Positions 1-64,000 of a stretch of 64,000 nt of DNA are shown in pieces (position 1 is the stretch's first letter; the number at the start of each line of letters is the position of its first letter). A program made the translations under genes and the position numbers. Below the pieces are notes generated by a model. It saw nothing but the letters and a program-made list of their open reading frames with translations, was not told the DNA's origin and made no database searches. Source of the stretch: Flavobacterium sp. 5 (GTDB lineage Bacteria; Bacteroidota; Bacteroidia; Flavobacteriales; Flavobacteriaceae); the NCBI RefSeq assembly GCF_002813295.1, contig NZ_PHUE01000001.1, positions 4,092,001-4,156,000 of the forward strand, given 5' to 3'.

Positions 1-279
1 GGAATTTTCAGAAGCAAAACTTACAATGCCTTGTTGTACCATTTCTTTTGATACTCCTTCTTTACCCATTATTTTATCTAAATAGGCAATATCCTTATTT
101 AAGCTATTAGTGTTTTTTGCTTTTCTATTGATGTCTTCTGCCTTCTTTGATAATGTGTGATATTCGGTAATAACTTCATATAAAGTATGAAATGACCTTT
201 TGTATGCAGTAATCGACAGCATGAAAAAGACTATTATCAAAGCATGAAATTTTTGTTTATGTGAATAATTCTCAAACAT
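1..279 (-). CDS. GspM/PilO-like secretion or pilus assembly protein (3' end outside window)
   Basis: An open frame runs from the ATG at 279 to the window edge, giving 93 codons. The protein begins MFENYSHKQKF, has one hydrophobic segment at about residues 12-26, and then a charged Lys/Glu/Asn-rich stretch that could be coiled coil. This bitopic layout fits GspM or PilO, the inner-membrane partner of GspL or PilN. Its ATG overlaps the stop of the GspL-like gene by 8 bases, so the two are translationally coupled. The family call rests on operon position and topology, because no diagnostic motif is visible. Confidence 0.6.
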   Translation of the reverse strand, partial: MFENYSHKQKFHALIIVFFMLSITAYKRSFHTLYEVITEYHTLSKKAEDINRKAKNTNSLNKDIAYLDKIMGKEGVSKEMVQQGIVSFASENS

Positions 280-1459
280 TTTTAAGTGTAATTTTTATTT
301 CAAATATTGATTTGTTTTTTTTGTCTTTTTTAAGACTTATAATTTCAAAACGCTGTAGCCAATTCATTTTTTTTAAATCTTCTAACCAGAAATTGAATGA
401 AGATTCCTGAAACGTTTCACCTTTAATAATAATCGTTTTATTATCAAAATCAGCTTTTTTATTTTCTTTATATTCTTCTTTTAATGGAATGATATTTACT
501 TCGTTTAAAGAGATGTTTTCTGGAATTGTTTTTATAATTTGATAGCCATAATAGGTAAGGAACTTTGATGATAAAACTCCAGATTCTTTTAATATAGAAA
601 GCTTCTTTTCTTTTTGAGATTCTAAATTTAATATTAATTGATAGGATTGGTTTGAGTATATTGTCTGTAGGTTTAACTCTGTGTTTTTTGTTCCATAATA
701 TTGTATCATAAAATAGCTGGCCAATAATGAAGTTAAAAAGAATATAAGCATACTCAATCCTAAAATGTTAAAAGCTTTTTTATAAATTAATTCTTCAATA
801 TTTAAAGTGGAATTTATCGTTTTCCGTACCTCCCTAGGTTTGACAAAAAAACAAATAACAGCACCATAAAGTGGTAAAAAAGTGTTTGAAACACTATCTT
901 CTCCAATTTTGTAGTTCTCTGTTTTTGTATTTTCATTTTGTTTTGAAAAACTTAGTAATTTATCATTTTCAAAATCTAAACGTAAATCGGCAGAAAATAG
1001 CATTTCTCTTTTTAAAACATTGCCTAATAACGCCGCTAAAAAGGAACCAATATAAACATCAATAATTTGAAATCCATTTTTTTGAAATTTTAAAATGGTT
1101 TCTTCAACAATGTTTTTTCTGCAAAAACTGATGAAATTATACTTTAAACCTTTTAAATCGGTATAATAAATGGTAGTATAATCGATGTTTTTCTGCCAGT
1201 TGACATCGGTTTCATTTTCAAAATCAATTTGCTTGTTTAAAACACCTTTTCCTTCTGCCACTATAAGAACAGGGATTTTTTTGTCTGTTGTTTTAGTTAA
1301 TTCTTCTATTGTTTCAAAAGTTTGTTGTGAAACAATAGTAATCTTGTTTGCTTTCTTTTTTATAGTAAGCAAATTATAGATTTCGTAACCTTCTTTTTTG
1401 GTTACTCCAACAACATTTAAGTCGTTTATCTTTATAAATTTAGATAGAGTTGCGACCAT
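272..1459 (-). CDS. GspL-like (PilM/PilN-type) inner-membrane assembly protein
   Basis: A 395-residue protein with a soluble N-terminal part (about 1-225), one transmembrane segment (about 230-252, GLSMLIFFLTSLLASYFM), and a C-terminal part with a coiled-coil-like stretch then an alpha/beta ferredoxin-like region. This is the layout of GspL, or of a fused PilM-PilN: a cytoplasmic actin-like domain binding the ATPase and a periplasmic domain binding GspM. The cytoplasmic domain is poorly conserved and I see no clear nucleotide-binding motifs. It abuts the secretin gene (shared base 1459) and overlaps the next gene by 8 bases. Confidence 0.6.
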   Translation of the reverse strand: MVATLSKFIKINDLNVVGVTKKEGYEIYNLLTIKKKANKITIVSQQTFETIEELTKTTDKKIPVLIVAEGKGVLNKQIDFENETDVNWQKNIDYTTIYYTDLKGLKYNFISFCRKNIVEETILKFQKNGFQIIDVYIGSFLAALLGNVLKREMLFSADLRLDFENDKLLSFSKQNENTKTENYKIGEDSVSNTFLPLYGAVICFFVKPREVRKTINSTLNIEELIYKKAFNILGLSMLIFFLTSLLASYFMIQYYGTKNTELNLQTIYSNQSYQLILNLESQKEKKLSILKESGVLSSKFLTYYGYQIIKTIPENISLNEVNIIPLKEEYKENKKADFDNKTIIIKGETFQESSFNFWLEDLKKMNWLQRFEIISLKKDKKNKSIFEIKITLKNV

Positions 1460-3363
1460 TAATAAATTACTGTTGGTTTGATAAAGATATGAAGTTTAGA
1501 ATCACTTTTGGCTTTTTTTCTACTACTAAAAAACCATTTTATTATTGGAATTCTTGATATTATTGGTGTTCCTGTACCTGAGTTTTCTTTTTTTAATTCA
1601 TCTAAACCACCTAATAAAATCATTTCTCCATTTTTAACTCTTACTAAAGATTCAAATTTTTGAGTGGCTTTTCCAGGAGGTGCATCTTCACCAGCTCTAG
1701 CTAAGAAAGAACTCTTTTCTACAGCAATGGTTAATGTTACGTTTTCGTCTGTAGATACATATGGTTTAATGGATACTGTTAAATTTGCATCGGTAGATTT
1801 CCAAGTTCCTGAGTTTAAAATATCACTTCCAATATTATTGTTTATTAACCGGTTATTTTGTTCAAAATAATAACTAGTTTCGCCAATGGATAACTTTGCT
1901 TCATGTCCACTAATAGTTGCAATTTTTGGTGTTGATTCTATTTTTAAAGCTGAATTGCTTTCGAGTAATTTTAGGTTAAGGTAAAAAGAGGAAGTTACTT
2001 TCCCTAATTTAAAAAGACCAAAACCATTAAAAGCATCTATTAAACTATTTATGGAAGATCCGTTTAAAGAAACATCAGCATTAGGATATGTAACACCAGT
2101 AGTTTGGACTGTATTTAGTTTGTCCAAACCAGCTTTCAAACCTGTTTGTATATCATACGACTTATTATACTGTACAATAATGACTTCAATTTGCACCATT
2201 GGTACAACTTTGTCAATTTGCTTGATGTACATTTTTAATTCGTTGAGTGTAGATTTGGAACCCGAAACGATTAATGCGTTTAATTCTGTAAATTCTTTTA
2301 TTTCTAATTTTTCTGTGAATACTTTTGGTAGCGTACTGATTACTGTTTCTATAGACCTGTTTTCTAAAGGAATCATTTCGGTTACTCTTAGTCCTTCGGT
2401 AGCTTCTTCACCAATTAAATATAGATTATCTTGTTTTTTGTAGGTGTATTTTTTTCCTTTAAAAATATTTTCTAATAGTTCATCAAAAGTAATATTATCT
2501 GCTGAAAGTGTTGTTTTTTCATTTTCAGGTTTATTGTATAGAAAATAATTGATGTGTAGTTTTTCAGCTGCTTCAGTTAATAAATCAGAGGCATCTGCGA
2601 TATAAGCATTTACATGTAAAAAACCATTCTTGTTCGTGTCAATTTCATAGAAACCAGGTACCCCAAGGCTTGCTTTAGGTTGTTTTGTTTTTTGATTGGT
2701 AATTGCATTGTTTACATTAGCTGCTGTATTTTTTTGTATAAAATAAATACCGTTTTCATCTTTGATTGCTGATAAATCATTTGATTTAGTCATCATTTCA
2801 ATCACCTGATCAAATGGTCGATTTAAAATATAAGAAGAAATTCGAATATTTTTTATTTCTTGTGCCAATAGTAAGTTTTTACCTGATTTATCGATAATTG
2901 CTTTTGCAACTGCAGATAAAGTATCATTTTCTATTTTTATTGATAAAAAATCATTTTGAGAATTGTAATTTACATCAATAATTTTAGCGAGTTTTTTTTC
3001 GACAATAACTACAATTTTTCTTTTTTTAAAAATAATGATATTATTCATAAAAGAAACTTCTAAATCATATTTTTGAACGAGATGTATAAAGACATCTTTT
3101 ACCGTAACATCAAAGAAGTTACTCGCTACTGGCTGATTAAGATCGGCATCAACATCTATGTTTAGTTGATGTTCTTCAGCTATTGAAGAAATAAAATCGT
3201 GTAAAGTTAGTCCTGAAACATCAATTTTGATGGTTTCATTTAGCCCTTTTTTTTGTAATGACAATTCGTCAAATTTTCTGCTTAATTCATTTATATCTTG
3301 CTGAGCTGTAATATTATGTGAAAAAAGCAACGCAGCTAGTACGTAAAAAACTTGTTTAAGCAT
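1459..3363 (-). CDS. Type II secretion/type IV pilus secretin (GspD/PilQ family)
   Basis: A 634-residue outer-membrane channel. A signal peptide (about 1-20, ending in ITAQ) is followed by an STN-type N-terminal domain (about 45-115), further N-domain repeats, and the secretin beta-barrel domain from about 390 to the end, including PMVQIEVIIVQYNKS and the conserved tail region LLGGLDELKKE, IPIIKWFFSS and HIFIKPTVI. Secretins form the multimeric gate for pseudopilus-driven export. The gene lies 6 bases downstream of gspE. The secretin assignment is firm; GspD versus PilQ is not resolved. Confidence 0.9.
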   Translation of the reverse strand: MLKQVFYVLAALLFSHNITAQQDINELSRKFDELSLQKKGLNETIKIDVSGLTLHDFISSIAEEHQLNIDVDADLNQPVASNFFDVTVKDVFIHLVQKYDLEVSFMNNIIIFKKRKIVVIVEKKLAKIIDVNYNSQNDFLSIKIENDTLSAVAKAIIDKSGKNLLLAQEIKNIRISSYILNRPFDQVIEMMTKSNDLSAIKDENGIYFIQKNTAANVNNAITNQKTKQPKASLGVPGFYEIDTNKNGFLHVNAYIADASDLLTEAAEKLHINYFLYNKPENEKTTLSADNITFDELLENIFKGKKYTYKKQDNLYLIGEEATEGLRVTEMIPLENRSIETVISTLPKVFTEKLEIKEFTELNALIVSGSKSTLNELKMYIKQIDKVVPMVQIEVIIVQYNKSYDIQTGLKAGLDKLNTVQTTGVTYPNADVSLNGSSINSLIDAFNGFGLFKLGKVTSSFYLNLKLLESNSALKIESTPKIATISGHEAKLSIGETSYYFEQNNRLINNNIGSDILNSGTWKSTDANLTVSIKPYVSTDENVTLTIAVEKSSFLARAGEDAPPGKATQKFESLVRVKNGEMILLGGLDELKKENSGTGTPIISRIPIIKWFFSSRKKAKSDSKLHIFIKPTVIY

Positions 3364-3369
3364 TTTTAT

Positions 3370-4776
3370 TTATATGTTTATTAAAATTGAATATATTTCC
3401 TCCAGAGAAGTTTCTCCTAGGGCTAAAATCTCAAATGCTTTTTCGGGCAGTGATTTATAGTTTTTATCATTATTATATAGTTTTGTGATAGTATTATTTT
3501 TAATTGCTTCAGCAATTACATTGTCAATATTTATGATTTCGTAGATTGCAGTTCTGCCTTTATATCCAGTATGAAAACATTTATTGCATCCAACTGGTTT
3601 AAAATAAGTGGAGATTTCATATGGAAATTTAAAATTTAAAGGAAAGTCTTTAGGATTGCACATGGTTTCTTTTTTGCAATTATTACATAGCTTTCTTACC
3701 AGTCGTTGTGCTACAGATACATTTAAAGTCTCAGCAATTAAATAGGAGGGAACTCCCATATCAATTAATCTCGAAATAGTTCCAATTGCCGAATTAGTAT
3801 GTATAGTTGATAATACCAGGTGTCCTGTTAATGATGCTCTAATTGCCATTAAAGCCGTTTCAGAATCACGAATTTCCCCAAGCATAATAACATCAGGATC
3901 TTGACGTAAAAAAGATTTTAGAGCCGATGAAAAAGTAAGTCCAATATCTTCCTTTAGTTGTACTTGGTTAATTCCCTTTAAAGTATATTCAATTGGATCT
4001 TCAACTGTTACAATATTTCTTCGGTTGTCATTTAACAATCTTAAAGTTGCGTATAGTGTAGTAGTTTTTCCAGAACCAGTAGGTCCGCTGATTAGTATTA
4101 TTCCGTTGGGTTTTTTTACTGCTTCTAAATAACTCTCCAGTTCTTCTTTTTGAAGCCCTAAAGTGTTTAGATCTATATTGGATGCATCCTGACCTAATAA
4201 ACGCATTACAATTTTTTCTCCAAATAAAGTAGGCAGAATGGAAACTCTTATATCAAAAGATTGGTTCGTTATTCTTCCGTCTTGCGGAAGTCTTTTTTCT
4301 GTAATATTTAATTTGGCTTTGATTTTTACCTTATTGACTAATTCAAGATAATTATCTCGTTCTATTTTATATCGTTCAAGTAATTGACCATCTATCCTAA
4401 ATCGGATTCGTGAAGAGTCTTCATAAACTTCAAAATGAATATCACTGCATTTTAATGATTTTGCTTCGCTTAATAAATTTTCAAGAAAATCACCTTTGTC
4501 TACATTTAATGATTTATTTGAGCTTGTAGCTCTTTCTTTTCGATAATAAATAGACAATGCTTTTTCAATTTCTATTGCATTTGTTGGATGAAAAATAATA
4601 TTTTTTCCTAAAAAAAGTTCTAATTCATCTTTAGTATCTTCGCTGTTATTAGAATCATCAACATATAGTTCTAAGGTGTTTTCAAACATTAGCTTAGGCA
4701 ATATTCGATATTGATTAGCCAGGTCATTAGTGACAGTATGTTGAAGTTCAGAAGGAATTATGATATCTTGATGCAT
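3370..4776 (-). CDS. Type II secretion/pilus assembly ATPase (GspE/PilB family)
   Basis: A 468-residue hexameric ATPase that powers pseudopilus assembly on the cytoplasmic face. Visible motifs are Walker A GPTGSGKTTT at 231-240, Asp box VEDPIEY at about 258, Walker B DPDVIMLGEIRD at 293-304, and His box STIHTNSA at 323-330. Zinc-binding Cys pairs lie at C364/C367 and C397/C400, as in GspE and PilB but not PilT. The N-terminal MshEN-like domain is short. The start codon overlaps the last base of the peptidase gene. Confidence 0.95.
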   Translation of the reverse strand: MHQDIIIPSELQHTVTNDLANQYRILPKLMFENTLELYVDDSNNSEDTKDELELFLGKNIIFHPTNAIEIEKALSIYYRKERATSSNKSLNVDKGDFLENLLSEAKSLKCSDIHFEVYEDSSRIRFRIDGQLLERYKIERDNYLELVNKVKIKAKLNITEKRLPQDGRITNQSFDIRVSILPTLFGEKIVMRLLGQDASNIDLNTLGLQKEELESYLEAVKKPNGIILISGPTGSGKTTTLYATLRLLNDNRRNIVTVEDPIEYTLKGINQVQLKEDIGLTFSSALKSFLRQDPDVIMLGEIRDSETALMAIRASLTGHLVLSTIHTNSAIGTISRLIDMGVPSYLIAETLNVSVAQRLVRKLCNNCKKETMCNPKDFPLNFKFPYEISTYFKPVGCNKCFHTGYKGRTAIYEIINIDNVIAEAIKNNTITKLYNNDKNYKSLPEKAFEILALGETSLEEIYSILINI

Positions 4777-5258
4777 TATAATAAAGTGATTTTTTGAAAA
4801 AGCATAAAGTTGTCTTTCAATAGTATAATGAATAAAAATAAGGCTGAAAATCCAGCTAAGGGAACAGTTTCTTCTTTAATGAATTTTTTTAGTCCAAATT
4901 GCAAGCAAATCGCAAAAAGTAACGATAGAATAAAAAATAAAACATAATTTTGAAGTAAAAATAAAGGAGTAATAGCAATATAAAATAGTAAGTCACCCAA
5001 TCCAAAATAATGCAGGAAAGGATTCAGAAACTTTTTCGATTTTAAACTCATGTAGATTGTTAAGATGCTTAGTGTAATTAAAAAGAAAGTAGTATTAAAA
5101 ATTACAATTTCTAATAGATCATATTTTTTAATTGGAATCAAAAAGTAGGATACAGCAAAAACAACAACAGGTAAAGCAATGTGTATTTTCCTGTATTTCC
5201 AATCTTGTATAAAAACAATTACTAAACAAAGTGATAAAACTACTTGGGCTATCTTCAA
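4776..5258 (-). CDS. Short A24-type prepilin peptidase (GxGD aspartic protease)
   Basis: A 160-residue, very hydrophobic protein with about six membrane segments. Two catalytic aspartates are visible: D19 in FIQDWKYRKI and D89 in the GLGD motif. Family A24 peptidases cleave the leader of prepilins at the membrane. This one lacks the N-terminal Cys-rich methyltransferase domain of PilD/GspO, so it resembles the short TadV/CpaA form. It lies 1 base from gspG and overlaps gspE by one base. The substrates are probably the four pseudopilins of this operon, which all have Ala at position -1. Confidence 0.85.
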   Translation of the reverse strand: MKIAQVVLSLCLVIVFIQDWKYRKIHIALPVVVFAVSYFLIPIKKYDLLEIVIFNTTFFLITLSILTIYMSLKSKKFLNPFLHYFGLGDLLFYIAITPLFLLQNYVLFFILSLLFAICLQFGLKKFIKEETVPLAGFSALFLFIILLKDNFMLFQKITLL

Positions 5259-5259
5259 C

Positions 5260-5694
5260 TTATTCCTTAGTTACTTCTGTTAATAATTTTTTGCTGTCAA
5301 TTTCCCAAGTATTGAAACTTCCATCACTATCTAAATCAGATGTTGCTGTTGCTCTAGCAGAAAAGGAATCATTTGAAGCTTCAAGAATTTCAATTTTATA
5401 AACGGCTTGTCCACCTTCATCAACTGTTTTTTCTTGCTCAAAACCAATCTCTTCCAAATTATTTGAGTATTTAGAATGTCTGTAAAAATAACTTTTTTCT
5501 AGACCATAAACTTGATTTAACATGGCTTGTGCTTCGATAGCTTTTGCTTGCCCAATCACTGAAGTTTGATTAGGTAACACCATTAATAGTAATATTCCTA
5601 TGATACATAGTACTATTAAAATTTCTGTTAAAGAATAGGCTTTAACTGTAGCTTTTTTACTTTTTTGCAAGTATTTTTCAATCTTAGCTAACAT
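5260..5694 (-). CDS. Major pseudopilin (GspG-like)
   Basis: A 144-residue prepilin. A basic leader (residues 1-19) ends in Ala, then mature YSLTEILIVLCIIGILLLM with the conserved Glu at +5 (E24), the N-terminal helix, and an acidic globular domain rich in Asp and Glu near the C-terminus (DLDSDGSFNTWEID), like the calcium-binding tail of GspG. The cleavage site would be KA^YS and not the usual G^F. It lies downstream of gspF after a 71-base gap that carries its own promoter-like element. Confidence 0.88.
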   Translation of the reverse strand: MLAKIEKYLQKSKKATVKAYSLTEILIVLCIIGILLLMVLPNQTSVIGQAKAIEAQAMLNQVYGLEKSYFYRHSKYSNNLEEIGFEQEKTVDEGGQAVYKIEILEASNDSFSARATATSDLDSDGSFNTWEIDSKKLLTEVTKE

Positions 5695-5719
5695 ATTTAT
5701 CTTATTTTATTTATTAAAA

Positions 5720-5745
5720 AGCGTTAATTTAACGCTGCAAAAATA
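5720..5745 (-). promoter_or_regulatory. Putative internal promoter and 5' hairpin before gspG
   Basis: On the minus strand the sequence TATTTTTG (5745-5738) matches the Bacteroidetes -7 box TAnnTTTG. It is followed at once by the palindrome AGCGTTAAATTAACGCT (5736-5720) and a T-rich stretch. No clear TTG -33 box is seen. The hairpin could be an mRNA-stabilising 5' structure if transcription starts upstream of it, or a terminator for readthrough from gspF. Either would let the major pseudopilin be expressed at a different level from the upstream genes. Confidence 0.4.
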
Positions 5746-5765
5746 CACATTGTATTAAATGATTC

Positions 5766-6887
5766 CTATTTATTTATAATTTTACTCAAATCAAACATTG
5801 GGGCATACATGGAAACCATTATTACCCCCACAATTGCGCCTATTACAATAATAATCATAGGTTCTAAAATGACACCAATCATTTTGGTTTGATGACTTAT
5901 TTCTTCGTTATATTGTTCTGTTAATCTTTCAAACATGGTTTCAAGTTGATTTACTTGCTCGGCCACTTCAACCATAGAAACCATTTTATTTTCAAACACA
6001 TTGTGTTTTTTTAAACTTTCATTTAATGAAGCTCCTCTTGTAATATCTTCTTTTATTTGATAAATAGCAACTTCAATTGGGTAAAAGCTTATCATTTTGG
6101 CCGTTAGAGACAATGAATTGATAAGTGTGGTTTTTGATGTTATTAATAAATTCATCGCTTGACAAAAACGGGAAATATAAATTTTGCGAATCAGGTTTCC
6201 GAAATACGGTATTTTTAAAACCATTTGAGTTGTAAATGCGCGATAACTTTCTTTTTCTTTTAATAAGGCATGAATTACTAGCAAGCCAACTATAAATCCA
6301 ATTACAACAGAAAACAATATTCCCGAATGATTTGATATTTTTAAAATGATTTGTGTACTCTTTGGTAATTCACTTCCAAATTGTTTAAAGACTGAGCTAA
6401 ACATAGGAACTACTTTGTTCAGCATAAAATAAAGAACCAATATTGTGACTAACATGACGATAGTAGGGTAGGTCATTACCGAAATAATTTGCCTTTTCAT
6501 CTGAATTTTTCGATTGAAATACTTTTGTAATTCTCCCAATACTTCTTCTAATTTCCTTGTTTCTTCACCAATTTGAATGCTGTAATACTCATAAGCCGAA
6601 AATTGATTACTTTCCCGCATCGATTCATATATACTTCTACCTTCAACTACTTTTTCTTTGATTTGAAGAATAATTTCTTTCTCAAATTTATTACTGGATT
6701 GATTACTCAGGATTTCTAACGCTTTTTTAAAATCAACACCAGATTTTAAAAGCATGCCTAACTCTCTGTAAAAAATTTCCTTTTTTTTATCAGAAAGCTT
6801 TTTTGCCAATTGAAAAGAGCCAGTTTCAATTTTGAAATCTTTTTTCTCAGGCTTTGGTGTTTTGTATGTACTTAAATCAAGACTCAT
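5766..6887 (-). CDS. Inner-membrane platform protein (GspF/PilC family)
   Basis: A 373-residue protein with two tandem T2SSF domains (about 40-165 and 240-365) and three main hydrophobic segments at about 140, 190 and 345-365. Family features include the helical motif LLKSGVDFKKALEIL near residue 47 and its repeat CQAMNLLITSKTTLINSL near 240. GspF links the ATPase to the pseudopilus. The gene starts on the last base of the GspJ-like pseudopilin gene (6887), so coupling is tight. Confidence 0.92.
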   Translation of the reverse strand: MSLDLSTYKTPKPEKKDFKIETGSFQLAKKLSDKKKEIFYRELGMLLKSGVDFKKALEILSNQSSNKFEKEIILQIKEKVVEGRSIYESMRESNQFSAYEYYSIQIGEETRKLEEVLGELQKYFNRKIQMKRQIISVMTYPTIVMLVTILVLYFMLNKVVPMFSSVFKQFGSELPKSTQIILKISNHSGILFSVVIGFIVGLLVIHALLKEKESYRAFTTQMVLKIPYFGNLIRKIYISRFCQAMNLLITSKTTLINSLSLTAKMISFYPIEVAIYQIKEDITRGASLNESLKKHNVFENKMVSMVEVAEQVNQLETMFERLTEQYNEEISHQTKMIGVILEPMIIIVIGAIVGVIMVSMYAPMFDLSKIINK

Positions 6888-7387
6888 TATTTCTTTATGG
6901 TTTGTAATAATTCATTTGGATATACTCTTTTGTAAAATCGTAAATCCAATTCATTTTCGTTCGATTCTATATTTAATTTTATCTTTTGAAAAACAAATTG
7001 TTCCGATTTACTTTTGACCGTGTCTATCACCATTTTGTTTAACTTGATTCGGAATGTATCAATAAAATTTTCACTATTTCTTAAAATATAATCTTCGGAA
7101 AACTGATAAGAAACTTTTTCTCCTGTATAGCCATTAAAATAGATTTCATTTTCTGATACGGTCATTTTTTCTTTTTCGAAAATATCTTTGTTTATGCTGT
7201 AGGTTAACCGATTTAAATCATTAACCAATTGATTTTGACTTTTAAAATCTAACATCCGTCCCGTAATAATCGCAAAAATAACAAACAATATCCCCATAAT
7301 AATAGCGGTTATTGCCATTCCTACAACAGCTTCTATAATAGAAAATGCAGGAACTGATATAGAGCTATTGTGCCTTATTTTGAACAT
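6887..7387 (-). CDS. Minor pseudopilin (GspJ/PilW-like)
   Basis: A 166-residue prepilin-like protein. The leader ends SVPA, followed by mature FSIIEAVVGMAITAIIMGI with Glu at +5 (E19) and a single N-terminal helix, then a beta-rich globular domain. Predicted cleavage is after Ala14. Size and order (between I-like and F) suggest the GspJ/PilW class. The start lies inside the end of the upstream minor pseudopilin gene (23-base overlap). Confidence 0.78.
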   Translation of the reverse strand: MFKIRHNSSISVPAFSIIEAVVGMAITAIIMGILFVIFAIITGRMLDFKSQNQLVNDLNRLTYSINKDIFEKEKMTVSENEIYFNGYTGEKVSYQFSEDYILRNSENFIDTFRIKLNKMVIDTVKSKSEQFVFQKIKLNIESNENELDLRFYKRVYPNELLQTIKK

Positions 7388-7712
7388 AGAAACTTTTTTT
7401 AAACTTAAATTGTGCGCTGTCTTTGTAATCTATTGAAATCTTTTTCAAATCATCATTAATGTATTCTTCTTCAAACAGAAGATTCTCACTTTCACTTTCG
7501 TTATCTAATGAATCGCTTTGTAATTCTTTTAAATAAAAGAGTTCATTTACTTTGTTTTGAGTACTGTAAAACTTGGCGGATGTTTTTGGAGTATATACTG
7601 TAGCAAAAATTAATACGGCAAAATACAGGCATATTGTAATAATCGTTAAAGCAATTACCGATTCTAATATAGAATTGGCCGATAGATTATAATACTTTTT
7701 TGATAACACCAT
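7365..7712 (-). CDS. Minor pseudopilin (GspI/PilV-like)
   Basis: A 115-residue prepilin-like protein. The predicted cleavage site is SA^NSILESVIALTII, with Ala at -1 and Glu at +5 (E17). One transmembrane helix is followed by a short acidic globular part. It overlaps the gspK-like gene by 26 bases and the next pseudopilin gene by 23, as is common for the H-I-J-K block. The I/V class is inferred from length and position. Confidence 0.72.
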   Translation of the reverse strand: MVLSKKYYNLSANSILESVIALTIITICLYFAVLIFATVYTPKTSAKFYSTQNKVNELFYLKELQSDSLDNESESENLLFEEEYINDDLKKISIDYKDSAQFKFKKSFYVQNKAQ

Positions 7713-8898
7713 AAGTTGTTTTTTGAGTATTAAACAATGGAATTGAAATAAAATAACTAGGACGCTTATTTGTATTTATTTCAATATCACTAATCATATT
7801 ATCATAGGAAGATGAATTTGTTTTTAGAAAAAAACGATTGGTGTAAACGGAACCATAAACATTGCTTTTGAGCATCAATTTTCCAGTACAATACAAATCA
7901 CCAAAGAGTAAACCATCCTCGTCCATTTCAATAGTGTTTTTGTCAGCCATTTCTATTGAACTTCCAAACAAAACAATAGCTCCAGTTATTTGTGATTCTT
8001 TCTTAATTTTTATTTTGCTTACCTCGGGTGTGTCATTATAGACACAAATGACAGAAGGATAATTTAGCGTTACTTTTTCTTCGAGTTCAATACATTTTGT
8101 AGCAAATGCTTGTACAGTTCCTGTAAAACCTTCTTCAAAAGTTATTTTTGGTGCTATTAAAATGATATCTTCAAGGACTGTATTTTTTTTAACTCGGATT
8201 GAATCTTCAGATCGTAAAATAAAATTGCCTTTGAAAATAAAATTGCCCAAATTCGGTTTTACTTTTATCTCTTTGGTTTGATTAAAAAAAGAATTATAAT
8301 ACAAAGAATCCATTGGTCTTTCTGCATCAGATAATTTGATTCTTTCAGATGATATTCCTTTGAAAATTTTTTGAAAAGCAGCGTTAATTATTGGTAATTG
8401 AGATTCCGAAAGACTGTTTTTGCCTTCTGTAAGAAGCTGATTTGTACTGTTGTTGATATATGATGCTTCGATAAAAGTACTTGGCAGCTGATTGTTACCT
8501 ATAAGTTTTACTTTTCCAGAATAAAAAAGAGATTTTGATAAATTAGAAAGATAAATAGCATTTTTGTCGGCAGTATGTGAACCAACAAAATGTACTGAAG
8601 CTACTGTGTCGTTTGCAATATATGATTTGGCTAAAACCAAAGTTAAAAGCCCGTAAGGTTTTGTTTCGTAGCTGCTTTCAATACCTGAATTTTCATCTTT
8701 TTCTATTTCAGTTGGAATTGTTTTATTGCCTAAAGCAAAATTGACAACCGATTGATTTTGAATATAAAGTTCTTCTTGTAAGTTGTAATAGATGTTTAGC
8801 TGATTGTATAGATTAGAAAAATATAACAGTGCTCCACAAATGATAGATACAATTAGACAAATATAAATGGCATATAACAAACTGTGAGCCTTTACCAT
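7687..8898 (-). CDS. GspK-like minor pseudopilin with a repetitive beta-rich domain
   Basis: A 403-residue protein starting MVKAHSLLYAIYICLIVSII: a very short leader ending in Ala4, Ser at +2, a hydrophobic helix, and Tyr rather than Glu at +5. Lack of Glu5 is characteristic of GspK, the tip pseudopilin. The rest is not like classical GspK. From about 200 onward it has short beta repeats (FILRSEDSIRVKKNTVLED, ITFEEGFTGTVQAFATKC, ITGAIVLFGSSIEMADK, GLLFGDLYCTGKLMLKSN) that suggest a beta-helix or bactofilin-like fold. It shares base 8898 with the upstream MORN gene. Confidence 0.6.
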   Translation of the reverse strand: MVKAHSLLYAIYICLIVSIICGALLYFSNLYNQLNIYYNLQEELYIQNQSVVNFALGNKTIPTEIEKDENSGIESSYETKPYGLLTLVLAKSYIANDTVASVHFVGSHTADKNAIYLSNLSKSLFYSGKVKLIGNNQLPSTFIEASYINNSTNQLLTEGKNSLSESQLPIINAAFQKIFKGISSERIKLSDAERPMDSLYYNSFFNQTKEIKVKPNLGNFIFKGNFILRSEDSIRVKKNTVLEDIILIAPKITFEEGFTGTVQAFATKCIELEEKVTLNYPSVICVYNDTPEVSKIKIKKESQITGAIVLFGSSIEMADKNTIEMDEDGLLFGDLYCTGKLMLKSNVYGSVYTNRFFLKTNSSSYDNMISDIEINTNKRPSYFISIPLFNTQKTTYGVIKKVL

Positions 8899-9752
8899 TA
8901 CTTAGCCATTTTGCTTTTTTTCTTAAAAAGGTTTTTGAAGAAAGTCTTTATTTTTGAGACTTTTTTGGGTTCATTTTTGGATTGTTTCTTAGTTTCTTTT
9001 AGTTTTTCTCTTGCTGCTTTTTTTGCTAAATCTTCTGTTTCTTTTTCCTTTTTAGCTTTTTCTCTAGCGATTTCTTTTTCTTCTTTTGCTTTGGCCTTGT
9101 AACTGGCAAGCTTAAGTGCATCAGAAGTTATTTCTAATTCTTTTTGGTTTAATTCGTTTTTCTCTAATTTAATGCCTTCTTGTTTTAGTAAATATTCCTC
9201 AGATTTTGAATAATTTGGTTTTTTCTTTACTATGATACCTTTTCTATATGTAGTAATTTCTTTAGTTTCAGTATTAGTCCATTTTCCAGTTTTGAGATCC
9301 GAACTGAATTTTCCATTTTCTACTAACATGCCACTTTCATCATATCTGAAATATTTTCCTGAGCGCAAACCACTTTTCCAGATTTGTTTAGAAGACAAAA
9401 TGCCGTTAGGATGCCAAGTTTTCCATATGCCCACTTTAAGACCGTTTTTAAAAATGCCTTGCTCCGCCAGTTGATTGCTATGATACATTTTGGTAAACTT
9501 GTCATGAAGTAATTCACCAGTCATTCCTGCCTGAGAACTATGAATTAATCCTCCTTTGAACCAATAATAGGTTTTGTTTTCTTTCGTATTTATTTTTTTA
9601 TTTGTAGTGTAAAATTCATATCTGAAATCTTTGTCAGAAATTCTTTTTATGGCATAAGGATCTGTAAAAGAGATTAAAATAAAGGCTAAAAAGAACATGA
9701 TAAAGCGTGGCAAAATAATTTTTTTCAAAGGTTTTTTTTTATTTATAATCAT
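8898..9752 (-). CDS. MORN/YwqK-type repeat membrane protein with charged tail
   Basis: About 284 residues from the ATG at 9752; a TTG six bases upstream is also open. A hydrophobic segment (about residues 16-32) is followed by at least three MORN-like units (GIWKTWHPNGILSSKQIW, SGKYFRYDESGMLVENGKF, TGKWTNTETKEI). A strongly basic and acidic coiled-coil-like tail of about 90 residues ends in KKKSKMAK. MORN repeats bind membranes or act as scaffolds. As the first gene of the secretion operon it may be an assembly or anchoring factor, but no precise function is known. Confidence 0.7.
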   Translation of the reverse strand: MIINKKKPLKKIILPRFIMFFLAFILISFTDPYAIKRISDKDFRYEFYTTNKKINTKENKTYYWFKGGLIHSSQAGMTGELLHDKFTKMYHSNQLAEQGIFKNGLKVGIWKTWHPNGILSSKQIWKSGLRSGKYFRYDESGMLVENGKFSSDLKTGKWTNTETKEITTYRKGIIVKKKPNYSKSEEYLLKQEGIKLEKNELNQKELEITSDALKLASYKAKAKEEKEIAREKAKKEKETEDLAKKAAREKLKETKKQSKNEPKKVSKIKTFFKNLFKKKSKMAK

Positions 9753-9780
9753 TGGCAAGGTAGTTTTTTTTTATTATCTT

Positions 9781-9805
9781 ACAAAATATTTTGTACCTTT
9801 GGTAC
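9781..9805. promoter_or_regulatory. Overlapping palindromes and a -7 promoter box between divergent units
   Basis: ACAAAATATTTTGT (9781-9794) is a perfect 14-base palindrome. It is followed directly by GTACCTTTGGTAC (9793-9805), a 5+5 inverted repeat. The plus-strand string TACCTTTG (9794-9801) inside it matches the Bacteroidetes -7 consensus TAnnTTTG. The block lies between the secretion operon (minus) and the candidate small RNA (plus), so it could be the promoter of the latter with an operator for either direction. No TTG -33 box is obvious. Confidence 0.4.
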
Positions 9806-10034
9806 TACTAATTATTTATTAAATAACGATTTTGCAAAAAAAAAGCCCATTAGTTTATAGGTGATATGCTGACCAGTGAACTCTGGAGCGTAAGAAGTAA
9901 CAGCTTGCGATAGCTAAACAGGTAGAAGTTAGCAGTGTTTTTCAATTATCTCCAGCATTACATATACATAGTCATCAGAATTTATTAAACAATAACAACA
10001 AAAGCCACCCCGTAATAGAAGTGGCTTTATTTGT
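9806..10034 (+). ncRNA. Candidate structured small RNA
   Basis: There is no credible ORF in this 230-base stretch. It starts just after a -7 box (9794-9801) and ends at a strong hairpin followed by T-rich sequence (10001-10034). Internal pairings can be drawn: CCAG/CTGG, AGCT/AGCT, GCTAAAC with GTTAGC, CTGGAG near 9886 with CTCCAG near 9950, and TGCTG near 9868 with CAGCA near 9953. The distant pairs would close a multi-hairpin fold. I do not recognise a named RNA family, so this is a promoter-plus-terminator inference. Confidence 0.35.
10001..10034 (+). terminator. Intrinsic terminator
   Basis: AAAGCCAC (10001-10008) pairs perfectly with GTGGCTTT (10021-10028) around a 12-base loop, followed by ATTTGTTT. 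It ends the candidate small RNA on the plus strand. The A-rich left flank also allows partial function on the minus strand. Confidence 0.65.
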
Positions 10035-10167
10035 TTAAAACATAGCAAACGCTAGATTTTGTATACTGATTTATCAAAGTATTCTTTCTAATAATTACCA
10101 GAGAACTTGGACAAACGAGCAACAGTTGGTGTTAATTATGTTTTTTTTGTTCGTCTTTGACGGGTAC

Positions 10168-10773
10168 GGTTTACAAAACATAAGTGTTCGAAACCTTATT
10201 TAGGTTTTAGAATGTCATCAATCTTATCTGGATTTCCTCCACACTTTTCTACAATATCTTTGATTATTAATACTTCTAATTCGTTGACAAACTTAAGTTT
10301 TGGGATTTAGTATCCTTTTAGATTGTTTGTTTTCCTTTTTATAAACAGTTATGGTGGAATCAAAAGAAATGATATTATGCTTTTTCTTTAAATAGTTATC
10401 CTGAAATTGAGCAAAATAACTATTAAATATTGCTTCAAAATAATCTGGATTAATAGTAACTAATCGCTCTCTTATTGAATTGTATTTTACGTCTCCAAAG
10501 CTTGTGTTTGCAATACTTTTAAACGCTAATGAATGATAAAATTCTTCCATTACTCGCAAGCTATTTTGTCTTGCGCGTTAAGCATTGAAAATAGTAATAA
10601 TTGAAACATAGTTTGTCCATCTAGTTTCTTTACGTGATAGTCAACTTTGTATTCTAATGATAATTTTTCTAATTCAGCTTTAGGAATGTAATTTAAAACA
10701 TCTGAAACGTTCATCGTTTTTCATTCCAAAAAAAGTTATTTTTAAGGTTTCCAACACTTATGTTTACAAAACC
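10168..10773. mobile_element. Internally deleted insertion sequence with both terminal repeats
   Basis: Left end 10168-10197 and right end 10744-10773 are 30-base imperfect inverted repeats; both contain the core ACATAAGTGTT followed by GAAACCTT. Between them lies only about 550 bases holding the start and the last part of a transposase. With both ends intact but the catalytic core gone, the element could only move in trans. It resembles a non-autonomous derivative of an IS4-like element. Confidence 0.65.
10196..10714 (-). pseudogene. IS4-like transposase remnant
   Basis: From the ATG at 10714 the frame reads MNVSDVLNYIPKAELEKLSL and continues through VKKLDGQTMFQLLLFSML, typical of the N-terminus of Bacteroidetes IS4-type transposases, until a stop near 10553. 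A frameshift then continues in LRVMEEFYHSLAFKSIANTS and NIISFDSTITVYKK, where the first catalytic Asp is expected. After a second break near 10293 a C-terminal piece, LKFVNELEVLIIKDIVEKC, ends at 10196. The middle of the DDE domain is missing, so the product is inactive. Confidence 0.7.
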
Positions 10774-10881
10774 GCGCGATCAAATCGCATGCGCAACACG
10801 TACTATATCATAGACGTTTGGGCTGTAGTTTTAAAATAATGTTTTTAAGATCACTTCAATATGAATGGCTAATGAAAAAAG

Positions 10882-13832
10882 TTATAATATTATTTTATAA
10901 GTACTTATTTTACCGTTTTCCAAAGTGACTTTTACAATCAAAATTTGGTTTTGAGCCTTAATTTTGTCAATAAATAAGCTATTCATATCTATACTATTGT
11001 TTTCGTACATTAATTGCCCATTTATATTATAAATAGCTACTTTTTTTAATACTTCATTAGTCGATTTTATATTTATTTGATTTGCATTTGTTGCTATAAT
11101 CAAATCACTTTTTGTTTCTGCATTAATATCTTTAGATGTGTTTCCTTTTTTTCCACTGATAGAAGAATTGGTGTAACGGAGCACAAAGCGATCTTGAAAT
11201 GTTCCAATTGCTGTGGTAAAACTATAGAGGCCATTTTTTAAATTATGAACAGTATTAGTTACTTTATCTTCCAAATAAACAGCTTGATTAACAAAAATAC
11301 CATCAACTTGATAGATCCTGATGGTAAATGTTCCTCCGGTAATGGCTCTGTATCCTAATGGAACTACATCAGCTATATCAAATGGTACCGCACGTCCCTG
11401 AATGTTGTAATTCCGTCCATTATTAATACTGTATAAATCTGTATTTATAGTAGTTGTTGTGGCATCATATAATTTATCATATTCATTAGTTGCTCCTGTG
11501 ACATAACCTAACAACATTTGTCTACCTCCAGCATCGCTCTGTAAATTTAACCAAATTCTATTTCTTTCAATGCCTGTGGTTCCTATTTTAACAATTATGG
11601 TGTTCGAATACAAACTAGTCCCACAGTTGTTTAATGATTTTATTCGTACATAATAAGTACCGCCACAAAGTACTCCTGTAACGGTCTCTGCTGTTACATT
11701 ACCCAATTCTTTATTTTGATAACCTGTCAAAAAAGTGGTAAAATTAGGGTCTGTTGCTATATCTAATCTATAACCAGCAGCGTTTTCTGATGGCTGCCAA
11801 GTCTGAATAAAGTAAGATTGGCACCCAATTGTCTGTAAATTTAAAACAGGAATTGAAGGGGTTAAGGGTGAATTGATGATAATATCTTCAGAAGGTACCG
11901 AAAAACATCCATTATCATTCGTTACTGTAAATTGATATGTGCCAGCAGTTAGTCCAGATATTGTAGTACTTGTTCCTGTTCCAATAATATTTCCAGGATT
12001 AATTGTCCAATTTCCAATGGAAGGTAAGTTTTCTAGAGTTGCGCTGCCTGTAGATTCTGGACAAATTGGTTGCGTAATCAAACTCACAATTGGGGTTGAA
12101 ATTGAAGGAATTAAAGCTGTGATTATATTTGAATTTTGGGTTATAGCACATTCGTTATAGGCTCTTAATCGAATATAGTAATTTATATTTGAAACCATTC
12201 CTGTAACGGTGTCTGCTGTTACATTGCCCAAATCTTTATTTTGATAACCTGTCAAAAAAGTGGTGAAATCAGCATCTGTTGCTATATCTAATTTATAACC
12301 AGCAGCGTTTTCTGATGCCTGCCAAGTCTGAATAAATGAAGATTGGCATCCAATTGTCTGTGAATTTAAAACAGGGATCGAAGGTACTAAAAGCTGTGAA
12401 TTGATAATAATATTTTCAGAAGGTATGGAAACACATCCATTATCATTCGTTACTGTAAACTGATATGTGCCAGCAGTTAGTCCAGATATTGTAGTACTTG
12501 TACCTGTTCCAATAATATTTCCAGGATTAATTGTCCAATTTCCAATGGAAGGTAAGTTTTCTAGAGTTGCGCTGCCTGTAGATTCTGGACAAATTGGTTG
12601 CGTAATCAAACTCACAATTGGGGTTGAAATTGAAGGAATTAAAGCTGTAATTATATTTGAATATTGGCTAACACCACATCCGTCAAAAGCCCTCAATCGT
12701 ATATAGTAAGTTATGTCAGGAACCATTCCTATAATGTTTAGGGAAGTTGTATTACTTAATTCTTTATTTTCATAATCAGATAAGAATGATGTAAAATTAC
12801 CATCTGTTGCAACATCTAATTTATACCCAGCAGCGTTTTCAATTGAATCCCAACTTAGAAGATAAGATGTTTGATTACAGCTTACAGCGGCATTGTTTAA
12901 TATTGGACCAATAAGTAAAGAAGTAGGAGTGATAATAGTCACATCTGGTGAGGATGTGGATGCACACCCATTTTCATTAGTTAGAGTAAAGCTATAATTT
13001 CCAGGATTTAATCCAGATATTGTGGTAGTAGATCCTGATCCTAAAATAGCCCCAGGATTTATAATCCATGTACCTGTAGCTGGTAAATTATTTAATGCTA
13101 TACTTCCCTTATTTTGGGAGCATGTAGGCTGAGTCACCGTTTCTATAGTAGGAGCAGCCGATTTTGGATTTGTAGTAACTACTTTAGCTATAGAATTATT
13201 ACTTGTACATCCATTAGAAGTTATCTGTACCGTGTAGCTGCCTGATGTTGTTGCTGTTATTTCTTGTGTTGCTGCATTTCCTGGTGTCCATTTATAAGTT
13301 GATCCAACTGGACCTTGGCTGGAAGTCAAAGTAACACTTTCACCCGCACAGAAAATCGTTTTGTCACTTGCCGCAATAAAGGGTGTTGCTGGTTTTGGTT
13401 TTACTTCTATTGTTGCAGTTCCAGAAACTGGAATTGATACATTTTTGGCATCTACTACAGCTGCTAAAGCATAAGTAGTTGTGGAACCTGGAGCAACTAC
13501 AATAGAAGACCCACTGAGATAATTAGTTCTGTTAACAGTAATACCTCCAGCTGTATATGTTATTTTATAAGGAGAAGTACCACCACCGATAGTAACTCGC
13601 ATCGTTGCGGTTTGCCCACTGCAAATAGTTGTGGGAGGAACAAAACTAAGCACCGCTTGTGCTTTTACCGAAACGGATCCGATTAATAAAAAAAGTATGA
13701 ATGAAATTAATTTAACATACCTATTAGAACTTGTTTTTTCAGAGTTTGTTAAGTTTTCATTAGAGGAAATTCTCTTAGATTTTTTTTTTTTTCGAATAAA
13801 TTGAAAATTACATTTAGTATTTTTTGTTTCAT
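10882..13832 (-). CDS. Large secreted repeat protein with C-terminal sorting tail; frame broken in poly-A near the start
   Basis: The main frame (10882 to about 13785) gives more than 923 residues of Ig/SprB- and FnIII-like repeats: ATLENLPSIGNWTINPGN-type units alternating with ENAAGYKLDIATD-type units, two of them nearly identical 528 bases apart. The C-terminus (VAIYNINGQLMYEN ... GKISTYKIIL) looks like a type IX secretion sorting domain. In frame upstream of the GTG at 13653 lies a good signal peptide (LISFILFLLIGSVSVKAQA), but no start codon exists in that frame. The ATG at 13832 opens MKQKILNVIFNLFEKKK and enters the main frame only if the run of 13 A (13780-13792 complement) were 14 or 11. 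So either it is phase-variable, inactivated, or a sequencing error. Confidence 0.72.
13780..13792 (-). repeat. 13-base poly-A tract within the N-terminal coding region
   Basis: Thirteen consecutive T on the plus strand, read as A on the coding strand, lie 40 bases into the reading frame that starts at 13832. The distance 13832 to 13653 is 59 codons plus 2 bases, so a change of +1 or -2 restores the frame. Homopolymers of this length slip readily. Confidence 0.85.
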
Positions 13833-14275
13833 GTTTTTTTAATTAGCATTCTAAAGAATAATTTGGTTGAATTTATTTGAATATAAAAAAGTGGTTAAAA
13901 ACTTATATTTTAATTTTTAAATTTTGTTAAAAATACTATTAAAAAAAATACAAATGAAATATTATAGGGGAAATTTATGCATTATGCATTTTAAATACGA
14001 TAAACCGCTAAAAATAAATCGATTATAAATATCTCTGTTGTTTTTTAAATGTTCTGAAAAAAATCAAACAGCATAGTACTGTGTAGTTGTAGCTCAACTG
14101 GTATAGTTGATACGATATTAGATAGCGCATTGAATAAAGAGGATGGTCATAATCCAAGAGCATGCCATACCCCTGAAAACTTTATAAATAGTGCTTAAAT
14201 AGGGTAACTTTTGCTCCTTTGTAAAACAACAAAAGTAACTTGGTTAGGAGTTTTTTGTTTAATTCTCTGTGTCTA
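13833..14275. other. AT-rich intergenic stretch without recognised genes
   Basis: No ORF with coding character is seen on either strand. A patch at about 14082-14155 has the string GTAGCTCAACTGGTA, like a tRNA D-arm, but no matching acceptor or anticodon stem can be built. The rest is very AT-rich and could hold the promoter of the large repeat protein on the minus strand. Confidence 0.5.
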
Positions 14276-14316
14276 ATCGTTGCGGGTGCGAAGTCAAGAG
14301 ACATTCTCACAGCACA
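14276..14316. repeat. REP-like palindromic repeat, copy 1
   Basis: The unit CGTTGCGGGTGCGAAGTCA-AGAGACATTCTCACAGC also occurs at 14557-14597 and, inverted, at 51780-51816. Its core is a hairpin, TGCGAA-gtcagagaca-TTCGCA in copy 2. Copy 1 has one mismatch in the right arm. Each unit sits downstream of a terminator-like hairpin or the end of a gene module. Confidence 0.6.
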
Positions 14317-14339
14317 CACGTCAAATTTATTTATTCATT

Positions 14340-14501
14340 AGAACTCTTCGAAGAGCTGGGGATACGGCAATAGATAATGATATGCTTTACTGTATGCAGG
14401 AAGTGCAAAAATTACCCGATTCTGAAAATGATAAAATCAATTCTATTATTGATGCCTTTGTTCGTGACACTAAGGTAAAACAGGCTTTTAGGATTTTCTA
14501 A
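14340..14501 (+). pseudogene. Gene remnant, possibly the C-terminus of a small regulator
   Basis: A short open frame ends MLYCMQEVQKLPDSENDKIN...IIDAFVRDTKVKQAFRIF. The pattern LPDSENDKINSIIDAFVRD resembles the C-terminal tail of XRE-family regulators (LP.EEK.KIL..ID...RD). No DNA-binding domain precedes it; the upstream bases are a REP-like repeat. It is followed by a terminator and a second copy of the repeat. The family assignment is weak. Confidence 0.35.
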
Positions 14502-14507
14502 AATAAC

Positions 14508-14538
14508 AAAAGCAACCCAGTTAGGAGTTGCTTTTTGT
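14508..14538 (+). terminator. Intrinsic terminator
   Basis: AAAAGCAAC (14508-14516) pairs with GTTGCTTTT (14527-14535) around CCAGTTAGGA, followed by TGTTT. A degenerate version lies at 14226-14258, upstream of repeat copy 1, so the terminator-plus-repeat unit is duplicated. Confidence 0.6.
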
Positions 14539-14556
14539 TTTGATTATGTTTGTGAC

Positions 14557-14597
14557 TTATCGTTGCGGGTGCGAAGTCAGAGACATTCGCACAGCCT
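14557..14597. repeat. REP-like palindromic repeat, copy 2
   Basis: This is the best copy of the unit: GTGCGAA then GTCAGAGACA then TTCGCAC gives a perfect 7-base stem. It is about 280 bases from copy 1 in the same orientation. Confidence 0.6.
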
Positions 14598-14604
14598 ACA
14601 TTGG

Positions 14605-15285
14605 GGCTTCATTTATAAAAGGCACTGGAGCTTAAAAACACATTCCACAGAAGAATCTTTCCCGAATAATACTAAACAAAGTTCGGTAATCGGACTCGGT
14701 TCGCTGACAAAAAATCCTCCATAAATACTCGGTTTCACCTCCATTTATTGCGTTGCTTTTTGCGCTCGCTCCCCTATTCCCGTGCCAGTTCTATTATTAA
14801 TCTTAAAGTATAGAAATCATGGAAAAACATGCAAAAAACCAAAATTGACTAACAGTATCTGAAATAGAGCTAAGCTACAAAACTAAAGTAAAAGCGTCTG
14901 AGGGTCCACAAATTACATCTTCAAAATCCGCTTATGAAATAGCACTCCAAATTTGGAACCCAAATACCATCAACTCTTCGAAGAATTGAAGATTCTACTC
15001 TTAAATAATAGCAACAAAGTCCTTGGTGAATGCGAAGTTTCATCAAGTGGTATCACTGGGACAGTTGTAGACATTAGACCCATATTTGCAGCAGCGCTGA
15101 AAGCCAACGCCTCTGCAATTATCATGATTCACAATCATCCCTCTAGTAAACTAATTGCTTCCGAAGCTGATAAACAAATTACCGAAAAAGTTAAAGCAGC
15201 AAGTAAACTTCTAGATATTCAACTTTTGGACCATCTCATTATTACCTTTGATGGTTACTACTCTTTTGCAGATGATGGGGGTAAT
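14605..15285. repeat. Long inverted repeat, left arm (radC-like locus plus upstream)
   Basis: This segment matches the reverse complement of 57030-57705, from AAAAGGCACTGGAGCTTAAA through GAGCGAGCGC-type sequence and the radC-like gene, at about 85 percent identity by eye. The two arms are 42 kb apart in opposite orientation, so recombination between them would invert the intervening region, including the rhs operon and metY. Confidence 0.75.
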
Positions 15286-15290
15286 TTAGC
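14819..15290 (+). pseudogene. radC-like JAB-domain gene, inactivated
   Basis: This is the counterpart of the intact gene at 57030-57500. Here codon 10 is TGA (N-stop where the intact copy has K-Cys), and one G is lost near 14970 (ACCATC-AACTC versus ACTATTGAACTC), which shifts the frame. The remainder is well conserved: the JAB metal motif MIHNHPSSKLIASEAD and LLDIQLLDHLIIT. The 3' end, just after YYSFADDG, is replaced by a TTA-repeat tract and IS982 elements. RadC-like JAB proteins are common on Bacteroidetes mobile islands, where their role is unclear. Confidence 0.8.
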
Positions 15291-15359
15291 CTCATTATTA
15301 TTATTATTAACCCGTTGGGTGTAATTATTTGAAGTAAAAAATAGGGATTAGATATTGTT

Positions 15360-15384
15360 CAAGATACTGAAATTCAGTATCTTG
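15360..15384 (+). promoter_or_regulatory. Perfect hairpin before the transposase start
   Basis: CAAGATACTG (15360-15369) and CAGTATCTTG (15375-15384) are perfect complements around AAATT, and the ATG follows at once. The same hairpin is at 16377-16401 in copy 2. In other insertion sequences such structures block translation of transcripts that enter from outside; that role here is inferred. Confidence 0.5.
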
Positions 15385-16293
15385 ATGTCGCTAAACAATA
15401 CAATATCTATGTCAAATATAGTAAAAAATTATCTAAGAGTTTTAGAAGTTATAAGTTCGTTGAATTGTGAATTAGAATTCAAATCAGGTATCGGAAGAAA
15501 AGATAAAATGTCTGATTTAGAAGTTGTTGCATTGAGTTTAACCGCTGAATTTATGTCAATTGACAGTGAAAATTCACTTTTCAAACAGCTAAATTCTAAT
15601 GAAATTCCAAATCTAATAGAACGAAGTCAATTCAATAAAAGAAGGAGGAAATTGTTTTTATTTTCTGAAGAAATTAGAATTAAACTAGCATCTTATTTTC
15701 TTGATTTTGAAGATTATTTTATTGTGGATAGCATGCCATTAGAAATCTGTAAATTTTCTCGTCATAACCGAATCAAAATCTGTAAAAATGAATTTGAAAC
15801 TGCACCTACAAAAGAATTTTGTGCTTCTCAAAACAGCTGGTTTTATGGTTATAAACTTCATGGAGTTTGTTCAATTACTGGAGTTTTTCATTCATTAGAT
15901 ATTACAAAAGCAGAAGTTCATGATGTAAATTTTTTAAAAAACATAAAACAACAAATGTCTGATTGTGTGATTCTTGGGGATAGAGGATATCTGTCAGAAA
16001 CGATTCAATTGGATTTATTTCAAACAGTAAATATCAAATTGGAAACACCAAAACGAATTAATCAAAAAAATTATAAACCACAACCGTATATTTTTAGAAA
16101 ATCAAGAAAAAGAATCGAAACATTATTTTCTCAATTATGCGACCAATTTTTAATCAGAAGAAATTATGCAAAAACTTTTGAAGGATTTAAAACTAGAATA
16201 TTGGCAAAAATAGCATCATTAACATTAATACAATATGTCAATAAATTTATATTTGACAGACCAATAAATAATATTAAAAATCAAATAATTTAA
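15385..16293 (+). CDS. IS982-family transposase, copy 1
   Basis: About 302 residues from the ATG at 15385. The frame is open 30 bases further, but that part lies inside a perfect hairpin (CAAGATACTG/CAGTATCTTG, 15360-15384). The DDE residues are recognisable in FIVDSMPLEICKFSRH (D), CVILGDRGYLS (D) and KRIETLFSQLC (E), the order expected for IS982. This copy reads TKEFCAS where copy 2 reads TKGFCAS; Gly is the more usual residue in the family, so copy 1 may be impaired. The hairpin just before the start could limit readthrough translation from outside promoters. Confidence 0.88.
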   Translation: MSLNNTISMSNIVKNYLRVLEVISSLNCELEFKSGIGRKDKMSDLEVVALSLTAEFMSIDSENSLFKQLNSNEIPNLIERSQFNKRRRKLFLFSEEIRIKLASYFLDFEDYFIVDSMPLEICKFSRHNRIKICKNEFETAPTKEFCASQNSWFYGYKLHGVCSITGVFHSLDITKAEVHDVNFLKNIKQQMSDCVILGDRGYLSETIQLDLFQTVNIKLETPKRINQKNYKPQPYIFRKSRKRIETLFSQLCDQFLIRRNYAKTFEGFKTRILAKIASLTLIQYVNKFIFDRPINNIKNQII

Positions 16294-16308
16294 TTGCACC
16301 CAACGGGT

Positions 16309-16326
16309 TTATTATTATTATTATTA
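16309..16326. repeat. TTA trinucleotide tract between the two IS copies
   Basis: Eighteen bases of T-ATT-ATT-ATT repeat separate the elements. Similar tracts precede copy 1 (about 15294-15309) and follow copy 2 (17326-17342). The elements therefore sit in a microsatellite, and any target duplication is hidden in it. Confidence 0.8.
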
Positions 16327-17325
16327 ACCCGTTGGGTGTAATTATTTGAAGTAAAAAATAGGGATTAGATATTGTTCAAGATACTGAAATTCAGTATCTT
16401 GATGTCGCTAAACAATACAATATCTATGTCAAATATAGTAAAAAATTATCTAAGAGTTTTAGAAGTTATAAGTTCGTTGAATTGTGAATTAGAATTCAAA
16501 TCAGGTATCGGAAGAAAAGATAAAATGTCTGATTTAGAAGTTGTTGCATTGAGTTTAACCGCTGAATTTATGTCAATTGACAGCGAAAATTCACTTTTCA
16601 AACAGCTAAATTCTAATGAAATTCCAAATCTAATAGAACGAAGTCAATTCAATAAAAGAAGGAGGAAATTGTTTTTATTTTCTGAAGAAATTAGAATTAA
16701 ACTAGCATCTTATTTTCTTGATTTTGAAGATTATTTTATTGTGGATAGCATGCCATTAGAAATCTGTAAATTTTCTCGTCATAACCGAATCAAAATCTGT
16801 AAAAATGAATTTGAAACTGCACCTACAAAAGGATTTTGTGCTTCTCAAAACAGCTGGTTTTATGGTTATAAACTTCATGGAGTTTGTTCAATTACTGGAG
16901 TTTTTCATTCATTAGATATTACAAAAGCAGAAGTTCATGATGTAAATTTTTTAAAAAACATAAAACAACAAATGTCTGATTGTGTGATTCTTGGGGATAG
17001 AGGATATCTGTCAGAAACGATTCAATTGGATTTATTTCAAACAGTAAATATCAAATTGGAAACACCAAAACGAATTAATCAAAAAAATTATAAACCACAA
17101 CCGTATATTTTTAGAAAATCAAGAAAAAGAATCGAAACATTATTTTCTCAATTATGCGACCAATTTTTAATCAGAAGAAATTATGCAAAAACTTTTGAAG
17201 GATTTAAAACTAGAATATTGGCAAAAATAGCATCATTAACATTAATACAATATGTCAATAAATTTATATTTGACAGACCAATAAATAATATTAAAAATCA
17301 AATAATTTAATTGCACCCAACGGGT
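16327..17325 (+). mobile_element. IS982-family insertion sequence, copy 2
   Basis: This is a second 999-base copy in direct orientation, with the same ends as copy 1. Near identity indicates very recent duplication or tandem insertion. Direct tandem copies can loop out, leaving one copy. Confidence 0.88.
16402..17310 (+). CDS. IS982-family transposase, copy 2
   Basis: About 302 residues from the ATG at 16402, identical to copy 1 except for Gly in place of Glu in TKGFCAS, plus one silent change near 16585. All DDE residues are present, so this is the copy more likely to be active. The transposase would bind the 20-30 base ends and mobilise both copies. Confidence 0.9.
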   Translation: MSLNNTISMSNIVKNYLRVLEVISSLNCELEFKSGIGRKDKMSDLEVVALSLTAEFMSIDSENSLFKQLNSNEIPNLIERSQFNKRRRKLFLFSEEIRIKLASYFLDFEDYFIVDSMPLEICKFSRHNRIKICKNEFETAPTKGFCASQNSWFYGYKLHGVCSITGVFHSLDITKAEVHDVNFLKNIKQQMSDCVILGDRGYLSETIQLDLFQTVNIKLETPKRINQKNYKPQPYIFRKSRKRIETLFSQLCDQFLIRRNYAKTFEGFKTRILAKIASLTLIQYVNKFIFDRPINNIKNQII

Positions 17326-17940
17326 TATTATTATTATTATTTTATCAAAAAGACAGTTACAAATTTTATTTTACAACTGCACATTAACTCTCTTTTGTAA
17401 CACAATCTGAATTGCTATCCCTGAATATGAGTAATACATGAGTAAAAAAACAAAGATAAAACCCTAATATCTTTTTTTCTTACACACGTTATGAGATAGT
17501 ATCTTTTCAAATCCCTATGCCTTAATTTAGGTATATTACAATTCAAATTGTATATTTTTTTGCACTAAATGATTTTAATTAATAATCCTTAAATAGGAAC
17601 ACAAACTCCTTCAAAATCCAAAATTTAATTTTTTAAGTATTGCATTTTGTTCGCTAAAATTGAATTAAAAAAAACGTCAATAATAGTCCCATTTTCTATT
17701 TCAAAAGTAATTTTAAATACTCCATTTAATGCTTTTGGTTCTTTCTTTGATGTTTTTCAATACTAGACCTTTTTTTAAACTTATTAACATTGGATGCTTA
17801 TCCGAAAACAAAGCCTTAATAATTAATAACTTACATAAATAAGATGAAAAAATTAATAAAAGATATAAAAAAAAGTAAAAATAACTCTGTTAAAGTCTTG
17901 AAAAAAATTAATTTTACAAAAAATTTAACAAAGTAAATCT
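17326..17940. other. 615-base gap with a decayed gene end and no intact gene
   Basis: It starts with the TTA tract. On the minus strand about 17755-17625 reads KALNGVFKITFEIENGT...DVFFNSILANKMQYLKN and then a stop: about 40 codons with protein-like composition but no start and frame breaks upstream, so it is a gene remnant of unknown family. The last 150 bases before 17941 are very AT-rich and are the likely place for the promoter of the rhs operon, though no clear -7 box stands out. Confidence 0.5.
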
Positions 17941-18447
17941 GTGAAAGCTACCCCAAATAGTATCTTATTTATTATCTATAGTTTATTAATTAGTCTTATA
18001 TTATTTTATTTGTATATAAGAGTTGAATCCTCAAACAATAAAATTGCATATGTTGACAACATTAAACTCTTTGATAATTTTAAAATGACCAAAGAATTAG
18101 AACGCTCAGGAAAAAAAGAATTCAACTCTAAAAAATCAAATCTAAATTCTTTATATATAAAATTGCAATCTTCTGAAATTTCTATTCAGGAAAAAAAAAT
18201 ACTAATGCAGGAATTTGTTCAAAAAAAAGAAGATTTTGAACAATTCAATCAAATTTTTGCCTCTCAACAATCTGCAAAAATCTGGATTAGAATTAAAAGT
18301 TATTCTTTAGATTTTGCAAAAGAAAATAAATACAACCTTATTATAGGCTCAGATAATAAAACAAATATTCTATTTGCTGATGATGAAATCGATGTAACCA
18401 CAGACTTACTTACCTACATAAACAAAAAATATGAAGGCCTTAAGTAG
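17941..18447 (+). CDS. Membrane-anchored OmpH/Skp-like protein
   Basis: 168 residues from a GTG start. A transmembrane or signal segment (about 8-24, ILFIIYSLLISLILFYLYI) is followed by KIAYVDNIKLFDNFKM, the hallmark start of OmpH/Skp chaperones. A long Lys/Glu/Gln-rich helical hairpin follows, then the C-terminal strand NLIIGSDNKTNILFADDEID. Skp-type proteins hold unfolded exported proteins in the periplasm, so this gene may help export the giant proteins downstream. Its end overlaps the lipoprotein gene by 17 bases. Confidence 0.75.
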   Translation: MKATPNSILFIIYSLLISLILFYLYIRVESSNNKIAYVDNIKLFDNFKMTKELERSGKKEFNSKKSNLNSLYIKLQSSEISIQEKKILMQEFVQKKEDFEQFNQIFASQQSAKIWIRIKSYSLDFAKENKYNLIIGSDNKTNILFADDEIDVTTDLLTYINKKYEGLK

Positions 18448-19036
18448 ATTCATTTTCATCATCCTATTTCTTGTTTTTTATTCTTGCAAAAAAGATAATC
18501 AATCGACAAATTTAAACGATTCAAAGATTAGAGACCGTTATTTCAATCTTGAAAAAATAGGTTGGAAATCTCGTGCTTATACTCAAAAAGTTGAAGATAT
18601 TGGTTTTACTGCAACCGAAGTTCCTATTCAATATTATCTATTAAAAGACTTAGGAAATGAAAATCTAAAAATGGTAGATTCTATATATGAAGAAAACAAA
18701 AGAGAGCGTGTTTTAGAATTTACTTTTCAACAAGATGAGGAAAAAGATTTACTATCTAAAGATTTTACCGGAATGGACTATACCGATGCTGTAAAATACA
18801 TGTCATTTGGCCTAGATAAAGACTTTTATATTGTAACCTCAAAAAAAGATACTATCAAATGTACTGGGGTTACTTTTGAACGCAATTATAAAATTGCTCC
18901 ATATCAAAAAATTTTATTGTTTTTCTCAGGAATAGACCCAAATGAGAAAATACAATTAGTTTATAACGACTTCCTTTTCAGAAAAGGCATTCTAAAATTT
19001 AAATTTAAAGATCCATATACTCAAATCGCATTATGA
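18431..19036 (+). CDS. Lipoprotein of unknown function in the rhs operon
   Basis: 201 residues. A signal sequence ends in a lipobox-like FYSC (Cys19), followed by KKDNQS. The mature part has no family I can name; it contains SKDFTGMDYTDAVKYMSFGL and KIAPYQKILLFFSGIDPNEK. It overlaps both neighbours (17 bases upstream, 4 bases ATGA downstream), so it is strictly co-translated with the giant protein. A role in surface display or export of the RHS proteins is inferred from position alone. Confidence 0.72.
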   Translation: MKALSRFIFIILFLVFYSCKKDNQSTNLNDSKIRDRYFNLEKIGWKSRAYTQKVEDIGFTATEVPIQYYLLKDLGNENLKMVDSIYEENKRERVLEFTFQQDEEKDLLSKDFTGMDYTDAVKYMSFGLDKDFYIVTSKKDTIKCTGVTFERNYKIAPYQKILLFFSGIDPNEKIQLVYNDFLFRKGILKFKFKDPYTQIAL

Positions 19037-22000
19037 TTAAGCAATTAAAAAAGAGCAAATTAAAAAAAACAGTTGCCATTTATTTAGCAATGATGATTCT
19101 ATTGGAGACTTTTCAACCAATGCAGATGTATGCCTTGACCAGTGGACCAACTCAACCTGAATTTAATTCATTTACTCCTATCGGCACATCCGATATGGTG
19201 GATTTAGCAAGTGGTGATTTTAATTATAACATCCCTATAATGGATGTGGGAGGATATCCTTTGAATCTTGCCTATAACTCCGGAGCGACTATGGATCAGG
19301 AAGCATCATGGGTGGGTTTAGGTTGGAACTTAAATGTGGGTGAGATTTCAAGACAAGTAAGAGGATTGCCTGACGATTTCAAAGGGGATAAAATGACCTA
19401 TGAAAATAACCTAAGAGATAATGTCACTATAGGAACAAATTTTAATGTTAATGTTGCCCTTTTTGGAGTTGATATACCTATTAGTTTGGGTTTAGGAGTA
19501 CAATATAACAATTATGAAGGAATCACATTTAAACCATCCTTCGGAGTTTCGTACTCATTATTTGATACAACAAATGTGGGTTTCACTCTGACAGGTTCTA
19601 CTGAGGAAGGAGCAACCTTAAGCCCTACAATAAGTATTTTTGGTAAAGTTAGTGAAAAAGGAAGATTTTCATCCTCTTTAGGAGTAGGGGTAGGAATTGA
19701 CTTAAATAATAGAAAAGGGCTTGAAAACATGAGCATTTCAGCTTTTTCAAATAGAAATGAAAAAACACTTCACACTATAGGCGAAGGGGGAGATACAAGT
19801 AAAAGTATCGGAAATGGTTCCGTTGGTGGAAGTATTTCATTAAACAATACCAATAATTATACTCCTACAAAGAGAATTGCATTTGATAATATTAACGGAA
19901 CCTTTAATGCGGGTCTTGGAGCAGAGATTTTTGGTGGTGAATCAGACGGTCGAGTCATAGCATATGGATCTGTACAAAAAATAAATTCTAAGTATAAAAA
20001 AAGAGAAATTGGGGGTTATGGCTATGAGAATAGCCAATATAAAAATGATTTAGAAGGAATTCTTGATTTCAACCGAGAAAAAGAACAATCAACTATAACA
20101 AAAAACACTACTGCATTACCAGTGACCAATTACACTTACGACACTTACAATATCCAAGGACAAGGAGTTTCAGGAATGTTCCGCCCATTTAAATCACAAA
20201 TAACCTATCTCTATAATGACAAAGTAACAGATTATGGTACAAGTGTAGCTGGAGGCGCTGAATGGGGACTTGGAAATTTAGTTCATGTTGGGGCAAATTT
20301 TGAACAAACTCCCTCTACTGGCACAACAGGAAAATGGTCCCGCAATAACAATGCTATAAAAGCATTTACTGAGCGAACTACTGATAAAAACGATGCTTTG
20401 TACGAAGCTACAACATTTAAATTAATTGGAGAACTCGATGTCGATAATGAATTAGAAAGGATTTACAAAACAAAAATGTTAGGTACTAGGGCTCTTCGAT
20501 TAAAAATAACAGGTGGCGGTTATAATCGAAAATTAGAGCCAACCTATGTGGCAAAACCAATTTCTACATTAGACCCTACACAAACAGAACTTACCATAAC
20601 AGAACCAATTAAACGAAAAGAAAGATTGTTGCGCAATCAAGAAATTCAAAAGATAAGAAATAGCGAAGCAGATAATAATTTCATTTTTAAAAACAGTAAT
20701 GCCAAACCGTACCATACAGCAGGAATGAAAGTTCTACAAGCTGACGGATCAACTTATATATATGGTAAAACTGTCTATAATACTGAAAAAATAGAAGCAT
20801 CTTTTGACGTTTCAAAACAGTCGGGAAGCAATTATGAGGGAACTGTTCATTATGAAACTGCTCTAGATAAAAATGGTACTCAAAACAGTGATGAATATGT
20901 AAATAAAATAAAAACTCCTGCGTACGCGCATTCTTACTTAATTACAAGCGTTCTCTCTTCAGATTATCAGGATTTAGACAATAACGGACCTACTGATAAT
21001 GATTTAGGAACCTACACTAAATTTGATTATACTAAACCAAATGATACACACTATGTTGGTAATTATAATTGGAGAGTTCCCTATGAAAAAAACTCAGCGT
21101 CATATAATGAAGGTTTAAAAACAAGTAAAAAAGATCAAAGAGGAAATTATATTTATGGAAAAAAAGAACTTTCTTATCTTAAAAAAATAGAAACAAAAAC
21201 CCATGTTGCTTTTATTGATTTAGAAAAAAGAAAAGATGCTATGGATGTTGAAGGGGAACAAGGTGGTCAAGGAAGTCATGCTATGAGTTGTATAAAATCA
21301 ATACGTCTCTTTTCTAAAGCTGAACTAGCAGCTGCTTACATAAGCTTAGAGACAGCAGCACTAAATACTGACAATACTCTTAAGGTTAAACCAATTAAAA
21401 CAGCGCATTTTGAATACAATTATTCTCTTTGTCCTAATATCCTATCGAATAGTAAAATAGCGGAAATATCTGTTGAAAATTCAAAAAATTTAAATAAAAA
21501 TTACGGCAAACTTACTTTAAAAAAAGTATACTTCACCTACCGCTCATCAAACATGGGCAAATATACTCCTTATAGATTTGACTATACAGATACAAATCCA
21601 GAATATAATCTAAAAGCATCAGACATTTGGGGTAACTACATGAAAAATGACAAGAATTCCTCTTTGACACCGACTGAATTTCCTTTTGTTGAACAAGATA
21701 AAGGTAAAGCGGCATTAAACACGATGGCATGGCAGCTAAAAACCGTGATCTTACCCTCTGGAGGTAAATTAACAATACAAACTGAAAGTGATGATTATAA
21801 ATACGTTCAGAACAAAAAAGCGATGCAAATGTTTAAAGTTATTGGTGCAGGTAGTAACCCTACTCCAACTTCAACCAACAATCTTTATACTGATAATAAA
21901 ATACATAACAAGTATATCTATGTAAAAGTAGCTGATAAAAATTTAACAAATTCAGAGTTCAAACAAAAATACTTATCAGAGAACATTAACAAGCCAATTT

Positions 22001-25000
22001 ATTTCAGGTTTTTATTAAATATGACTTCAAAAACCAGTGATTTTGTCAGTGGCTATTTTGAAATTGATAAGGGTGAAAATGACAATTTAATAAATCAAAT
22101 AGAAGTAAAGGATTATCAAGTTGCTATCCCTTTAAAATTCCTAAAACTTGACGGTATTTCGAACGATAAAAAAAGACTTGTAAACCCTATTGCAAAGGCT
22201 GGTTGGGGTTTTGGAAGAACTTATTTAAACAGAATGGTTTATAACCAAAGAGAAGAAGAGGTAAATAAAACTTTTGTTACTATTGTCGGCGATCTGGTTA
22301 AGAGTATTCAAAGTATGATTGAAGTTTTCAAAAGCCCTAATGGTATTTTGGAAACTCAGGGCTGCGCTCAATCTTTTACTCCAAGTTCTTCCTGGATCCG
22401 TTTAGAAAATCCAGATGGCAAAAAACTAGGCGGCGGATTAAGAGTGTCCAAAATAGAATTGAGCGATCAATGGGACGTTATGAATGCCGTAGAAGTTACC
22501 GACACTAATAATGCTATTTATAATGAAAAATATGGTCAAGAGTATTCCTATGTTTTAGAAGATGGAATTACTTCAAGTGGAGTAGCAACTTTTGAACCAA
22601 ATGCTTCACCTGAGAATCCATTTGTTGAGCCTTTTTATGGTAAAGACGGCAGTTATGCTGATCGAATTAGTGCTCCGAAAGAAACAAATTATATCGAAAA
22701 ACCTTTTGGTGAAAGTTTTTTTCCTTCACCAAAAGTAACCTACTCGAGAGTTACAGTTTCTAACTTAGATAAATCAAATACACATGATAATGGAAATAAA
22801 GCCCTAAAAAAGCATGCAACCGGAAAAGTAATAACTGAATACTATACCACAAAAGATTTTCCAACATTAGTTGAATATACTAATCTTGATATTCAACCTA
22901 CTCCTGTTGACAATCCATTAAAACAATTATTATCCGTAACTTCTATAAATCATCTTACGGCTTCTCAAGGATTTTCTATAGAAACGAACGACATGGATGG
23001 TAAATTGAAATCTGAAAATGTATATGGAGAAGGTCAAAGTAAACCTATATCCAAAGTGGAATATAAATATAATATTGACAAAAACGGAAAATTAGATAAT
23101 AAATTAACCACCATCAATTCAAAAGGAGAAACAAAAATACAAGAACTAGGCGTTAATTATGATTTAATAAATGACTTTAACGAAAGCAATTCAACTTCGA
23201 CTACAACAGGGGTTGATGGCAATTTAGCTTCATTTCTTCTGGCAATATTCCCTGGATTTGTCCCTATGGTGTTACCAAAATATGCATATCACGAATCTGT
23301 TTTAAGGACATCAACCACAACTAAAGTAGTTCACAAAACCGCGATATTGATTGAAAAAACAGCATTTGATTTAGGATCTAAAGTATCAACTAAAAATTTA
23401 GCATGGGATGCCAAAACCGGACAAATATTATTAACTCAAACAGTTAATGAGTTTGACGATAGTTACTATAATTTTAGTTTTCCAGCTTACTGGAATTATG
23501 AAAACATGGGATTAGCTTCTGAAAACGTTGGCTTGAAAGGAATATTAACAAACGAAGGAGCCTATTTTAATCTTCAAGGATATTCTTCGTCTATTTCCAA
23601 ATACTTTAAAATTGGTGATGAATTAGTATTTAAGGATAAAACTAAATTATGGGTTACGGGCTATAAATCTAATACCGATAAATCAAAAATTCAATTAATG
23701 GACAGAAGCGGAAATAGTGTTGATGCCTCAAACATGCCTTCTGATCTAAATTTCACTATAGCAAAATCAGGAAATAAAAACTTACAAATGGCTTCAATGT
23801 CATCCATTACTTTAATGACAAACCCTATTGCAAACAATGCAAATATTAATAACAGTTTTAGTTATCTCGATAAAGATACTCCAACTAAAAAAGTAATTAA
23901 TGCCAGTGCTGTAGAATATAGTGATGATTGGAAATCGCAGTGTGAGAATGGTTTGCCAAATGAAGCCGGACTTATAAATTCTGGTACTACAAAAACAAAT
24001 CCTTATTTATATAATTTAAAAGGGAACTGGAGAGCTATCAGATCATACGCTTATTTAACAGGAAGAAAAAACTTGAATACTACAAACAGCCGAAGAGACG
24101 CTGGTTATTTAACCTATTTTAATCCATTTTATAGTTTAAATAATAAGGTATGGTCAAAAGACACGAAAAACTGGACCTTCGCCAGTGAGATTACGAAATA
24201 CAGCCCTTATGGAGCAGAATTGGAAAATAAAGATGCCTTAGATAGATATTCGTCAGCACAATACGGATATAATTATACTTTACCAGTTGCTGTAGCTTCA
24301 AATGCAAAATATGGTGAAATTGGTTTTGATGGTTTTGAAGATTACGGTATTCCAAATCCTGAATTGGATGCCTTAATGAAACCGCATTTTAGTTTTTCTC
24401 AAAACCTGAATGATGCCGCTTCTATTAACGCTGATAAATCACATACAGGAAACAATAGCTTGGCTGTTAAACCTGGTAAAGCGGTAACTTTTACAAGAAA
24501 GATAAATGGTTGCAAGACAAATGCACTCCCTACTGTGTGTAAAGCAAATGTGATTGCTAGTCCATCCTTACAAACTATTTCTTCCGGTCAAACAACTGCC
24601 ATTGCTTTATCAAGTACAACTGCTGGGACAACATTTAACTGGACTGTTAATCAATCTGGTTTAGCAGGGGCAACAGCAGGGACTGGAAATTCGATTAAAC
24701 AAACTTTAACCAATATGGGCAAGATACCTGCAACAGTAACCTATACCATAACTCCTACATTAGGGAATTGCTCTGGAAAACCTGTTCAAGTTAGTATTAA
24801 TATTTTGCCACAGTCAAAAAATAATGTTTACAGTAAAATAGGGTTTTCCAATTTTGGCGTTACAGAAGCACCTCTTGGTAATAATTACCCCGATGGAATT
24901 GGTAATTATAAATGGGGATATGGTTATGCCGATATTGTATTAAATCCAAATAGCATTGAAAAAGGGGATCTAATAACTATTGAATTTCAATCTTTTTCAG

Positions 25001-25296
25001 TCTTTTCAACTCAACCGTATTACCAAATCGTATATCCCAATTATAACAGCAGTTTTAATGCTTTGTCTCCGTATGCACCAAAAGCAGTTACAATTGTATA
25101 TGACGGTATAAACAATGTCTTAAAAGTTATTCTTACAACTCCGTTTTCTAAAATACAAAGTGCAAATTCCCAAACAACATCATCGGTATCTATTACAGCT
25201 GTTACAAGTACGTTTGTAAGTATAGACAATACTTCTAATAAACTGCAATTAATCACGCCAAATAGAGGAGGCGTTACATTTAAATTTCCAAATTAA
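19033..25296 (+). CDS. 2087-residue SpvB/RHS-companion-like exported protein with PKD-like domain
   Basis: A signal peptide (about residues 12-36, ending in MYALTSG) is followed by FNSFTPIGTSDMVDLASGDF, NIPIMDVGGYPLNLAYNSG and WVGLGWNLNVGEISRQVRG, the beginning typical of Bacteroidetes RHS/SpvB-like shells. The middle is a very long beta-rich region with no repeats I can name. Near residue 1840 a PKD-like domain (VIASPSLQTISSGQTTAIAL...) follows, and the C-terminus resembles a carbohydrate-binding jelly roll. By analogy with TcB/TcC pairs it could form part of the hollow shell around the RHS toxin, but that is inference. Confidence 0.65.
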   Translation: MIKQLKKSKLKKTVAIYLAMMILLETFQPMQMYALTSGPTQPEFNSFTPIGTSDMVDLASGDFNYNIPIMDVGGYPLNLAYNSGATMDQEASWVGLGWNLNVGEISRQVRGLPDDFKGDKMTYENNLRDNVTIGTNFNVNVALFGVDIPISLGLGVQYNNYEGITFKPSFGVSYSLFDTTNVGFTLTGSTEEGATLSPTISIFGKVSEKGRFSSSLGVGVGIDLNNRKGLENMSISAFSNRNEKTLHTIGEGGDTSKSIGNGSVGGSISLNNTNNYTPTKRIAFDNINGTFNAGLGAEIFGGESDGRVIAYGSVQKINSKYKKREIGGYGYENSQYKNDLEGILDFNREKEQSTITKNTTALPVTNYTYDTYNIQGQGVSGMFRPFKSQITYLYNDKVTDYGTSVAGGAEWGLGNLVHVGANFEQTPSTGTTGKWSRNNNAIKAFTERTTDKNDALYEATTFKLIGELDVDNELERIYKTKMLGTRALRLKITGGGYNRKLEPTYVAKPISTLDPTQTELTITEPIKRKERLLRNQEIQKIRNSEADNNFIFKNSNAKPYHTAGMKVLQADGSTYIYGKTVYNTEKIEASFDVSKQSGSNYEGTVHYETALDKNGTQNSDEYVNKIKTPAYAHSYLITSVLSSDYQDLDNNGPTDNDLGTYTKFDYTKPNDTHYVGNYNWRVPYEKNSASYNEGLKTSKKDQRGNYIYGKKELSYLKKIETKTHVAFIDLEKRKDAMDVEGEQGGQGSHAMSCIKSIRLFSKAELAAAYISLETAALNTDNTLKVKPIKTAHFEYNYSLCPNILSNSKIAEISVENSKNLNKNYGKLTLKKVYFTYRSSNMGKYTPYRFDYTDTNPEYNLKASDIWGNYMKNDKNSSLTPTEFPFVEQDKGKAALNTMAWQLKTVILPSGGKLTIQTESDDYKYVQNKKAMQMFKVIGAGSNPTPTSTNNLYTDNKIHNKYIYVKVADKNLTNSEFKQKYLSENINKPIYFRFLLNMTSKTSDFVSGYFEIDKGENDNLINQIEVKDYQVAIPLKFLKLDGISNDKKRLVNPIAKAGWGFGRTYLNRMVYNQREEEVNKTFVTIVGDLVKSIQSMIEVFKSPNGILETQGCAQSFTPSSSWIRLENPDGKKLGGGLRVSKIELSDQWDVMNAVEVTDTNNAIYNEKYGQEYSYVLEDGITSSGVATFEPNASPENPFVEPFYGKDGSYADRISAPKETNYIEKPFGESFFPSPKVTYSRVTVSNLDKSNTHDNGNKALKKHATGKVITEYYTTKDFPTLVEYTNLDIQPTPVDNPLKQLLSVTSINHLTASQGFSIETNDMDGKLKSENVYGEGQSKPISKVEYKYNIDKNGKLDNKLTTINSKGETKIQELGVNYDLINDFNESNSTSTTTGVDGNLASFLLAIFPGFVPMVLPKYAYHESVLRTSTTTKVVHKTAILIEKTAFDLGSKVSTKNLAWDAKTGQILLTQTVNEFDDSYYNFSFPAYWNYENMGLASENVGLKGILTNEGAYFNLQGYSSSISKYFKIGDELVFKDKTKLWVTGYKSNTDKSKIQLMDRSGNSVDASNMPSDLNFTIAKSGNKNLQMASMSSITLMTNPIANNANINNSFSYLDKDTPTKKVINASAVEYSDDWKSQCENGLPNEAGLINSGTTKTNPYLYNLKGNWRAIRSYAYLTGRKNLNTTNSRRDAGYLTYFNPFYSLNNKVWSKDTKNWTFASEITKYSPYGAELENKDALDRYSSAQYGYNYTLPVAVASNAKYGEIGFDGFEDYGIPNPELDALMKPHFSFSQNLNDAASINADKSHTGNNSLAVKPGKAVTFTRKINGCKTNALPTVCKANVIASPSLQTISSGQTTAIALSSTTAGTTFNWTVNQSGLAGATAGTGNSIKQTLTNMGKIPATVTYTITPTLGNCSGKPVQVSINILPQSKNNVYSKIGFSNFGVTEAPLGNNYPDGIGNYKWGYGYADIVLNPNSIEKGDLITIEFQSFSVFSTQPYYQIVYPNYNSSFNALSPYAPKAVTIVYDGINNVLKVILTTPFSKIQSANSQTTSSVSITAVTSTFVSIDNTSNKLQLITPNRGGVTFKFPN

Positions 25297-25328
25297 CTCT
25301 GCCCTACAAGTAAAAATTAAATAAAAAA

Positions 25329-26771
25329 ATGTATTACAATTTCAAAATAAAAACAAACTGGATAACAATTTTTTGTATGCTCCTCTTTTCATTTGTTGCA
25401 TATGCTCAAGTAAATGTCAAAAGTGAAAATACCAAATTTGTAGGTATTGGAGATAGTCCTATTTTTTCAAGAATAATGAGATTGACTACTCTCAATATTC
25501 AATCAAGTGACTGTAATCTATTACCTTCGACTGTAGATGGATCTTTCCAATCTTGTATTAGCAATGTAGGAAGATTTAATAGTAATGTAACATGCAGTGG
25601 CTGGCAAAACGTTACTCCAACTTCTCCAGATACTTGGAGTACACCTATTCCTTCAGCTACCGTTCTTAATAGTAATATGATTCCATCTCCTGATGGAGGA
25701 ATTTTTGCTGGAGCGATTGCAAGATATTCTGATATGACTAATCCAGGTGTTCCAGAAGCATTTAACACATCTATAAGTAATCTAATACCAGGAGAACAAT
25801 ATCAGATAAAATTTTATCAATCAAATATGACTAATTTTATTAGTAGTAATGTAGTTGGTTCTGTAAGATGGGAAGTTACATTTGGAAACGAAATTCAAAC
25901 TAGTGCCAATTCTCTTGTAGAAATGGCTCCTAAATGGACTGAACAAAATTTACTATTTACAGCTATTAGCGAAACTCAAGATTTAATTTTCAAAGCTCTT
26001 GAAGGAACCATTATAGGTAACTATGATTATTTATATGCAGTAATTGATGGAATTAAAGTGACAAGAAAAAATTTTGATTGTAATAATCCCTGTAATTCAA
26101 TTACTGGAACAATTGTTATTAATCCAACCATTAAAATTGACTGCAAAGCAGATGTAATTGCAAATCCTTATTCGCAAACCATTTCTACAGAACAAATGAC
26201 TGCAATTAATTTAACAAGCACCGTTGCTGGAACAACTTTTAATTGGACAGTAAGTCAAGAAGGTACAACTGGAGCGGTTGCAGGTAGCGGAAATTCTATC
26301 AATCAAATTCTAACTAATATTGGGATTGATATAGGACATGTAACTTATACTATAACCCCAACATTAAATAATTGTTCCGGAACACCTATTATTGTTGTTA
26401 TAAGCGTGGCACCCAAATCTTATAATCCTTCAATAAAAATTGATGTGGCTGGCACTTGTAGAAACGCAGGGGATTGTCGATTTAGCACCTATTGCGGAGT
26501 AAATATTCCGGTAACATATCTTGATGCACCTGAAGGCTCAGCTATATCATTAACACTGTATAAGGAGCTAAGTAATCCTCCCCGAATAAGTTTGAATATT
26601 AGTAGAGTAGGTACTAGCAATGTTTGGTTATTAAGCTATATCGAAACTGGCCCTTACTCAAGTGTTGATTTTACATTATATCTACGTGATGCTAATGGTA
26701 ATGTACTTTCCAAACTTGATCAAACAATATCACGTCAACCAATGTGGGAATCAGTCCCACCTTGTAATTAG
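25329..26771 (+). CDS. Secreted protein with PKD-like domain
   Basis: 480 residues with a signal peptide ending in AYAQ (about residue 26). An N-terminal Cys-containing module (about 50-255) resembles a carbohydrate-binding or GEVED-like domain. It is followed by a PKD-like domain (DVIANPYSQTISTEQMTAIN) nearly parallel to the one in the 2087-residue protein, then a C-terminal module with several Cys (GTCRNAGDCRFSTYC). It lies 32 bases downstream in the same operon. An adhesive or shell role is likely, with no enzymatic motif. Confidence 0.65.
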   Translation: MYYNFKIKTNWITIFCMLLFSFVAYAQVNVKSENTKFVGIGDSPIFSRIMRLTTLNIQSSDCNLLPSTVDGSFQSCISNVGRFNSNVTCSGWQNVTPTSPDTWSTPIPSATVLNSNMIPSPDGGIFAGAIARYSDMTNPGVPEAFNTSISNLIPGEQYQIKFYQSNMTNFISSNVVGSVRWEVTFGNEIQTSANSLVEMAPKWTEQNLLFTAISETQDLIFKALEGTIIGNYDYLYAVIDGIKVTRKNFDCNNPCNSITGTIVINPTIKIDCKADVIANPYSQTISTEQMTAINLTSTVAGTTFNWTVSQEGTTGAVAGSGNSINQILTNIGIDIGHVTYTITPTLNNCSGTPIIVVISVAPKSYNPSIKIDVAGTCRNAGDCRFSTYCGVNIPVTYLDAPEGSAISLTLYKELSNPPRISLNISRVGTSNVWLLSYIETGPYSSVDFTLYLRDANGNVLSKLDQTISRQPMWESVPPCN

Positions 26772-26853
26772 TAAAAAAAGCTTTCACAATAAAAATTAAG
26801 ATTTATAAACGATATATTACATTAAATCTTAGTCGTACACCAAGTAAAAAAAT

Positions 26854-29754
26854 ATGGCAAACATTTTTAAAATAAAAAAATACTTTACAGTCACATTTTA
26901 CGTACTGCTTTGTTCTATAACAACTGTTTTTGCACAAGAACTCACAGACAAACAAATAGGCTTTGATGCTTCGAGATTATCAGTTTCTTTAAAACTTAAA
27001 GGATTATCGGACCAAAATATAGAAACAAAAATTGCTGTAATGAGAATAATATACAAAAGTCAGTATCTCACTATGCAAAATAACAAAGAAACTATTCGTT
27101 TAGGGCTCAATTCTCAAAAAAGTGCCCGAAGTGTAAGCCGTATGGCAAAAACCACATATACTATTCCTGAAACTGAGAGAGCTGCACTTATCGCATTTTA
27201 TAATAGTACAAATGGTGATAACTGGTATGATCACTCAGGCTGGGATATCAACGATCCTAATTCAGACATTGAATCATGGTATGGTGTAATTGTTAATGAA
27301 GGACATGTTGTGGGGCTTAGCTTATTTTATAATGGATTAACTGGTTCTATATCTAATTTGTCTGATTTATCATATTTGACAATTCTAGACTTAACAGCTA
27401 ATGATTTTAGTAATTCCACTATACCTGAAAACATAGCTAGTTTAACAAATTTAAAAACCTTAAATTTAAGCAGCTGTTACTTTTTAGGATCAGTACCTAA
27501 CCTTTCATCATTAACTGGTTTACAAGATTTAAATTTAGGAGGAAATAATTTTAATGGAGAACAAATCCCAATTTGGTTAAATAATCTTCAGTCTCTAAAT
27601 AATTTATATCTGAATGACGCATCATTTTCAGGATCAATACCTAATTTAGAAAATTTAAGCAGTTTAATAAATTTAAATTTAGGAAATAATAATTTTTCAG
27701 CTTCATCTATCCCTTCATGGATTAACAACTTTTCGAACTTACAAACTTTAAATCTTTATAATTGTAATTTTACAGGATCAATACCTGATTTATCAAATTT
27801 AAATGGATTAACTAATTTAAGTTTAACAGGAAATAATTTTACAGGAACCATAATACCTGCCTGGATTAATAACTTTACAAATTTATCTTCGCTGGATTTA
27901 TCCTCCTGTCAATTTAATGGAGCTGTAACCGATCTATCAGCATTAACACAATTGAATTTTTTATTGCTTGGTAATAATAATTTCAGTACGCCAATGCCAC
28001 TTTGGTTTAACGATTTAACATTACTGAACTTCTTAGACCTTTCCAATTGTGATTTCAACGGAGAGATGGCTAATTTGTCATCCTTAACGAATCTAAACTA
28101 TTTAAATTTAGGAAATAATAATTTCACAAATAACACTATACCCTCCTGGATTTTTAATCTGACTAATTTAAATGACTTAGAACTTAACAATTGTAATATT
28201 ACTGGTGTAATTCCAAATCAAATTGGATTATTGACTACTCTGCAAACTTTAAATTTATACGATAATAATCTTGAAGGAATACTTCCATCTGAACTTGCTT
28301 CTCTAGATAATCTTCAAACTTTATGGATATCAAATAATAAATTTCGATTTGTAGATTTAGACCCACAATATACTCTATTGAAATCAAAAATCAATAACTT
28401 TTTCTATCAACCACAGGCCAAAACAGATATTCAAAAAGCAATTACGGCTGCCACAGGAGATTCTATAACATTAACAATGATTGAGGACAATAAATATCTT
28501 CCTGCAGCTGATACTTTTCAATGGTATAAAAATGGAACAAGTATTCCTGGTGCTGAATCCAAAGATTATCTTATTTCCTACTTAACAAGCACAAATTCTG
28601 GAGAATACTATTGTATCTCTAAAAATACAAAAATAGCAGATCTTACTTTAGAAAGAAATGTTATTAATTTAAATGTCAACAATTGTAACGCTGAAACTGG
28701 TGAAATAAAACAACAAACTGATCAACTGTGTTCTCTTGAAAAGAGCAACTTTTCATTTGAAACTTCCTCAACAAACTTATCTTATATATGGTTTGTGCTA
28801 AATTCAAACGGAACTACTTTAGAAACATCATCTTTAAATTCAACTGGTTTATTCTCATTTAGTTTTCCTTCGCCAGGAACCTACCTTATTAAGATAATAG
28901 TAACCAATAAAAACACAAATTGCAGCAATACCCTATATAAAAATGTGGACGTGATTTCCTGTGAGGTTCCAACCGAAGAAATATGTACTGAAAAGACATT
29001 GAATCTGACATTTGAAACTCAGAATACAAATTTAAGCTATAAATGGACACTTAAAGATGCCGCTGGAGCCATTGTAAATGAAGTTACAAATACCACCGGA
29101 AATTATTCATTTGCATTTGGAACTGCAGGAGTCTATCGAATAAATATGACTGCAAAAAGTCAGGATGGTGTTTGTACTAATGATTTTTTTAAGGACATCA
29201 CTATTGTAGATTGCACACCTTGCAACTATTGTGCGTCATTTAATTTAATCAAAAATGAAAAATATTTAGTGAGCGGCTGGGTAAAAGAAGAAGATCCTAA
29301 TATACCATATCTACAAGTGAAAAATTATAGTAAATCAAGCATAAAAATTTCGTTTACCGACACTAACGGAACTGATATTGGAGCTCCTGAAAATTTTTAT
29401 CCTTCAGGAGAAATTATTGATGGTTGGCAGAGAATTGTTGGTGAATTTACAATTCCAAATAACATAGATGATCTCAAACTAGATCTTGTCAATGAATATA
29501 CAACGAATGGTAAAACAGTTTACTTTGATGACATTCGAATATTACCAACAAAAGGAAGTATGAAAAGTTTTGTGTATGATCAGAAAACGCAGCGCTTAAT
29601 GGCAGAATTAGATGAAAATAATTATGCTACCTTTTATGAATATGATTTTGAAGGTGGTTTGGTCAGAATAAAAAAAGAAACTGAAAAAGGAGTATTTACA
29701 ATTCAGGAAACAAGAAGTGGTAATAGTAAAATTAATAAAAAGGACAATGATTAA
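26854..29754 (+). CDS. Secreted leucine-rich-repeat protein with PKD/Ig-like modules
   Basis: 966 residues. A signal peptide ends in VFAQ (about residue 28). After DNWYDHSGWD-type capping sequence, about 14 LRR units with the pattern LTNLNYLNLGNNNFTxxTIPSWI occupy roughly 150-500. Ig-like (QWYKNGTSIPGAESKDY) and two PKD-type Cys-bearing modules follow, then a jelly-roll-like module. The end (SFVYDQKTQRLMAELDENNYATFYEYDFEGGLVR) is YD-like. The LRRs point to binding of a protein or glycan partner. It overlaps the next gene by 8 bases. Confidence 0.75.
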   Translation: MANIFKIKKYFTVTFYVLLCSITTVFAQELTDKQIGFDASRLSVSLKLKGLSDQNIETKIAVMRIIYKSQYLTMQNNKETIRLGLNSQKSARSVSRMAKTTYTIPETERAALIAFYNSTNGDNWYDHSGWDINDPNSDIESWYGVIVNEGHVVGLSLFYNGLTGSISNLSDLSYLTILDLTANDFSNSTIPENIASLTNLKTLNLSSCYFLGSVPNLSSLTGLQDLNLGGNNFNGEQIPIWLNNLQSLNNLYLNDASFSGSIPNLENLSSLINLNLGNNNFSASSIPSWINNFSNLQTLNLYNCNFTGSIPDLSNLNGLTNLSLTGNNFTGTIIPAWINNFTNLSSLDLSSCQFNGAVTDLSALTQLNFLLLGNNNFSTPMPLWFNDLTLLNFLDLSNCDFNGEMANLSSLTNLNYLNLGNNNFTNNTIPSWIFNLTNLNDLELNNCNITGVIPNQIGLLTTLQTLNLYDNNLEGILPSELASLDNLQTLWISNNKFRFVDLDPQYTLLKSKINNFFYQPQAKTDIQKAITAATGDSITLTMIEDNKYLPAADTFQWYKNGTSIPGAESKDYLISYLTSTNSGEYYCISKNTKIADLTLERNVINLNVNNCNAETGEIKQQTDQLCSLEKSNFSFETSSTNLSYIWFVLNSNGTTLETSSLNSTGLFSFSFPSPGTYLIKIIVTNKNTNCSNTLYKNVDVISCEVPTEEICTEKTLNLTFETQNTNLSYKWTLKDAAGAIVNEVTNTTGNYSFAFGTAGVYRINMTAKSQDGVCTNDFFKDITIVDCTPCNYCASFNLIKNEKYLVSGWVKEEDPNIPYLQVKNYSKSSIKISFTDTNGTDIGAPENFYPSGEIIDGWQRIVGEFTIPNNIDDLKLDLVNEYTTNGKTVYFDDIRILPTKGSMKSFVYDQKTQRLMAELDENNYATFYEYDFEGGLVRIKKETEKGVFTIQETRSGNSKINKKDND

Positions 29755-30466
29755 TATTAAAAACAATACATACATTCTTCTTTTTTTACTATTTTCTTTC
29801 TGTTCAAACGGTCAGGTAAAAAAACTAACTGCTCTTCAAATAATCAGCAATGCATCAGATGCTTACATACATAGCAAGTATATGTCAATGAACTCTACCT
29901 ATAATTTATATTTAGATTATAACTCAGAAAAAGTTTATGAACATTACGCTGGTATAGTACTAAAAAAAAATGAGGTGATTTATTTTGAAATTAAAAGCAC
30001 TGAATTTATCACATTTAAAAATTTAGGAATTAAGATAAATTATGACCAAAAAGCAATTGTACTTGAAAAGCAAAACAAAGCAACTGAGGAGTCTCCACTT
30101 TCTTTAAAAAACTATTTGAATGGTTATAATGCTAAACTGATCGATTCGGATAAAAATAATTTTATTTGTGAATTAACTCCAAATAAAATATCACAAATTA
30201 TGTTAAGCAAAATAATTATTCATATCAAAAAAAATGATTACAGCATAGTTAAACAAACGCTGTATTTTGTTGAAAAAATGGAAACTAAAGATGCAAAAGG
30301 AAAACGGATTTATACCACTCCAAGATTAGAAATTAACTTTAGTCCCAGAGAAAAAAATGAAAAAAGAGATAATCTATTAACATCTAAGGATAATTATTTT
30401 ACTGAAAGAGGTAATGAAATAGTGCTCTCAAAAAGATTCTCAACTTATCAAATATTTAAATCATAA
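29747..30466 (+). CDS. LolA-like periplasmic protein
   Basis: 239 residues from the ATG at 29747, which sits in ATGATTAA at the end of the LRR gene. A signal peptide (about 1-23, ending in CSNGQV) is followed by a beta-rich domain (TYNLYLDYNSEKVYEHYAG, GIVLKKNEVIYFEI) that resembles LolA-type lipoprotein carriers. The call is based on overall pattern only. Conserved placement just before the RHS gene suggests it helps export or anchor the RHS protein. Confidence 0.5.
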   Translation: MINIKNNTYILLFLLFSFCSNGQVKKLTALQIISNASDAYIHSKYMSMNSTYNLYLDYNSEKVYEHYAGIVLKKNEVIYFEIKSTEFITFKNLGIKINYDQKAIVLEKQNKATEESPLSLKNYLNGYNAKLIDSDKNNFICELTPNKISQIMLSKIIIHIKKNDYSIVKQTLYFVEKMETKDAKGKRIYTTPRLEINFSPREKNEKRDNLLTSKDNYFTERGNEIVLSKRFSTYQIFKS

Positions 30467-30475
30467 TAACTCTTT

Positions 30476-33400
30476 ATGAATACATATAAAAAACAGCATA
30501 TTTTTTTCATTCTGACAATCCTATTCCTATTTTTCATAAACAGCACATCAATGTTTGGTCAAAAGAACATTTATAGAGCTCCTGTTATGACATATAATAG
30601 TGACGAAATTAAAAATGCCACTATCATCAAAAGCATAGTTGATCCTGAGATAAAAATCCCAAATCAAAAATCGATACATCCAAAAGCATATATCCGATTA
30701 AAGGCTAGTAGTGACCTGGCTCCTTTTGTACATGCTGTAACAAAGATGGTCTTAACTATTATTCCTATTCTTCCAGATGGTAAGATGGATGATATTGCCA
30801 ACCAATATGACACAACACTCGAAGTAGAATACAATCCTATGGGAAATTCTTCGAACTTCATTGACTTATCATCTCATGAATTAACGAATAGATATGGGGT
30901 TAAAGTGATTGTTAAATCATACGAAACAAATGGAAATAGTAATATTCTTAATGATAATATTTCACTGGAATTAGGTTTTGAATCTGAACGATACTATCTG
31001 GTTACGGAACAATTAGCAGATGTAAAGACTACTATACTTAATGATTTAACGAATGGCACACAAGCTGCCCTAAATTTTAATTGGACTCCTCTGACGGGTG
31101 CCTTAGAGTATGAACTGGAATGGACTTGGGTAGATAATTACTCTCCAAACAATGCAGATATTATGCTGAAGGAAGAGAATATTCCTTTTTCATCAAGAGA
31201 CTTTGAATTAAATAATACAAGAATACGAACTCAAAATCCTTCATACGAAATTCCTTTAATTTATTCAAAAGGATATATTATTTATCGTGTTAGAGCTGTA
31301 GGACGATTTTTAGACGATACCAATAAAGTTTATTATGGACCATGGAGTTCTGGAATAGCCAATAAAAATACTGTAGCCGACTGGATTAAAAGTTATAAGC
31401 TACTGAATTTTGAACACGAAAGTTTAAAAAACTGGCAGTTTCAGGCGAGTTATGCTGAGCAAGGAAAAAAGAAAGAAGTGGTTAGTTATTTTGATGGTTC
31501 TCTTCGAAACAGACAAACCGTTACAAAAATTAACACAGACGAAAAAGCTATTGTGGGTGAGCTACTTTATGATGCACAAGGACGTCCCGCTATTGAAATA
31601 TTACCTGTCCCTTTAAATCAAAAATACATCCGCTATTTTAAAGATTTAAATCAAAACACCAAGAATCAATTATTTACTCATTTGGATTTTGATTGGGAAA
31701 GTTCTGATTCAACTTGCAATCCTTCTCTGTCTGGCATGATAAATACCAGTGGTTCCAGCAAATACTATTCTGGTAAAAATGATATCGATAGTCCTTTTAA
31801 AAACTATATTCCTTCGGCATCAGATTATCCGTTTAGCCAAACTGAGTACACCCCGGATAACACAGGAAGAATCTCTCGTAAAGGAGGAGTAGGCCCTGAA
31901 CATCAATTAGGTAAAGGTCATGAAATGCAATATATTTACTCTGTCCCAAATCAGGAAGAACTAAATCGTCTTTTTGGGTATGAAGTTGGTTATGCAGCTC
32001 ATTACAAAAAAAATATTGTTATAGATCCTAATGGACAATCAAGCGTAAGCTATTTAGATCCTCAGGGAAGAACAATTGCAACTGCACTTGCAGGCGGAGC
32101 AAATGGTCTTAAATTGGATGCTCTTTATGATACTAATGATGAAAACTTACATAAGACTATAAAAGTTGATTTACTAAACAAAATCAACCCCGAGGATGCT
32201 GATACAAACCTGGACAATAATGAACTAGCAAGTTCATCTGATTTATCAGCTCAAAAAGATATGCTTATAGTATCTAAACAGCTAGGGGTTGCAAGTAATA
32301 AAACGGAACATCATTTTGATTATATCACTACATTTAAGGAAACTTCATTTCAACCTGAAAAATGTACTGATAAATATGGTTTTGTTTATGATTTAAATAT
32401 TAGCCTTAAAGATAAATGTGCTACCGAATTATTTATACCAAATATTACCAATTCCAGAATTGGTGATTATTATATCAATTCGGCTTCTGCCACAATAAAT
32501 TCTGATATAAAAATTCTTCCGGACACTCTGTCTTTAGACGCAGGCAGTTATTCTTTATTAAAAGAATTAAAAGTCAATAAAGATATCCTTAATAAGTATG
32601 CTGATAATTATATAGCTCAATTAACAGACCCAACAAAAGCCTGTTATATTGCACCTGATATTTTTAAGAACAACAACTCAATAAACATTTCCTGCACAAC
32701 AACCTGTGAAAGTTGTACGACAACTCTAGGCACACAAAAAGATTATGTTTTACAGCAATTAAAAGGAATTTACAACATTCCTGAAAATGATAATACAACT
32801 TTAACTCTTTCAACTGTCAATCAAAATCTTGTTGCCACAATTAATCCAAATATTCCAATATTGGTAAATATGGGACAGGGTATTGAGCAAGGTGAAGTTG
32901 CTAATTTTATTAGTAGCCTGAAGGAGGAATGGGAAAAACTTTCTCAAGTTTGTGCCAGTTTGTGTGGTCCCACATTTGCATCAAGTTGTGCTATTAACGA
33001 AAAATCATTATTGGCTGATGTGAGTCCTTATGGTCAATATGGTCTTCAGCCAGATGATCTGATGAATCCAAACAGTATCTGGGACACATTGAGTGTTTTT
33101 AACAGTTCGAATAAAATAATTTATAACGGAGAAACTGATGCAAACAATTGGGAACACCCTTTTATTCCATATAAAAATATAGACGGAAGTGATGCTTTAA
33201 TAGAAGTTACAAAAGATGAAGATGGCTATTCTCCTACTGTAAAAACAGGTACTATTATTCAAAAAGATGACAGGTATTTTGTATTACCAGAAAATTTGGC
33301 CAGCGTAAATGACTTTTTAGACAATTGGTCTCCATCATGGGCACAATCGTTATTACAATACCATCCTGAGTATGAATATTTAAAATATACTAAAGAAGTA

Positions 33401-36400
33401 TGTACGCTAACTACCGGAGATACGCCAAACAATAATTTAAAAAATTTAACTACTGATGATTATGACGGTTTTTTAAATACTCTGGATACCTATGATAAAG
33501 CAATTACCGCCGGATATTTTGACAGTAATAATACAGTAACATTTAATAAAATCTTCAGTTCAGATCCCTATTTTAGCAGCGCTTTGGGAAGTGATTTTGA
33601 AACTGCTGCCATTTATAATTTACGCCGTGATATTATGATCGATGCTTTAGAAAAGCATTATGAAAATTTTACTATAGATGGTACTAAGAATGGTAATCCT
33701 GCAAAAATGCTTCAGGTTGCTTTGCAGATGATAAAATGTAATTCAATTCAGGCTTGTAATGTAAGTTCTATTAGTTATTCGAATTTAACTCTAAGTGAAA
33801 AAACTCTTTTATGGAATACTTATAAAAGTTTATATATTTCATTAAAGGGAAATATTAAACAAGTGTTCATGAACCTTTATACTGCTAACAAAGGAAAATC
33901 AAACAGCTGTATTGGTAAAGAGGGCGCATCCGATTTTACAAATTTACTAAAGAATTATCCAGACAGAGTTACTACTATAAAAACCAATATTAATACGCCA
34001 GCTACAACTTTTTGTTCCAATGCCGCAATTGCGGATTATAAAAATAAAGAAAAACGTTTTATTTCTACAGATTTTGCTTATGATTCAGATTCAGATGCTA
34101 CTGATGCTCAAAATCAATTAGTGGTTCAGGCCAATTACCAAAGCTATGTGCAAACAGGAAACTGCCCTGCTCTTACTGATTTAAGTATTTTTTTAGGTAG
34201 ATTATTCAACGATATTAATATTGCAAATTCATCTATTAGTGCCTGGCATACTATAGGTCAAGGCTTATCTCCAAAATTATTTGCTGACTTTACAGGAGAA
34301 ACATTGCCATTATCTTTATCATCATCTCCTGCTATGAACATACAAGCAGGTGCAAGTGAATTAAGCTTTACTTTTAGCCCTACACTTTTGTCTGGAACTG
34401 CTTTAAAATTGAAATTACCTTCAGGTTCTAATCTATCCTGGAATAATTATTCGGCAACCGGCTGGCATATTATTGGATTTACTAATTTTTATTACGATGC
34501 AGCATCCTCTTCTTTATCGCTGCAGACTCCTGTCTTTGGATACAAAGTAGTTGCCAGAATACAAGTAGGTAATGATGCCTCTACACAAAGAGAAGTTGTA
34601 CTATCCGGAACCACTTTTGCCAAAATTGGAGAATGCCAGATAGGTGGTGCTCCAGGTATAGGAGAAGTTTTAATCGCTGATGACAGTGATTGTACTAAAA
34701 AAGAACAATTTGCTCAAAATTTAAATATTTTATTACAACATATACAAGCCTCTGGAAACTTATCTAACTCAGGCTATAACATTACATCAGATACTGCCTT
34801 TTACTCTTCCAATAATTCTTTTTTGAAGCTGTATTTTGGACTTACTGATAGTGATGTTGTACTATGGAAAAACAACGCTGGTATTGCTGTAATTACAGTT
34901 AATGATATCAAACGGGTAACTATAGACCTTCAAGGCTTTGACACTTCATTAGGTGCAATTTCAAATGTTTCTATTGGTGCGTTGAAAGCCAAAAATGAAG
35001 CCAATGTCCTTAAAATAACGTATAAAAATAATCTGGGAAAACAAATTACCAGACTAGCCACTATTGCTTCCGGAAAAGCTAAGAAGCCTCTTTATTTTGC
35101 CTGTTGTGCCTCTTGTGGCGAATGGGATTATAATGGAGATGGTTCTGGGGATAAGTGTGATACTATTGATCCGTGTGGTATAACTGACACTGATCAAGAT
35201 GGTGTATTTGATAATTGTGATAATTGTCCAACAATATACAATCCAAAACAGGAGCCATGTAATTCTATATGTTCAGTCCCTAACAATGAAGAAATTATGT
35301 TTGAAAATAGATTAAAAGATCTTATAAATAATTTCATCGAAGGCAACTATGGTATTGTTGGAAAAAAAGGTTTGGTTTCGCAAGATATTTTTATGAAAAA
35401 TTTTGTTATTGATTGCAATATAGTAAATCATTTTCAAGCTTTCCGAAATAGATTTGCTACTAATTATTTTGAACCAGTAGTTTTAACCAGTTATAAAATT
35501 AACCAAAATAATAAGCAAGTAAATATCTTTTTTTCATATAATCCAACCATAGGATTAGATAGTGAAAATGATATTTCATTAAGAATTGATATAGAAAATG
35601 CAAAACATATTAATAATATTGACATAAATGGTAATAATATTACTATCAATTTAACGGACAAACAAAATAATATAGTCACTCGTACTGATACTGGATTATT
35701 TTTTTCAGGTGCTGGAACTTCAGTATATACTCTTTATTGTCCATTTATGACAGAAGTTTATCCTCCAAAGAAAATTACCAACACAGCAAAACCGTCACTT
35801 GTAGCAAAATCATCCCTTTTTGCCAGTACAGAATCAACCTGCTCCGGACCATGCATCCCACAAACAGTATCACCAATTAGCTGTGATGATAAATATACTG
35901 TTTATGTAAACTTCCTTTCAAACGCATCAACAAAAATTGAGGGAATCAGTGTTGAAAATATTACAAGTCAGGAAGGTAAAAATGATTTCTGCCAGGGAAA
36001 ACTGCAATATTTAGTAGAGGATTATATTAATTACATCACTACTTTTAATATTAAATCTACAAAAAACCCTAATTACATCTCATTGATTGCTTTTGGGGAT
36101 ACCCAATTGAATTATGGCTACAAAAACATGTCTGCAGCCATTGCCAATTACAATAGCTACAACACAGCTAATCTAAACAATGATGATAGATTATACTGGC
36201 AGGATTATATCAATACGATATATGTAAAAGGCATCACAGAATGTCTGCCTGCTCCAATGCCTTTTTATTCTATTGATGTTCCAGCACCAGAACATACTCC
36301 TTGTGAAGAATTAGTGGCAAATGTTTCCGCTGCCTACCAAACAGACGCTTATAATAAATACATGGCCTCTTTGCGTCAGGAATTTATCGATCAGTATACC

Positions 36401-39400
36401 GAAAAAGCAATGAGTTCTGTAGTTGAAAAATTCAATATGGCTTATTCGGATAAAGAGTATCAATATACTTTATACTACTATGATCAGGCTGGTAATCTAA
36501 TTCAAACAGTCGCTCCAGAAGGGGTTAAGCGTTTATCTGCTCCTAATGTTGCTGAAGCTTTAACGCTGAATCAAAATATTAATAATATCCGAAATAATCA
36601 CTCTACTCAAAATGTATCTTTCCTGCCAAAACATACTTTTAAGACAGAATATAAATACAACTCTCTAAATCAGCTTGTGTGGCAGCAAACTCCGGACGGA
36701 GGTATCACTCGATTCGCCTATGACAAATTAGGCCGAATCATTGCATCTCAAAATGCTAACCAAATTAATTCAAATATTGAACCAGGTTTACAGCGTTTTA
36801 GCTTCACTAATTATGATTATTTAGGACGAATTATCGAAGCAGGTGAAATACACGTAACCAATTCTTTGTATACTATTAGCGAAGAAGGAAAATTAATCGT
36901 AGGTGACACTCCAATTGATAAATTTGATGAAAGCTTTGTTAAAACAGAAGTCAGCAAAACTGTTTATACAGAGGATCCTCAGGCAGATAATACAACCAAA
37001 GCTTCTGCCTTATTTACTACCAATGCAACCCAAGGTTTTAATCCTTCGGATACTAACAGAAACCGCGTAACGGGTATTTACTATTATAATACATATATAC
37101 AAACGGCTCCTTTATCATTTGATAATGCTATTTTCTATAATTATGATGTTCACGGAAATGTAAAAGAATTGGTAAGCTATAATACGTATCTAAAAAATCT
37201 TGGGTGTAATTCAGCTATTGTTATTGATGCCGCTTCAGGGCTGACTAATGACTGCGAAGCCCATCTTAAAAGGGTAGTTTACGATTACGATTTGATTAGC
37301 GGAAATGTAAATTCAGTTATTTTCCAACCTCGTAAAGCAGATCAGTTTATTCACAAATACAATTATGATGCTGATAACCGAATTGTAGATGTAAATACCT
37401 CTACAGATGGTGTTATTTGGGAAAAAGATGCTAGCTATCAATATTATCCTCATGGTCCATTGGCAAGAGTGGAGTTAGGAAATAAAAACGTCCAAGGCAT
37501 AGATTATGCCTATACCCTACATGGCTGGTTAAAAGCGGTGAATGGAGAAAATATTGCTGATTCTGCTAATGATTTAGGCCATGACGGAACTGGAACCAAA
37601 ACAAAAGATGCTTTTGGATATTCGTTAAACTATTATGACAAAGATTATAAAGCAATTGTAAATGATGATGAAAGTCAAAGTTTTGGTCCTCTTATGTTTA
37701 GCAGAGATAATGCAATAGCTGGAAATATCAATGATTTGTACAATGGTAACATTAAACAAATGACAACCGCTATTCGCAAAAAAAATGATGAACTTTTACC
37801 TGTTCAGAAAAATAATTATACCTATGATCAGCTGAATCGTATAACAGCAATGAAGTCAAAGTCTATTGTTCCAAATAAAACGGGACATGATGAAGTTAAA
37901 GAAAGCTATGATGCAAGTTATTCATACGATCGTAATGGAAACTTACAAACACTAAAAAGAAGTGCACCAGATGTAAATGGAGTTCCAATTGCTATGGATA
38001 ACCTTACCTATAAATATGCTGATGGCAACAATCGATTAAACAAAGTCTTTGATGCTGCAGACGATATTTTTAATGAAACCGGAAAAGATCTTAAGAAAAA
38101 CATCAAAGAACTTACATCTTACAACAAAAAAAATACAAGTACTCATAATTATATTTATGATTCAATCGGACAGCTTGTACAGGATAAATCCGAAGGATTA
38201 AAAATTTATTGGCGTGTTGATGGCAAAGTCAAAAAGATAATAAAAACAATAGGTAATGTCAATCGAATTATCTCTTTTGAATATGACGGTCTTGGAAATC
38301 GTATCGCTAAAAAAGTTTATGCCGAAACTTCCCCTGAAAATAGCACTACTACCTATTATGCACGTGATGCGCAAGGAAACGAGTTGGCAGTTTATAATCT
38401 TACCGAATCGTCTTCAAACAAAAGTCTAACCATAAAAGAACACCATATTTTTGGGAGCAGCAGACTTGGTTTAGAAGAATCTGATAAGATCGTATACCAA
38501 TCTGGAAGCATCAATACGCAAAAAATAATTCAACCAGCTATTGCAGGTAAATCAACAGCGCAAAATGAACTTGCAGTTACAGAAAAAGTACTCACTGCAC
38601 AAAGTTTTATAACACCGCTAATAACATTATCTCCCGTACCTGTCTATCGCGATTATGCATTAAATTTTAATGCAAATACAATTGCCTCATGGCCTAGTGC
38701 AAGCAGCAGTATTAAAGATAAAAATGCCGAATTTACAAGAATAGTATTAGATACAAAATTCAATATTACAGGTAACACGCCAAATATCAGAAACGGAAAC
38801 TACATCGTTGCCAATTTAGAATACAAAGGTATTGTTGCAATCGGACCTCATAATAGTGTACTTACTAAATCTCCTGCTAACAGTTGTATAACTGTAGAAC
38901 CAATTACTGCGGGAGAAAAAATTTACAATATCACCCGACCTTCTAACTGTAAAAATAGCGAGTTATCATTTGGAGAAGTCCTAAAACAAAATGAAGATGG
39001 ATATGTTGATTATAATATCACCAGAAGAGATGTCAGTTATGATATTAAAGTGGGATTTACGATAAATAATAAATTTTATGGCTTTAATACCCGTTCCGGA
39101 TCAACAGGAAATTGGCTCTTTAGACATGCTACTTTATTTGTTTATAGAGTAGTAAATGGAGCAGAAGCTGAAATTGCAAGATCAACTAATGATAATGCTT
39201 CTTATAACTTAAGACTTCAACGTGAAGGCAGGGTATTAAGATATTATCTTAATAACAATCTCATACATACCATTTCTATTTCAAATTTTCCTGTAATCCT
39301 AACTACACATACAGGAGAAAACAACAAACTTTATCGTTTAAAACTTTATAAAACTAAAACTTCTAATGAAGAGTTAACCACACAGGTTTTAGTCTCTTTG

Positions 39401-41938
39401 CAAAAATCGAACACTGGCTATAAAACAGAAATAAAGGCAGCACAAAGAACAGCTTCAGAAACACTTAGAAAATTTAGTACTACATCTGATAATATAAGTT
39501 TTGAAGAGGCTCAAAAAGAAATTGATTTGAAATTTAATGCCGATTTCAAATCAAAATCAATACTATATGTCGTTAATAATGCTTCCCAAACCCTAAATAA
39601 TACTGACTGGACATTACCTACAAGTTCATCACTTGAGTTAATCCCGATTAATAATAAAAATCAAATAGTAGGAAGTCCCAGATTAGCATTTAATATGTGT
39701 TATTTTAATTATAGCATCAATCCATATACAGGTACTCCTAACTCAAACAATTTTGAATTTGATGATGTAACCAGCATTACAGTTACCAATAATCCAACAA
39801 AATCTAAAACTGGAACCAGTATGACAGTAACTCCTACTATAAAACGAGTACTGGATGGCCCCTGTCTGCTGGATCAGGATAAAGATGGTGTTTTTGACAT
39901 CTATGAGGATGTAGATGGCGACGGAAATTTGGCAAACGATGATACCAATCTTGATCAAATTCCTAATTACAAAGATGCTGATGATGATGGAGATGGTATA
40001 TTAACCAAATACGAAGGTGCAGTAATTAACACTTCAAATAAGGCTCCGTATTATGAAAATAAGAATTCATTAAATAGTGATGGTGATTTGATGCCAAATT
40101 ATTTAGATAAAGATGATGACAACGATGGTGTAGACACTAAATTTGAAGGTGTAAATCCTGATCAAGATGGAAATCCATCAACAGGAAATACACTAGATAC
40201 CGATCGTGATGGAATATTTGATTATCTGGATATTGATGATGATGGTGATGGATTGTATACTATGTATGAGAACCCTAATCCGGATGCAGATGGGAACCCA
40301 AATACGGGCTTAACACTCAATACTGATCATTATACAGGTATAAAAGGAGATATAAAAATAGATAATATTTGGAATTATCTGGATAATGATGATGATGGCG
40401 ATGGTGTTTTAACTCAGTATGAACACGCAGATGATGATGGAAACCATAATCCGTTTACTGGTATTGTACCATTAAACACAAATGGTGTGGCATCAACTAA
40501 TCACCCGAAAATGATTGTAAATAATATCCCCAATTATCTTGATGAAGATGATGACGGAGATGGATACCAAACCTGGGAAGAAGGTGCAAATCCTGACGGA
40601 GATGGAAACCCGGCTACAGGAGCAACTCGTGATACAGATCAAAATGGCATAGTAGATTATCTGGATTATCAAGATAGAATTTATCCCGAGACTGAACAAG
40701 TTCAATTAAATAATTATGTAAATTTGGCTGGAGATAAGCTTTATGAGCTTTCGAATCATTTAGGAAATGTATTAGCAGTAATTTCAGATCGTAAGATCCC
40801 TGAATTGGATGATATGAGTTCTTTGAAGTATTTTAATGCAGATGTAGTTAGTTATTCTGATTATTATCCTTTTGGAATGATTGTACCGAATAGACACGGT
40901 AGCAGTGATAGTTACCGTTACGGGTTTAATGGGAAGGAACTTGACAATGAATTAAAGGGTGAAGGAAATAGCTATAATTTTGGGGCAAGGATGTATGACC
41001 CTAGAGTTGGAAGATGGTTTAGTGCTGATAAAATGAAATCAAGAGCACCTGAATGGTCTCCTTATAGATTTGCTTTTGACAATCCAATGAGGTATAAGGA
41101 TGCCGATGGGAATTGGGAAGAAGATGGTCATTTTTGGACTGTTTATGCAATGGGAATTGCAATGGGCATGAAGCCGTCAAACGCAAGACAACTAGCTGAA
41201 TATGCTGAATATTATGACCATTCAGTACACGGAGATAATTCGATGAGTATTACTCCTCACAAATCTGGACTAAGTTGGGGTAAAGATGGAGGTCTTGGAA
41301 CATGGGCTGACCCAGATTTACAGAAAACATATCATGGACTTACAGGAGGATTACAAAAAGAAGTCTTAAATGACGCAATATCTAATGTTATTACTGGAAC
41401 ACTATGCGATTTACATAAAGTTGGTGATGCTTGGGCTCATAGTTATATTAAGAATGGTAAACGAATAATGTATGGTGCTCATGGTGTAAATGAACCTTGG
41501 TATTCTTCTATAGTAAAATTTACTCTAGGAGATATTACATTTGAACATGCAATGGGAGGTCCTGAACATGGTGAACATGCAGATAATATTGCAGACCGAC
41601 CAGTTGAATATATGAGTTATGTAAAAACTTTAAAAAATCTTTATATCAAAGCTTTTGGAGACGATATAAAAACAAAGAAACCTGATTTAACTATCTTTGC
41701 TTATGTTCAAGAAAATGGTAAAACAAAAGAAAACAATATATTTTTACTTAATTCTTATATTAATATGAGTGGGGGACAGAAAATATTTAGTGGTTTAAGT
41801 CCAAATCAAAATTTATTATTATCAGGCTACTTAGACAGTGTTGGAATTAAATATAATTCAGGAAGCAATCTAACACCAGCAGATAAAAAGCACAAATTGA
41901 GGTCAAGTCCTGAAACATTTACTTTACAAATTAAATAA
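30476..41938 (+). CDS. Giant RHS/YD-repeat protein with calcium-binding repeats and a C-terminal metallo-phospholipase-like toxin domain
   Basis: 3820 residues. A signal peptide (1-29) precedes FnIII-like modules (about 195-280). A thrombospondin type 3-like block (DTDQDGVFDNCDNCPTIYNP) lies near 1570. At least eight YD repeats fall at about 1990-2670 (YYDQAGNLIQT, YDKLGRIIASQN, YDYLGRIIEAG). A second run of DxDGxG-rich calcium loops lies at about 3125-3400. The RHS core (YPFGMIVPNRHG ... DPRVGRWFSAD ... NPMRYKDADGN) ends near 3547. The last 270 residues are the variable toxin: YYDHSVHGDNS, LHKVGDAWAHS (H3647, D3651, H3655) and FEHAMGGPEHGEHADN, a His/Asp pattern like zinc-dependent phospholipase C helices. 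The toxin activity is inferred. Confidence 0.82.
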   Translation: MNTYKKQHIFFILTILFLFFINSTSMFGQKNIYRAPVMTYNSDEIKNATIIKSIVDPEIKIPNQKSIHPKAYIRLKASSDLAPFVHAVTKMVLTIIPILPDGKMDDIANQYDTTLEVEYNPMGNSSNFIDLSSHELTNRYGVKVIVKSYETNGNSNILNDNISLELGFESERYYLVTEQLADVKTTILNDLTNGTQAALNFNWTPLTGALEYELEWTWVDNYSPNNADIMLKEENIPFSSRDFELNNTRIRTQNPSYEIPLIYSKGYIIYRVRAVGRFLDDTNKVYYGPWSSGIANKNTVADWIKSYKLLNFEHESLKNWQFQASYAEQGKKKEVVSYFDGSLRNRQTVTKINTDEKAIVGELLYDAQGRPAIEILPVPLNQKYIRYFKDLNQNTKNQLFTHLDFDWESSDSTCNPSLSGMINTSGSSKYYSGKNDIDSPFKNYIPSASDYPFSQTEYTPDNTGRISRKGGVGPEHQLGKGHEMQYIYSVPNQEELNRLFGYEVGYAAHYKKNIVIDPNGQSSVSYLDPQGRTIATALAGGANGLKLDALYDTNDENLHKTIKVDLLNKINPEDADTNLDNNELASSSDLSAQKDMLIVSKQLGVASNKTEHHFDYITTFKETSFQPEKCTDKYGFVYDLNISLKDKCATELFIPNITNSRIGDYYINSASATINSDIKILPDTLSLDAGSYSLLKELKVNKDILNKYADNYIAQLTDPTKACYIAPDIFKNNNSINISCTTTCESCTTTLGTQKDYVLQQLKGIYNIPENDNTTLTLSTVNQNLVATINPNIPILVNMGQGIEQGEVANFISSLKEEWEKLSQVCASLCGPTFASSCAINEKSLLADVSPYGQYGLQPDDLMNPNSIWDTLSVFNSSNKIIYNGETDANNWEHPFIPYKNIDGSDALIEVTKDEDGYSPTVKTGTIIQKDDRYFVLPENLASVNDFLDNWSPSWAQSLLQYHPEYEYLKYTKEVCTLTTGDTPNNNLKNLTTDDYDGFLNTLDTYDKAITAGYFDSNNTVTFNKIFSSDPYFSSALGSDFETAAIYNLRRDIMIDALEKHYENFTIDGTKNGNPAKMLQVALQMIKCNSIQACNVSSISYSNLTLSEKTLLWNTYKSLYISLKGNIKQVFMNLYTANKGKSNSCIGKEGASDFTNLLKNYPDRVTTIKTNINTPATTFCSNAAIADYKNKEKRFISTDFAYDSDSDATDAQNQLVVQANYQSYVQTGNCPALTDLSIFLGRLFNDINIANSSISAWHTIGQGLSPKLFADFTGETLPLSLSSSPAMNIQAGASELSFTFSPTLLSGTALKLKLPSGSNLSWNNYSATGWHIIGFTNFYYDAASSSLSLQTPVFGYKVVARIQVGNDASTQREVVLSGTTFAKIGECQIGGAPGIGEVLIADDSDCTKKEQFAQNLNILLQHIQASGNLSNSGYNITSDTAFYSSNNSFLKLYFGLTDSDVVLWKNNAGIAVITVNDIKRVTIDLQGFDTSLGAISNVSIGALKAKNEANVLKITYKNNLGKQITRLATIASGKAKKPLYFACCASCGEWDYNGDGSGDKCDTIDPCGITDTDQDGVFDNCDNCPTIYNPKQEPCNSICSVPNNEEIMFENRLKDLINNFIEGNYGIVGKKGLVSQDIFMKNFVIDCNIVNHFQAFRNRFATNYFEPVVLTSYKINQNNKQVNIFFSYNPTIGLDSENDISLRIDIENAKHINNIDINGNNITINLTDKQNNIVTRTDTGLFFSGAGTSVYTLYCPFMTEVYPPKKITNTAKPSLVAKSSLFASTESTCSGPCIPQTVSPISCDDKYTVYVNFLSNASTKIEGISVENITSQEGKNDFCQGKLQYLVEDYINYITTFNIKSTKNPNYISLIAFGDTQLNYGYKNMSAAIANYNSYNTANLNNDDRLYWQDYINTIYVKGITECLPAPMPFYSIDVPAPEHTPCEELVANVSAAYQTDAYNKYMASLRQEFIDQYTEKAMSSVVEKFNMAYSDKEYQYTLYYYDQAGNLIQTVAPEGVKRLSAPNVAEALTLNQNINNIRNNHSTQNVSFLPKHTFKTEYKYNSLNQLVWQQTPDGGITRFAYDKLGRIIASQNANQINSNIEPGLQRFSFTNYDYLGRIIEAGEIHVTNSLYTISEEGKLIVGDTPIDKFDESFVKTEVSKTVYTEDPQADNTTKASALFTTNATQGFNPSDTNRNRVTGIYYYNTYIQTAPLSFDNAIFYNYDVHGNVKELVSYNTYLKNLGCNSAIVIDAASGLTNDCEAHLKRVVYDYDLISGNVNSVIFQPRKADQFIHKYNYDADNRIVDVNTSTDGVIWEKDASYQYYPHGPLARVELGNKNVQGIDYAYTLHGWLKAVNGENIADSANDLGHDGTGTKTKDAFGYSLNYYDKDYKAIVNDDESQSFGPLMFSRDNAIAGNINDLYNGNIKQMTTAIRKKNDELLPVQKNNYTYDQLNRITAMKSKSIVPNKTGHDEVKESYDASYSYDRNGNLQTLKRSAPDVNGVPIAMDNLTYKYADGNNRLNKVFDAADDIFNETGKDLKKNIKELTSYNKKNTSTHNYIYDSIGQLVQDKSEGLKIYWRVDGKVKKIIKTIGNVNRIISFEYDGLGNRIAKKVYAETSPENSTTTYYARDAQGNELAVYNLTESSSNKSLTIKEHHIFGSSRLGLEESDKIVYQSGSINTQKIIQPAIAGKSTAQNELAVTEKVLTAQSFITPLITLSPVPVYRDYALNFNANTIASWPSASSSIKDKNAEFTRIVLDTKFNITGNTPNIRNGNYIVANLEYKGIVAIGPHNSVLTKSPANSCITVEPITAGEKIYNITRPSNCKNSELSFGEVLKQNEDGYVDYNITRRDVSYDIKVGFTINNKFYGFNTRSGSTGNWLFRHATLFVYRVVNGAEAEIARSTNDNASYNLRLQREGRVLRYYLNNNLIHTISISNFPVILTTHTGENNKLYRLKLYKTKTSNEELTTQVLVSLQKSNTGYKTEIKAAQRTASETLRKFSTTSDNISFEEAQKEIDLKFNADFKSKSILYVVNNASQTLNNTDWTLPTSSSLELIPINNKNQIVGSPRLAFNMCYFNYSINPYTGTPNSNNFEFDDVTSITVTNNPTKSKTGTSMTVTPTIKRVLDGPCLLDQDKDGVFDIYEDVDGDGNLANDDTNLDQIPNYKDADDDGDGILTKYEGAVINTSNKAPYYENKNSLNSDGDLMPNYLDKDDDNDGVDTKFEGVNPDQDGNPSTGNTLDTDRDGIFDYLDIDDDGDGLYTMYENPNPDADGNPNTGLTLNTDHYTGIKGDIKIDNIWNYLDNDDDGDGVLTQYEHADDDGNHNPFTGIVPLNTNGVASTNHPKMIVNNIPNYLDEDDDGDGYQTWEEGANPDGDGNPATGATRDTDQNGIVDYLDYQDRIYPETEQVQLNNYVNLAGDKLYELSNHLGNVLAVISDRKIPELDDMSSLKYFNADVVSYSDYYPFGMIVPNRHGSSDSYRYGFNGKELDNELKGEGNSYNFGARMYDPRVGRWFSADKMKSRAPEWSPYRFAFDNPMRYKDADGNWEEDGHFWTVYAMGIAMGMKPSNARQLAEYAEYYDHSVHGDNSMSITPHKSGLSWGKDGGLGTWADPDLQKTYHGLTGGLQKEVLNDAISNVITGTLCDLHKVGDAWAHSYIKNGKRIMYGAHGVNEPWYSSIVKFTLGDITFEHAMGGPEHGEHADNIADRPVEYMSYVKTLKNLYIKAFGDDIKTKKPDLTIFAYVQENGKTKENNIFLLNSYINMSGGQKIFSGLSPNQNLLLSGYLDSVGIKYNSGSNLTPADKKHKLRSSPETFTLQIK

Positions 41939-41941
41939 CAT

Positions 41942-42172
41942 ATGATATTTTTAGACATTAATAGCTCTTCATTTTTGGTAGTGTTTTTTTTATTCTTTTT
42001 GTTTGTTTTGTTTATTTTTTTTATTTTTTTAGAGGCTTTAAAAAAAACAAGATTCTCAAATATAAAAAATGTTGTGCTTAAAAAGATTATTGTTTTTTTA
42101 GTGTCCATTTTAATTATTTATATTATTTTATATATAATGTATGAGATTAGAGGAAAAGGTTTTTTAGAATAG
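41942..42172 (+). CDS. Two-TM small protein, candidate immunity protein
   Basis: 76 residues starting 3 bases after the RHS stop. Two hydrophobic segments (about 11-31, FLVVFFLFFLFVLFIFFIFL, and 48-67, IIVFLVSILIIYIILYIMYE) are separated by a short basic loop (KKTRFSNIKNVVLKK). Genes directly behind RHS toxin tips normally encode the cognate immunity protein. A membrane protein would suit a toxin that attacks phospholipid or acts in the periplasm. It is followed by a terminator. No family is recognised. Confidence 0.62.
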   Translation: MIFLDINSSSFLVVFFLFFLFVLFIFFIFLEALKKTRFSNIKNVVLKKIIVFLVSILIIYIILYIMYEIRGKGFLE

Positions 42173-42242
42173 CCCGAAAATCTATGATATTTAAGCTATT
42201 TTTATAGAGCCATTTTACACAATACTCTCATAGATAACTAAT

Positions 42243-42278
42243 AAAAAGCCATTCCATCAACGGAGTGGCTTTTGGTTT
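42243..42278. terminator. Bidirectional intrinsic terminator
   Basis: AAAAGCCATTCC (42243-42254) pairs with GGAGTGGCTTTT (42261-42272) with one mismatch, flanked by A-rich and T-rich sequence. It separates the rhs operon (plus) from the convergent polymerase-like gene (minus). Confidence 0.7.
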
Positions 42279-42299
42279 TTATTGCTCATATTACTAAGT

Positions 42300-43898
42300 T
42301 CAAGCACTCTTTATAAAGCTTTCAGACACATAGCATGCTTCTGGATTATGCTCATCGTATATTTTCAATACGCTATCTAACATCGTATCACCTATATCAA
42401 ATTGAACTACAACATCAATAAAGTCCAATAGTTCACCATTCTCTATCTTCTGTAATATCTCATTTTTAACTCTTAAACTATGATTGAACATAGAAGAATC
42501 AACAACGATTTTTTGCTCATTAATATCAATATTTGGCTTTAAGCCCATGTGTGCGTTTTTAGTGCCACTTAGCTTGGTCGTTGTTTTGACACCATGTTCT
42601 AAGATTATCCTATTCATGGTTTCTGCTACCAAATCACTATCGCTTTCTTCACATAAAAGTGCATCATACACGTACAGAACATGAATACCTTTAGCATTCA
42701 GATACGTAATAATATCGCTCATGACAGCTACTTCAACGCTAAACATCTTTTGAGAAGTAATCTTGTGACCATGTTCTTTTTTATCATGATAGATTCTTGC
42801 TAACATGTCGGATTCATTTTTAGAATAATAGTCAAAGAGCGGTGAATTTCTCATTTGATTCCAGTTCATGTTGAAAAAGCTTAAGTGAAGTATTTTTACT
42901 TCCTTAATGTCAATACCAGCTGATTCGGCTACGCTCTCATGTGTAAGATAACTTGCTTTACCATCATACAAACTGATAGCAATATTTGGATGTAATGCGC
43001 TATAATCGCACTCAATCAGCTTCTTACCATCGATTGTAATTTGTTCTCTTATCCATGACGGCATGAGCGTGAAACTATCCACCACACGACCACCGCTTGA
43101 CATATCACCAGCACTAGGAATCATAAACCCACGACCAGTCAAGAACTCAAAGAGCTTGATATTATCCTCAACAAAGCTTCTGTTATCTGCATCAATCCAG
43201 TAATCATTTATGTGTTTGTTACGCATGGTCAGTATCTTGCCCTTTTTGGTAGTAAGACCCTTTTTAACCAATTTCTTACCGATAACTAGTAATTCTGTGC
43301 TAGTAGGTAAATCAATCTTTGGATACATCGCAATGAGATTGGAACAGATTGGATTTGTCATAGCTTTATGTAGTTGCTGATAGTACAGCTTGTTTCTATT
43401 GCGTATTATACCAGTATCTTTTATGATATATTCCACAAGCCCCGCTTTTAGATAAGTATCAGTTAATCGGAATCTTTTTGAGTGTATGCCAGCTTGATAA
43501 CTATCATCAACCTCGATAAATGCACCCGTGCTAGTTCCCGCTTTAAGAACATCGATTATTTTAGTGTATATATAGGTATTGTCTGCATTTTTGGTTTGCT
43601 CATGCAGTAGCTCAGCGTTCAGGCACTTCCATTTATCATCAGTGTAATACGTACTTGCAAGGTTGTATAGGAATACTAAGCATTTTTCAACCGCTATGCT
43701 AACATCAGTGTCAATTGCTTTGAGCATCGACTTTGGAACGTATTTGCTTAGGTTGTACTGCGCTTTCTTTGGAATTAGGATTGAGTTTACGTTCGGGAAA
43801 CGTAGTGCTGATTGAGACAGCTTATAATCGTTTTGGAGTAGGTCTATGTCTCCAGTATCGCCAGTGAAGGCAATGTAATCTTCATTTTTTGAGTTCAT
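42300..43898 (-). CDS. Polymerase-like protein with family A palm motifs, copy 1
   Basis: 532 residues. The N-terminal half (about 40-200) looks like winged-helix DNA-binding sequence (KCLNAELLHEQTKNADNTYI). The C-terminal half carries RVVDSFTLMPSWIREQIT, then motif A-like LIECDYSALHPNIAISLY, a helix like the family A O-helix region (KMFSVEVAVMSDIITYLNAK), and motif C-like VLYVYDALLCEE. Both presumed metal-binding Asp residues are present. No exonuclease domain, and no reverse-transcriptase YxDD motif. Related proteins occur on phages and plasmids, where a replication role is presumed. A second copy lies at 51873-53211. Confidence 0.6.
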   Translation of the reverse strand: MNSKNEDYIAFTGDTGDIDLLQNDYKLSQSALRFPNVNSILIPKKAQYNLSKYVPKSMLKAIDTDVSIAVEKCLVFLYNLASTYYTDDKWKCLNAELLHEQTKNADNTYIYTKIIDVLKAGTSTGAFIEVDDSYQAGIHSKRFRLTDTYLKAGLVEYIIKDTGIIRNRNKLYYQQLHKAMTNPICSNLIAMYPKIDLPTSTELLVIGKKLVKKGLTTKKGKILTMRNKHINDYWIDADNRSFVEDNIKLFEFLTGRGFMIPSAGDMSSGGRVVDSFTLMPSWIREQITIDGKKLIECDYSALHPNIAISLYDGKASYLTHESVAESAGIDIKEVKILHLSFFNMNWNQMRNSPLFDYYSKNESDMLARIYHDKKEHGHKITSQKMFSVEVAVMSDIITYLNAKGIHVLYVYDALLCEESDSDLVAETMNRIILEHGVKTTTKLSGTKNAHMGLKPNIDINEQKIVVDSSMFNHSLRVKNEILQKIENGELLDFIDVVVQFDIGDTMLDSVLKIYDEHNPEACYVSESFIKSA

Positions 43899-43918
43899 TG
43901 TGATATTCTCTTATTCTC

Positions 43919-43993
43919 GTTCCGTCACTTAGGACGGATTATTGTCTCTTAGATTTTACTTGGTAAGAGAAGCTGGGGCATGACTCCCAGCAA
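43919..43993 (-). promoter_or_regulatory. Three tandem hairpins in the leader of the polymerase-like gene
   Basis: Three perfect stems follow one another: TCCGTC/GACGGA (43921-43938), TCTCTTA/TAAGAGA (43945-43970) and GCTGGG/CCCAGC (43972-43991). They lie 23-95 bases upstream of the ATG and would form a compact structured 5' leader or separate small RNA. The second polymerase copy lost this part to an IS. Confidence 0.45.
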
Positions 43994-44517
43994 CCAAGGT
44001 TTTTATGAGTTATTCTCTCAGTTTATTGCTTTTATCAATTATACTTCTAAATGATAAAATAGTCAATAGTCTTTGAAAACTATTTTTGAAAATATTTTAA
44101 TTATTCTTCAAGCTCCATTAAAGTAATAGCGCAAATTGAGCATAAACTTATAAATGAAGTATTCATCTATTCCTTTATACAAGTAGTGTTACAACCCATT
44201 TATTCTATTATATATAAAGTAACATATATGATGGAAAGAGAATAGAAGAAGAATGGAAATAATTCTTTAAACAACTAATTATTAAAAAAATCTTATCAAA
44301 TCATTGATGTACCATAACACTCCCTTTACGTTCCTATAGAACTGTGTATTCGCACGTAAGAGCTGTGTGAGCCTAAAAATGGAACTGCCAGCTCATGTCC
44401 TCCCTCTCCTACCTCCCTGCATAGTATAAATCACTGATTTACAGCACTAAGTTACCGCCTTTCACGATTCCCAAAACGTACACATTCATACTGATAGCGT
44501 TGGATATGTCCGTTTAC
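43994..44517. other. Non-coding block between the polymerase-like gene and the recombinase element
   Basis: No ORF with coding character is visible. The part at 44310-44520 is clearly richer in G and C than the surroundings, with a polypyrimidine tract (GTCCTCCCTCTCCTACC, about 44397) and short hairpins such as GTTC-ctata-GAAC (44331-44343). It may be the outer end or attachment region of the recombinase element. Confidence 0.4.
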
Positions 44518-44564
44518 TGCGCTAAAAATTTTGGACAAAAAATTTTGGAACAACTTTTAGCGCA
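44518..44564. repeat. Perfect 10-base inverted repeat enclosing direct repeats
   Basis: TGCGCTAAAA (44518-44527) and TTTTAGCGCA (44555-44564) are perfect complements. Between them AATTTTGGA occurs twice, separated by CAAAA. The arrangement of outer inverted and inner direct repeats is like a tyrosine recombinase crossover site or an operator, and it lies 22 bases before the small ORF that opens the recombinase block. Confidence 0.5.
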
Positions 44565-44585
44565 TATTTATAGTATAAAGAGATT

Positions 44586-44732
44586 ATGAGAATACTAATA
44601 CGATTATCCCAATGGCAACAAGTTCTACAATCAGAACCGCTAAAGCTACCTATCCATTTTAAAAGAATAGATTTCACCGATAAAGAATATAAATTGTTTC
44701 AAAAATTATTGCAATCCAAAGAACGAGGCTAA
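44586..44732 (+). CDS. Small protein (48 residues) of unknown function
   Basis: ATG at 44586 to TAA at 44732: MRILIRLSQWQQVLQSEPLK, then IHFKRIDFTDKEYKLFQKLLQ. It is basic with aromatic residues, and no family is recognised. An intrinsic terminator overlaps its stop, which argues for a real short transcript. Its place right after an inverted-repeat site and before the recombinases suggests an excisionase-like or regulatory role, but this is only positional. Confidence 0.4.
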   Translation: MRILIRLSQWQQVLQSEPLKLPIHFKRIDFTDKEYKLFQKLLQSKERG

Positions 44733-44747
44733 GACCTCGTTTTTTTG
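44721..44747 (+). terminator. Intrinsic terminator
   Basis: AACGAGG (44722-44728) pairs perfectly with CCTCGTT (44735-44741) around a 6-base loop, followed by six T. It ends the transcript of the 48-residue ORF. Confidence 0.75.
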
Positions 44748-44957
44748 TTGGTCTACATTTCAAAAAAGCTGTGAGCCCAGGAAATCCAGGATTTTTCTTG
44801 TTTAATCCAAAATAGACCTGGACATTTGTTTCACTTTTGATAAGAAGTGAAAGTGACAGCGTAAACCCAGTAAAATAGGGTGTTCGCAGAGGTTAGTAAA
44901 ATGGCCACATTCAGATACATATATTAAGGAATAAAAGTGAAACTAAATTAGAAGATT

Positions 44958-45533
44958 ATGGCATTAAAAGGACAAAAAACAACGAGTGATTTTTTAGAGT
45001 GGAATAAGATGCAAACTATCGTTTTGAAGTTGGAGCGAGATAATGACCTAAAATTTGCGCTACTTATTGCAACAGGTTCTTATATTGGACTAAGAATTTC
45101 TGACCTACTTCAACTAAGATGGAATCAAGTTTTACATGAAGAGTTGTTCACCATCACCGAAAAGAAAACTAAAAAGATTCGTAAAGTGACCATTAACCCA
45201 GAGCTTCAAATTATACTTAAAAGATTGTTTATCCAATTGGAAGCCAAAGAAACGGACTTAATGTTTGTGAACCGTTTTGGAGAGAAACCGTTTAGCATCC
45301 AGTACGTGAATAGCAAACTTAAAGATATTTTTACCAAATACAGCGTCAGAGGTCAGTATTCGAGCCACTTCATGAGAAAAACACTAGGTCGTAGAGTGTG
45401 GGAGGTCAACAAGTACTCTGACCAAGCTTTATTGTTATTGTCTCAATTGTTCAATCATACAAGTGTGTCCACCACCAAAATCTACCTAGGGATTAGAGAA
45501 CAGGAAATCAGTAACTTATATCTTAGCGTATAA
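44958..45533 (+). CDS. Tyrosine recombinase, catalytic domain only
   Basis: 191 residues with no core-binding domain. Catalytic residues are visible: R46 in GLRISDLLQL, H137 and R140 in SSHFMRKTLG, H167 in LFNHTSVSTT, and Y176 in KIYLGI. The enzyme would cut and rejoin DNA through a 3'-phosphotyrosine. At 191 residues it is much shorter than XerD (about 300). It is followed by a degenerate relative (45629-46357), and the pairing recurs at 48146-49943. Confidence 0.85.
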   Translation: MALKGQKTTSDFLEWNKMQTIVLKLERDNDLKFALLIATGSYIGLRISDLLQLRWNQVLHEELFTITEKKTKKIRKVTINPELQIILKRLFIQLEAKETDLMFVNRFGEKPFSIQYVNSKLKDIFTKYSVRGQYSSHFMRKTLGRRVWEVNKYSDQALLLLSQLFNHTSVSTTKIYLGIREQEISNLYLSV

Positions 45534-45572
45534 TTAATTTGTTGTATTTGCGTAAATAAAATGAAAATAAGA

Positions 45573-45602
45573 TTGTTTATTCAAATAAAAATGTTACATT
45601 TG
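45573..45602 (+). promoter_or_regulatory. Bacteroidetes promoter TTG-N19-TACATTTG
   Basis: TTG at 45573-45575 and TACATTTG at 45595-45602 are separated by 19 bases, a full match to the TTG/TAnnTTTG consensus. The start site would be about 45608, some 20 bases before the ATG at 45629. It gives the downstream part of the element its own transcription. Confidence 0.72.
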
Positions 45603-45628
45603 CATAACAAAAATGAAATAACAACAAC

Positions 45629-46357
45629 ATGGAAGAAAATCTAAAACATTGGAGCAGTCAAACGATAGTCTTATTAGGAATGTGGTTATGGGATAAAGGC
45701 GAATACGGTCACGCCTTGTTGTGTATGCACGCCCCACAATGGGGACTAAAGATAGGAACTTTACTAAGTGTCACATGGGATGATGTAATGCACTATGATG
45801 ATAATCATCCAAAACATGATTTAGTTATTTCTGATAAAGAAACTCCTATTCGGTCAATTAATCACTCCATCCAAGAATCGATAGAAATAGCTTATGCCAA
45901 ACTTCCTATTGTGAACATTGAAGATACTCTTTATATGAATTATAAAACGGGTAAACCTTTGACTTCATCGACTTTAAATAGGGAATTGAAGCGTTTTGGA
46001 GAAGACTTTTTAGCTGAACTAAAAGAAAAGACTGGATTCGATTTACAGTTAAAAACCTTAAAAACAAATTCCTTTGAAATCGCTTGGGCTTTGGATATGG
46101 CTAAAAAATACCACTACAAAAAGCAGGTCTTCGTATCACTTTCGAGTTTCATGGGACATAGAACGGTTAAAGACACCATCAAGTTACTAGAGATTGAGCC
46201 TGACGATAAAATTGAATTTGATTTTGACAATATAAAATCGATTCATAATATGATGGATGCGGGAATTTTTAACGATAAAGATGCCTTGAGCAAGTTTATT
46301 TATCAAGATATAATTTTTGCGGGTGAAGAATTGATTCCCGTCCTGCTTAAGAACTAA
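45629..46357 (+). CDS. Degenerate tyrosine-recombinase-like protein lacking catalytic residues
   Basis: 242 residues with the recombinase fold pattern, but key positions are changed. The box I Arg is Lys41 (WGLKIGTLLSVTW). The HxxR box reads LKTNSFEIAW. The end reads SFMGHRTVKDTIKLLEI, keeping GH but with no nucleophilic Tyr. An acidic C-terminal extension (DDKIEFDFDN...) of about 50 residues follows. It probably binds DNA or its active partner without cutting. It has its own promoter and lies 95 bases downstream of the active gene. Confidence 0.7.
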   Translation: MEENLKHWSSQTIVLLGMWLWDKGEYGHALLCMHAPQWGLKIGTLLSVTWDDVMHYDDNHPKHDLVISDKETPIRSINHSIQESIEIAYAKLPIVNIEDTLYMNYKTGKPLTSSTLNRELKRFGEDFLAELKEKTGFDLQLKTLKTNSFEIAWALDMAKKYHYKKQVFVSLSSFMGHRTVKDTIKLLEIEPDDKIEFDFDNIKSIHNMMDAGIFNDKDALSKFIYQDIIFAGEELIPVLLKN

Positions 46358-46438
46358 ACAAACCTCTTTTTATTGAATTATCTCTTCGGTGCAAGACCCG
46401 AACAGGGATTCTTACCTCTAATTTTAACCTTGCATCAG

Positions 46439-48064
46439 ATGAAAAACAACATGCAAGAACAAGAACCACAGAGTTTTATGAGAATTGATTTCGACCCAAA
46501 AACAGCAGTTCAACTCGAAGACCCCTTACTTAATGGCTACGGACTGGATTTGACCAATACTGATTTTATAAAGTACCAAAACGGCAATCTGGAAGCGGAG
46601 GTAATTGGAGGTATTTCAACGCTAAATCTAACAAGGTTTCAAGTAACACTAAAGATTTCTCGAAGACCACAGATGAGCGCACAAGATGTGTACCGCAATA
46701 CAGTCGATTTGTATAATGAGAATAATATTCAAAATTTTATTAGACAGACCAGCATCAAATTAAAAATTGATTCTACCATCATAGCTGATTTCATTTTTGA
46801 CCTTACCGAACGCTTAGAATCGTATCGTAAGAACAAGCTAACCTATAAAGAAGAAAACATCTTAGTTCCTGCCAGTAGCACCAAAGACCAAAAGAAGCTT
46901 AAAGAATTATTGAATAGTGATACGCTTTTGGAGGATTTGCAAGAGCTTCTGGTTCAAGCGGGTGTTCAATGTGGTAAAATAGGATTGCAATTGTTTTTAA
47001 TAGCTCTCAGTAGTAAACTCCCTAGTGTGATGCATGGCATTTTACAAGGCAGTACTGAGATTTCCAGTGAATTAATCAAAACCTTTTCCAATGTGTTGCC
47101 TGCTGAGATAAACCGATTTAAGACCTCAATTTCAGATAGTGTATTGTATTATGCTCCAAATGAAAACTATTGGAAAAACAAAGTATTGCTCTTGCCAAGC
47201 ATCGATACATTAGGAAAAAAGAACACGGCTATAACAGAACTAATTCTACAAGGTGAGGTCAATCGATTGGTTACGGAAAACACCGAGCAAGGCACTTACC
47301 GAGCCAGTAGCAAAATGGTAAAAGGAAATCTCAGTTTTATTAGTTCTACCGCTAGAGGCTACCATGAACTCATGAACACCGATACAGTGATGGCAATACC
47401 AATCTCTAATCTCAATGCAATAAAAGAAGCCATAACCACAGCAGAAATAAAGCGATTTGCAGGGCTATTAGATGAAAATGAACTACTAACCGCTCAAGCC
47501 AAAATACAAGGCTTATTTCGAGAATTAAAAGCTATTAAGGTGGTCAATCCTTATCTTGAGCAATTGAATGTCAGTGCGTTTTTTGATAACGATGGAAGAC
47601 TCATAACCCAATTTTTAAGAATCACGACCCTCATCGCTCTACTACATCAAAAACAACTAGTTATGACACAAACAAAAGGTGTTTACCAAATTGAGGTGCA
47701 AGCTAAGCACATGGAACAGGCATTGGAACTCTTTAAAGAAATTTGGTTCAAACAAGAAAAAGAACTCCATTTCAAAGTAGCAAGTACACTAGTCAGAATC
47801 AAGAACACTCTTATCAAAGAATCACCCGAAAGTTATAAAGAATCGGAATTCTTTGTCAAAGACATGCGAGCCAAACTAAAAGCCGTTCCCTCAAGTTTTG
47901 CAAGACATATCAATACGCTTTATGATTACGGCAAGTTGGAGCGCACTGATGGAAACAGAAAGGACGGATATACTTACACCGTTGCCAATTGGAATGATAC
48001 CAACAGCACCGCAAAGCAGTACGAAGACTTCAAAAAAGAGATAATCTCATTGCAATCTCAGTAG
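46439..48064 (+). CDS. Primase/ATPase-like protein with a degenerate P-loop
   Basis: About 541 residues from the ATG at 46439 (an upstream TTG at 46373 is open but less likely). The layout resembles the C-terminal helicase part of mobile-element primases: LPSVMHGILQGSTEISSELIK stands where GxxGxGKS should be, followed by VLPAEINRFKTSISDSVLYY, KNKVLLLPSID at the Walker B place, TELILQGEVNRLVT, and a C-terminal winged-helix-like part (MRAKLKAVPSSFARHINTL). The Gly-Lys-Ser of Walker A is missing, so ATP hydrolysis is unlikely. It sits between two recombinase pairs. Confidence 0.5.
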   Translation: MKNNMQEQEPQSFMRIDFDPKTAVQLEDPLLNGYGLDLTNTDFIKYQNGNLEAEVIGGISTLNLTRFQVTLKISRRPQMSAQDVYRNTVDLYNENNIQNFIRQTSIKLKIDSTIIADFIFDLTERLESYRKNKLTYKEENILVPASSTKDQKKLKELLNSDTLLEDLQELLVQAGVQCGKIGLQLFLIALSSKLPSVMHGILQGSTEISSELIKTFSNVLPAEINRFKTSISDSVLYYAPNENYWKNKVLLLPSIDTLGKKNTAITELILQGEVNRLVTENTEQGTYRASSKMVKGNLSFISSTARGYHELMNTDTVMAIPISNLNAIKEAITTAEIKRFAGLLDENELLTAQAKIQGLFRELKAIKVVNPYLEQLNVSAFFDNDGRLITQFLRITTLIALLHQKQLVMTQTKGVYQIEVQAKHMEQALELFKEIWFKQEKELHFKVASTLVRIKNTLIKESPESYKESEFFVKDMRAKLKAVPSSFARHINTLYDYGKLERTDGNRKDGYTYTVANWNDTNSTAKQYEDFKKEIISLQSQ

Positions 48065-48145
48065 TTTCTCATGGCTCAATGGCTTGTGAATACTGGACTA
48101 AGCTCAATAAATGAGAAACTTAATGATACTATATAAAAAAGAAAT

Positions 48146-49057
48146 ATGAAAAAATTAGAAATACATATCCTTCCATTTATTGAAGCCTTAGAACGCTTTG
48201 CTATTCGATTAGAGACTCAAGGAGCTTCACAGAGTCAAGTATATATCAAAGCCAACAGTGTTAAAGAATTTTTGCATTACCTAGAGCAAAAAGGTATCAC
48301 CAAGCTCAGCCAAATCAATCAAAAACGAGTCGATGAGTATTTTGAATATTTAAAGAATAGACCCCTAGAGACCAAAAACGGAACAATGTCACCAGCCTAT
48401 CTACTCAAGCATCGGGAATGTGTTTTAAGATTCATTGAATTTGTATTGAGCCAGCAACAGGAAATCGGTCACGGTCAAAGTGGTATTCAAATCAGGATTG
48501 ATAAAAGCGAGACAGCCCCCAAGGAGATTTTACTAGAGAATGAGGTAGAGTTATTATTTGATGCTTGTGGTGACAATCTGTTAGGAATACGAGATAAAGC
48601 CATTCTTAGCCTCCTATACGGCTGTGGTCTAAGAAGGAAAGAAGCTTTGCAATTGGACATAAGCGAAATAGATTTGAACAAAGGTCGAGTTCATATTGAC
48701 AAGTCTAAAACCAAGCATGCTAGAGACGTTCCCATGTCAACCAAAGTTCAGCAGAATATCGAAGAGTATTTGTTTAATGTTAGGAATTTAATGCTAGACA
48801 GCAACAGTGACCTTACTAGCTTTCTAATAACCGAGCGAGGAACTCAGATGAATGACGGGACACTCGGCAAAGTAATAGAACGGTTATCTAAAAAAATAAA
48901 TATTGGCAAGGTGGTTACTTGTCATTTATTGAGACACTCCATTGCGACCCATCTACACCGATACATGATAATTGAAGATGTAGCAAAGTTCTTAGGACAT
49001 CAAAGCCTTGATTCAACTATGATTTATACTCACTTAAAAAACGAATACTATGGATAA
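48146..49057 (+). CDS. Tyrosine recombinase (XerD-like), active
   Basis: 303 residues with an N-terminal core-binding domain (about 8-105) and catalytic domain (about 125-300). Active-site residues R163 (GCGLRRKEAL), K190 region, H260 and R263 (TCHLLRHSIATHL), H285 (FLGHQSLDST) and Y294 (IYTHL) are all present. The gene overlaps the next one by 8 bases (ATGGATAA), so the two products are made together. It is likely the main integrase of the element. Confidence 0.92.
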   Translation: MKKLEIHILPFIEALERFAIRLETQGASQSQVYIKANSVKEFLHYLEQKGITKLSQINQKRVDEYFEYLKNRPLETKNGTMSPAYLLKHRECVLRFIEFVLSQQQEIGHGQSGIQIRIDKSETAPKEILLENEVELLFDACGDNLLGIRDKAILSLLYGCGLRRKEALQLDISEIDLNKGRVHIDKSKTKHARDVPMSTKVQQNIEEYLFNVRNLMLDSNSDLTSFLITERGTQMNDGTLGKVIERLSKKINIGKVVTCHLLRHSIATHLHRYMIIEDVAKFLGHQSLDSTMIYTHLKNEYYG

Positions 49058-49943
49058 AGATAAAATGATTGATAGATTTAGAAACTATTTAGTGGATGAA
49101 TTGAGCTATACTCTGACAACTTACAAAGGCTATAAGACCTGCGTTAGTAGTTATTTGGATTGGCTCATGGCAAATAACATCGAACCCAAAATGATGACCC
49201 TAAACCTTACTTATGACTTCCTATCGTACCGAAAATCAAAAGGAGATACCAATCAAAACATAAGTATTTACAAAACGGCTATAACCCATTTCAACCAAGC
49301 TATAGCCATGAAATCAAATCCCGCCTTACTGGTTCATTTGGCTAAGAACGAACGTAAGACCCCAACTAAGCTACTCGATGAAGAGTTCTTGAGTGCAATC
49401 TATCGAGACACCTCAGCCAATACTCTTGTTCAGAAGCGAGATAGATGTATTATCGGCATGATGGTCTTTTTAGGATTACAACGCTCAGAAATTGGCTTAT
49501 TACAGTTGGAGGATTTGCAATTAGAACAGGCACGCATTTACGTTAATGGAAACCTAAACACTAACGAGAGATATATTGATTTAAACCCTAAACAGATGCT
49601 ACATTTATCCCAATATCTGTATGAAATTAGAACACCGTTATTAAAGGAATATCGATTGACAACCAATAGCTTATTTTTTAGCTGTGGTGGTGCAACTGCT
49701 TTAGATGGAGCATTGTCAAGACTAAGCAAACGAATCAAAAGAGAATTCCATTATGTGAAAGATTTTAAACAGCTCAAACAATCCCGAATAAGTATTTGGG
49801 TCAAGGAATTAGGACTACGCCAAGCTCAATATTTAGGTGGCTATCGCTATGTAACCAGTGTTCAACGATATGATTTTAAAAGCATCGATGATTTGAAATT
49901 GAAGTTGGAATGTAATCATCCCATGGAACGATTTAATCATTAA
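49050..49943 (+). CDS. Partner tyrosine-recombinase-like protein with altered active site
   Basis: 297 residues with a recombinase core-binding domain and catalytic-fold domain. Box I reads FLGLQRSEIGLL with Gln144 in place of Arg. The HxxRH box reads KQSRIS (K243, R246). The GH motif is LGGYRYVTS, yet Tyr274 (VQRYDF) remains. Loss of the first Arg and both His should abolish or sharply reduce cleavage. Translation is coupled to the active XerD-like gene, suggesting a heteromeric complex. A terminator follows. Confidence 0.78.
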   Translation: MDKDKMIDRFRNYLVDELSYTLTTYKGYKTCVSSYLDWLMANNIEPKMMTLNLTYDFLSYRKSKGDTNQNISIYKTAITHFNQAIAMKSNPALLVHLAKNERKTPTKLLDEEFLSAIYRDTSANTLVQKRDRCIIGMMVFLGLQRSEIGLLQLEDLQLEQARIYVNGNLNTNERYIDLNPKQMLHLSQYLYEIRTPLLKEYRLTTNSLFFSCGGATALDGALSRLSKRIKREFHYVKDFKQLKQSRISIWVKELGLRQAQYLGGYRYVTSVQRYDFKSIDDLKLKLECNHPMERFNH

Positions 49944-49972
49944 ATAAAATATTCATTTATAATAATTCAGTG

Positions 49973-50003
49973 AACCACTTAGCAATCTAAGTGGTTTTTT
50001 TGT
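49973..50003 (+). terminator. Intrinsic terminator after the recombinase genes
   Basis: AACCACTTAG (49973-49982) pairs perfectly with CTAAGTGGTT (49987-49996) around a 4-base loop, followed by a run of T. It marks the right end of the recombinase transcript. Confidence 0.85.
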
Positions 50004-50050
50004 ATATATTCGTGCCACGTTCTTAAAATTAAAACCTGACTCAAAAAAAG

Positions 50051-51073
50051 CGTATAAAGGGTTATCCTTTTGGAATGCAAGTCCCAACAAGACATGGGCA
50101 AAGCGACAATTACAGATATGGGTTTCAGGGACAGGAAAAAGATGATGAGATAAAAGGCGAAGGGAACAGCTTAAACTACACCTTTAGGATGCACGACCCT
50201 AGAGTTGGAAGGTTCTTTGCTATTGACCCTTTAGCACCAAAATATCCATTTTATTCTCCGTATTCATTTAGTGGAAATAGAGTTATTGACTCTGGAGAAT
50301 TAGAGGGCTTAGAGCCAACAACAAAAGGTAAGAGTGAAGGTGAGAAGCAAACCGCACAATATACTCCGCCGAAAGATGCCTTTTTTCAAGATGAAAAATA
50401 TCAACCAACTTTAGATTGGTTCTGGCACATGGGGTCTGATAATGCAAAATCAGGTTGGTATTCTAAAGGGAATTATGCATATACCCAATTAGATACTAAG
50501 AACGGGCAAGTTATGCCTCCAATGTCAAATTGGGAAAAATTTCCAATGTACACTGAAGGTGCACGAGATTGGCACGGAAATGGTGTTGATTCAAATGGAT
50601 ACTTAACAGGTAGAGAGCCCTATCCTGATTTAACAATTATGTTAGGCGGTTTAGGTGGTGGAAAAAGTAAAATGGCAGGAGAAGCTATTGCATTAATGGG
50701 AGGTGCAAAAAAGGCTGGAGCACTTTGGACAATTTACCAAGGATTTAAATTAGAGGAAAAAAGTGGTGAATTTCTTTTATATATTGGTAAAGCCAAAAAT
50801 GGTATTGCAAATAGATATTCAATAGGTAAAATAAATGATTACGCAATAAAAGCATTTAAACAATTAGAAATGATACCTGATAACGGTACTGCTCTTGGTG
50901 TGGAACAATTGATAATGGAGCTAAACGGATGGAAAGGAAAAGCTTCAAATACTGTTAAGCCAGTTCTATCGAATGTTAATAATGCAACAATTAAAGAAAT
51001 TTATACAACACAGGGTAAAGCTTGGTTGGATACAAACGTAGAGGGTTGGGAAAAATTATTTAAAGTTAATTAG
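50051..51073 (+). CDS. Orphan RHS tip with GIY-YIG-like nuclease toxin domain
   Basis: The open frame holds a piece of RHS core from YPFGMQVPTRHG (50060 on) through DPRVGRFFAIDPLAP and YSFSGNRVIDSGE, without signal peptide or YD repeats, then a variable tip. Using the ATG at 50075 (332 residues), the tip has IY at 220-221, LYIGKA with YIG at 236-238, R247 (IANRYS) and E277 (GVEQLIMELNG), the pattern of GIY-YIG nucleases. This is a typical displaced rhs tip cassette that can replace the tip of the main rhs gene by recombination. It may be silent as it stands. Confidence 0.72.
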   Translation, partial: RIKGYPFGMQVPTRHGQSDNYRYGFQGQEKDDEIKGEGNSLNYTFRMHDPRVGRFFAIDPLAPKYPFYSPYSFSGNRVIDSGELEGLEPTTKGKSEGEKQTAQYTPPKDAFFQDEKYQPTLDWFWHMGSDNAKSGWYSKGNYAYTQLDTKNGQVMPPMSNWEKFPMYTEGARDWHGNGVDSNGYLTGREPYPDLTIMLGGLGGGKSKMAGEAIALMGGAKKAGALWTIYQGFKLEEKSGEFLLYIGKAKNGIANRYSIGKINDYAIKAFKQLEMIPDNGTALGVEQLIMELNGWKGKASNTVKPVLSNVNNATIKEIYTTQGKAWLDTNVEGWEKLFKVN

Positions 51074-51079
51074 TAAGAT

Positions 51080-51712
51080 ATGAAAACAGAATATTCAGGG
51101 AATATATATTCTATAAGCTTAGAATTTGATTTAGGATTAGTGTATGCTGAATTATTGGACTATTCTGATGTTCATAGTTTTGATGGGATTTTAGTTCAGG
51201 TTTATGCATACAAAGCTTCTAGTGATGAAAAAAGTATTGATAACATTGATGAAATTAGGTCTAATGGAATTCTTTTCGGACCTGTTCCTATAAACAAATA
51301 CCCAAGTATTAAAGGCAAATATTCATGGAAATATATAGGAAAGTCTATAAATTATTCAAAAGAATCGCCATGGTTTAAATCGTATAGAGGAAATCTCTTT
51401 AAAGAAAATAATTGGTATAATTTAAAACCTTGGTTTAAATCAAAGGATTTTGAGAACGACTCGAAAGATATAGAATGTAATTATAATGAAATAAGAAGAT
51501 TAGAAACATTAATTATAAATCATCCTGAAACCATTAAAATGAAAGTATCAATGCTATATTTAATTCAGCAAGGAAAAAATGTTGGTGATTTTTATGATTT
51601 AAGTGTAATAGGCAATAGAAATATGTTTATTCAAGTTATAAATACTTATTTTGATAATGACAAAGTGGAATTATTATTATCTGATGCTAAAGAATTAATT
51701 AAAGTGAATTAA
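51080..51712 (+). CDS. Candidate immunity protein (Imm26-like)
   Basis: 210 residues, starting 6 bases after the toxin tip. The N-terminus (YSGNIYSISLEFDLGLVYAE) resembles the Imm26 family, known from polymorphic toxin loci. The rest has a helical C-terminal part (IRRLETLIINHPETIKMKVS). A soluble cytoplasmic immunity protein fits a nuclease toxin. The family call is by pattern only; position makes the immunity role likely. Confidence 0.65.
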   Translation: MKTEYSGNIYSISLEFDLGLVYAELLDYSDVHSFDGILVQVYAYKASSDEKSIDNIDEIRSNGILFGPVPINKYPSIKGKYSWKYIGKSINYSKESPWFKSYRGNLFKENNWYNLKPWFKSKDFENDSKDIECNYNEIRRLETLIINHPETIKMKVSMLYLIQQGKNVGDFYDLSVIGNRNMFIQVINTYFDNDKVELLLSDAKELIKVN

Positions 51713-51779
51713 ATAAGTGGTGTTTCAGAGTTAGTAATAGATATTTGTATATCCTAGCTTTTTGAAGAGTTCTAAATAA

Positions 51780-51816
51780 AAGCTGTGGGAATGTCTCCGA
51801 CTTCGCACCCACATCT
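51780..51816. repeat. REP-like palindromic repeat, copy 3 (inverted)
   Basis: GCTGTGGGAATGTCTCCGAC-TTCGCACCCACA is the reverse complement of the unit at 14276 and 14557 with a few changes. It lies between the immunity gene and the terminator. Confidence 0.6.
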
Positions 51817-51825
51817 AAAGCAAAC

Positions 51826-51860
51826 AAAAAAGCCACTCTAAAATGGAGTGGTTTTTGTTT
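51826..51860. terminator. Bidirectional intrinsic terminator
   Basis: AAAAAGCCACTC (51827-51838) pairs with GGAGTGGTTTTT (51845-51856) around TAAAAT. It serves the immunity gene (plus) and the polymerase-like copy (minus), exactly as at 42243. Confidence 0.72.
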
Positions 51861-51872
51861 TTTATTACTTTA

Positions 51873-53211
51873 CTAAAGCCCTAAAATAATATGCCTTGAT
51901 TCAACCAAATCACTATTATTTACCTTAACTCTGGTTTTTACGCCATGCTCCAGAATAATGCAGTTCATGGTTTCGGCGACAAGTTCCCTATCTTTTTCTT
52001 CACACATAAGCGCATCATACACGTACAGAACGTGAACACCTTTAGCATTCAGATACGTAATAACATCGCTCATAACGGCTACTTCAACGCTAAACATCTT
52101 TTGAGAAGTAATCTTGTGACCGTGTTCCTTTTTATCATGATAGATTCTATCTAACATGTCGGACTCATTTTTAGAGTAGTAGTCAAATAGCGGTGAGTTT
52201 CTCATTTGATTCCATTTCATATTGAAAAAGCTCAAGTGAAGCTTTTTGACTTCTTTGATGTCAATACCTAATGATTCCGCTACGCTCTCATGTGTGAGGT
52301 AACTTGTGTTGCCCTCATACATTTTAACGGCTATGTTTGGGTGTAGTGCCTTATAATCACATTCAACAAGCTTCTTACCATCGATTGTAATTTCTTCTCG
52401 TATCCATGACGGCATGAGCGTAAAGCTATCCACAACACGTCCACCGCTAGACGTATCACCAGCACTAGGAATCATAAACCCACGACCAGTCAAGAACTCA
52501 AAGAGTTTGATATTATCTTCAATAAAGCTTCTGTTTTCGACATCAATCCAATAATCATTTTTGTGTTTATTACGCATGGTCAGTATTTTACCTTTTTTTG
52601 TAGTACGACCCGCTTTAGCCAATTTCTTTCCGATAGCCAGCAATTCTGAACTAGTAGGTAAATCAATCTTTGGATACATCGCAATGAGATTGGAGCAAAT
52701 TGGATTTATCATAGCTTGATGTAATTGCTGGTAATACAGCTTGTTTCTAGTGCGTATTATCCCAGTATCTTTAATGATGTACTCAACGAGTCCAGCTTTT
52801 AAGTAAGTATCGGTCAATCGGAACCTCTTTGAGTGTACGCCAGCTTGATAACTATCATCAACCTCGATAAATGCACCCGTGCTAGTTCCTGCTTTAAGAA
52901 CCTCGATTATTTTAGTATATATATAGGTATTGTCTGCGTTTTTAGTTTGCTCATGCAGTAGCTCAGCGTTCAGGCACTTCCACTTATCATCAGTGTAATA
53001 CGTACTTGCAAGATTGTACAGGAATACCAAGCATTTTTCAACCGCTATGCTAACATCGTTGTCAATTGCTTTGAGCATCGGCTTTGGAACGTATTTGCTT
53101 AGATTGTACTGTGCTTTCTTTGGAATTAGTATTGAGTTTACGTTTGGGAAACGTAGTGCTGATTCAGACAGCTTGTAATCGTTTTGGAGTAGGTCTATGT
53201 CTCCAGTATCG
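51873..53211 (-). pseudogene. Polymerase-like protein, copy 2, truncated at the N-terminus
   Basis: Nearly identical to 42300-43898 over its length, including DYKALHPNIAVKMYEG (motif A), KMFSVEVAVMSDVITYLNAK and VLYVYDALMCEE (motif C). Homology runs unbroken to 53211 (the GDTGD codons), where an IS6-type end cuts off the first dozen codons and the leader. Expression could still begin at the internal ATG at 53078 (401 residues). The C-terminus also differs: after GVKTRVKVNNSD it ends early, lacking about 65 residues of copy 1. Confidence 0.75.
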
Positions 53212-53740
53212 GGTTTTGTCGCATCTGTTTAATAACTATTATCTTTAGGACTTTAAAATATATTAAATGAATACCAAAGGTCATTGTTATCCTAAGTCTA
53301 TTATTCTTCAAGCAGTTTATTTTAAATTAAGATTTACTTTGAGTTATAGGGATGTCGAGGAAATAATGAAAATGCGTGGAATACAGGTTGATCATGCGAC
53401 TATTCAGCGCTGGGTATTTAAATTTACTCCATTGATTGAATCCAGCTGAAAAAGAGAAAGAATGGAGTAGGAGTGAGCTGGAGGATGGATGAAACCTATA
53501 TAAAAGTTAAAGGTATTTGGTGTTATTTATATCGGGCTGTTGATAAATATGGAAATACATTCGATTTTCTTTTGACAAAAAGACGGCAGAGAATGAGTGC
53601 CCAGTCTTTTCTAATTAGGGCAATAAATAATAGCTGCAGACCTGTGGTAATAAATATCGACAAATGTGGCTCGAACACCAGCGCAATAAGAGTTTACAAT
53701 AAAAGGTCATTTTCGAATATTAAGATTAGGGGATCAAGAA
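53212..53740 (+). mobile_element. IS6-family element remnant
   Basis: The left end GGTTTTGTCGCATCTGTTTA resembles IS6-family ends. The transposase is in two frames: MNTKGHCYPKSIILQAVYFK to HATIQRWVFKFTPLIESS (53267-53449), then SWRMDETYIKVKGIWCYLYR and AVDKYGNTFDFLLTKRRQ (53476 on) to SFSNIKIR. A stop/frameshift near 53447 and loss of the 3' third (including the catalytic Glu) make it inactive. No right end is seen. Confidence 0.78.
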
Positions 53741-53792
53741 CAAAAGTTGGGGAGGAATTAAATATTTCCGAGATTTGAAAAAAAAGTAAGCC

Positions 53793-54603
53793 TTGGATAA
53801 TTATATAGAACTTCTAAAACTCATACTTCCCGAATTAATTGTAGAACACTTTGATTTGATAAATACCAAAATCGAACAAGAAAAAATGCATCTCTTTTTT
53901 GAAGAGAAAAATACACCTCCAAAAGAAAATAACAACAGACAACTTATCTCAAAAGGATTTTTAAATGAAATTACCATTCAGGATTTTCCATTACGTGGTA
54001 AATTCGTTTATCTGCACATTAAAAGAAGACGTTGGACAGATAAACAATCTCAAGAAATTATTCAGCGTGATTGGAATATATCAGCTCAAGGAACCCGAAT
54101 GACTCATGAGTTTGCTGCTTTTTTAAAAGAAATTAATAGATACTAAAGCAAACGATTGCCATACTATTGGTTTTTTCTTCGAAGTCAATGGAAAAAAACT
54201 ACAGCGTCAATATAAAAAACACCTTAGTAACTTCACTGCTTGGGAACAGCGGGAACACGCGAATGATTGGCTGATATTTCCTGAGAACATGGGTAGTCAT
54301 TTGTCAATAGATGAAGTGAATTTATCAATGGGAGAACTTTACACTGTAGTTACGAACAAAGCAGCTAAAGGCAACAAGGGGGCTATAGTTGCTATTATTG
54401 CTGGGACTAAATAAGAAATTGTAATTAATCATTTGCGAAAAATAGATTTAAAAAAGCGTAATCAGGTTACTGAAATCACCCTTGACATGGCTAATAGCAT
54501 GAAATTAATAGCTAAAAAATCTTTTCCAAAAGCCAAACAAGTAACAGATCGTTTTCATGTTCAAAAACTATTTGCAATAATTTTAGTTACAACAACGAAT
54601 CAT
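53793..54603 (+). pseudogene. ISAon1-type transposase remnant
   Basis: The N-terminal ORF (53793-54146, 117 residues, FPLRGKFVYLHIKRRRWTD...) matches the ISAon1-type N-terminal region. From about 54153 a second frame reads FEVNGKKLQRQYKKHLSNF, DWLIFPENMGSHLSIDEVN, GELYTVVTNKAAKGNKGAI, an in-frame TAA at 54414, then EITLDMANSMKLIAKKSFP and DRFHVQKL. The DDE residues (SIDEV, DMANS) are there, but the stop and the loss of the C-terminus make it dead. Confidence 0.75.
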
Positions 54604-54679
54604 TAAAAAAAGAGAGACTAATATTGACTCTTACAACGAGATTATAAATAATAAATTAACCTTTTAAATAAAAGAAATT

Positions 54680-54844
54680 ATGATACAAGTTTTAGCCATT
54701 ATGATTATTGTATTTGTCTTATTAGCCATTGTTTTTATGATAAAAATAAAAATAACTGCAATGCAAATACTAAAATCGAAAGAACTCAATAACCAAGAAA
54801 ATCCATTAGACAAAGACTATCAATTTATAAAAGGGCTTTATTAG
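54680..54844 (+). CDS. Small single-TM protein (54 residues)
   Basis: MIQVLAIMIIVFVLLAIVFM, then basic KIKITAMQILKSKELN and a hydrophilic tail ending DKDYQFIKGLY. One N-terminal transmembrane helix. No family is recognised. It is followed by a T-rich stretch and a shared terminator with metY, which supports expression. Confidence 0.5.
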   Translation: MIQVLAIMIIVFVLLAIVFMIKIKITAMQILKSKELNNQENPLDKDYQFIKGLY

Positions 54845-54888
54845 TTAAAAAGTGTCCAAAAGTTCGCCCTTTCTATTTTTTTTTAGTT

Positions 54889-54930
54889 TTAAAAACCCTG
54901 TTGCTGCTGACACACGCAGGGTCTTTTGTA
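54889..54930. terminator. Convergent terminator between the small TM gene and metY
   Basis: AACCCTG (54894-54900) pairs with CAGGGT (54917-54922) around TTGCTGCTGACACACG, with A-rich left and T-rich right flanks. It can end transcription from both sides. Confidence 0.6.
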
Positions 54931-54944
54931 TTTAATCAATAGTA

Positions 54945-56219
54945 TTACAACGTATCAAAAACAGCTTTCAAATCAGCTTTCAAGTCTTCTATATTTTCCA
55001 AACCAACCGAAAGACGTATTAAATCTTTTGAAACTCCTGAGCTCAATTGCTGTTCTTCGGACAATTGTTGGTGCGTTGTACTTGCCGGATGAATTATTAG
55101 CGATTTAGTATCTCCAATATTCGCCAATAATGAAAACAACTTTGTTTCATCAGCTAATTTCTTTGCCGCTTCAAAACCACCTTTCAATCCAAAAGTCAAT
55201 AAACCATTTTGTCCTTTTGGCAAATATTCTTTTGCTAAGTCATGGTATTTACTTGATTTTAATCCTGGATAATTTACCCAAGCAACTTGGTCTTGACTTT
55301 CCAGCCATTGTGCCAATGCCAATCCGTTTTCGCTATGTCTTTGGACACGTATAGAAAGCGTTTCTAATCCTTGAATAATTTGGAATGCATTAAAAGGACT
55401 CAAAGCCGCACCATAATCACGTAATCCTTCAATTCTTGCTCTCGCAATAAAAGCAGCAGCACCTAAGGCTTCGTGATAAACTAAACCATGGTATCCAGCA
55501 TTAGGTTCTGTAAATTCAGGGAAACGACCACTGCTCCAATCAAAAGTTCCTGCATCAATAATAGCCCCACCTAAAGATGTTCCGTTTCCTGCAATATATT
55601 TCGTTAGCGAATGAATTACAATGTTTGCTCCATGTGCAATTGGATTTAGTAGGGCAGGTGAGGGCACTGTATTGTCTACCATAAATGGTATTTTTAAACT
55701 TTTTGATACAGCAGCAATTGCTTTCAAATCCAATACGTCTAATTTTGGATTTCCTAAACTTTCTACAAAAATCACTTTCGTATTCTCGTTAGCTGCTTTT
55801 TCAAAATTAGCTGCATCCGATGGATCAACAAAAGTTGTTGTAATTCCTAATCTGGGCAAAGTCGAATTAAACAAATTAAATGTTCCTCCATACAAACTAC
55901 TAGAAGCTACAATATGGTCACCAGTTTTAAGGATTGTTAGCAAAGCTGTAGTAATAGCAGCAGTTCCTGAAGCTGTTACTACTGCACCAATTCCTCCTTC
56001 AAGCGCTGCTAAACGTTGTTCTAAAATATCATTGGTTGGATTATTCAAACGTGTATAAATATATCCTGCTTCGGCTAATCCAAATAAATTAGCTGCGTGC
56101 TCAGAATTCTTAAAAACATAGGAAGAAGTTTGATAAATAGGAACAGCTCTTGTTCCTCCGTGTTGTGTTACATCGTGTCCTGCGTGAAGTGTATTAGTCT
56201 CAAATTTTAAAGTATCCAT
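54945..56219 (-). CDS. metY: O-acetylhomoserine sulfhydrylase (Cys/Met metabolism PLP enzyme)
   Basis: 424 residues, the usual length for MetY. It makes homocysteine (or methionine) from O-acetylhomoserine and sulfide or methanethiol. Hallmarks are ETNTLHAGH at the N-terminus, IYTRLNNPTND (54-64), SGTAAITTALL near 85, VFVESLGNPK-type FVESLGNP at 151-158, and the PLP lysine K207 in HSLTKYIAGNGT. C-terminal IHPASTTHQQLSEEQ and LIRLSVGLE match the family. A leader with a peptide and terminator precedes it. This is the only clear core-metabolism gene in this half of the window. Confidence 0.94.
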   Translation of the reverse strand: MDTLKFETNTLHAGHDVTQHGGTRAVPIYQTSSYVFKNSEHAANLFGLAEAGYIYTRLNNPTNDILEQRLAALEGGIGAVVTASGTAAITTALLTILKTGDHIVASSSLYGGTFNLFNSTLPRLGITTTFVDPSDAANFEKAANENTKVIFVESLGNPKLDVLDLKAIAAVSKSLKIPFMVDNTVPSPALLNPIAHGANIVIHSLTKYIAGNGTSLGGAIIDAGTFDWSSGRFPEFTEPNAGYHGLVYHEALGAAAFIARARIEGLRDYGAALSPFNAFQIIQGLETLSIRVQRHSENGLALAQWLESQDQVAWVNYPGLKSSKYHDLAKEYLPKGQNGLLTFGLKGGFEAAKKLADETKLFSLLANIGDTKSLIIHPASTTHQQLSEEQQLSSGVSKDLIRLSVGLENIEDLKADLKAVFDTL

Positions 56220-56251
56220 GATAATTGTTTTATATATTTAGAATTCATTTC

Positions 56252-56285
56252 AAAAAAAAACCTCCTAATTTCTAGTGAGGTTTTG
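56252..56285 (-). terminator. Leader terminator (attenuator candidate) before metY
   Basis: On the minus strand AAAACCTC (56284-56277) pairs with GAGGTTTT (56264-56257) around ACTAGAAATTAG, and a run of T follows (56260-56252). It lies 33 bases before the metY start and after a short leader ORF. An intrinsic terminator upstream of the gene's own start suggests premature termination control. Confidence 0.65.
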
Positions 56286-56317
56286 CTAATAATTTATATT
56301 TTAAAGTTTAAGCAATA

Positions 56318-56356
56318 CTATAACCCGCAGAAAAAAAACTGTTTGGTCATATACAT
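56318..56356 (-). CDS. Putative 12-residue leader peptide
   Basis: ATG at 56356 reads MYMTKQFFFCGL and stops at 56318, 33 bases before the leader terminator. The peptide holds one Cys next to the stop and two Met. In attenuation, ribosome stalling on such codons changes downstream pairing. The peptide is inferred from position; no ribosome-binding evidence is available. Confidence 0.35.
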   Translation of the reverse strand: MYMTKQFFFCGL

Positions 56357-56660
56357 TATAAACTTTTTTACTTTCAATTTTTGTAACTATTTGAACTCAA
56401 ATTTCGGGACTAATTTATTGGTATCCAAATGATTTTAAATAAATTATGTTTTTTTTACAAAATCCATATTATCTATGGTCATAGAAGAGTATAAGTTAAT
56501 AGTAAAACTCTTTTAATTAAAGGTTGAATAACACATTTCAATACTAATTATTTCAACTTAAAATATTTTTTTATTTATGAAAGTTTAGAAGATGTGATGG
56601 GCGACCAAATTCAGCTTATAATTTTGATACCTAACAAATTTTCTAAAATTAAAGAAAATT
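56357..56660. other. Intergenic stretch upstream of metY, promoter region
   Basis: On the minus strand a TTG (about 56445) is spaced about 20 bases from GAAATTTG (about 56415), near the TTG/TAnnTTTG consensus, and could be the metY promoter with a start some 55 bases before the leader peptide. Otherwise the block is AT-rich, with no coding signal. Confidence 0.4.
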
Positions 56661-56831
56661 TTATCTAGGAAGCTTATTAAAATGCTGCAGAATTTGTTTT
56701 GGAGTAGCAATAGTTTCTCTGCGAATAAGATCAAACCATTCTACTTCTTCAGTAACTTCTGCGCAGCACTCTTTTTTTGAGTTGAAAAAATAACTTTTAA
56801 TACGACTATGCAAATCAGTGTTGGAGACTTA
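56661..56831 (-). pseudogene. C-terminal gene remnant of unknown family
   Basis: After a stop codon at about 56832 the minus-strand frame reads VSNTDLHSRIKSYFFNSKKE, CCAEVTEEVEWFDLIRRETI and ATPKQILQHFNKLPR, then TAA. The composition is protein-like, but no start is present, so it is the tail of a deleted gene. I do not recognise the family. The neighbouring 56832-57029 has no gene. Confidence 0.5.
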
Positions 56832-57029
56832 ATCAATTATCCTCTTGTTCATTCAAAGAATACCCTTTTCTTTTTTGAACTTCCGTACTTACTGTGCAAT
56901 AGCGATAAACGTTTTTTATAATAATTTTTTGTAATGTTTTTTAGCAAATGGTTTTACCTCAGGAATGTTTAGCACTAGAAATGCTAAACATCTTTTAAAA
57001 ATAATATAATGCTATTTTTTGAAATGGTG

Positions 57030-57500
57030 TCATAAGATACCATCATCAGCAAAGGAGTAATATCCTTCTTGAGTAATGATTAGATGATCTAAAAGTTGGA
57101 TATCTAGAATCTTGCTTGCTGCTTTTACTTTAGCAGTTATATTTTTATCAGCTTCAGAGGCAATAAGTTTACCTGAAGGATGATTATGAATCATAATAAT
57201 TGCTGAGGTGTTGGCTTTCAGAGCTGCTGAAAATATTAGTCTTACATCTACTACTGTTCCAGTAATGCCACCTGAAGAAACCTCATAGGCACCAAGTACT
57301 TTGTTACTGTTGTTTAAGAGTAAAATTTTGAATTCTTCGAAGAGTTCAATAGTATTTGGATTCCAAATTTGAAGTGCAATTTCATAAGCTGATTTTGCAG
57401 AAATAATTTGAGGACGTTCAGATGCTTTTATTTTGGTTTTGTAGTGTAGCTCTATTTCTGCAACAGTAAGGCATTTTTGATTTTTTCCATGATTTTCCAT
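57030..57500 (-). CDS. RadC-like JAB-domain protein
   Basis: 156 residues. The JAB/MPN metal motif is present (SAIIMIHNHPSGKLIASEAD: H-x-H then 10 residues then S/D), with an upstream Glu in the NSNKVLGAYEVSSGG region and LLDHLIITQEGYYSFADDGI at the end. This is only the C-terminal domain of RadC with a short helical start (TVAEIELHYKTKIK). In Bacteroidetes this short form is common on mobile islands. A decayed inverted copy is at 14819. Confidence 0.88.
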   Translation of the reverse strand: MENHGKNQKCLTVAEIELHYKTKIKASERPQIISAKSAYEIALQIWNPNTIELFEEFKILLLNNSNKVLGAYEVSSGGITGTVVDVRLIFSAALKANTSAIIMIHNHPSGKLIASEADKNITAKVKAASKILDIQLLDHLIITQEGYYSFADDGIL

Positions 57501-57705
57501 GATTTCTATAATTTAAAGATTAATAATAGAACTGGCACGGTAATAGGGGAGCGAGCGCAAAAAGCAACGCAATAAAGGGAGGAGTAACCGAGTATTTATG
57601 GGGGAATTTTTTGTTAGTGAACCGACACTGATTACCGAACTTTGTTTTAATATTATTCGATAGATTCTTCTTAGGAATATGTTTTTAAGCTCCAGTGCCT
57701 TTTAT
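57030..57705. repeat. Long inverted repeat, right arm
   Basis: This is the partner of 14605-15285 in opposite orientation. It includes the radC-like gene and 200 bases upstream with GGGGAGCGAGCGCAAAAAGC. The intact gene here and the decayed one there suggest independent decay after duplication. Confidence 0.75.
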
Positions 57706-57739
57706 AAATAATTTGAAAAATTATAAACCACTTCAGCCG

Positions 57740-58177
57740 ATAAAAAAATTATATAGCGCCTTAATTTTAGAATCGTATAATGGGCATACAAGCGGATTCA
57801 AAGAAGAAAAAAGTAAAATACTTGTTCAGATATCCAATTATGAAAAACGATTGTCTAATGCGAGAGAACTTCTAGTAACGGAAAAAATAGATTCGGAAGA
57901 TTATCAGAAAATGAACATGGAGTACGGCTCTATTATAAACCAGTTAGAAAATGATCTTAATAATATTTCAGATTCAAAGCAAGATATCGAAGGGCTTTTA
58001 AATATGGGACTTGACAGGCTATTGGAATTGAATTTTGCTTATACAAATACTAATTTATCGGAAGCTAGAGATTTAATTGGTTTAATTTACCCCGAAAATT
58101 TTACATTTAGAAATAATGAATTCCAAACCGCTCGAGTCAATGAAATTGCAAGTCGTATATATTTGATTAATAAGTAA
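57740..58177 (+). pseudogene. C-terminal remnant of a large serine recombinase
   Basis: The open frame from about 57695 encodes, after residue 15, IKKLYSALILESYNGHTSGF, EEKSKILVQISNYEKRLSNA and LIGLIYPENFTFRNNEFQTA, the coiled-coil C-terminal part of Bacteroidetes large serine recombinases. The catalytic N-terminal domain and recombinase domain are absent; the fusion point lies at the right arm of the inverted repeat. It cannot act as a recombinase. Confidence 0.75.
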
Positions 58178-58194
58178 TTAGGGGATAAAAAAAA

Positions 58195-58227
58195 CGGGAC
58201 AAAAGAAGATATTTCTTCCTTGTCCCG
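58195..58227 (+). terminator. Strong hairpin after the serine recombinase remnant
   Basis: CGGGACAA (58195-58202) pairs with TTGTCCCG (58220-58227), and AAGAA/TTCTT extends the stem inside. There is no T-run after it on the plus strand, but A-rich sequence precedes it (58187-58194), so it would terminate better on the minus strand. Confidence 0.5.
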
Positions 58228-58366
58228 AGAAGTGACCTTGACTGAATTATTTTCATTTTGTTATGAGTTAAAAATCAATTAGTTATAGTTTTACTGGGTC
58301 TTCATTGGGTAGTTTGCCCTGTTTTTAGCTATAGTTACAATAGCGTAGCGGTTGTATAAAAACTCA

Positions 58367-58449
58367 TTAAATAAAAGGAATGGGGGTTTTTGTGAGGTGG
58401 TTAGCGAACAGCTAACCAGTGAGCAAAAAGCCCCATTCCTTTTATTTAA
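58367..58449. repeat. 83-base nearly perfect hairpin
   Basis: TTAAATAAAAGGAATGGGG (58367-58385) is the exact complement of CCCCATTCCTTTTATTTAA (58431-58449). Inside, TTTTTG pairs with CAAAAA, and GGTTAGC (58399-58405) pairs with GCTAACC (58411-58417) around GAACA. The whole is a long stem with one small internal loop. It could be an origin or transfer/attachment structure or a structured RNA. Confidence 0.75.
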
Positions 58450-58457
58450 TACCTTAT

Positions 58458-58521
58458 ATCACGCCTCGGGACGGTAATTATTCTGCATCCCTTATTATCA
58501 CGCCTCGGGACGGTAATTATT
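58458..58521. repeat. Two 25-base direct repeats beside the hairpin
   Basis: ATCACGCCTCGGGACGGTAATTATT occurs at 58458-58482 and again at 58497-58521 without a mismatch, with a 14-base spacer. The GC-rich core CGCCTCGGGACGG stands out in an AT-rich setting. Two copies next to a long hairpin resemble iterons or recombinase-binding sites. The spacing and copy number do not fit CRISPR. Confidence 0.75.
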
Positions 58522-58731
58522 TCCCCTGCTCCCCGTTTTTTCTCTCCTTTTTTTTCCTTTATATCCTATATTCTTCTTTATATAAAAAAAATATAAACAT
58601 TATAAACAATTGTAAAATAAGCTACAAAATAAAGGCTTTAAGCCTGTTTATAAATTTGTTTACATATTTTTTTGTTTATAAAAAAAATGTAAACAATTGA
58701 TTTTTTAAAGCCAAAATGTGATTTTTGTCTT
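58522..58731. other. AT-rich intergenic stretch
   Basis: It holds a pyrimidine-rich tract followed by several A/T runs with TATAAA-like and TGTTTACAT-like strings (TAAACATTATAAACAATTGTAAA at about 58593 and TGTAAACAATTG at about 58689). No gene is seen. Such DNA is easily melted and would suit a replication origin next to the repeats. Confidence 0.35.
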
Positions 58732-59586
58732 TTAATTTATTGGAAAATAAACCCATCTGCCATTTAAAAATGAAAAGAATGAAAAACTTGTACCTGATGT
58801 AGAATCATCTTTAGAAAATTTAACTATATAGCATAATACATTTGGCTTCATTTTAGGTGCAATTTTTTTTAATGCTCCTGGACAAACATCACAATTATTA
58901 TTAATTACATCATTGGTATTGAAAACTGTAATTTTAAATTTTTTTTGATTTTGAAAATCTGTGTTATTAAATTTTTCAGGAATTAAATTGTAAAATAACT
59001 TATCAAAAGCATTATAAGCTATTTTGTAAAAATCATCTTTAAAAATTAATTTATAGTCTTCTAAAACTGGTTGGTGCTGTACTAAAAGAGATACTAAAGA
59101 GTATTCATTACTTTCTAAGGAATTTTTAAAATGAATTTGTGGATTCGATTCGATTTTTGATAGTTCTGTATCGTTAGGATTTGCATTAAAATCCCAATCA
59201 AAATTTTCTATACACGGATCGCATTTATAATTTAAAAATTTCCCAACGGTTATAGAAGAACTGTTTACCTTTATATAAACATAAGCTAAATCAATTATTT
59301 CATTTATTACTTCATTTGTATTTAAATCTATACCCGAAAGTAGTATTGAGTATTGTGATACGCCGTTAATTTTTATATCGGCAGGCTTTACTGATGTCCC
59401 AGTAACTTGTATTAATCTTTTAGGGATATTGTCACAACATCCACAAAATAAAATAACATTTGTCTTATTTTTTATAAATGAAGCAGCTTTATTAGCTCTT
59501 TCAAATGTCAATACTTGAAGCTGATCAGCAAAACAATTTTGTAGAGTAAAAATTGTAAAAAAAACGATTAGTGAAATTTTCTTCAT
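58732..59586 (-). CDS. Secreted protein of unknown function
   Basis: 284 residues with a signal peptide (about 1-20, ending in NCFADQ). Cys pairs occur at LFCGCCDN, YKCDPCIEN and NNCDVCPGA, suggesting disulfides or metal binding in the periplasm. The C-terminus (CYIVKFSKDD, SFFSFLNGRWVYFP) is beta-rich. No family is recognised. It lies 5 bases downstream of the repressor gene in the same direction, so it may be a lysogenic conversion gene expressed with the repressor. Confidence 0.65.
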   Translation of the reverse strand: MKKISLIVFFTIFTLQNCFADQLQVLTFERANKAASFIKNKTNVILFCGCCDNIPKRLIQVTGTSVKPADIKINGVSQYSILLSGIDLNTNEVINEIIDLAYVYIKVNSSSITVGKFLNYKCDPCIENFDWDFNANPNDTELSKIESNPQIHFKNSLESNEYSLVSLLVQHQPVLEDYKLIFKDDFYKIAYNAFDKLFYNLIPEKFNNTDFQNQKKFKITVFNTNDVINNNCDVCPGALKKIAPKMKPNVLCYIVKFSKDDSTSGTSFSFFSFLNGRWVYFPIN

Positions 59587-59591
59587 TTTGG

Positions 59592-59966
59592 TTATTTGTT
59601 AATTGAGTTAGTAATAATTTTTGCTAATAATTCTTTATCCTTTTGCAATTCTATTTTATCTTTTTTTAAATCTAAATTTTGACTTTCTAATGATTCTATC
59701 AATTTTTCTCTATAATCAATTTGATTTTTACTATATGTAGATTTTGGTTCTGAAATCAGTTTGACATATTCACTATTACTTTCTTCTATTAAATCAAAAA
59801 TAGCAACCTGCAATGCAGTTGCAATATTTTGCAATTTCGATAACGGAATATCTGCCTTTCCGTTTTCGTAATCTACATACGTTCGTTTTTTTATTCCTGA
59901 AAGAGCCACGATTTCATCTTGTGTCTTATTTTTACTCTCTCTTAATTCTTTGATAATCAACTTCAT
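59592..59966 (-). CDS. XRE/Cro-type phage-like repressor
   Basis: 124 residues from the ATG at 59966; a longer open frame exists upstream but runs through the operator repeats. The helix-turn-helix is clear: LRESKNKTQDEIVALSGIKK, RTYVDYENGKADIPLSKLQN and ATALQV (about 7-55). The C-terminal half is a coiled coil (EKLIESLESQNLDLKKDKIE) suited to dimerisation. It faces the early operon across the TTGCAA array and is probably its repressor, and its own regulator. Confidence 0.85.
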   Translation of the reverse strand: MKLIIKELRESKNKTQDEIVALSGIKKRTYVDYENGKADIPLSKLQNIATALQVAIFDLIEESNSEYVKLISEPKSTYSKNQIDYREKLIESLESQNLDLKKDKIELQKDKELLAKIITNSINK

Positions 59967-59986
59967 ATAACATTTTTTAAAACATT

Positions 59987-60124
59987 TTGCAAAATAACTC
60001 ATCAATATTGCAAAATATTGCAAATGTTGCATATATTTGCAATGTAAAACGACTTTAAAACGACTCAAAAACGCTTTTAAAACAACTTGCAAGATATAAA
60101 AAAAACAATTGCAATTTCTTGCAA
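59987..60124. promoter_or_regulatory. Array of TTGCAA operator half-sites
   Basis: TTGCAA occurs at 59987, 60008, 60018, 60037, 60087, 60109 and 60119, with TTGCAT at 60027. Four units at 60008-60042 are 10, 9 and 10 bases apart, as are the pair 60109/60119, so they lie on one face of the helix. TTGCAA is itself palindromic. The array spans the region between the repressor and the early genes and overlaps the plus-strand promoter. Confidence 0.7.
60008..60039 (+). promoter_or_regulatory. Early promoter TTG-N21-TATATTTG
   Basis: TTG at 60008-60010 and TATATTTG at 60032-60039 fit the Bacteroidetes promoter, with a spacer of 21, slightly long. Both boxes lie within TTGCAA units, so repressor binding would block polymerase. 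Transcription would start about 60046, ahead of the ORF at 60163. Confidence 0.6.
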
Positions 60125-60162
60125 TTAGAGGATACAAAAAGAGTGCCAAATATTTCATAAAT

Positions 60163-60351
60163 ATGAGAACATACAACAATTCCCAGCAAGCTAAAATACT
60201 TAACTCCTGCAATGATGCAACCGAATTATTAGAAGTAAAAGAACTAATGGAGGAATTGCAACCGATAAGCCATATTACTCAATTGGTTTATGACAGGATG
60301 ATGAATTATTTTTTAAGAAACGAGATAATAAAATCATCATGGCAAAACTAA
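60163..60351 (+). CDS. Small early protein (62 residues), unknown
   Basis: ATG at 60163: MRTYNNSQQAKILNSCNDAT then ELLEVKELMEELQPISHITQ. It is helical and acidic. The frame is open further upstream through the operator array, but the ATG after the array is the sensible start. It overlaps the methyltransferase-like gene by 13 bases. No family is recognised. Confidence 0.5.
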   Translation: MRTYNNSQQAKILNSCNDATELLEVKELMEELQPISHITQLVYDRMMNYFLRNEIIKSSWQN

Positions 60352-61037
60352 AAAAAGTCAAAAAAATCAAACTACTGGACTTGTTTTGCAAAGCTGGAGG
60401 CTGTAGCATGGGTTATTTTTTTGCTGCACAAGATTTGGGTTACGAAATTGAAATTGTTGGTGTAGATATTGAGGCACAGCCCAATTATCCTTTCACATTT
60501 ATTCAAGGTGATGCAATGGTACATTTAAAGAAAAACTGGCGCAAATACACGCATATTCACGCTTCGCCGCCTTTTCAAAAATATTCGAACAGCACCGCTC
60601 CCACACGCAAAAATAATCCAGAAAAAGAGTACTCGGATATATGCGTACAAGTTCATGCTTTTTTGGAAAGTATAAAAAGACCAAGCATAATCGAAAATGT
60701 ATTGCAAGCCCCGATAAGAAGCGATTTAGTACTTAATGGCGATATGTTTAAACTACAGGTTTTGCGATCAAGAAAGTTTCAATTAAATAATTTTTTCATG
60801 ATGCAGCCATTTGCACCGAAGAAACTTGGAACGGTAAAAAATGGCGATTATGCAATGTGTGTAGGTAACGGACAATTAAAAGTAAAAGGAGGGAAAAGGT
60901 TCAAAGTCCCAGGTAATAACATCCTAGAAGTTTGGAGTAACGCGATGGCAATTTGGTGGATGACTACAGAAGAATTGCGGGAAGCAATTCCACCAGCTTA
61001 CACGCAATATATTGGACACTATTTTTTAAAAACCTAA
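60339..61037 (+). CDS. C5-cytosine methyltransferase homologue lacking the catalytic Cys
   Basis: 232 residues. Motif I LLDLFCKAGGCSMGY (12-26) binds S-adenosylmethionine; GVDIEAQPNYPF (41-52) is typical of phage methyltransferases; motif VI is IIENV (117-121). In motif IV the family reads HASPPCQ, but here it is HASPPFQ: Phe79, codon TTT at 60573-60575, one base from TGT. Without this Cys the enzyme cannot attack C6 of cytosine. It might bind DNA, act as a decoy, or be a recent null mutant. Confidence 0.82.
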   Translation: MAKLKKVKKIKLLDLFCKAGGCSMGYFFAAQDLGYEIEIVGVDIEAQPNYPFTFIQGDAMVHLKKNWRKYTHIHASPPFQKYSNSTAPTRKNNPEKEYSDICVQVHAFLESIKRPSIIENVLQAPIRSDLVLNGDMFKLQVLRSRKFQLNNFFMMQPFAPKKLGTVKNGDYAMCVGNGQLKVKGGKRFKVPGNNILEVWSNAMAIWWMTTEELREAIPPAYTQYIGHYFLKT

Positions 61038-61039
61038 TC

Positions 61040-61291
61040 ATGATTAACGAAACTCAAAAAGAAGCAATATGCAATATACTTGGTGGAAAATATTCTGCTA
61101 AGATAATTGCACATCTTGAAAAAAAGGAAATAAAACCCATGAGAAACAAGGTTTTTACACCAAAAATAATTCAGGATATAGTAAACGGCCGCACCGAAAA
61201 TACAACTGTAGAAATAGCAATTGTAAAGCTTGTAAAAGCCGTTAAAAACCAAAACGAAAAAGCAAATAAACAACTTCAAACCTTGCTCTAA
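61040..61291 (+). CDS. Small early protein (83 residues), unknown
   Basis: ATG at 61040, 2 bases after the methyltransferase-like stop; a longer open frame overlaps that gene and is unlikely. The sequence MINETQKEAICNILGGKYSA and KIIAHLEKKEIKPMRNKVFT with IIQDIVNGRTENTTVEIAIV looks like a small helical DNA-binding protein: helix-turn-helix character in the middle, with NGRTENTTVE like regulators. Family not certain. Confidence 0.55.
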   Translation: MINETQKEAICNILGGKYSAKIIAHLEKKEIKPMRNKVFTPKIIQDIVNGRTENTTVEIAIVKLVKAVKNQNEKANKQLQTLL

Positions 61292-61293
61292 TA

Positions 61294-61425
61294 ATGGACG
61301 AACTGCAAAAAAAAATAAAACACCTGGATTGCATAATTGCAATTTTAACTTTCGCCTATTTTATCTTATTCATTGGTATGGCTACAGTTGGTGTGATACT
61401 AATAAAAATCAATTTTTTTAAATAA
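61294..61425 (+). CDS. Small single-TM protein (43 residues)
   Basis: MDELQKKIKHLDCIIAILTF, then AYFILFIGMATVGVILIKIN and FFK. A short basic/amphipathic start and one transmembrane helix of about 25 residues. It lies 2 bases after the previous gene in the early operon. Function unknown; phage early regions often hold such peptides. Confidence 0.5.
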   Translation: MDELQKKIKHLDCIIAILTFAYFILFIGMATVGVILIKINFFK

Positions 61426-61434
61426 TTAAATAAA

Positions 61435-61531
61435 ATGGCACTATTTAAAAAAAATCATTTCAATATGTGATACAGCCATTGGCAGACAAATAAATGATAT
61501 TGAAGTTAATCAATACAATTTATTGCAATAA
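61435..61531 (+). pseudogene. Small ORF interrupted by an A-run frameshift
   Basis: ATG at 61435 gives MALFKKNHFNM and stops. If the run of eight A (61447-61454) were seven, it would read MALFKKIISICDTAIGRQIN then DIEVNQYNLLQ and stop at 61531. So either a slipped homopolymer or a sequencing error affects a 31-residue peptide. Confidence 0.35.
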
Positions 61532-61563
61532 AAAAAATACACCAAACCGAATAAAACCCTAGA

Positions 61564-64000
61564 ATGGCTAACTATAAATTTAACTTAGAAACCCTTTACG
61601 AAAAAACGGATAACGGTCTCGATATTATTAAAAAGTATCTTGACAATTGTGACGGTTTTGGCAAAGCGTTAGAAAATGACAAATTCCCTTTTAAATATAG
61701 AGATACTGACAATACAGCATCTTGTTATTTAGTTAAAAATGACAAAGGACTAAAAGGAAGTGTGGGAGTTAATTACTGGCGTGTTAAGGACTTTGGAGGG
61801 GATTTCTTCACACCCATAGGAATTGCAATAGAGCAAAGCGGTTTAGACTTTTATCCGTGCTTAAAAATGTTGTACGAATGGTTTAATCTTGATGGAAACA
61901 ACACATTTTTCAAAGCCACAACCGAAATAAAAACCCTTGACGAAACTGACGAACGTCCTTTAGACTGGTTTAATGTTGTAACCAAAGAGCATAAACAGCT
62001 GGATATTATTGGCACACACATAACACCTGAATTAGCTGCTGAATATGATTTTTTCACCGTAGATTATTATGAGAAAGTTTTCATAAACAAAAAGACAAAT
62101 CAAAAAAATTACATCAAAGTTACTGCAACTGATAGTTTCCCAATCTTTTGCTATATGCCAGAAAAAAGCTGGTGCAAAACCTATGCACCATTTTCTAAAG
62201 ATAAAACGTATAAGCATGGCTATTTAGGAAAAAAACCTGTTCGCCATGTTTACGGATTACAAAAAATAATTGATAGTGTAGATTTTGCTGGAATTGAAAT
62301 TTTAAACAAGCAAATTAAAGATTGTGATTATACTGACGATAATTTAAAAAGAAGCCTGATTTCACAACGTGAAGAATTAAAAATTGATACGGTTATAATC
62401 GCTTCGGGCGGTTCTGACGGTTTGAATGTTGCTTCTTTAGATTATGATGTTATTTGGTACAATTCAGAAAGTGAACAAATAAATTATGAGGAATACAGCC
62501 AACTGAAAAAAATTGTAAAAAACATTTACAATCTCCCTGATGTTGATGAATCAGGCGTAAAATATGGCTATGAAGTTGCTGAAAACTTTTGGAACATGAA
62601 AAGCATTTGGCTGCCAAAGGAAAAAATAGGAACGAACGGAAAAGATTTCAGGGATTGGATGAAATTTTATAAAAAATCGGACTTGAAAAGCTTAAAATTT
62701 CAGTTCAAAAACTTGCTTTCTGGGGCATTGAAAATGAAATTCTTTGAACGTAACGAAAAATCAAAACGCTGGTCGGTAAAAACCTCTTATTTACATTATT
62801 TTCTTAAGATAAAAGGATTTCATCTGTATTATCCAGAAAAGAAATACACAGAAAAAACAGGTATTCAGGAATTTATTTTCATAAGGATAAACGAGCATAT
62901 TGTCGAGCAATATTTTCCTAACGATATACGTAAATTTTCAGAAATGTACCTAATCGAAAAAGGACAGCCTATTGAAGTCATTGACCTTATTAAAAATACG
63001 GATCAATTCAATGAAACAAAACTCTTATCAATGGATAAAATAGTTTTGGATTTTAAAAATTTTACCGAAGAAACGCAAACTTTCTTTTTCAATAATCAAT
63101 TTGCCACCATTTCCAAAGAGGGTATTGAGTTGAAGCCTTACAAGGATTTGAAAAATTATGTTTGGGATTATAGAATAGTTGATAAAACCATATTTGCCGA
63201 AAAACAAAGTTTCAGACACTACAAAGATGAAGCTGGAAACGATAGAGTAGAAATATTGCAACAGGATTGCGACTATATGAATTATTTAATCAATGGCAGC
63301 CGCATGTATTGGCGCAAAGAATTGGAAGAACCTTTTGGCGATTTTATCAATAACAAAGAACTAAAAGAAGCTAAACAAAAATACCACAATGAAAACCGCT
63401 TCAATCTTTCGGCTGAATGTTTGACCGAAAATGAGCGATTGATCCAGGAGAAACATTTTTTGAATAAATGCTTTGGAATTGGTTATTTATTACACCGTTT
63501 TAAAATAGAATCTTTTGCAAAATTCATTTATATAATGGATGATGCTCCAAAAGAAAGCGAAGAAGACAGTAACGGTCGTTCAGGTAAATCGGTTTTATTA
63601 AATGGAATAGACAGGCTATTGAATAATCACTATTACATCAATGGAAAATCTAAAAACATTACAACTAATTCACATTTGCTGGATGGTTTTACAAAAGATA
63701 ACGATTACATACGTATAGAAGATATTGACCAATATTTAGGAGTAGAATTTTTCTATAACTGGGTAACGGGTCCTATATCTGTAAATCCAAAAACCAAGAA
63801 ACCGTATAATGTTGAATTTAATGATGCTGGCAAAATGGCTGCAACATCTAATTTCGGAATTGGTAAAATTAATCAATCCACTTTAGGGCGTTTGTTCTTT
63901 ATTTCCTTTTCGGATTACTACCACGTAAAAACCGAAAAATACAATGAAGAGCGTAAAATTTCTAACGACTTCAATAATAAAGATTTGTTTTCAAGCTATT
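61564..64000 (+). CDS. Phage-type primase/SF3 helicase (3' end outside window)
   Basis: The frame from ATG 61564 (MANYKFNLETLYEKTDNGLD) stays open to the window end, over 810 residues. DFGGDFFTPIGIA near 80 resembles the primase N-terminal part. IIASGGSDGLNVASLDYDVI near 280 fits a TOPRIM domain. The C-terminal helicase has Walker A NGRSGKSVLLNG near 669 and Walker B DYIRIEDIDQYL near 715, followed by AATSNFGIG. This is the primase-helicase of a phage or phage-like element and marks the replication module. Confidence 0.82.
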   Translation, partial: MANYKFNLETLYEKTDNGLDIIKKYLDNCDGFGKALENDKFPFKYRDTDNTASCYLVKNDKGLKGSVGVNYWRVKDFGGDFFTPIGIAIEQSGLDFYPCLKMLYEWFNLDGNNTFFKATTEIKTLDETDERPLDWFNVVTKEHKQLDIIGTHITPELAAEYDFFTVDYYEKVFINKKTNQKNYIKVTATDSFPIFCYMPEKSWCKTYAPFSKDKTYKHGYLGKKPVRHVYGLQKIIDSVDFAGIEILNKQIKDCDYTDDNLKRSLISQREELKIDTVIIASGGSDGLNVASLDYDVIWYNSESEQINYEEYSQLKKIVKNIYNLPDVDESGVKYGYEVAENFWNMKSIWLPKEKIGTNGKDFRDWMKFYKKSDLKSLKFQFKNLLSGALKMKFFERNEKSKRWSVKTSYLHYFLKIKGFHLYYPEKKYTEKTGIQEFIFIRINEHIVEQYFPNDIRKFSEMYLIEKGQPIEVIDLIKNTDQFNETKLLSMDKIVLDFKNFTEETQTFFFNNQFATISKEGIELKPYKDLKNYVWDYRIVDKTIFAEKQSFRHYKDEAGNDRVEILQQDCDYMNYLINGSRMYWRKELEEPFGDFINNKELKEAKQKYHNENRFNLSAECLTENERLIQEKHFLNKCFGIGYLLHRFKIESFAKFIYIMDDAPKESEEDSNGRSGKSVLLNGIDRLLNNHYYINGKSKNITTNSHLLDGFTKDNDYIRIEDIDQYLGVEFFYNWVTGPISVNPKTKKPYNVEFNDAGKMAATSNFGIGKINQSTLGRLFFISFSDYYHVKTEKYNEERKISNDFNNKDLFSSY

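What the first reader, a model, noticed from the sequence alone, without database searches (positions are those of the whole stretch)
44586..49943. Mobile element built from two active/degenerate tyrosine recombinase pairs plus a primase-like protein without a P-loop
Seen: the gene at 44958 has R46/H137/R140/H167/Y176, while the next one (45629) has Lys for Arg and no Tyr. The gene at 48146 has all catalytic residues, while its coupled partner at 49050 has Gln for the first Arg and lacks both His. Between them a primase/ATPase-like protein has QGSTEISSEL where GxGKS is expected. Known: heteromeric tyrosine recombinases and recombinase trios exist. Inference: repeated pairing of a cutter with a non-cutting paralogue, plus a non-hydrolysing ATPase relative, points to a directed or regulated recombination machine that I cannot match to a described element class.
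Basis: partly seen in the sequence, partly recalled or inferred. Interest (0 to 1): 0.72.

Follow-up and report, generated by a model that had tools for sequence, protein, structure and literature searches.

The report
Toxin-tip-swapping mobile element in Flavobacterium
A small mobile DNA element appears to carry its own recombinase and insert itself inside a large bacterial weapon gene, replacing the weapon's toxic tip with the one it carries and parking the old tip downstream.

Summary
The element is larger than described, about 9.2 kb (window ~40,865-50,073): it starts inside the 3,820-codon rhs gene and ends just before an orphan Rhs tip. The core module is C (MCM-type AAA+), D (recombinase, catalytic residues in 38 of 38 distinct sequences) and E (partner, first Arg lost in 37 of 37). 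Of 45 D-E pairs, 42 have C and 38 have an Rhs tip nearby. Tandem arrays, and one element 99.95% identical in two rhs genes of a genome, put the crossover in one motif, TTTGG in the codons of Rhs YYPFG. A right-end motif marks 30 of 43 orphan junctions, against ~1 expected. Where seen, the insertion leaves rhs open with a new tip. The window's displaced tip stands fused to an rhs core in another genome. Rhs tip displacement is known but was credited to homologous recombination. A/B is an optional accessory; E is under purifying selection; the lost P-loop is confined to the window's clade. No circle or reaction was observed.

The parts
30476..41938 (+). rhs gene, 3820 aa, open reading frame running across attL; N-terminal part is the host core, from about 40865 on it is the element's own tip
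   Evidence: ORF; TIGR03696 Rhs_assc_core; att position
40865..40875 (+). attL core TATCCTTTTGG (codons of YYPFG); the 16-mer TTATCCTTTTGGAATG occurs twice in the window, here and at attR
   Evidence: crossover TTTGG inferred from relatives
40876..41938 (+). element-borne Rhs tip (variable C-terminal domain; no Pfam match)
41942..42172 (+). 76-aa hydrophobic ORF 3 nt after rhs: candidate immunity gene (inference from position)
42300..43898 (-). F, 532-aa cargo protein of unknown function (phrog_4756, unknown); second, 89% DNA-identical partial copy at 51934-53211
44826..44957 (+). partly conserved ~130-bp region upstream of A with TTTCACTTTT / AAGTGAAA / AAAAGTGAAAC repeats: candidate recombination site for A/B
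   Evidence: 6 loci, mean column identity 66%; function inferred
44958..45533 (+). A, 191-aa tyrosine recombinase without N-terminal domain, catalytic residues present
45629..46357 (+). B, tyrosine-recombinase fold without catalytic residues; K41, K145, H177 invariant in 46 aligned family members
46373..48064 (+). C, MCM-type AAA+ domain plus winged helix, P-loop and Walker B lost in this clade (listed TTG start; likely internal ATG)
48146..49057 (+). D, XerC/D-like tyrosine recombinase, full catalytic set
49050..49943 (+). E, recombinase paralogue, Arg I lost, Tyr kept; overlaps D by 8 nt
49973..49996 (+). hairpin followed by T run after E: terminator-like
50017..50024 (+). ACGTTCTT right-end motif
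50063..50073 (+). attR core TATCCTTTTGG; distance attL to attR 9198 bp
50075..51073 (+). displaced (orphan) Rhs tip, 332 aa
51080..51712 (+). putative immunity gene of the displaced tip; homologue follows the homologous tip in L060
51934..53211 (+). remnant of a second related element (89% identical to element interior 42583-43860)

Best explanation
This is an integrative element specialised on polymorphic toxin genes. Its circular form would read [3' part of rhs from YYPFG on: new tip - immunity - cargo - (A,B) - C - D - E - right end]. Recombinase D, with its paralogue E as a non-cutting partner and C as an accessory DNA-remodelling or loading factor, recombines the element's att site with the TATCCnTTTGG sequence in an rhs core. 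Integration fuses the rhs core in frame to the incoming tip and leaves the old tip with its immunity gene as an orphan downstream, next to the element's right end. Repeats of the event build arrays of orphan tips, some without recombinase genes. Shown by sequence: boundaries, crossover motif, in-frame fusion, displacement, recent movement of one element, tip turnover. Inferred: the circle, D as the catalyst at this site, E and C as partners in the reaction, A/B as a resolvase-like accessory acting at the region upstream of A, and adaptive toxin switching.
For: (1) Association: 45 adjacent D-E pairs in 36 loci, 42 with C; Rhs tip on the same strand <5 kb downstream in 31, <9 kb upstream in 29, either in 38. 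The window's 82-aa tip start has only 2 matches in its 4.97-Mb genome. An E-profile search of 395 phylum genomes gave 11 loci not read before; 9 have a tip. (2) Crossover: in tandem arrays att1/att2 agree only to the right and att2/att3 only to the left of TTTGG (L038, L039), an 18-bp stretch containing it (L040), a 35-bp stretch starting TATCCTTTTGG (L041), TGAATTGG (L042, another target gene). (3) Genome G389 carries the same element, 4 mismatches in 7,843 bp, in two rhs genes whose cores differ (74-85% in pieces); identity begins 23 nt before the core and ends just after TTTTGGACTT at the right end, where 13 more bases of the second copy are held. (4) A[CT]GTTC[TA] within 140 nt upstream of 31 of 44 orphan junctions (one was entered twice: 30 of 43), expectation 1.06, maximum 5 in 500 resamplings, and of 2 of 19 fused rhs cores. 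The motif was chosen after looking at some of these junctions. (5) Turnover: 61 tips fall into 53 families; in L091 two elements are 99.3% identical over 6.1 kb but carry unrelated tips. (6) The window's orphan tip (66% over 334 aa) and its neighbour gene (67.5%) occur in L060 with the tip fused to over 100 codons of rhs core, up to the contig start. (7) The frame is open across attL in the window (3820 aa) and e.g. L038, L041, L047, L043 (1426, 1540, 1571, 1694 aa). (8) D keeps all residues in 38 of 38, E loses Arg I in 37 of 37, with E under purifying selection.
Against: No circular form, excision or reaction was observed, and G000 has one copy. 7 of 45 pairs have no recognised Rhs tip in range (L005 first copy, L042 x2, L053, L057, L096, L101; L053, L057 and L101 end at contig or locus ends). 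13 orphan junctions lack the right-end motif, among them all those of L044, L092, L093, L095 and L097, so it is not universal; for 16 of the 44 no core was recognised and the position was estimated. Tandem and same-array copies are not independent. The E profile was built from sequences found through C. Toxin function is weakly supported: Pfam recognised 1 of 10 tips (CdiA_C) and, of 10 genes just downstream of tips, 1 as a named immunity family (Imm26); the window's own tips match nothing. That D/E rather than A act on the att site rests on D/E being present where A is absent. Tandem arrays could also have arisen by RecA after one insertion.
Confidence: 0.85

Rival explanations
1. Tips are moved by RecA-dependent homologous recombination with circular intermediates, as proposed by Jackson et al. 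2009; C-D-E are passengers that happen to sit in rhs loci.
For: Tip arrays exist without recombinases (L060), and Rhs core sequence is repeated at each tip. Jackson et al. proposed this for enterobacteria (passages read).
Against: The conserved block continues well past YYPFG (e.g. ~280 bp at 69% between L038 att1 and att3), yet the junctions are confined to 5-18 bp in four of five arrays and to 35 bp in the fifth. In the 15 orphan tips with an in-frame YYPFG-type motif the nearest stop is 3-27 codons upstream, exactly 6 in 9 of them. The right-end motif is not Rhs coding sequence at orphan junctions and also marks the recombinase-free array L060.
Confidence: 0.08
2. An ordinary integrative element whose attB happens to be rhs; the tip it carries only restores the gene end, as many integrases do for tRNA or icd genes (recalled), and swapping toxins is incidental.
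For: The anatomy (att in the 3' part of a gene, gene end restored) matches that known habit of integrative elements (recalled).
Against: The restored end is not the same end: 61 tips form 53 families, and near-identical elements carry unrelated tips. Recombinase-free cassettes have the same right-end motif. This rival differs from the best explanation mainly in emphasis.
Confidence: 0.1
3. One reading: a directed recombination machine of two active/degenerate pairs whose five-gene order is the functional unit, unrelated to toxins.
For: Both pairs are real and their degenerate members conserved.
Against: A was found in 6 of the loci mapped and is replaced by a serine resolvase in L004 and L048; the element extends into rhs.
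Confidence: 0.03

Closest known systems
Rhs C-terminal displacement (Jackson et al. 2009, PMC2935791; passages read)
   Same: New tips displace old ones into downstream arrays of orphan tips; circular intermediates postulated
   Different: [quoted passage not shown] here a recombinase module is linked, with fixed crossover and right-end motif
Integrase-like genes near Rhs loci in Snodgrassella and Gilliamella (Steele et al. 2017, PMC5727410; passages read; author name recalled)
   Same: Integrase-like genes near Rhs genes, suggested to help capture
   Different: Authors left the role open; no sites or element ends in the passages read; relation to D/E not testable here
rAID orphan-immunity arrays of Bacteroidales (PMC12247911; passages read)
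   Same: Tyrosine recombinase linked to an array of interbacterial-conflict genes with shared intergenic motifs
   Different: rAID is described as immunity genes; here toxin tips are fused in frame to a weapon gene and the module has D, E and C
Integrons (recalled)
   Same: Integrase plus array of cassettes; recombinase-free cassettes in L060
   Different: Two-protein recombinase plus AAA+; cassette site is a coding sequence; no consistent attC-like fold
R64 shufflon Rci (recalled)
   Same: Tyrosine recombinase exchanges the C-terminal end of a surface protein
   Different: Shufflon inverts resident segments; here elements insert, bringing new ends
XerC/XerD
   Same: E is closest in sequence to Xer-type recombinases; two-protein pair
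   Different: In XerCD both can cut (recalled); E lacks Arg I in 37 of 37
MCM-type AAA+ helicases and primase-MCM fusions
   Different: Window clade lacks primase domains, P-loop and Walker B
MrpR/YopR, recombinase-fold repressors (repressor role partly recalled)
   Different: No evidence that B is a repressor

Membership tests
Rhs tip-displacement locus | Full-length rhs followed by orphan tips that share the core end but have different C-termini | tested here: met
   Window 30476-41938 and 50075-51073; 61 tips in 53 families
Rhs tip-displacement locus | Junctions scattered through the shared core, core fragments of varying length (Jackson model of homologous recombination) | tested here: not met
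   Junctions confined to YYPFG codons in three Rhs arrays and the two G389 copies, to 35 bp starting there in L041, to TGAATTGG in L042; this does not exclude homologous recombination elsewhere
Site-specific integrative element (tyrosine integrase) | Integrase gene inside the element | tested here: met
   D, 38 of 38 distinct with R-H-R-H-H-Y
Site-specific integrative element (tyrosine integrase) | Short identical core at both ends, same site in independent insertions | tested here: met
Site-specific integrative element (tyrosine integrase) | Excised circle and recombination activity | not testable with these tools
   needs reads or bench work; the middle junction of tandem arrays is what a circle junction would look like
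Integron | Integrase that recombines folded single-stranded attC sites (recalled) | tested here: inconclusive
   Right ends: z -1.85/-2.31 (window, due to a terminator-like hairpin), 0.30/-0.02 (L038), -3.06/-2.96 (L042)
Recombinase in trio / Tn554-type element | Several catalytically competent recombinases in one operon (recalled) | tested here: not met
   E and B lack catalytic residues; A was found in 6 of the mapped loci
Conjugative/mobilizable element | Relaxase gene in the element | tested here: inconclusive
   Pfam scan of nine window proteins (A-H and the second F copy) found none; not every ORF of every relative was scanned
Active P-loop ATPase (C) | Walker A and B | tested here: not met
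   Lost in window, L002, L003, L004 first module, L007; Walker A intact in the other 28 C copies aligned's loci (tandem duplicates included; L091-L097 not aligned)

The most novel reading that the evidence does not exclude
A toxin-tip capture system that works like an integron for weapons: a recombinase that can cut only half of the synapse (D active, E permanently inactive) makes one strand exchange, and the Holliday junction is resolved by replication, for which the MCM-type/primase protein C was recruited. It acts in trans on recombinase-free tip-immunity cassettes carrying the ACGTTCTT right end (as in L060), so that a cell draws new warheads for any rhs core with TATCCnTTTGG.
Probability: 0.3. 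Interest if true: 0.92.

Novelty: new variant of a known kind. Interest (0 to 1): 0.8.

Why it matters
How Rhs toxins change their tips has been open since displacement was described in 2009, when an integrase was said not to be known with Rhs. Here is a concrete enzyme set, a crossover site placed to a few bases and an element end, found in several families of one phylum, so the question becomes directly testable with reporter substrates. It also gives a natural case of a recurrent active/inactive recombinase pair, and of an MCM-type ATPase that has lost its ATP-binding motif in one clade while staying conserved.

Tried and rejected
Viral and phage origin: no relative of C in viral contigs or phages; in plasmids 5 distant hits, 4 of them annotated toprim or CHC2. 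attC-like folding of the right end: not consistent. Pseudogene reading of E and C: not supported by dN/dS (E 3 pairs 0.048-0.148; C 28 pairs, median 0.115, the 6 printed ones all P-loop carriers; one P-loop-less C pair, L003/L004, 0.112, a second one saturated). For B no DNA pair was measured; only invariant columns support it. That resolvase carriers lack tandem arrays seemed so by eye but is too weak and not claimed. Defence-system reading: no PADLOC match for six proteins. F stayed unidentified. The fold searches for C and B say which folds match; folds not listed are not excluded. The profile searches of solved structures with C and B alignments gave nothing. In one search two columns of E were shifted; one search replaces them. 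One search's automatic intervals failed for L038 (indel), L091, L093 and L094; L038 was read from the alignment and none is claimed for the other three. In one search the L060 pattern found nothing because it was wrongly written; one search replaces it. Rows dropped: L054_13804 from the D counts and L042_14025 (a D copy) from the E counts, 13 of 76 tip hits (too close to a locus end, or identical upstream sequence).

Papers: 10 searches covering Rhs/polymorphic toxin with recombinase, integrase, site-specific recombination, attachment site, displacement, cassette, rAID and GMT islands. No description of such an element was seen in the listings. Subscription journals are mostly not held, so this is not proof of absence. 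Passages only were read of PMC12247911, PMC13183296, PMC5727410, PMC2935791.
Full report
The five ORFs are present and the residue claims are right, with one addition: E keeps the Tyr. C lacks both Walker motifs that its relatives have. The genome is one 4.97-Mb contig. Its genus is Flavobacterium by inference: same-genus genome G723 has a contig of 5,427,275 bases, the length listed for a Flavobacterium flavigenum protein. Bacteroidota as the phylum follows from that.

What recurs. Homologues of C: 91 proteins among the 7,998 candidates scored, 77 of them close (bits 341 or more); the other 14 carry PF27228, 11 of them with primase-type domains (two of these 14 show CHC2 and Toprim as well). 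Homologues of B: 115. Of 397 family genomes, 27 (own included) have a C relative at E 0.001, a few of them weak. With an E profile, 14 of 395 phylum genomes, in six families, score 150 bits or more, against at most 118 for the next hits, which I take for chromosomal Xer genes. Gene maps of the window and 26 loci and 11 more show the unit C-D-E on one strand: 45 adjacent D-E pairs in 36 loci, 42 with C within 2 kb. A and B are present in W, L002 and L050, A alone in L003, L006 and L007; L004 and L048 have a serine resolvase upstream of C.

The Rhs link. In 38 of 45 pairs an Rhs tip lies on the same strand within 5 kb downstream or 9 kb upstream. The tip genes start with the end of the Rhs core and then diverge. 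The 61 tips with at least 80 residues beyond the core (L060 not included) fall into 53 families. The window's tip start has 2 matches in the whole genome, one on each side of the module.

Element ends. Self-comparison shows tandem copies with periods 7417 (L038), 7706 (L039), 7170 (L040), 6749 (L041) and 8534 bp (L042). Aligning the three junctions of each array (L040's printout was cut, its interval is) gives the picture expected of site-specific integration: left and middle junction agree to the right, middle and right junction agree to the left, and the switch falls in TTTGG (L038, L039), in an 18-bp stretch containing it (L040), or in 35 bp starting with TATCCTTTTGG (L041). In L042, a relative with a full primase-type C and a target gene not recognised as Rhs, it is TGAATTGG. 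Independently, genome G389 carries one element in two rhs genes: 4 mismatches in 7,843 bp, left limit 23 nt before the core, right limit just after TTTTGGACTT, rhs cores upstream alike only in pieces (74-85%). In the window the same core TATCCTTTTGG occurs exactly twice, 9198 bp apart.

Right end. Sequence upstream of orphan tips has a stop a few codons before YYPFG: 3-27 codons in the 15 with an in-frame motif, exactly 6 in 9 of them. A[CT]GTTC[TA] is found within 140 nt in 31 of 44 orphan junctions (30 of 43 after one double entry is removed; 23 of 29 loci); 500 first-order resamplings gave a mean of 1.06 and a maximum of 5; fused rhs cores have it in 2 of 19. The pattern was written down after seeing some of these junctions, so the expectation is flattering, and lineages such as L044, L092, L093, L095 and L097 lack it. 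L060 has six orphan tips in a row with no recombinase gene recognised between them; three are followed by an ORF of at least 120 aa that I take for an immunity gene, and all six junctions match the motif.

Displacement and turnover. The window's orphan tip and its downstream neighbour have homologues in L060 (66% over 334 aa; 67.5%), where the tip is fused to over 100 codons of rhs core up to the contig start. That search found the tip in 2 of 397 genomes, the own one included. In L091 two neighbouring elements are 99.3% identical over 6.1 kb while their tips are unrelated. Downstream of the window's orphan tip lies a piece 89% identical to the element interior, so an older element was probably there before.

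Mechanism, step by step. Shown by sequence: where the element ends, that rhs stays in frame, that tips are replaced and stored. Inferred: excision as a circle; D as the cutter; E as the partner that holds one half-site without cutting; C as a loader or remodeller, with ATP use probably lost in this clade; A (with B) as an accessory like the resolvases of other transposons, perhaps acting on the partly conserved region upstream of A. The retained Tyr of E is unexplained.

Comparison. C-terminal displacement of Rhs is known (PMC2935791, passages read); [quoted passage not shown] A study of bee gut bacteria (PMC5727410, passages read) saw integrase-like genes near Rhs and left the role open. Ten searches showed no element of this description in their listings. 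I file it as a new variant of a known kind: a site-specific integrative element whose att site is in a toxin gene and whose cargo is the replacement toxin tip.

Weak points. No activity data; toxin and immunity roles rest mainly on position (Pfam matches for 1 of 10 tips and a named immunity family for 1 of 10 candidates); 7 of 45 pairs lack a recognised tip; counts include related copies.

Noticed in passing
L042:1119-1904, 9794-10438, 18332-19138: In this relative the element's right end encodes a signal-peptide-like start that fuses in frame to the tip following it.
   Followed up: partly
L060:2178-11972: Six recombinase-free orphan Rhs tips in a row, three with a following immunity-like ORF, each with the right-end motif: possible non-autonomous cassettes.
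   Followed up: partly
window 42300-43898 and 51934-53211: F, a 532-aa minus-strand protein of unknown function with a DYSALHPN stretch (polymerase-like only from memory); two matches in the genome.
   Followed up: partly
window 44826-44957: Partly conserved region with TTTCACTTTT/AAGTGAAA repeats upstream of A in six loci, perhaps a resolution site.
   Followed up: partly
L003:7629-8591, L007:7698-8591: C-5 cytosine DNA methylase on the minus strand just upstream of A.
   Followed up: no
L095, L097, L099, L042 junction regions: CAATTGAA palindrome within T/A runs; L095 and L097 have no ACGTTC match in the 140 nt scanned, L099 has both, L042 was not in that scan.
   Followed up: no
window 53200-54600: Fragments that look like transposase genes (by eye) where the older element remnant stops.
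   Followed up: no
L060 and L091 fused rhs cores: ACGTTCTT also occurs 26 nt before the core inside the coding sequence, so attB itself may carry the motif.
   Followed up: no
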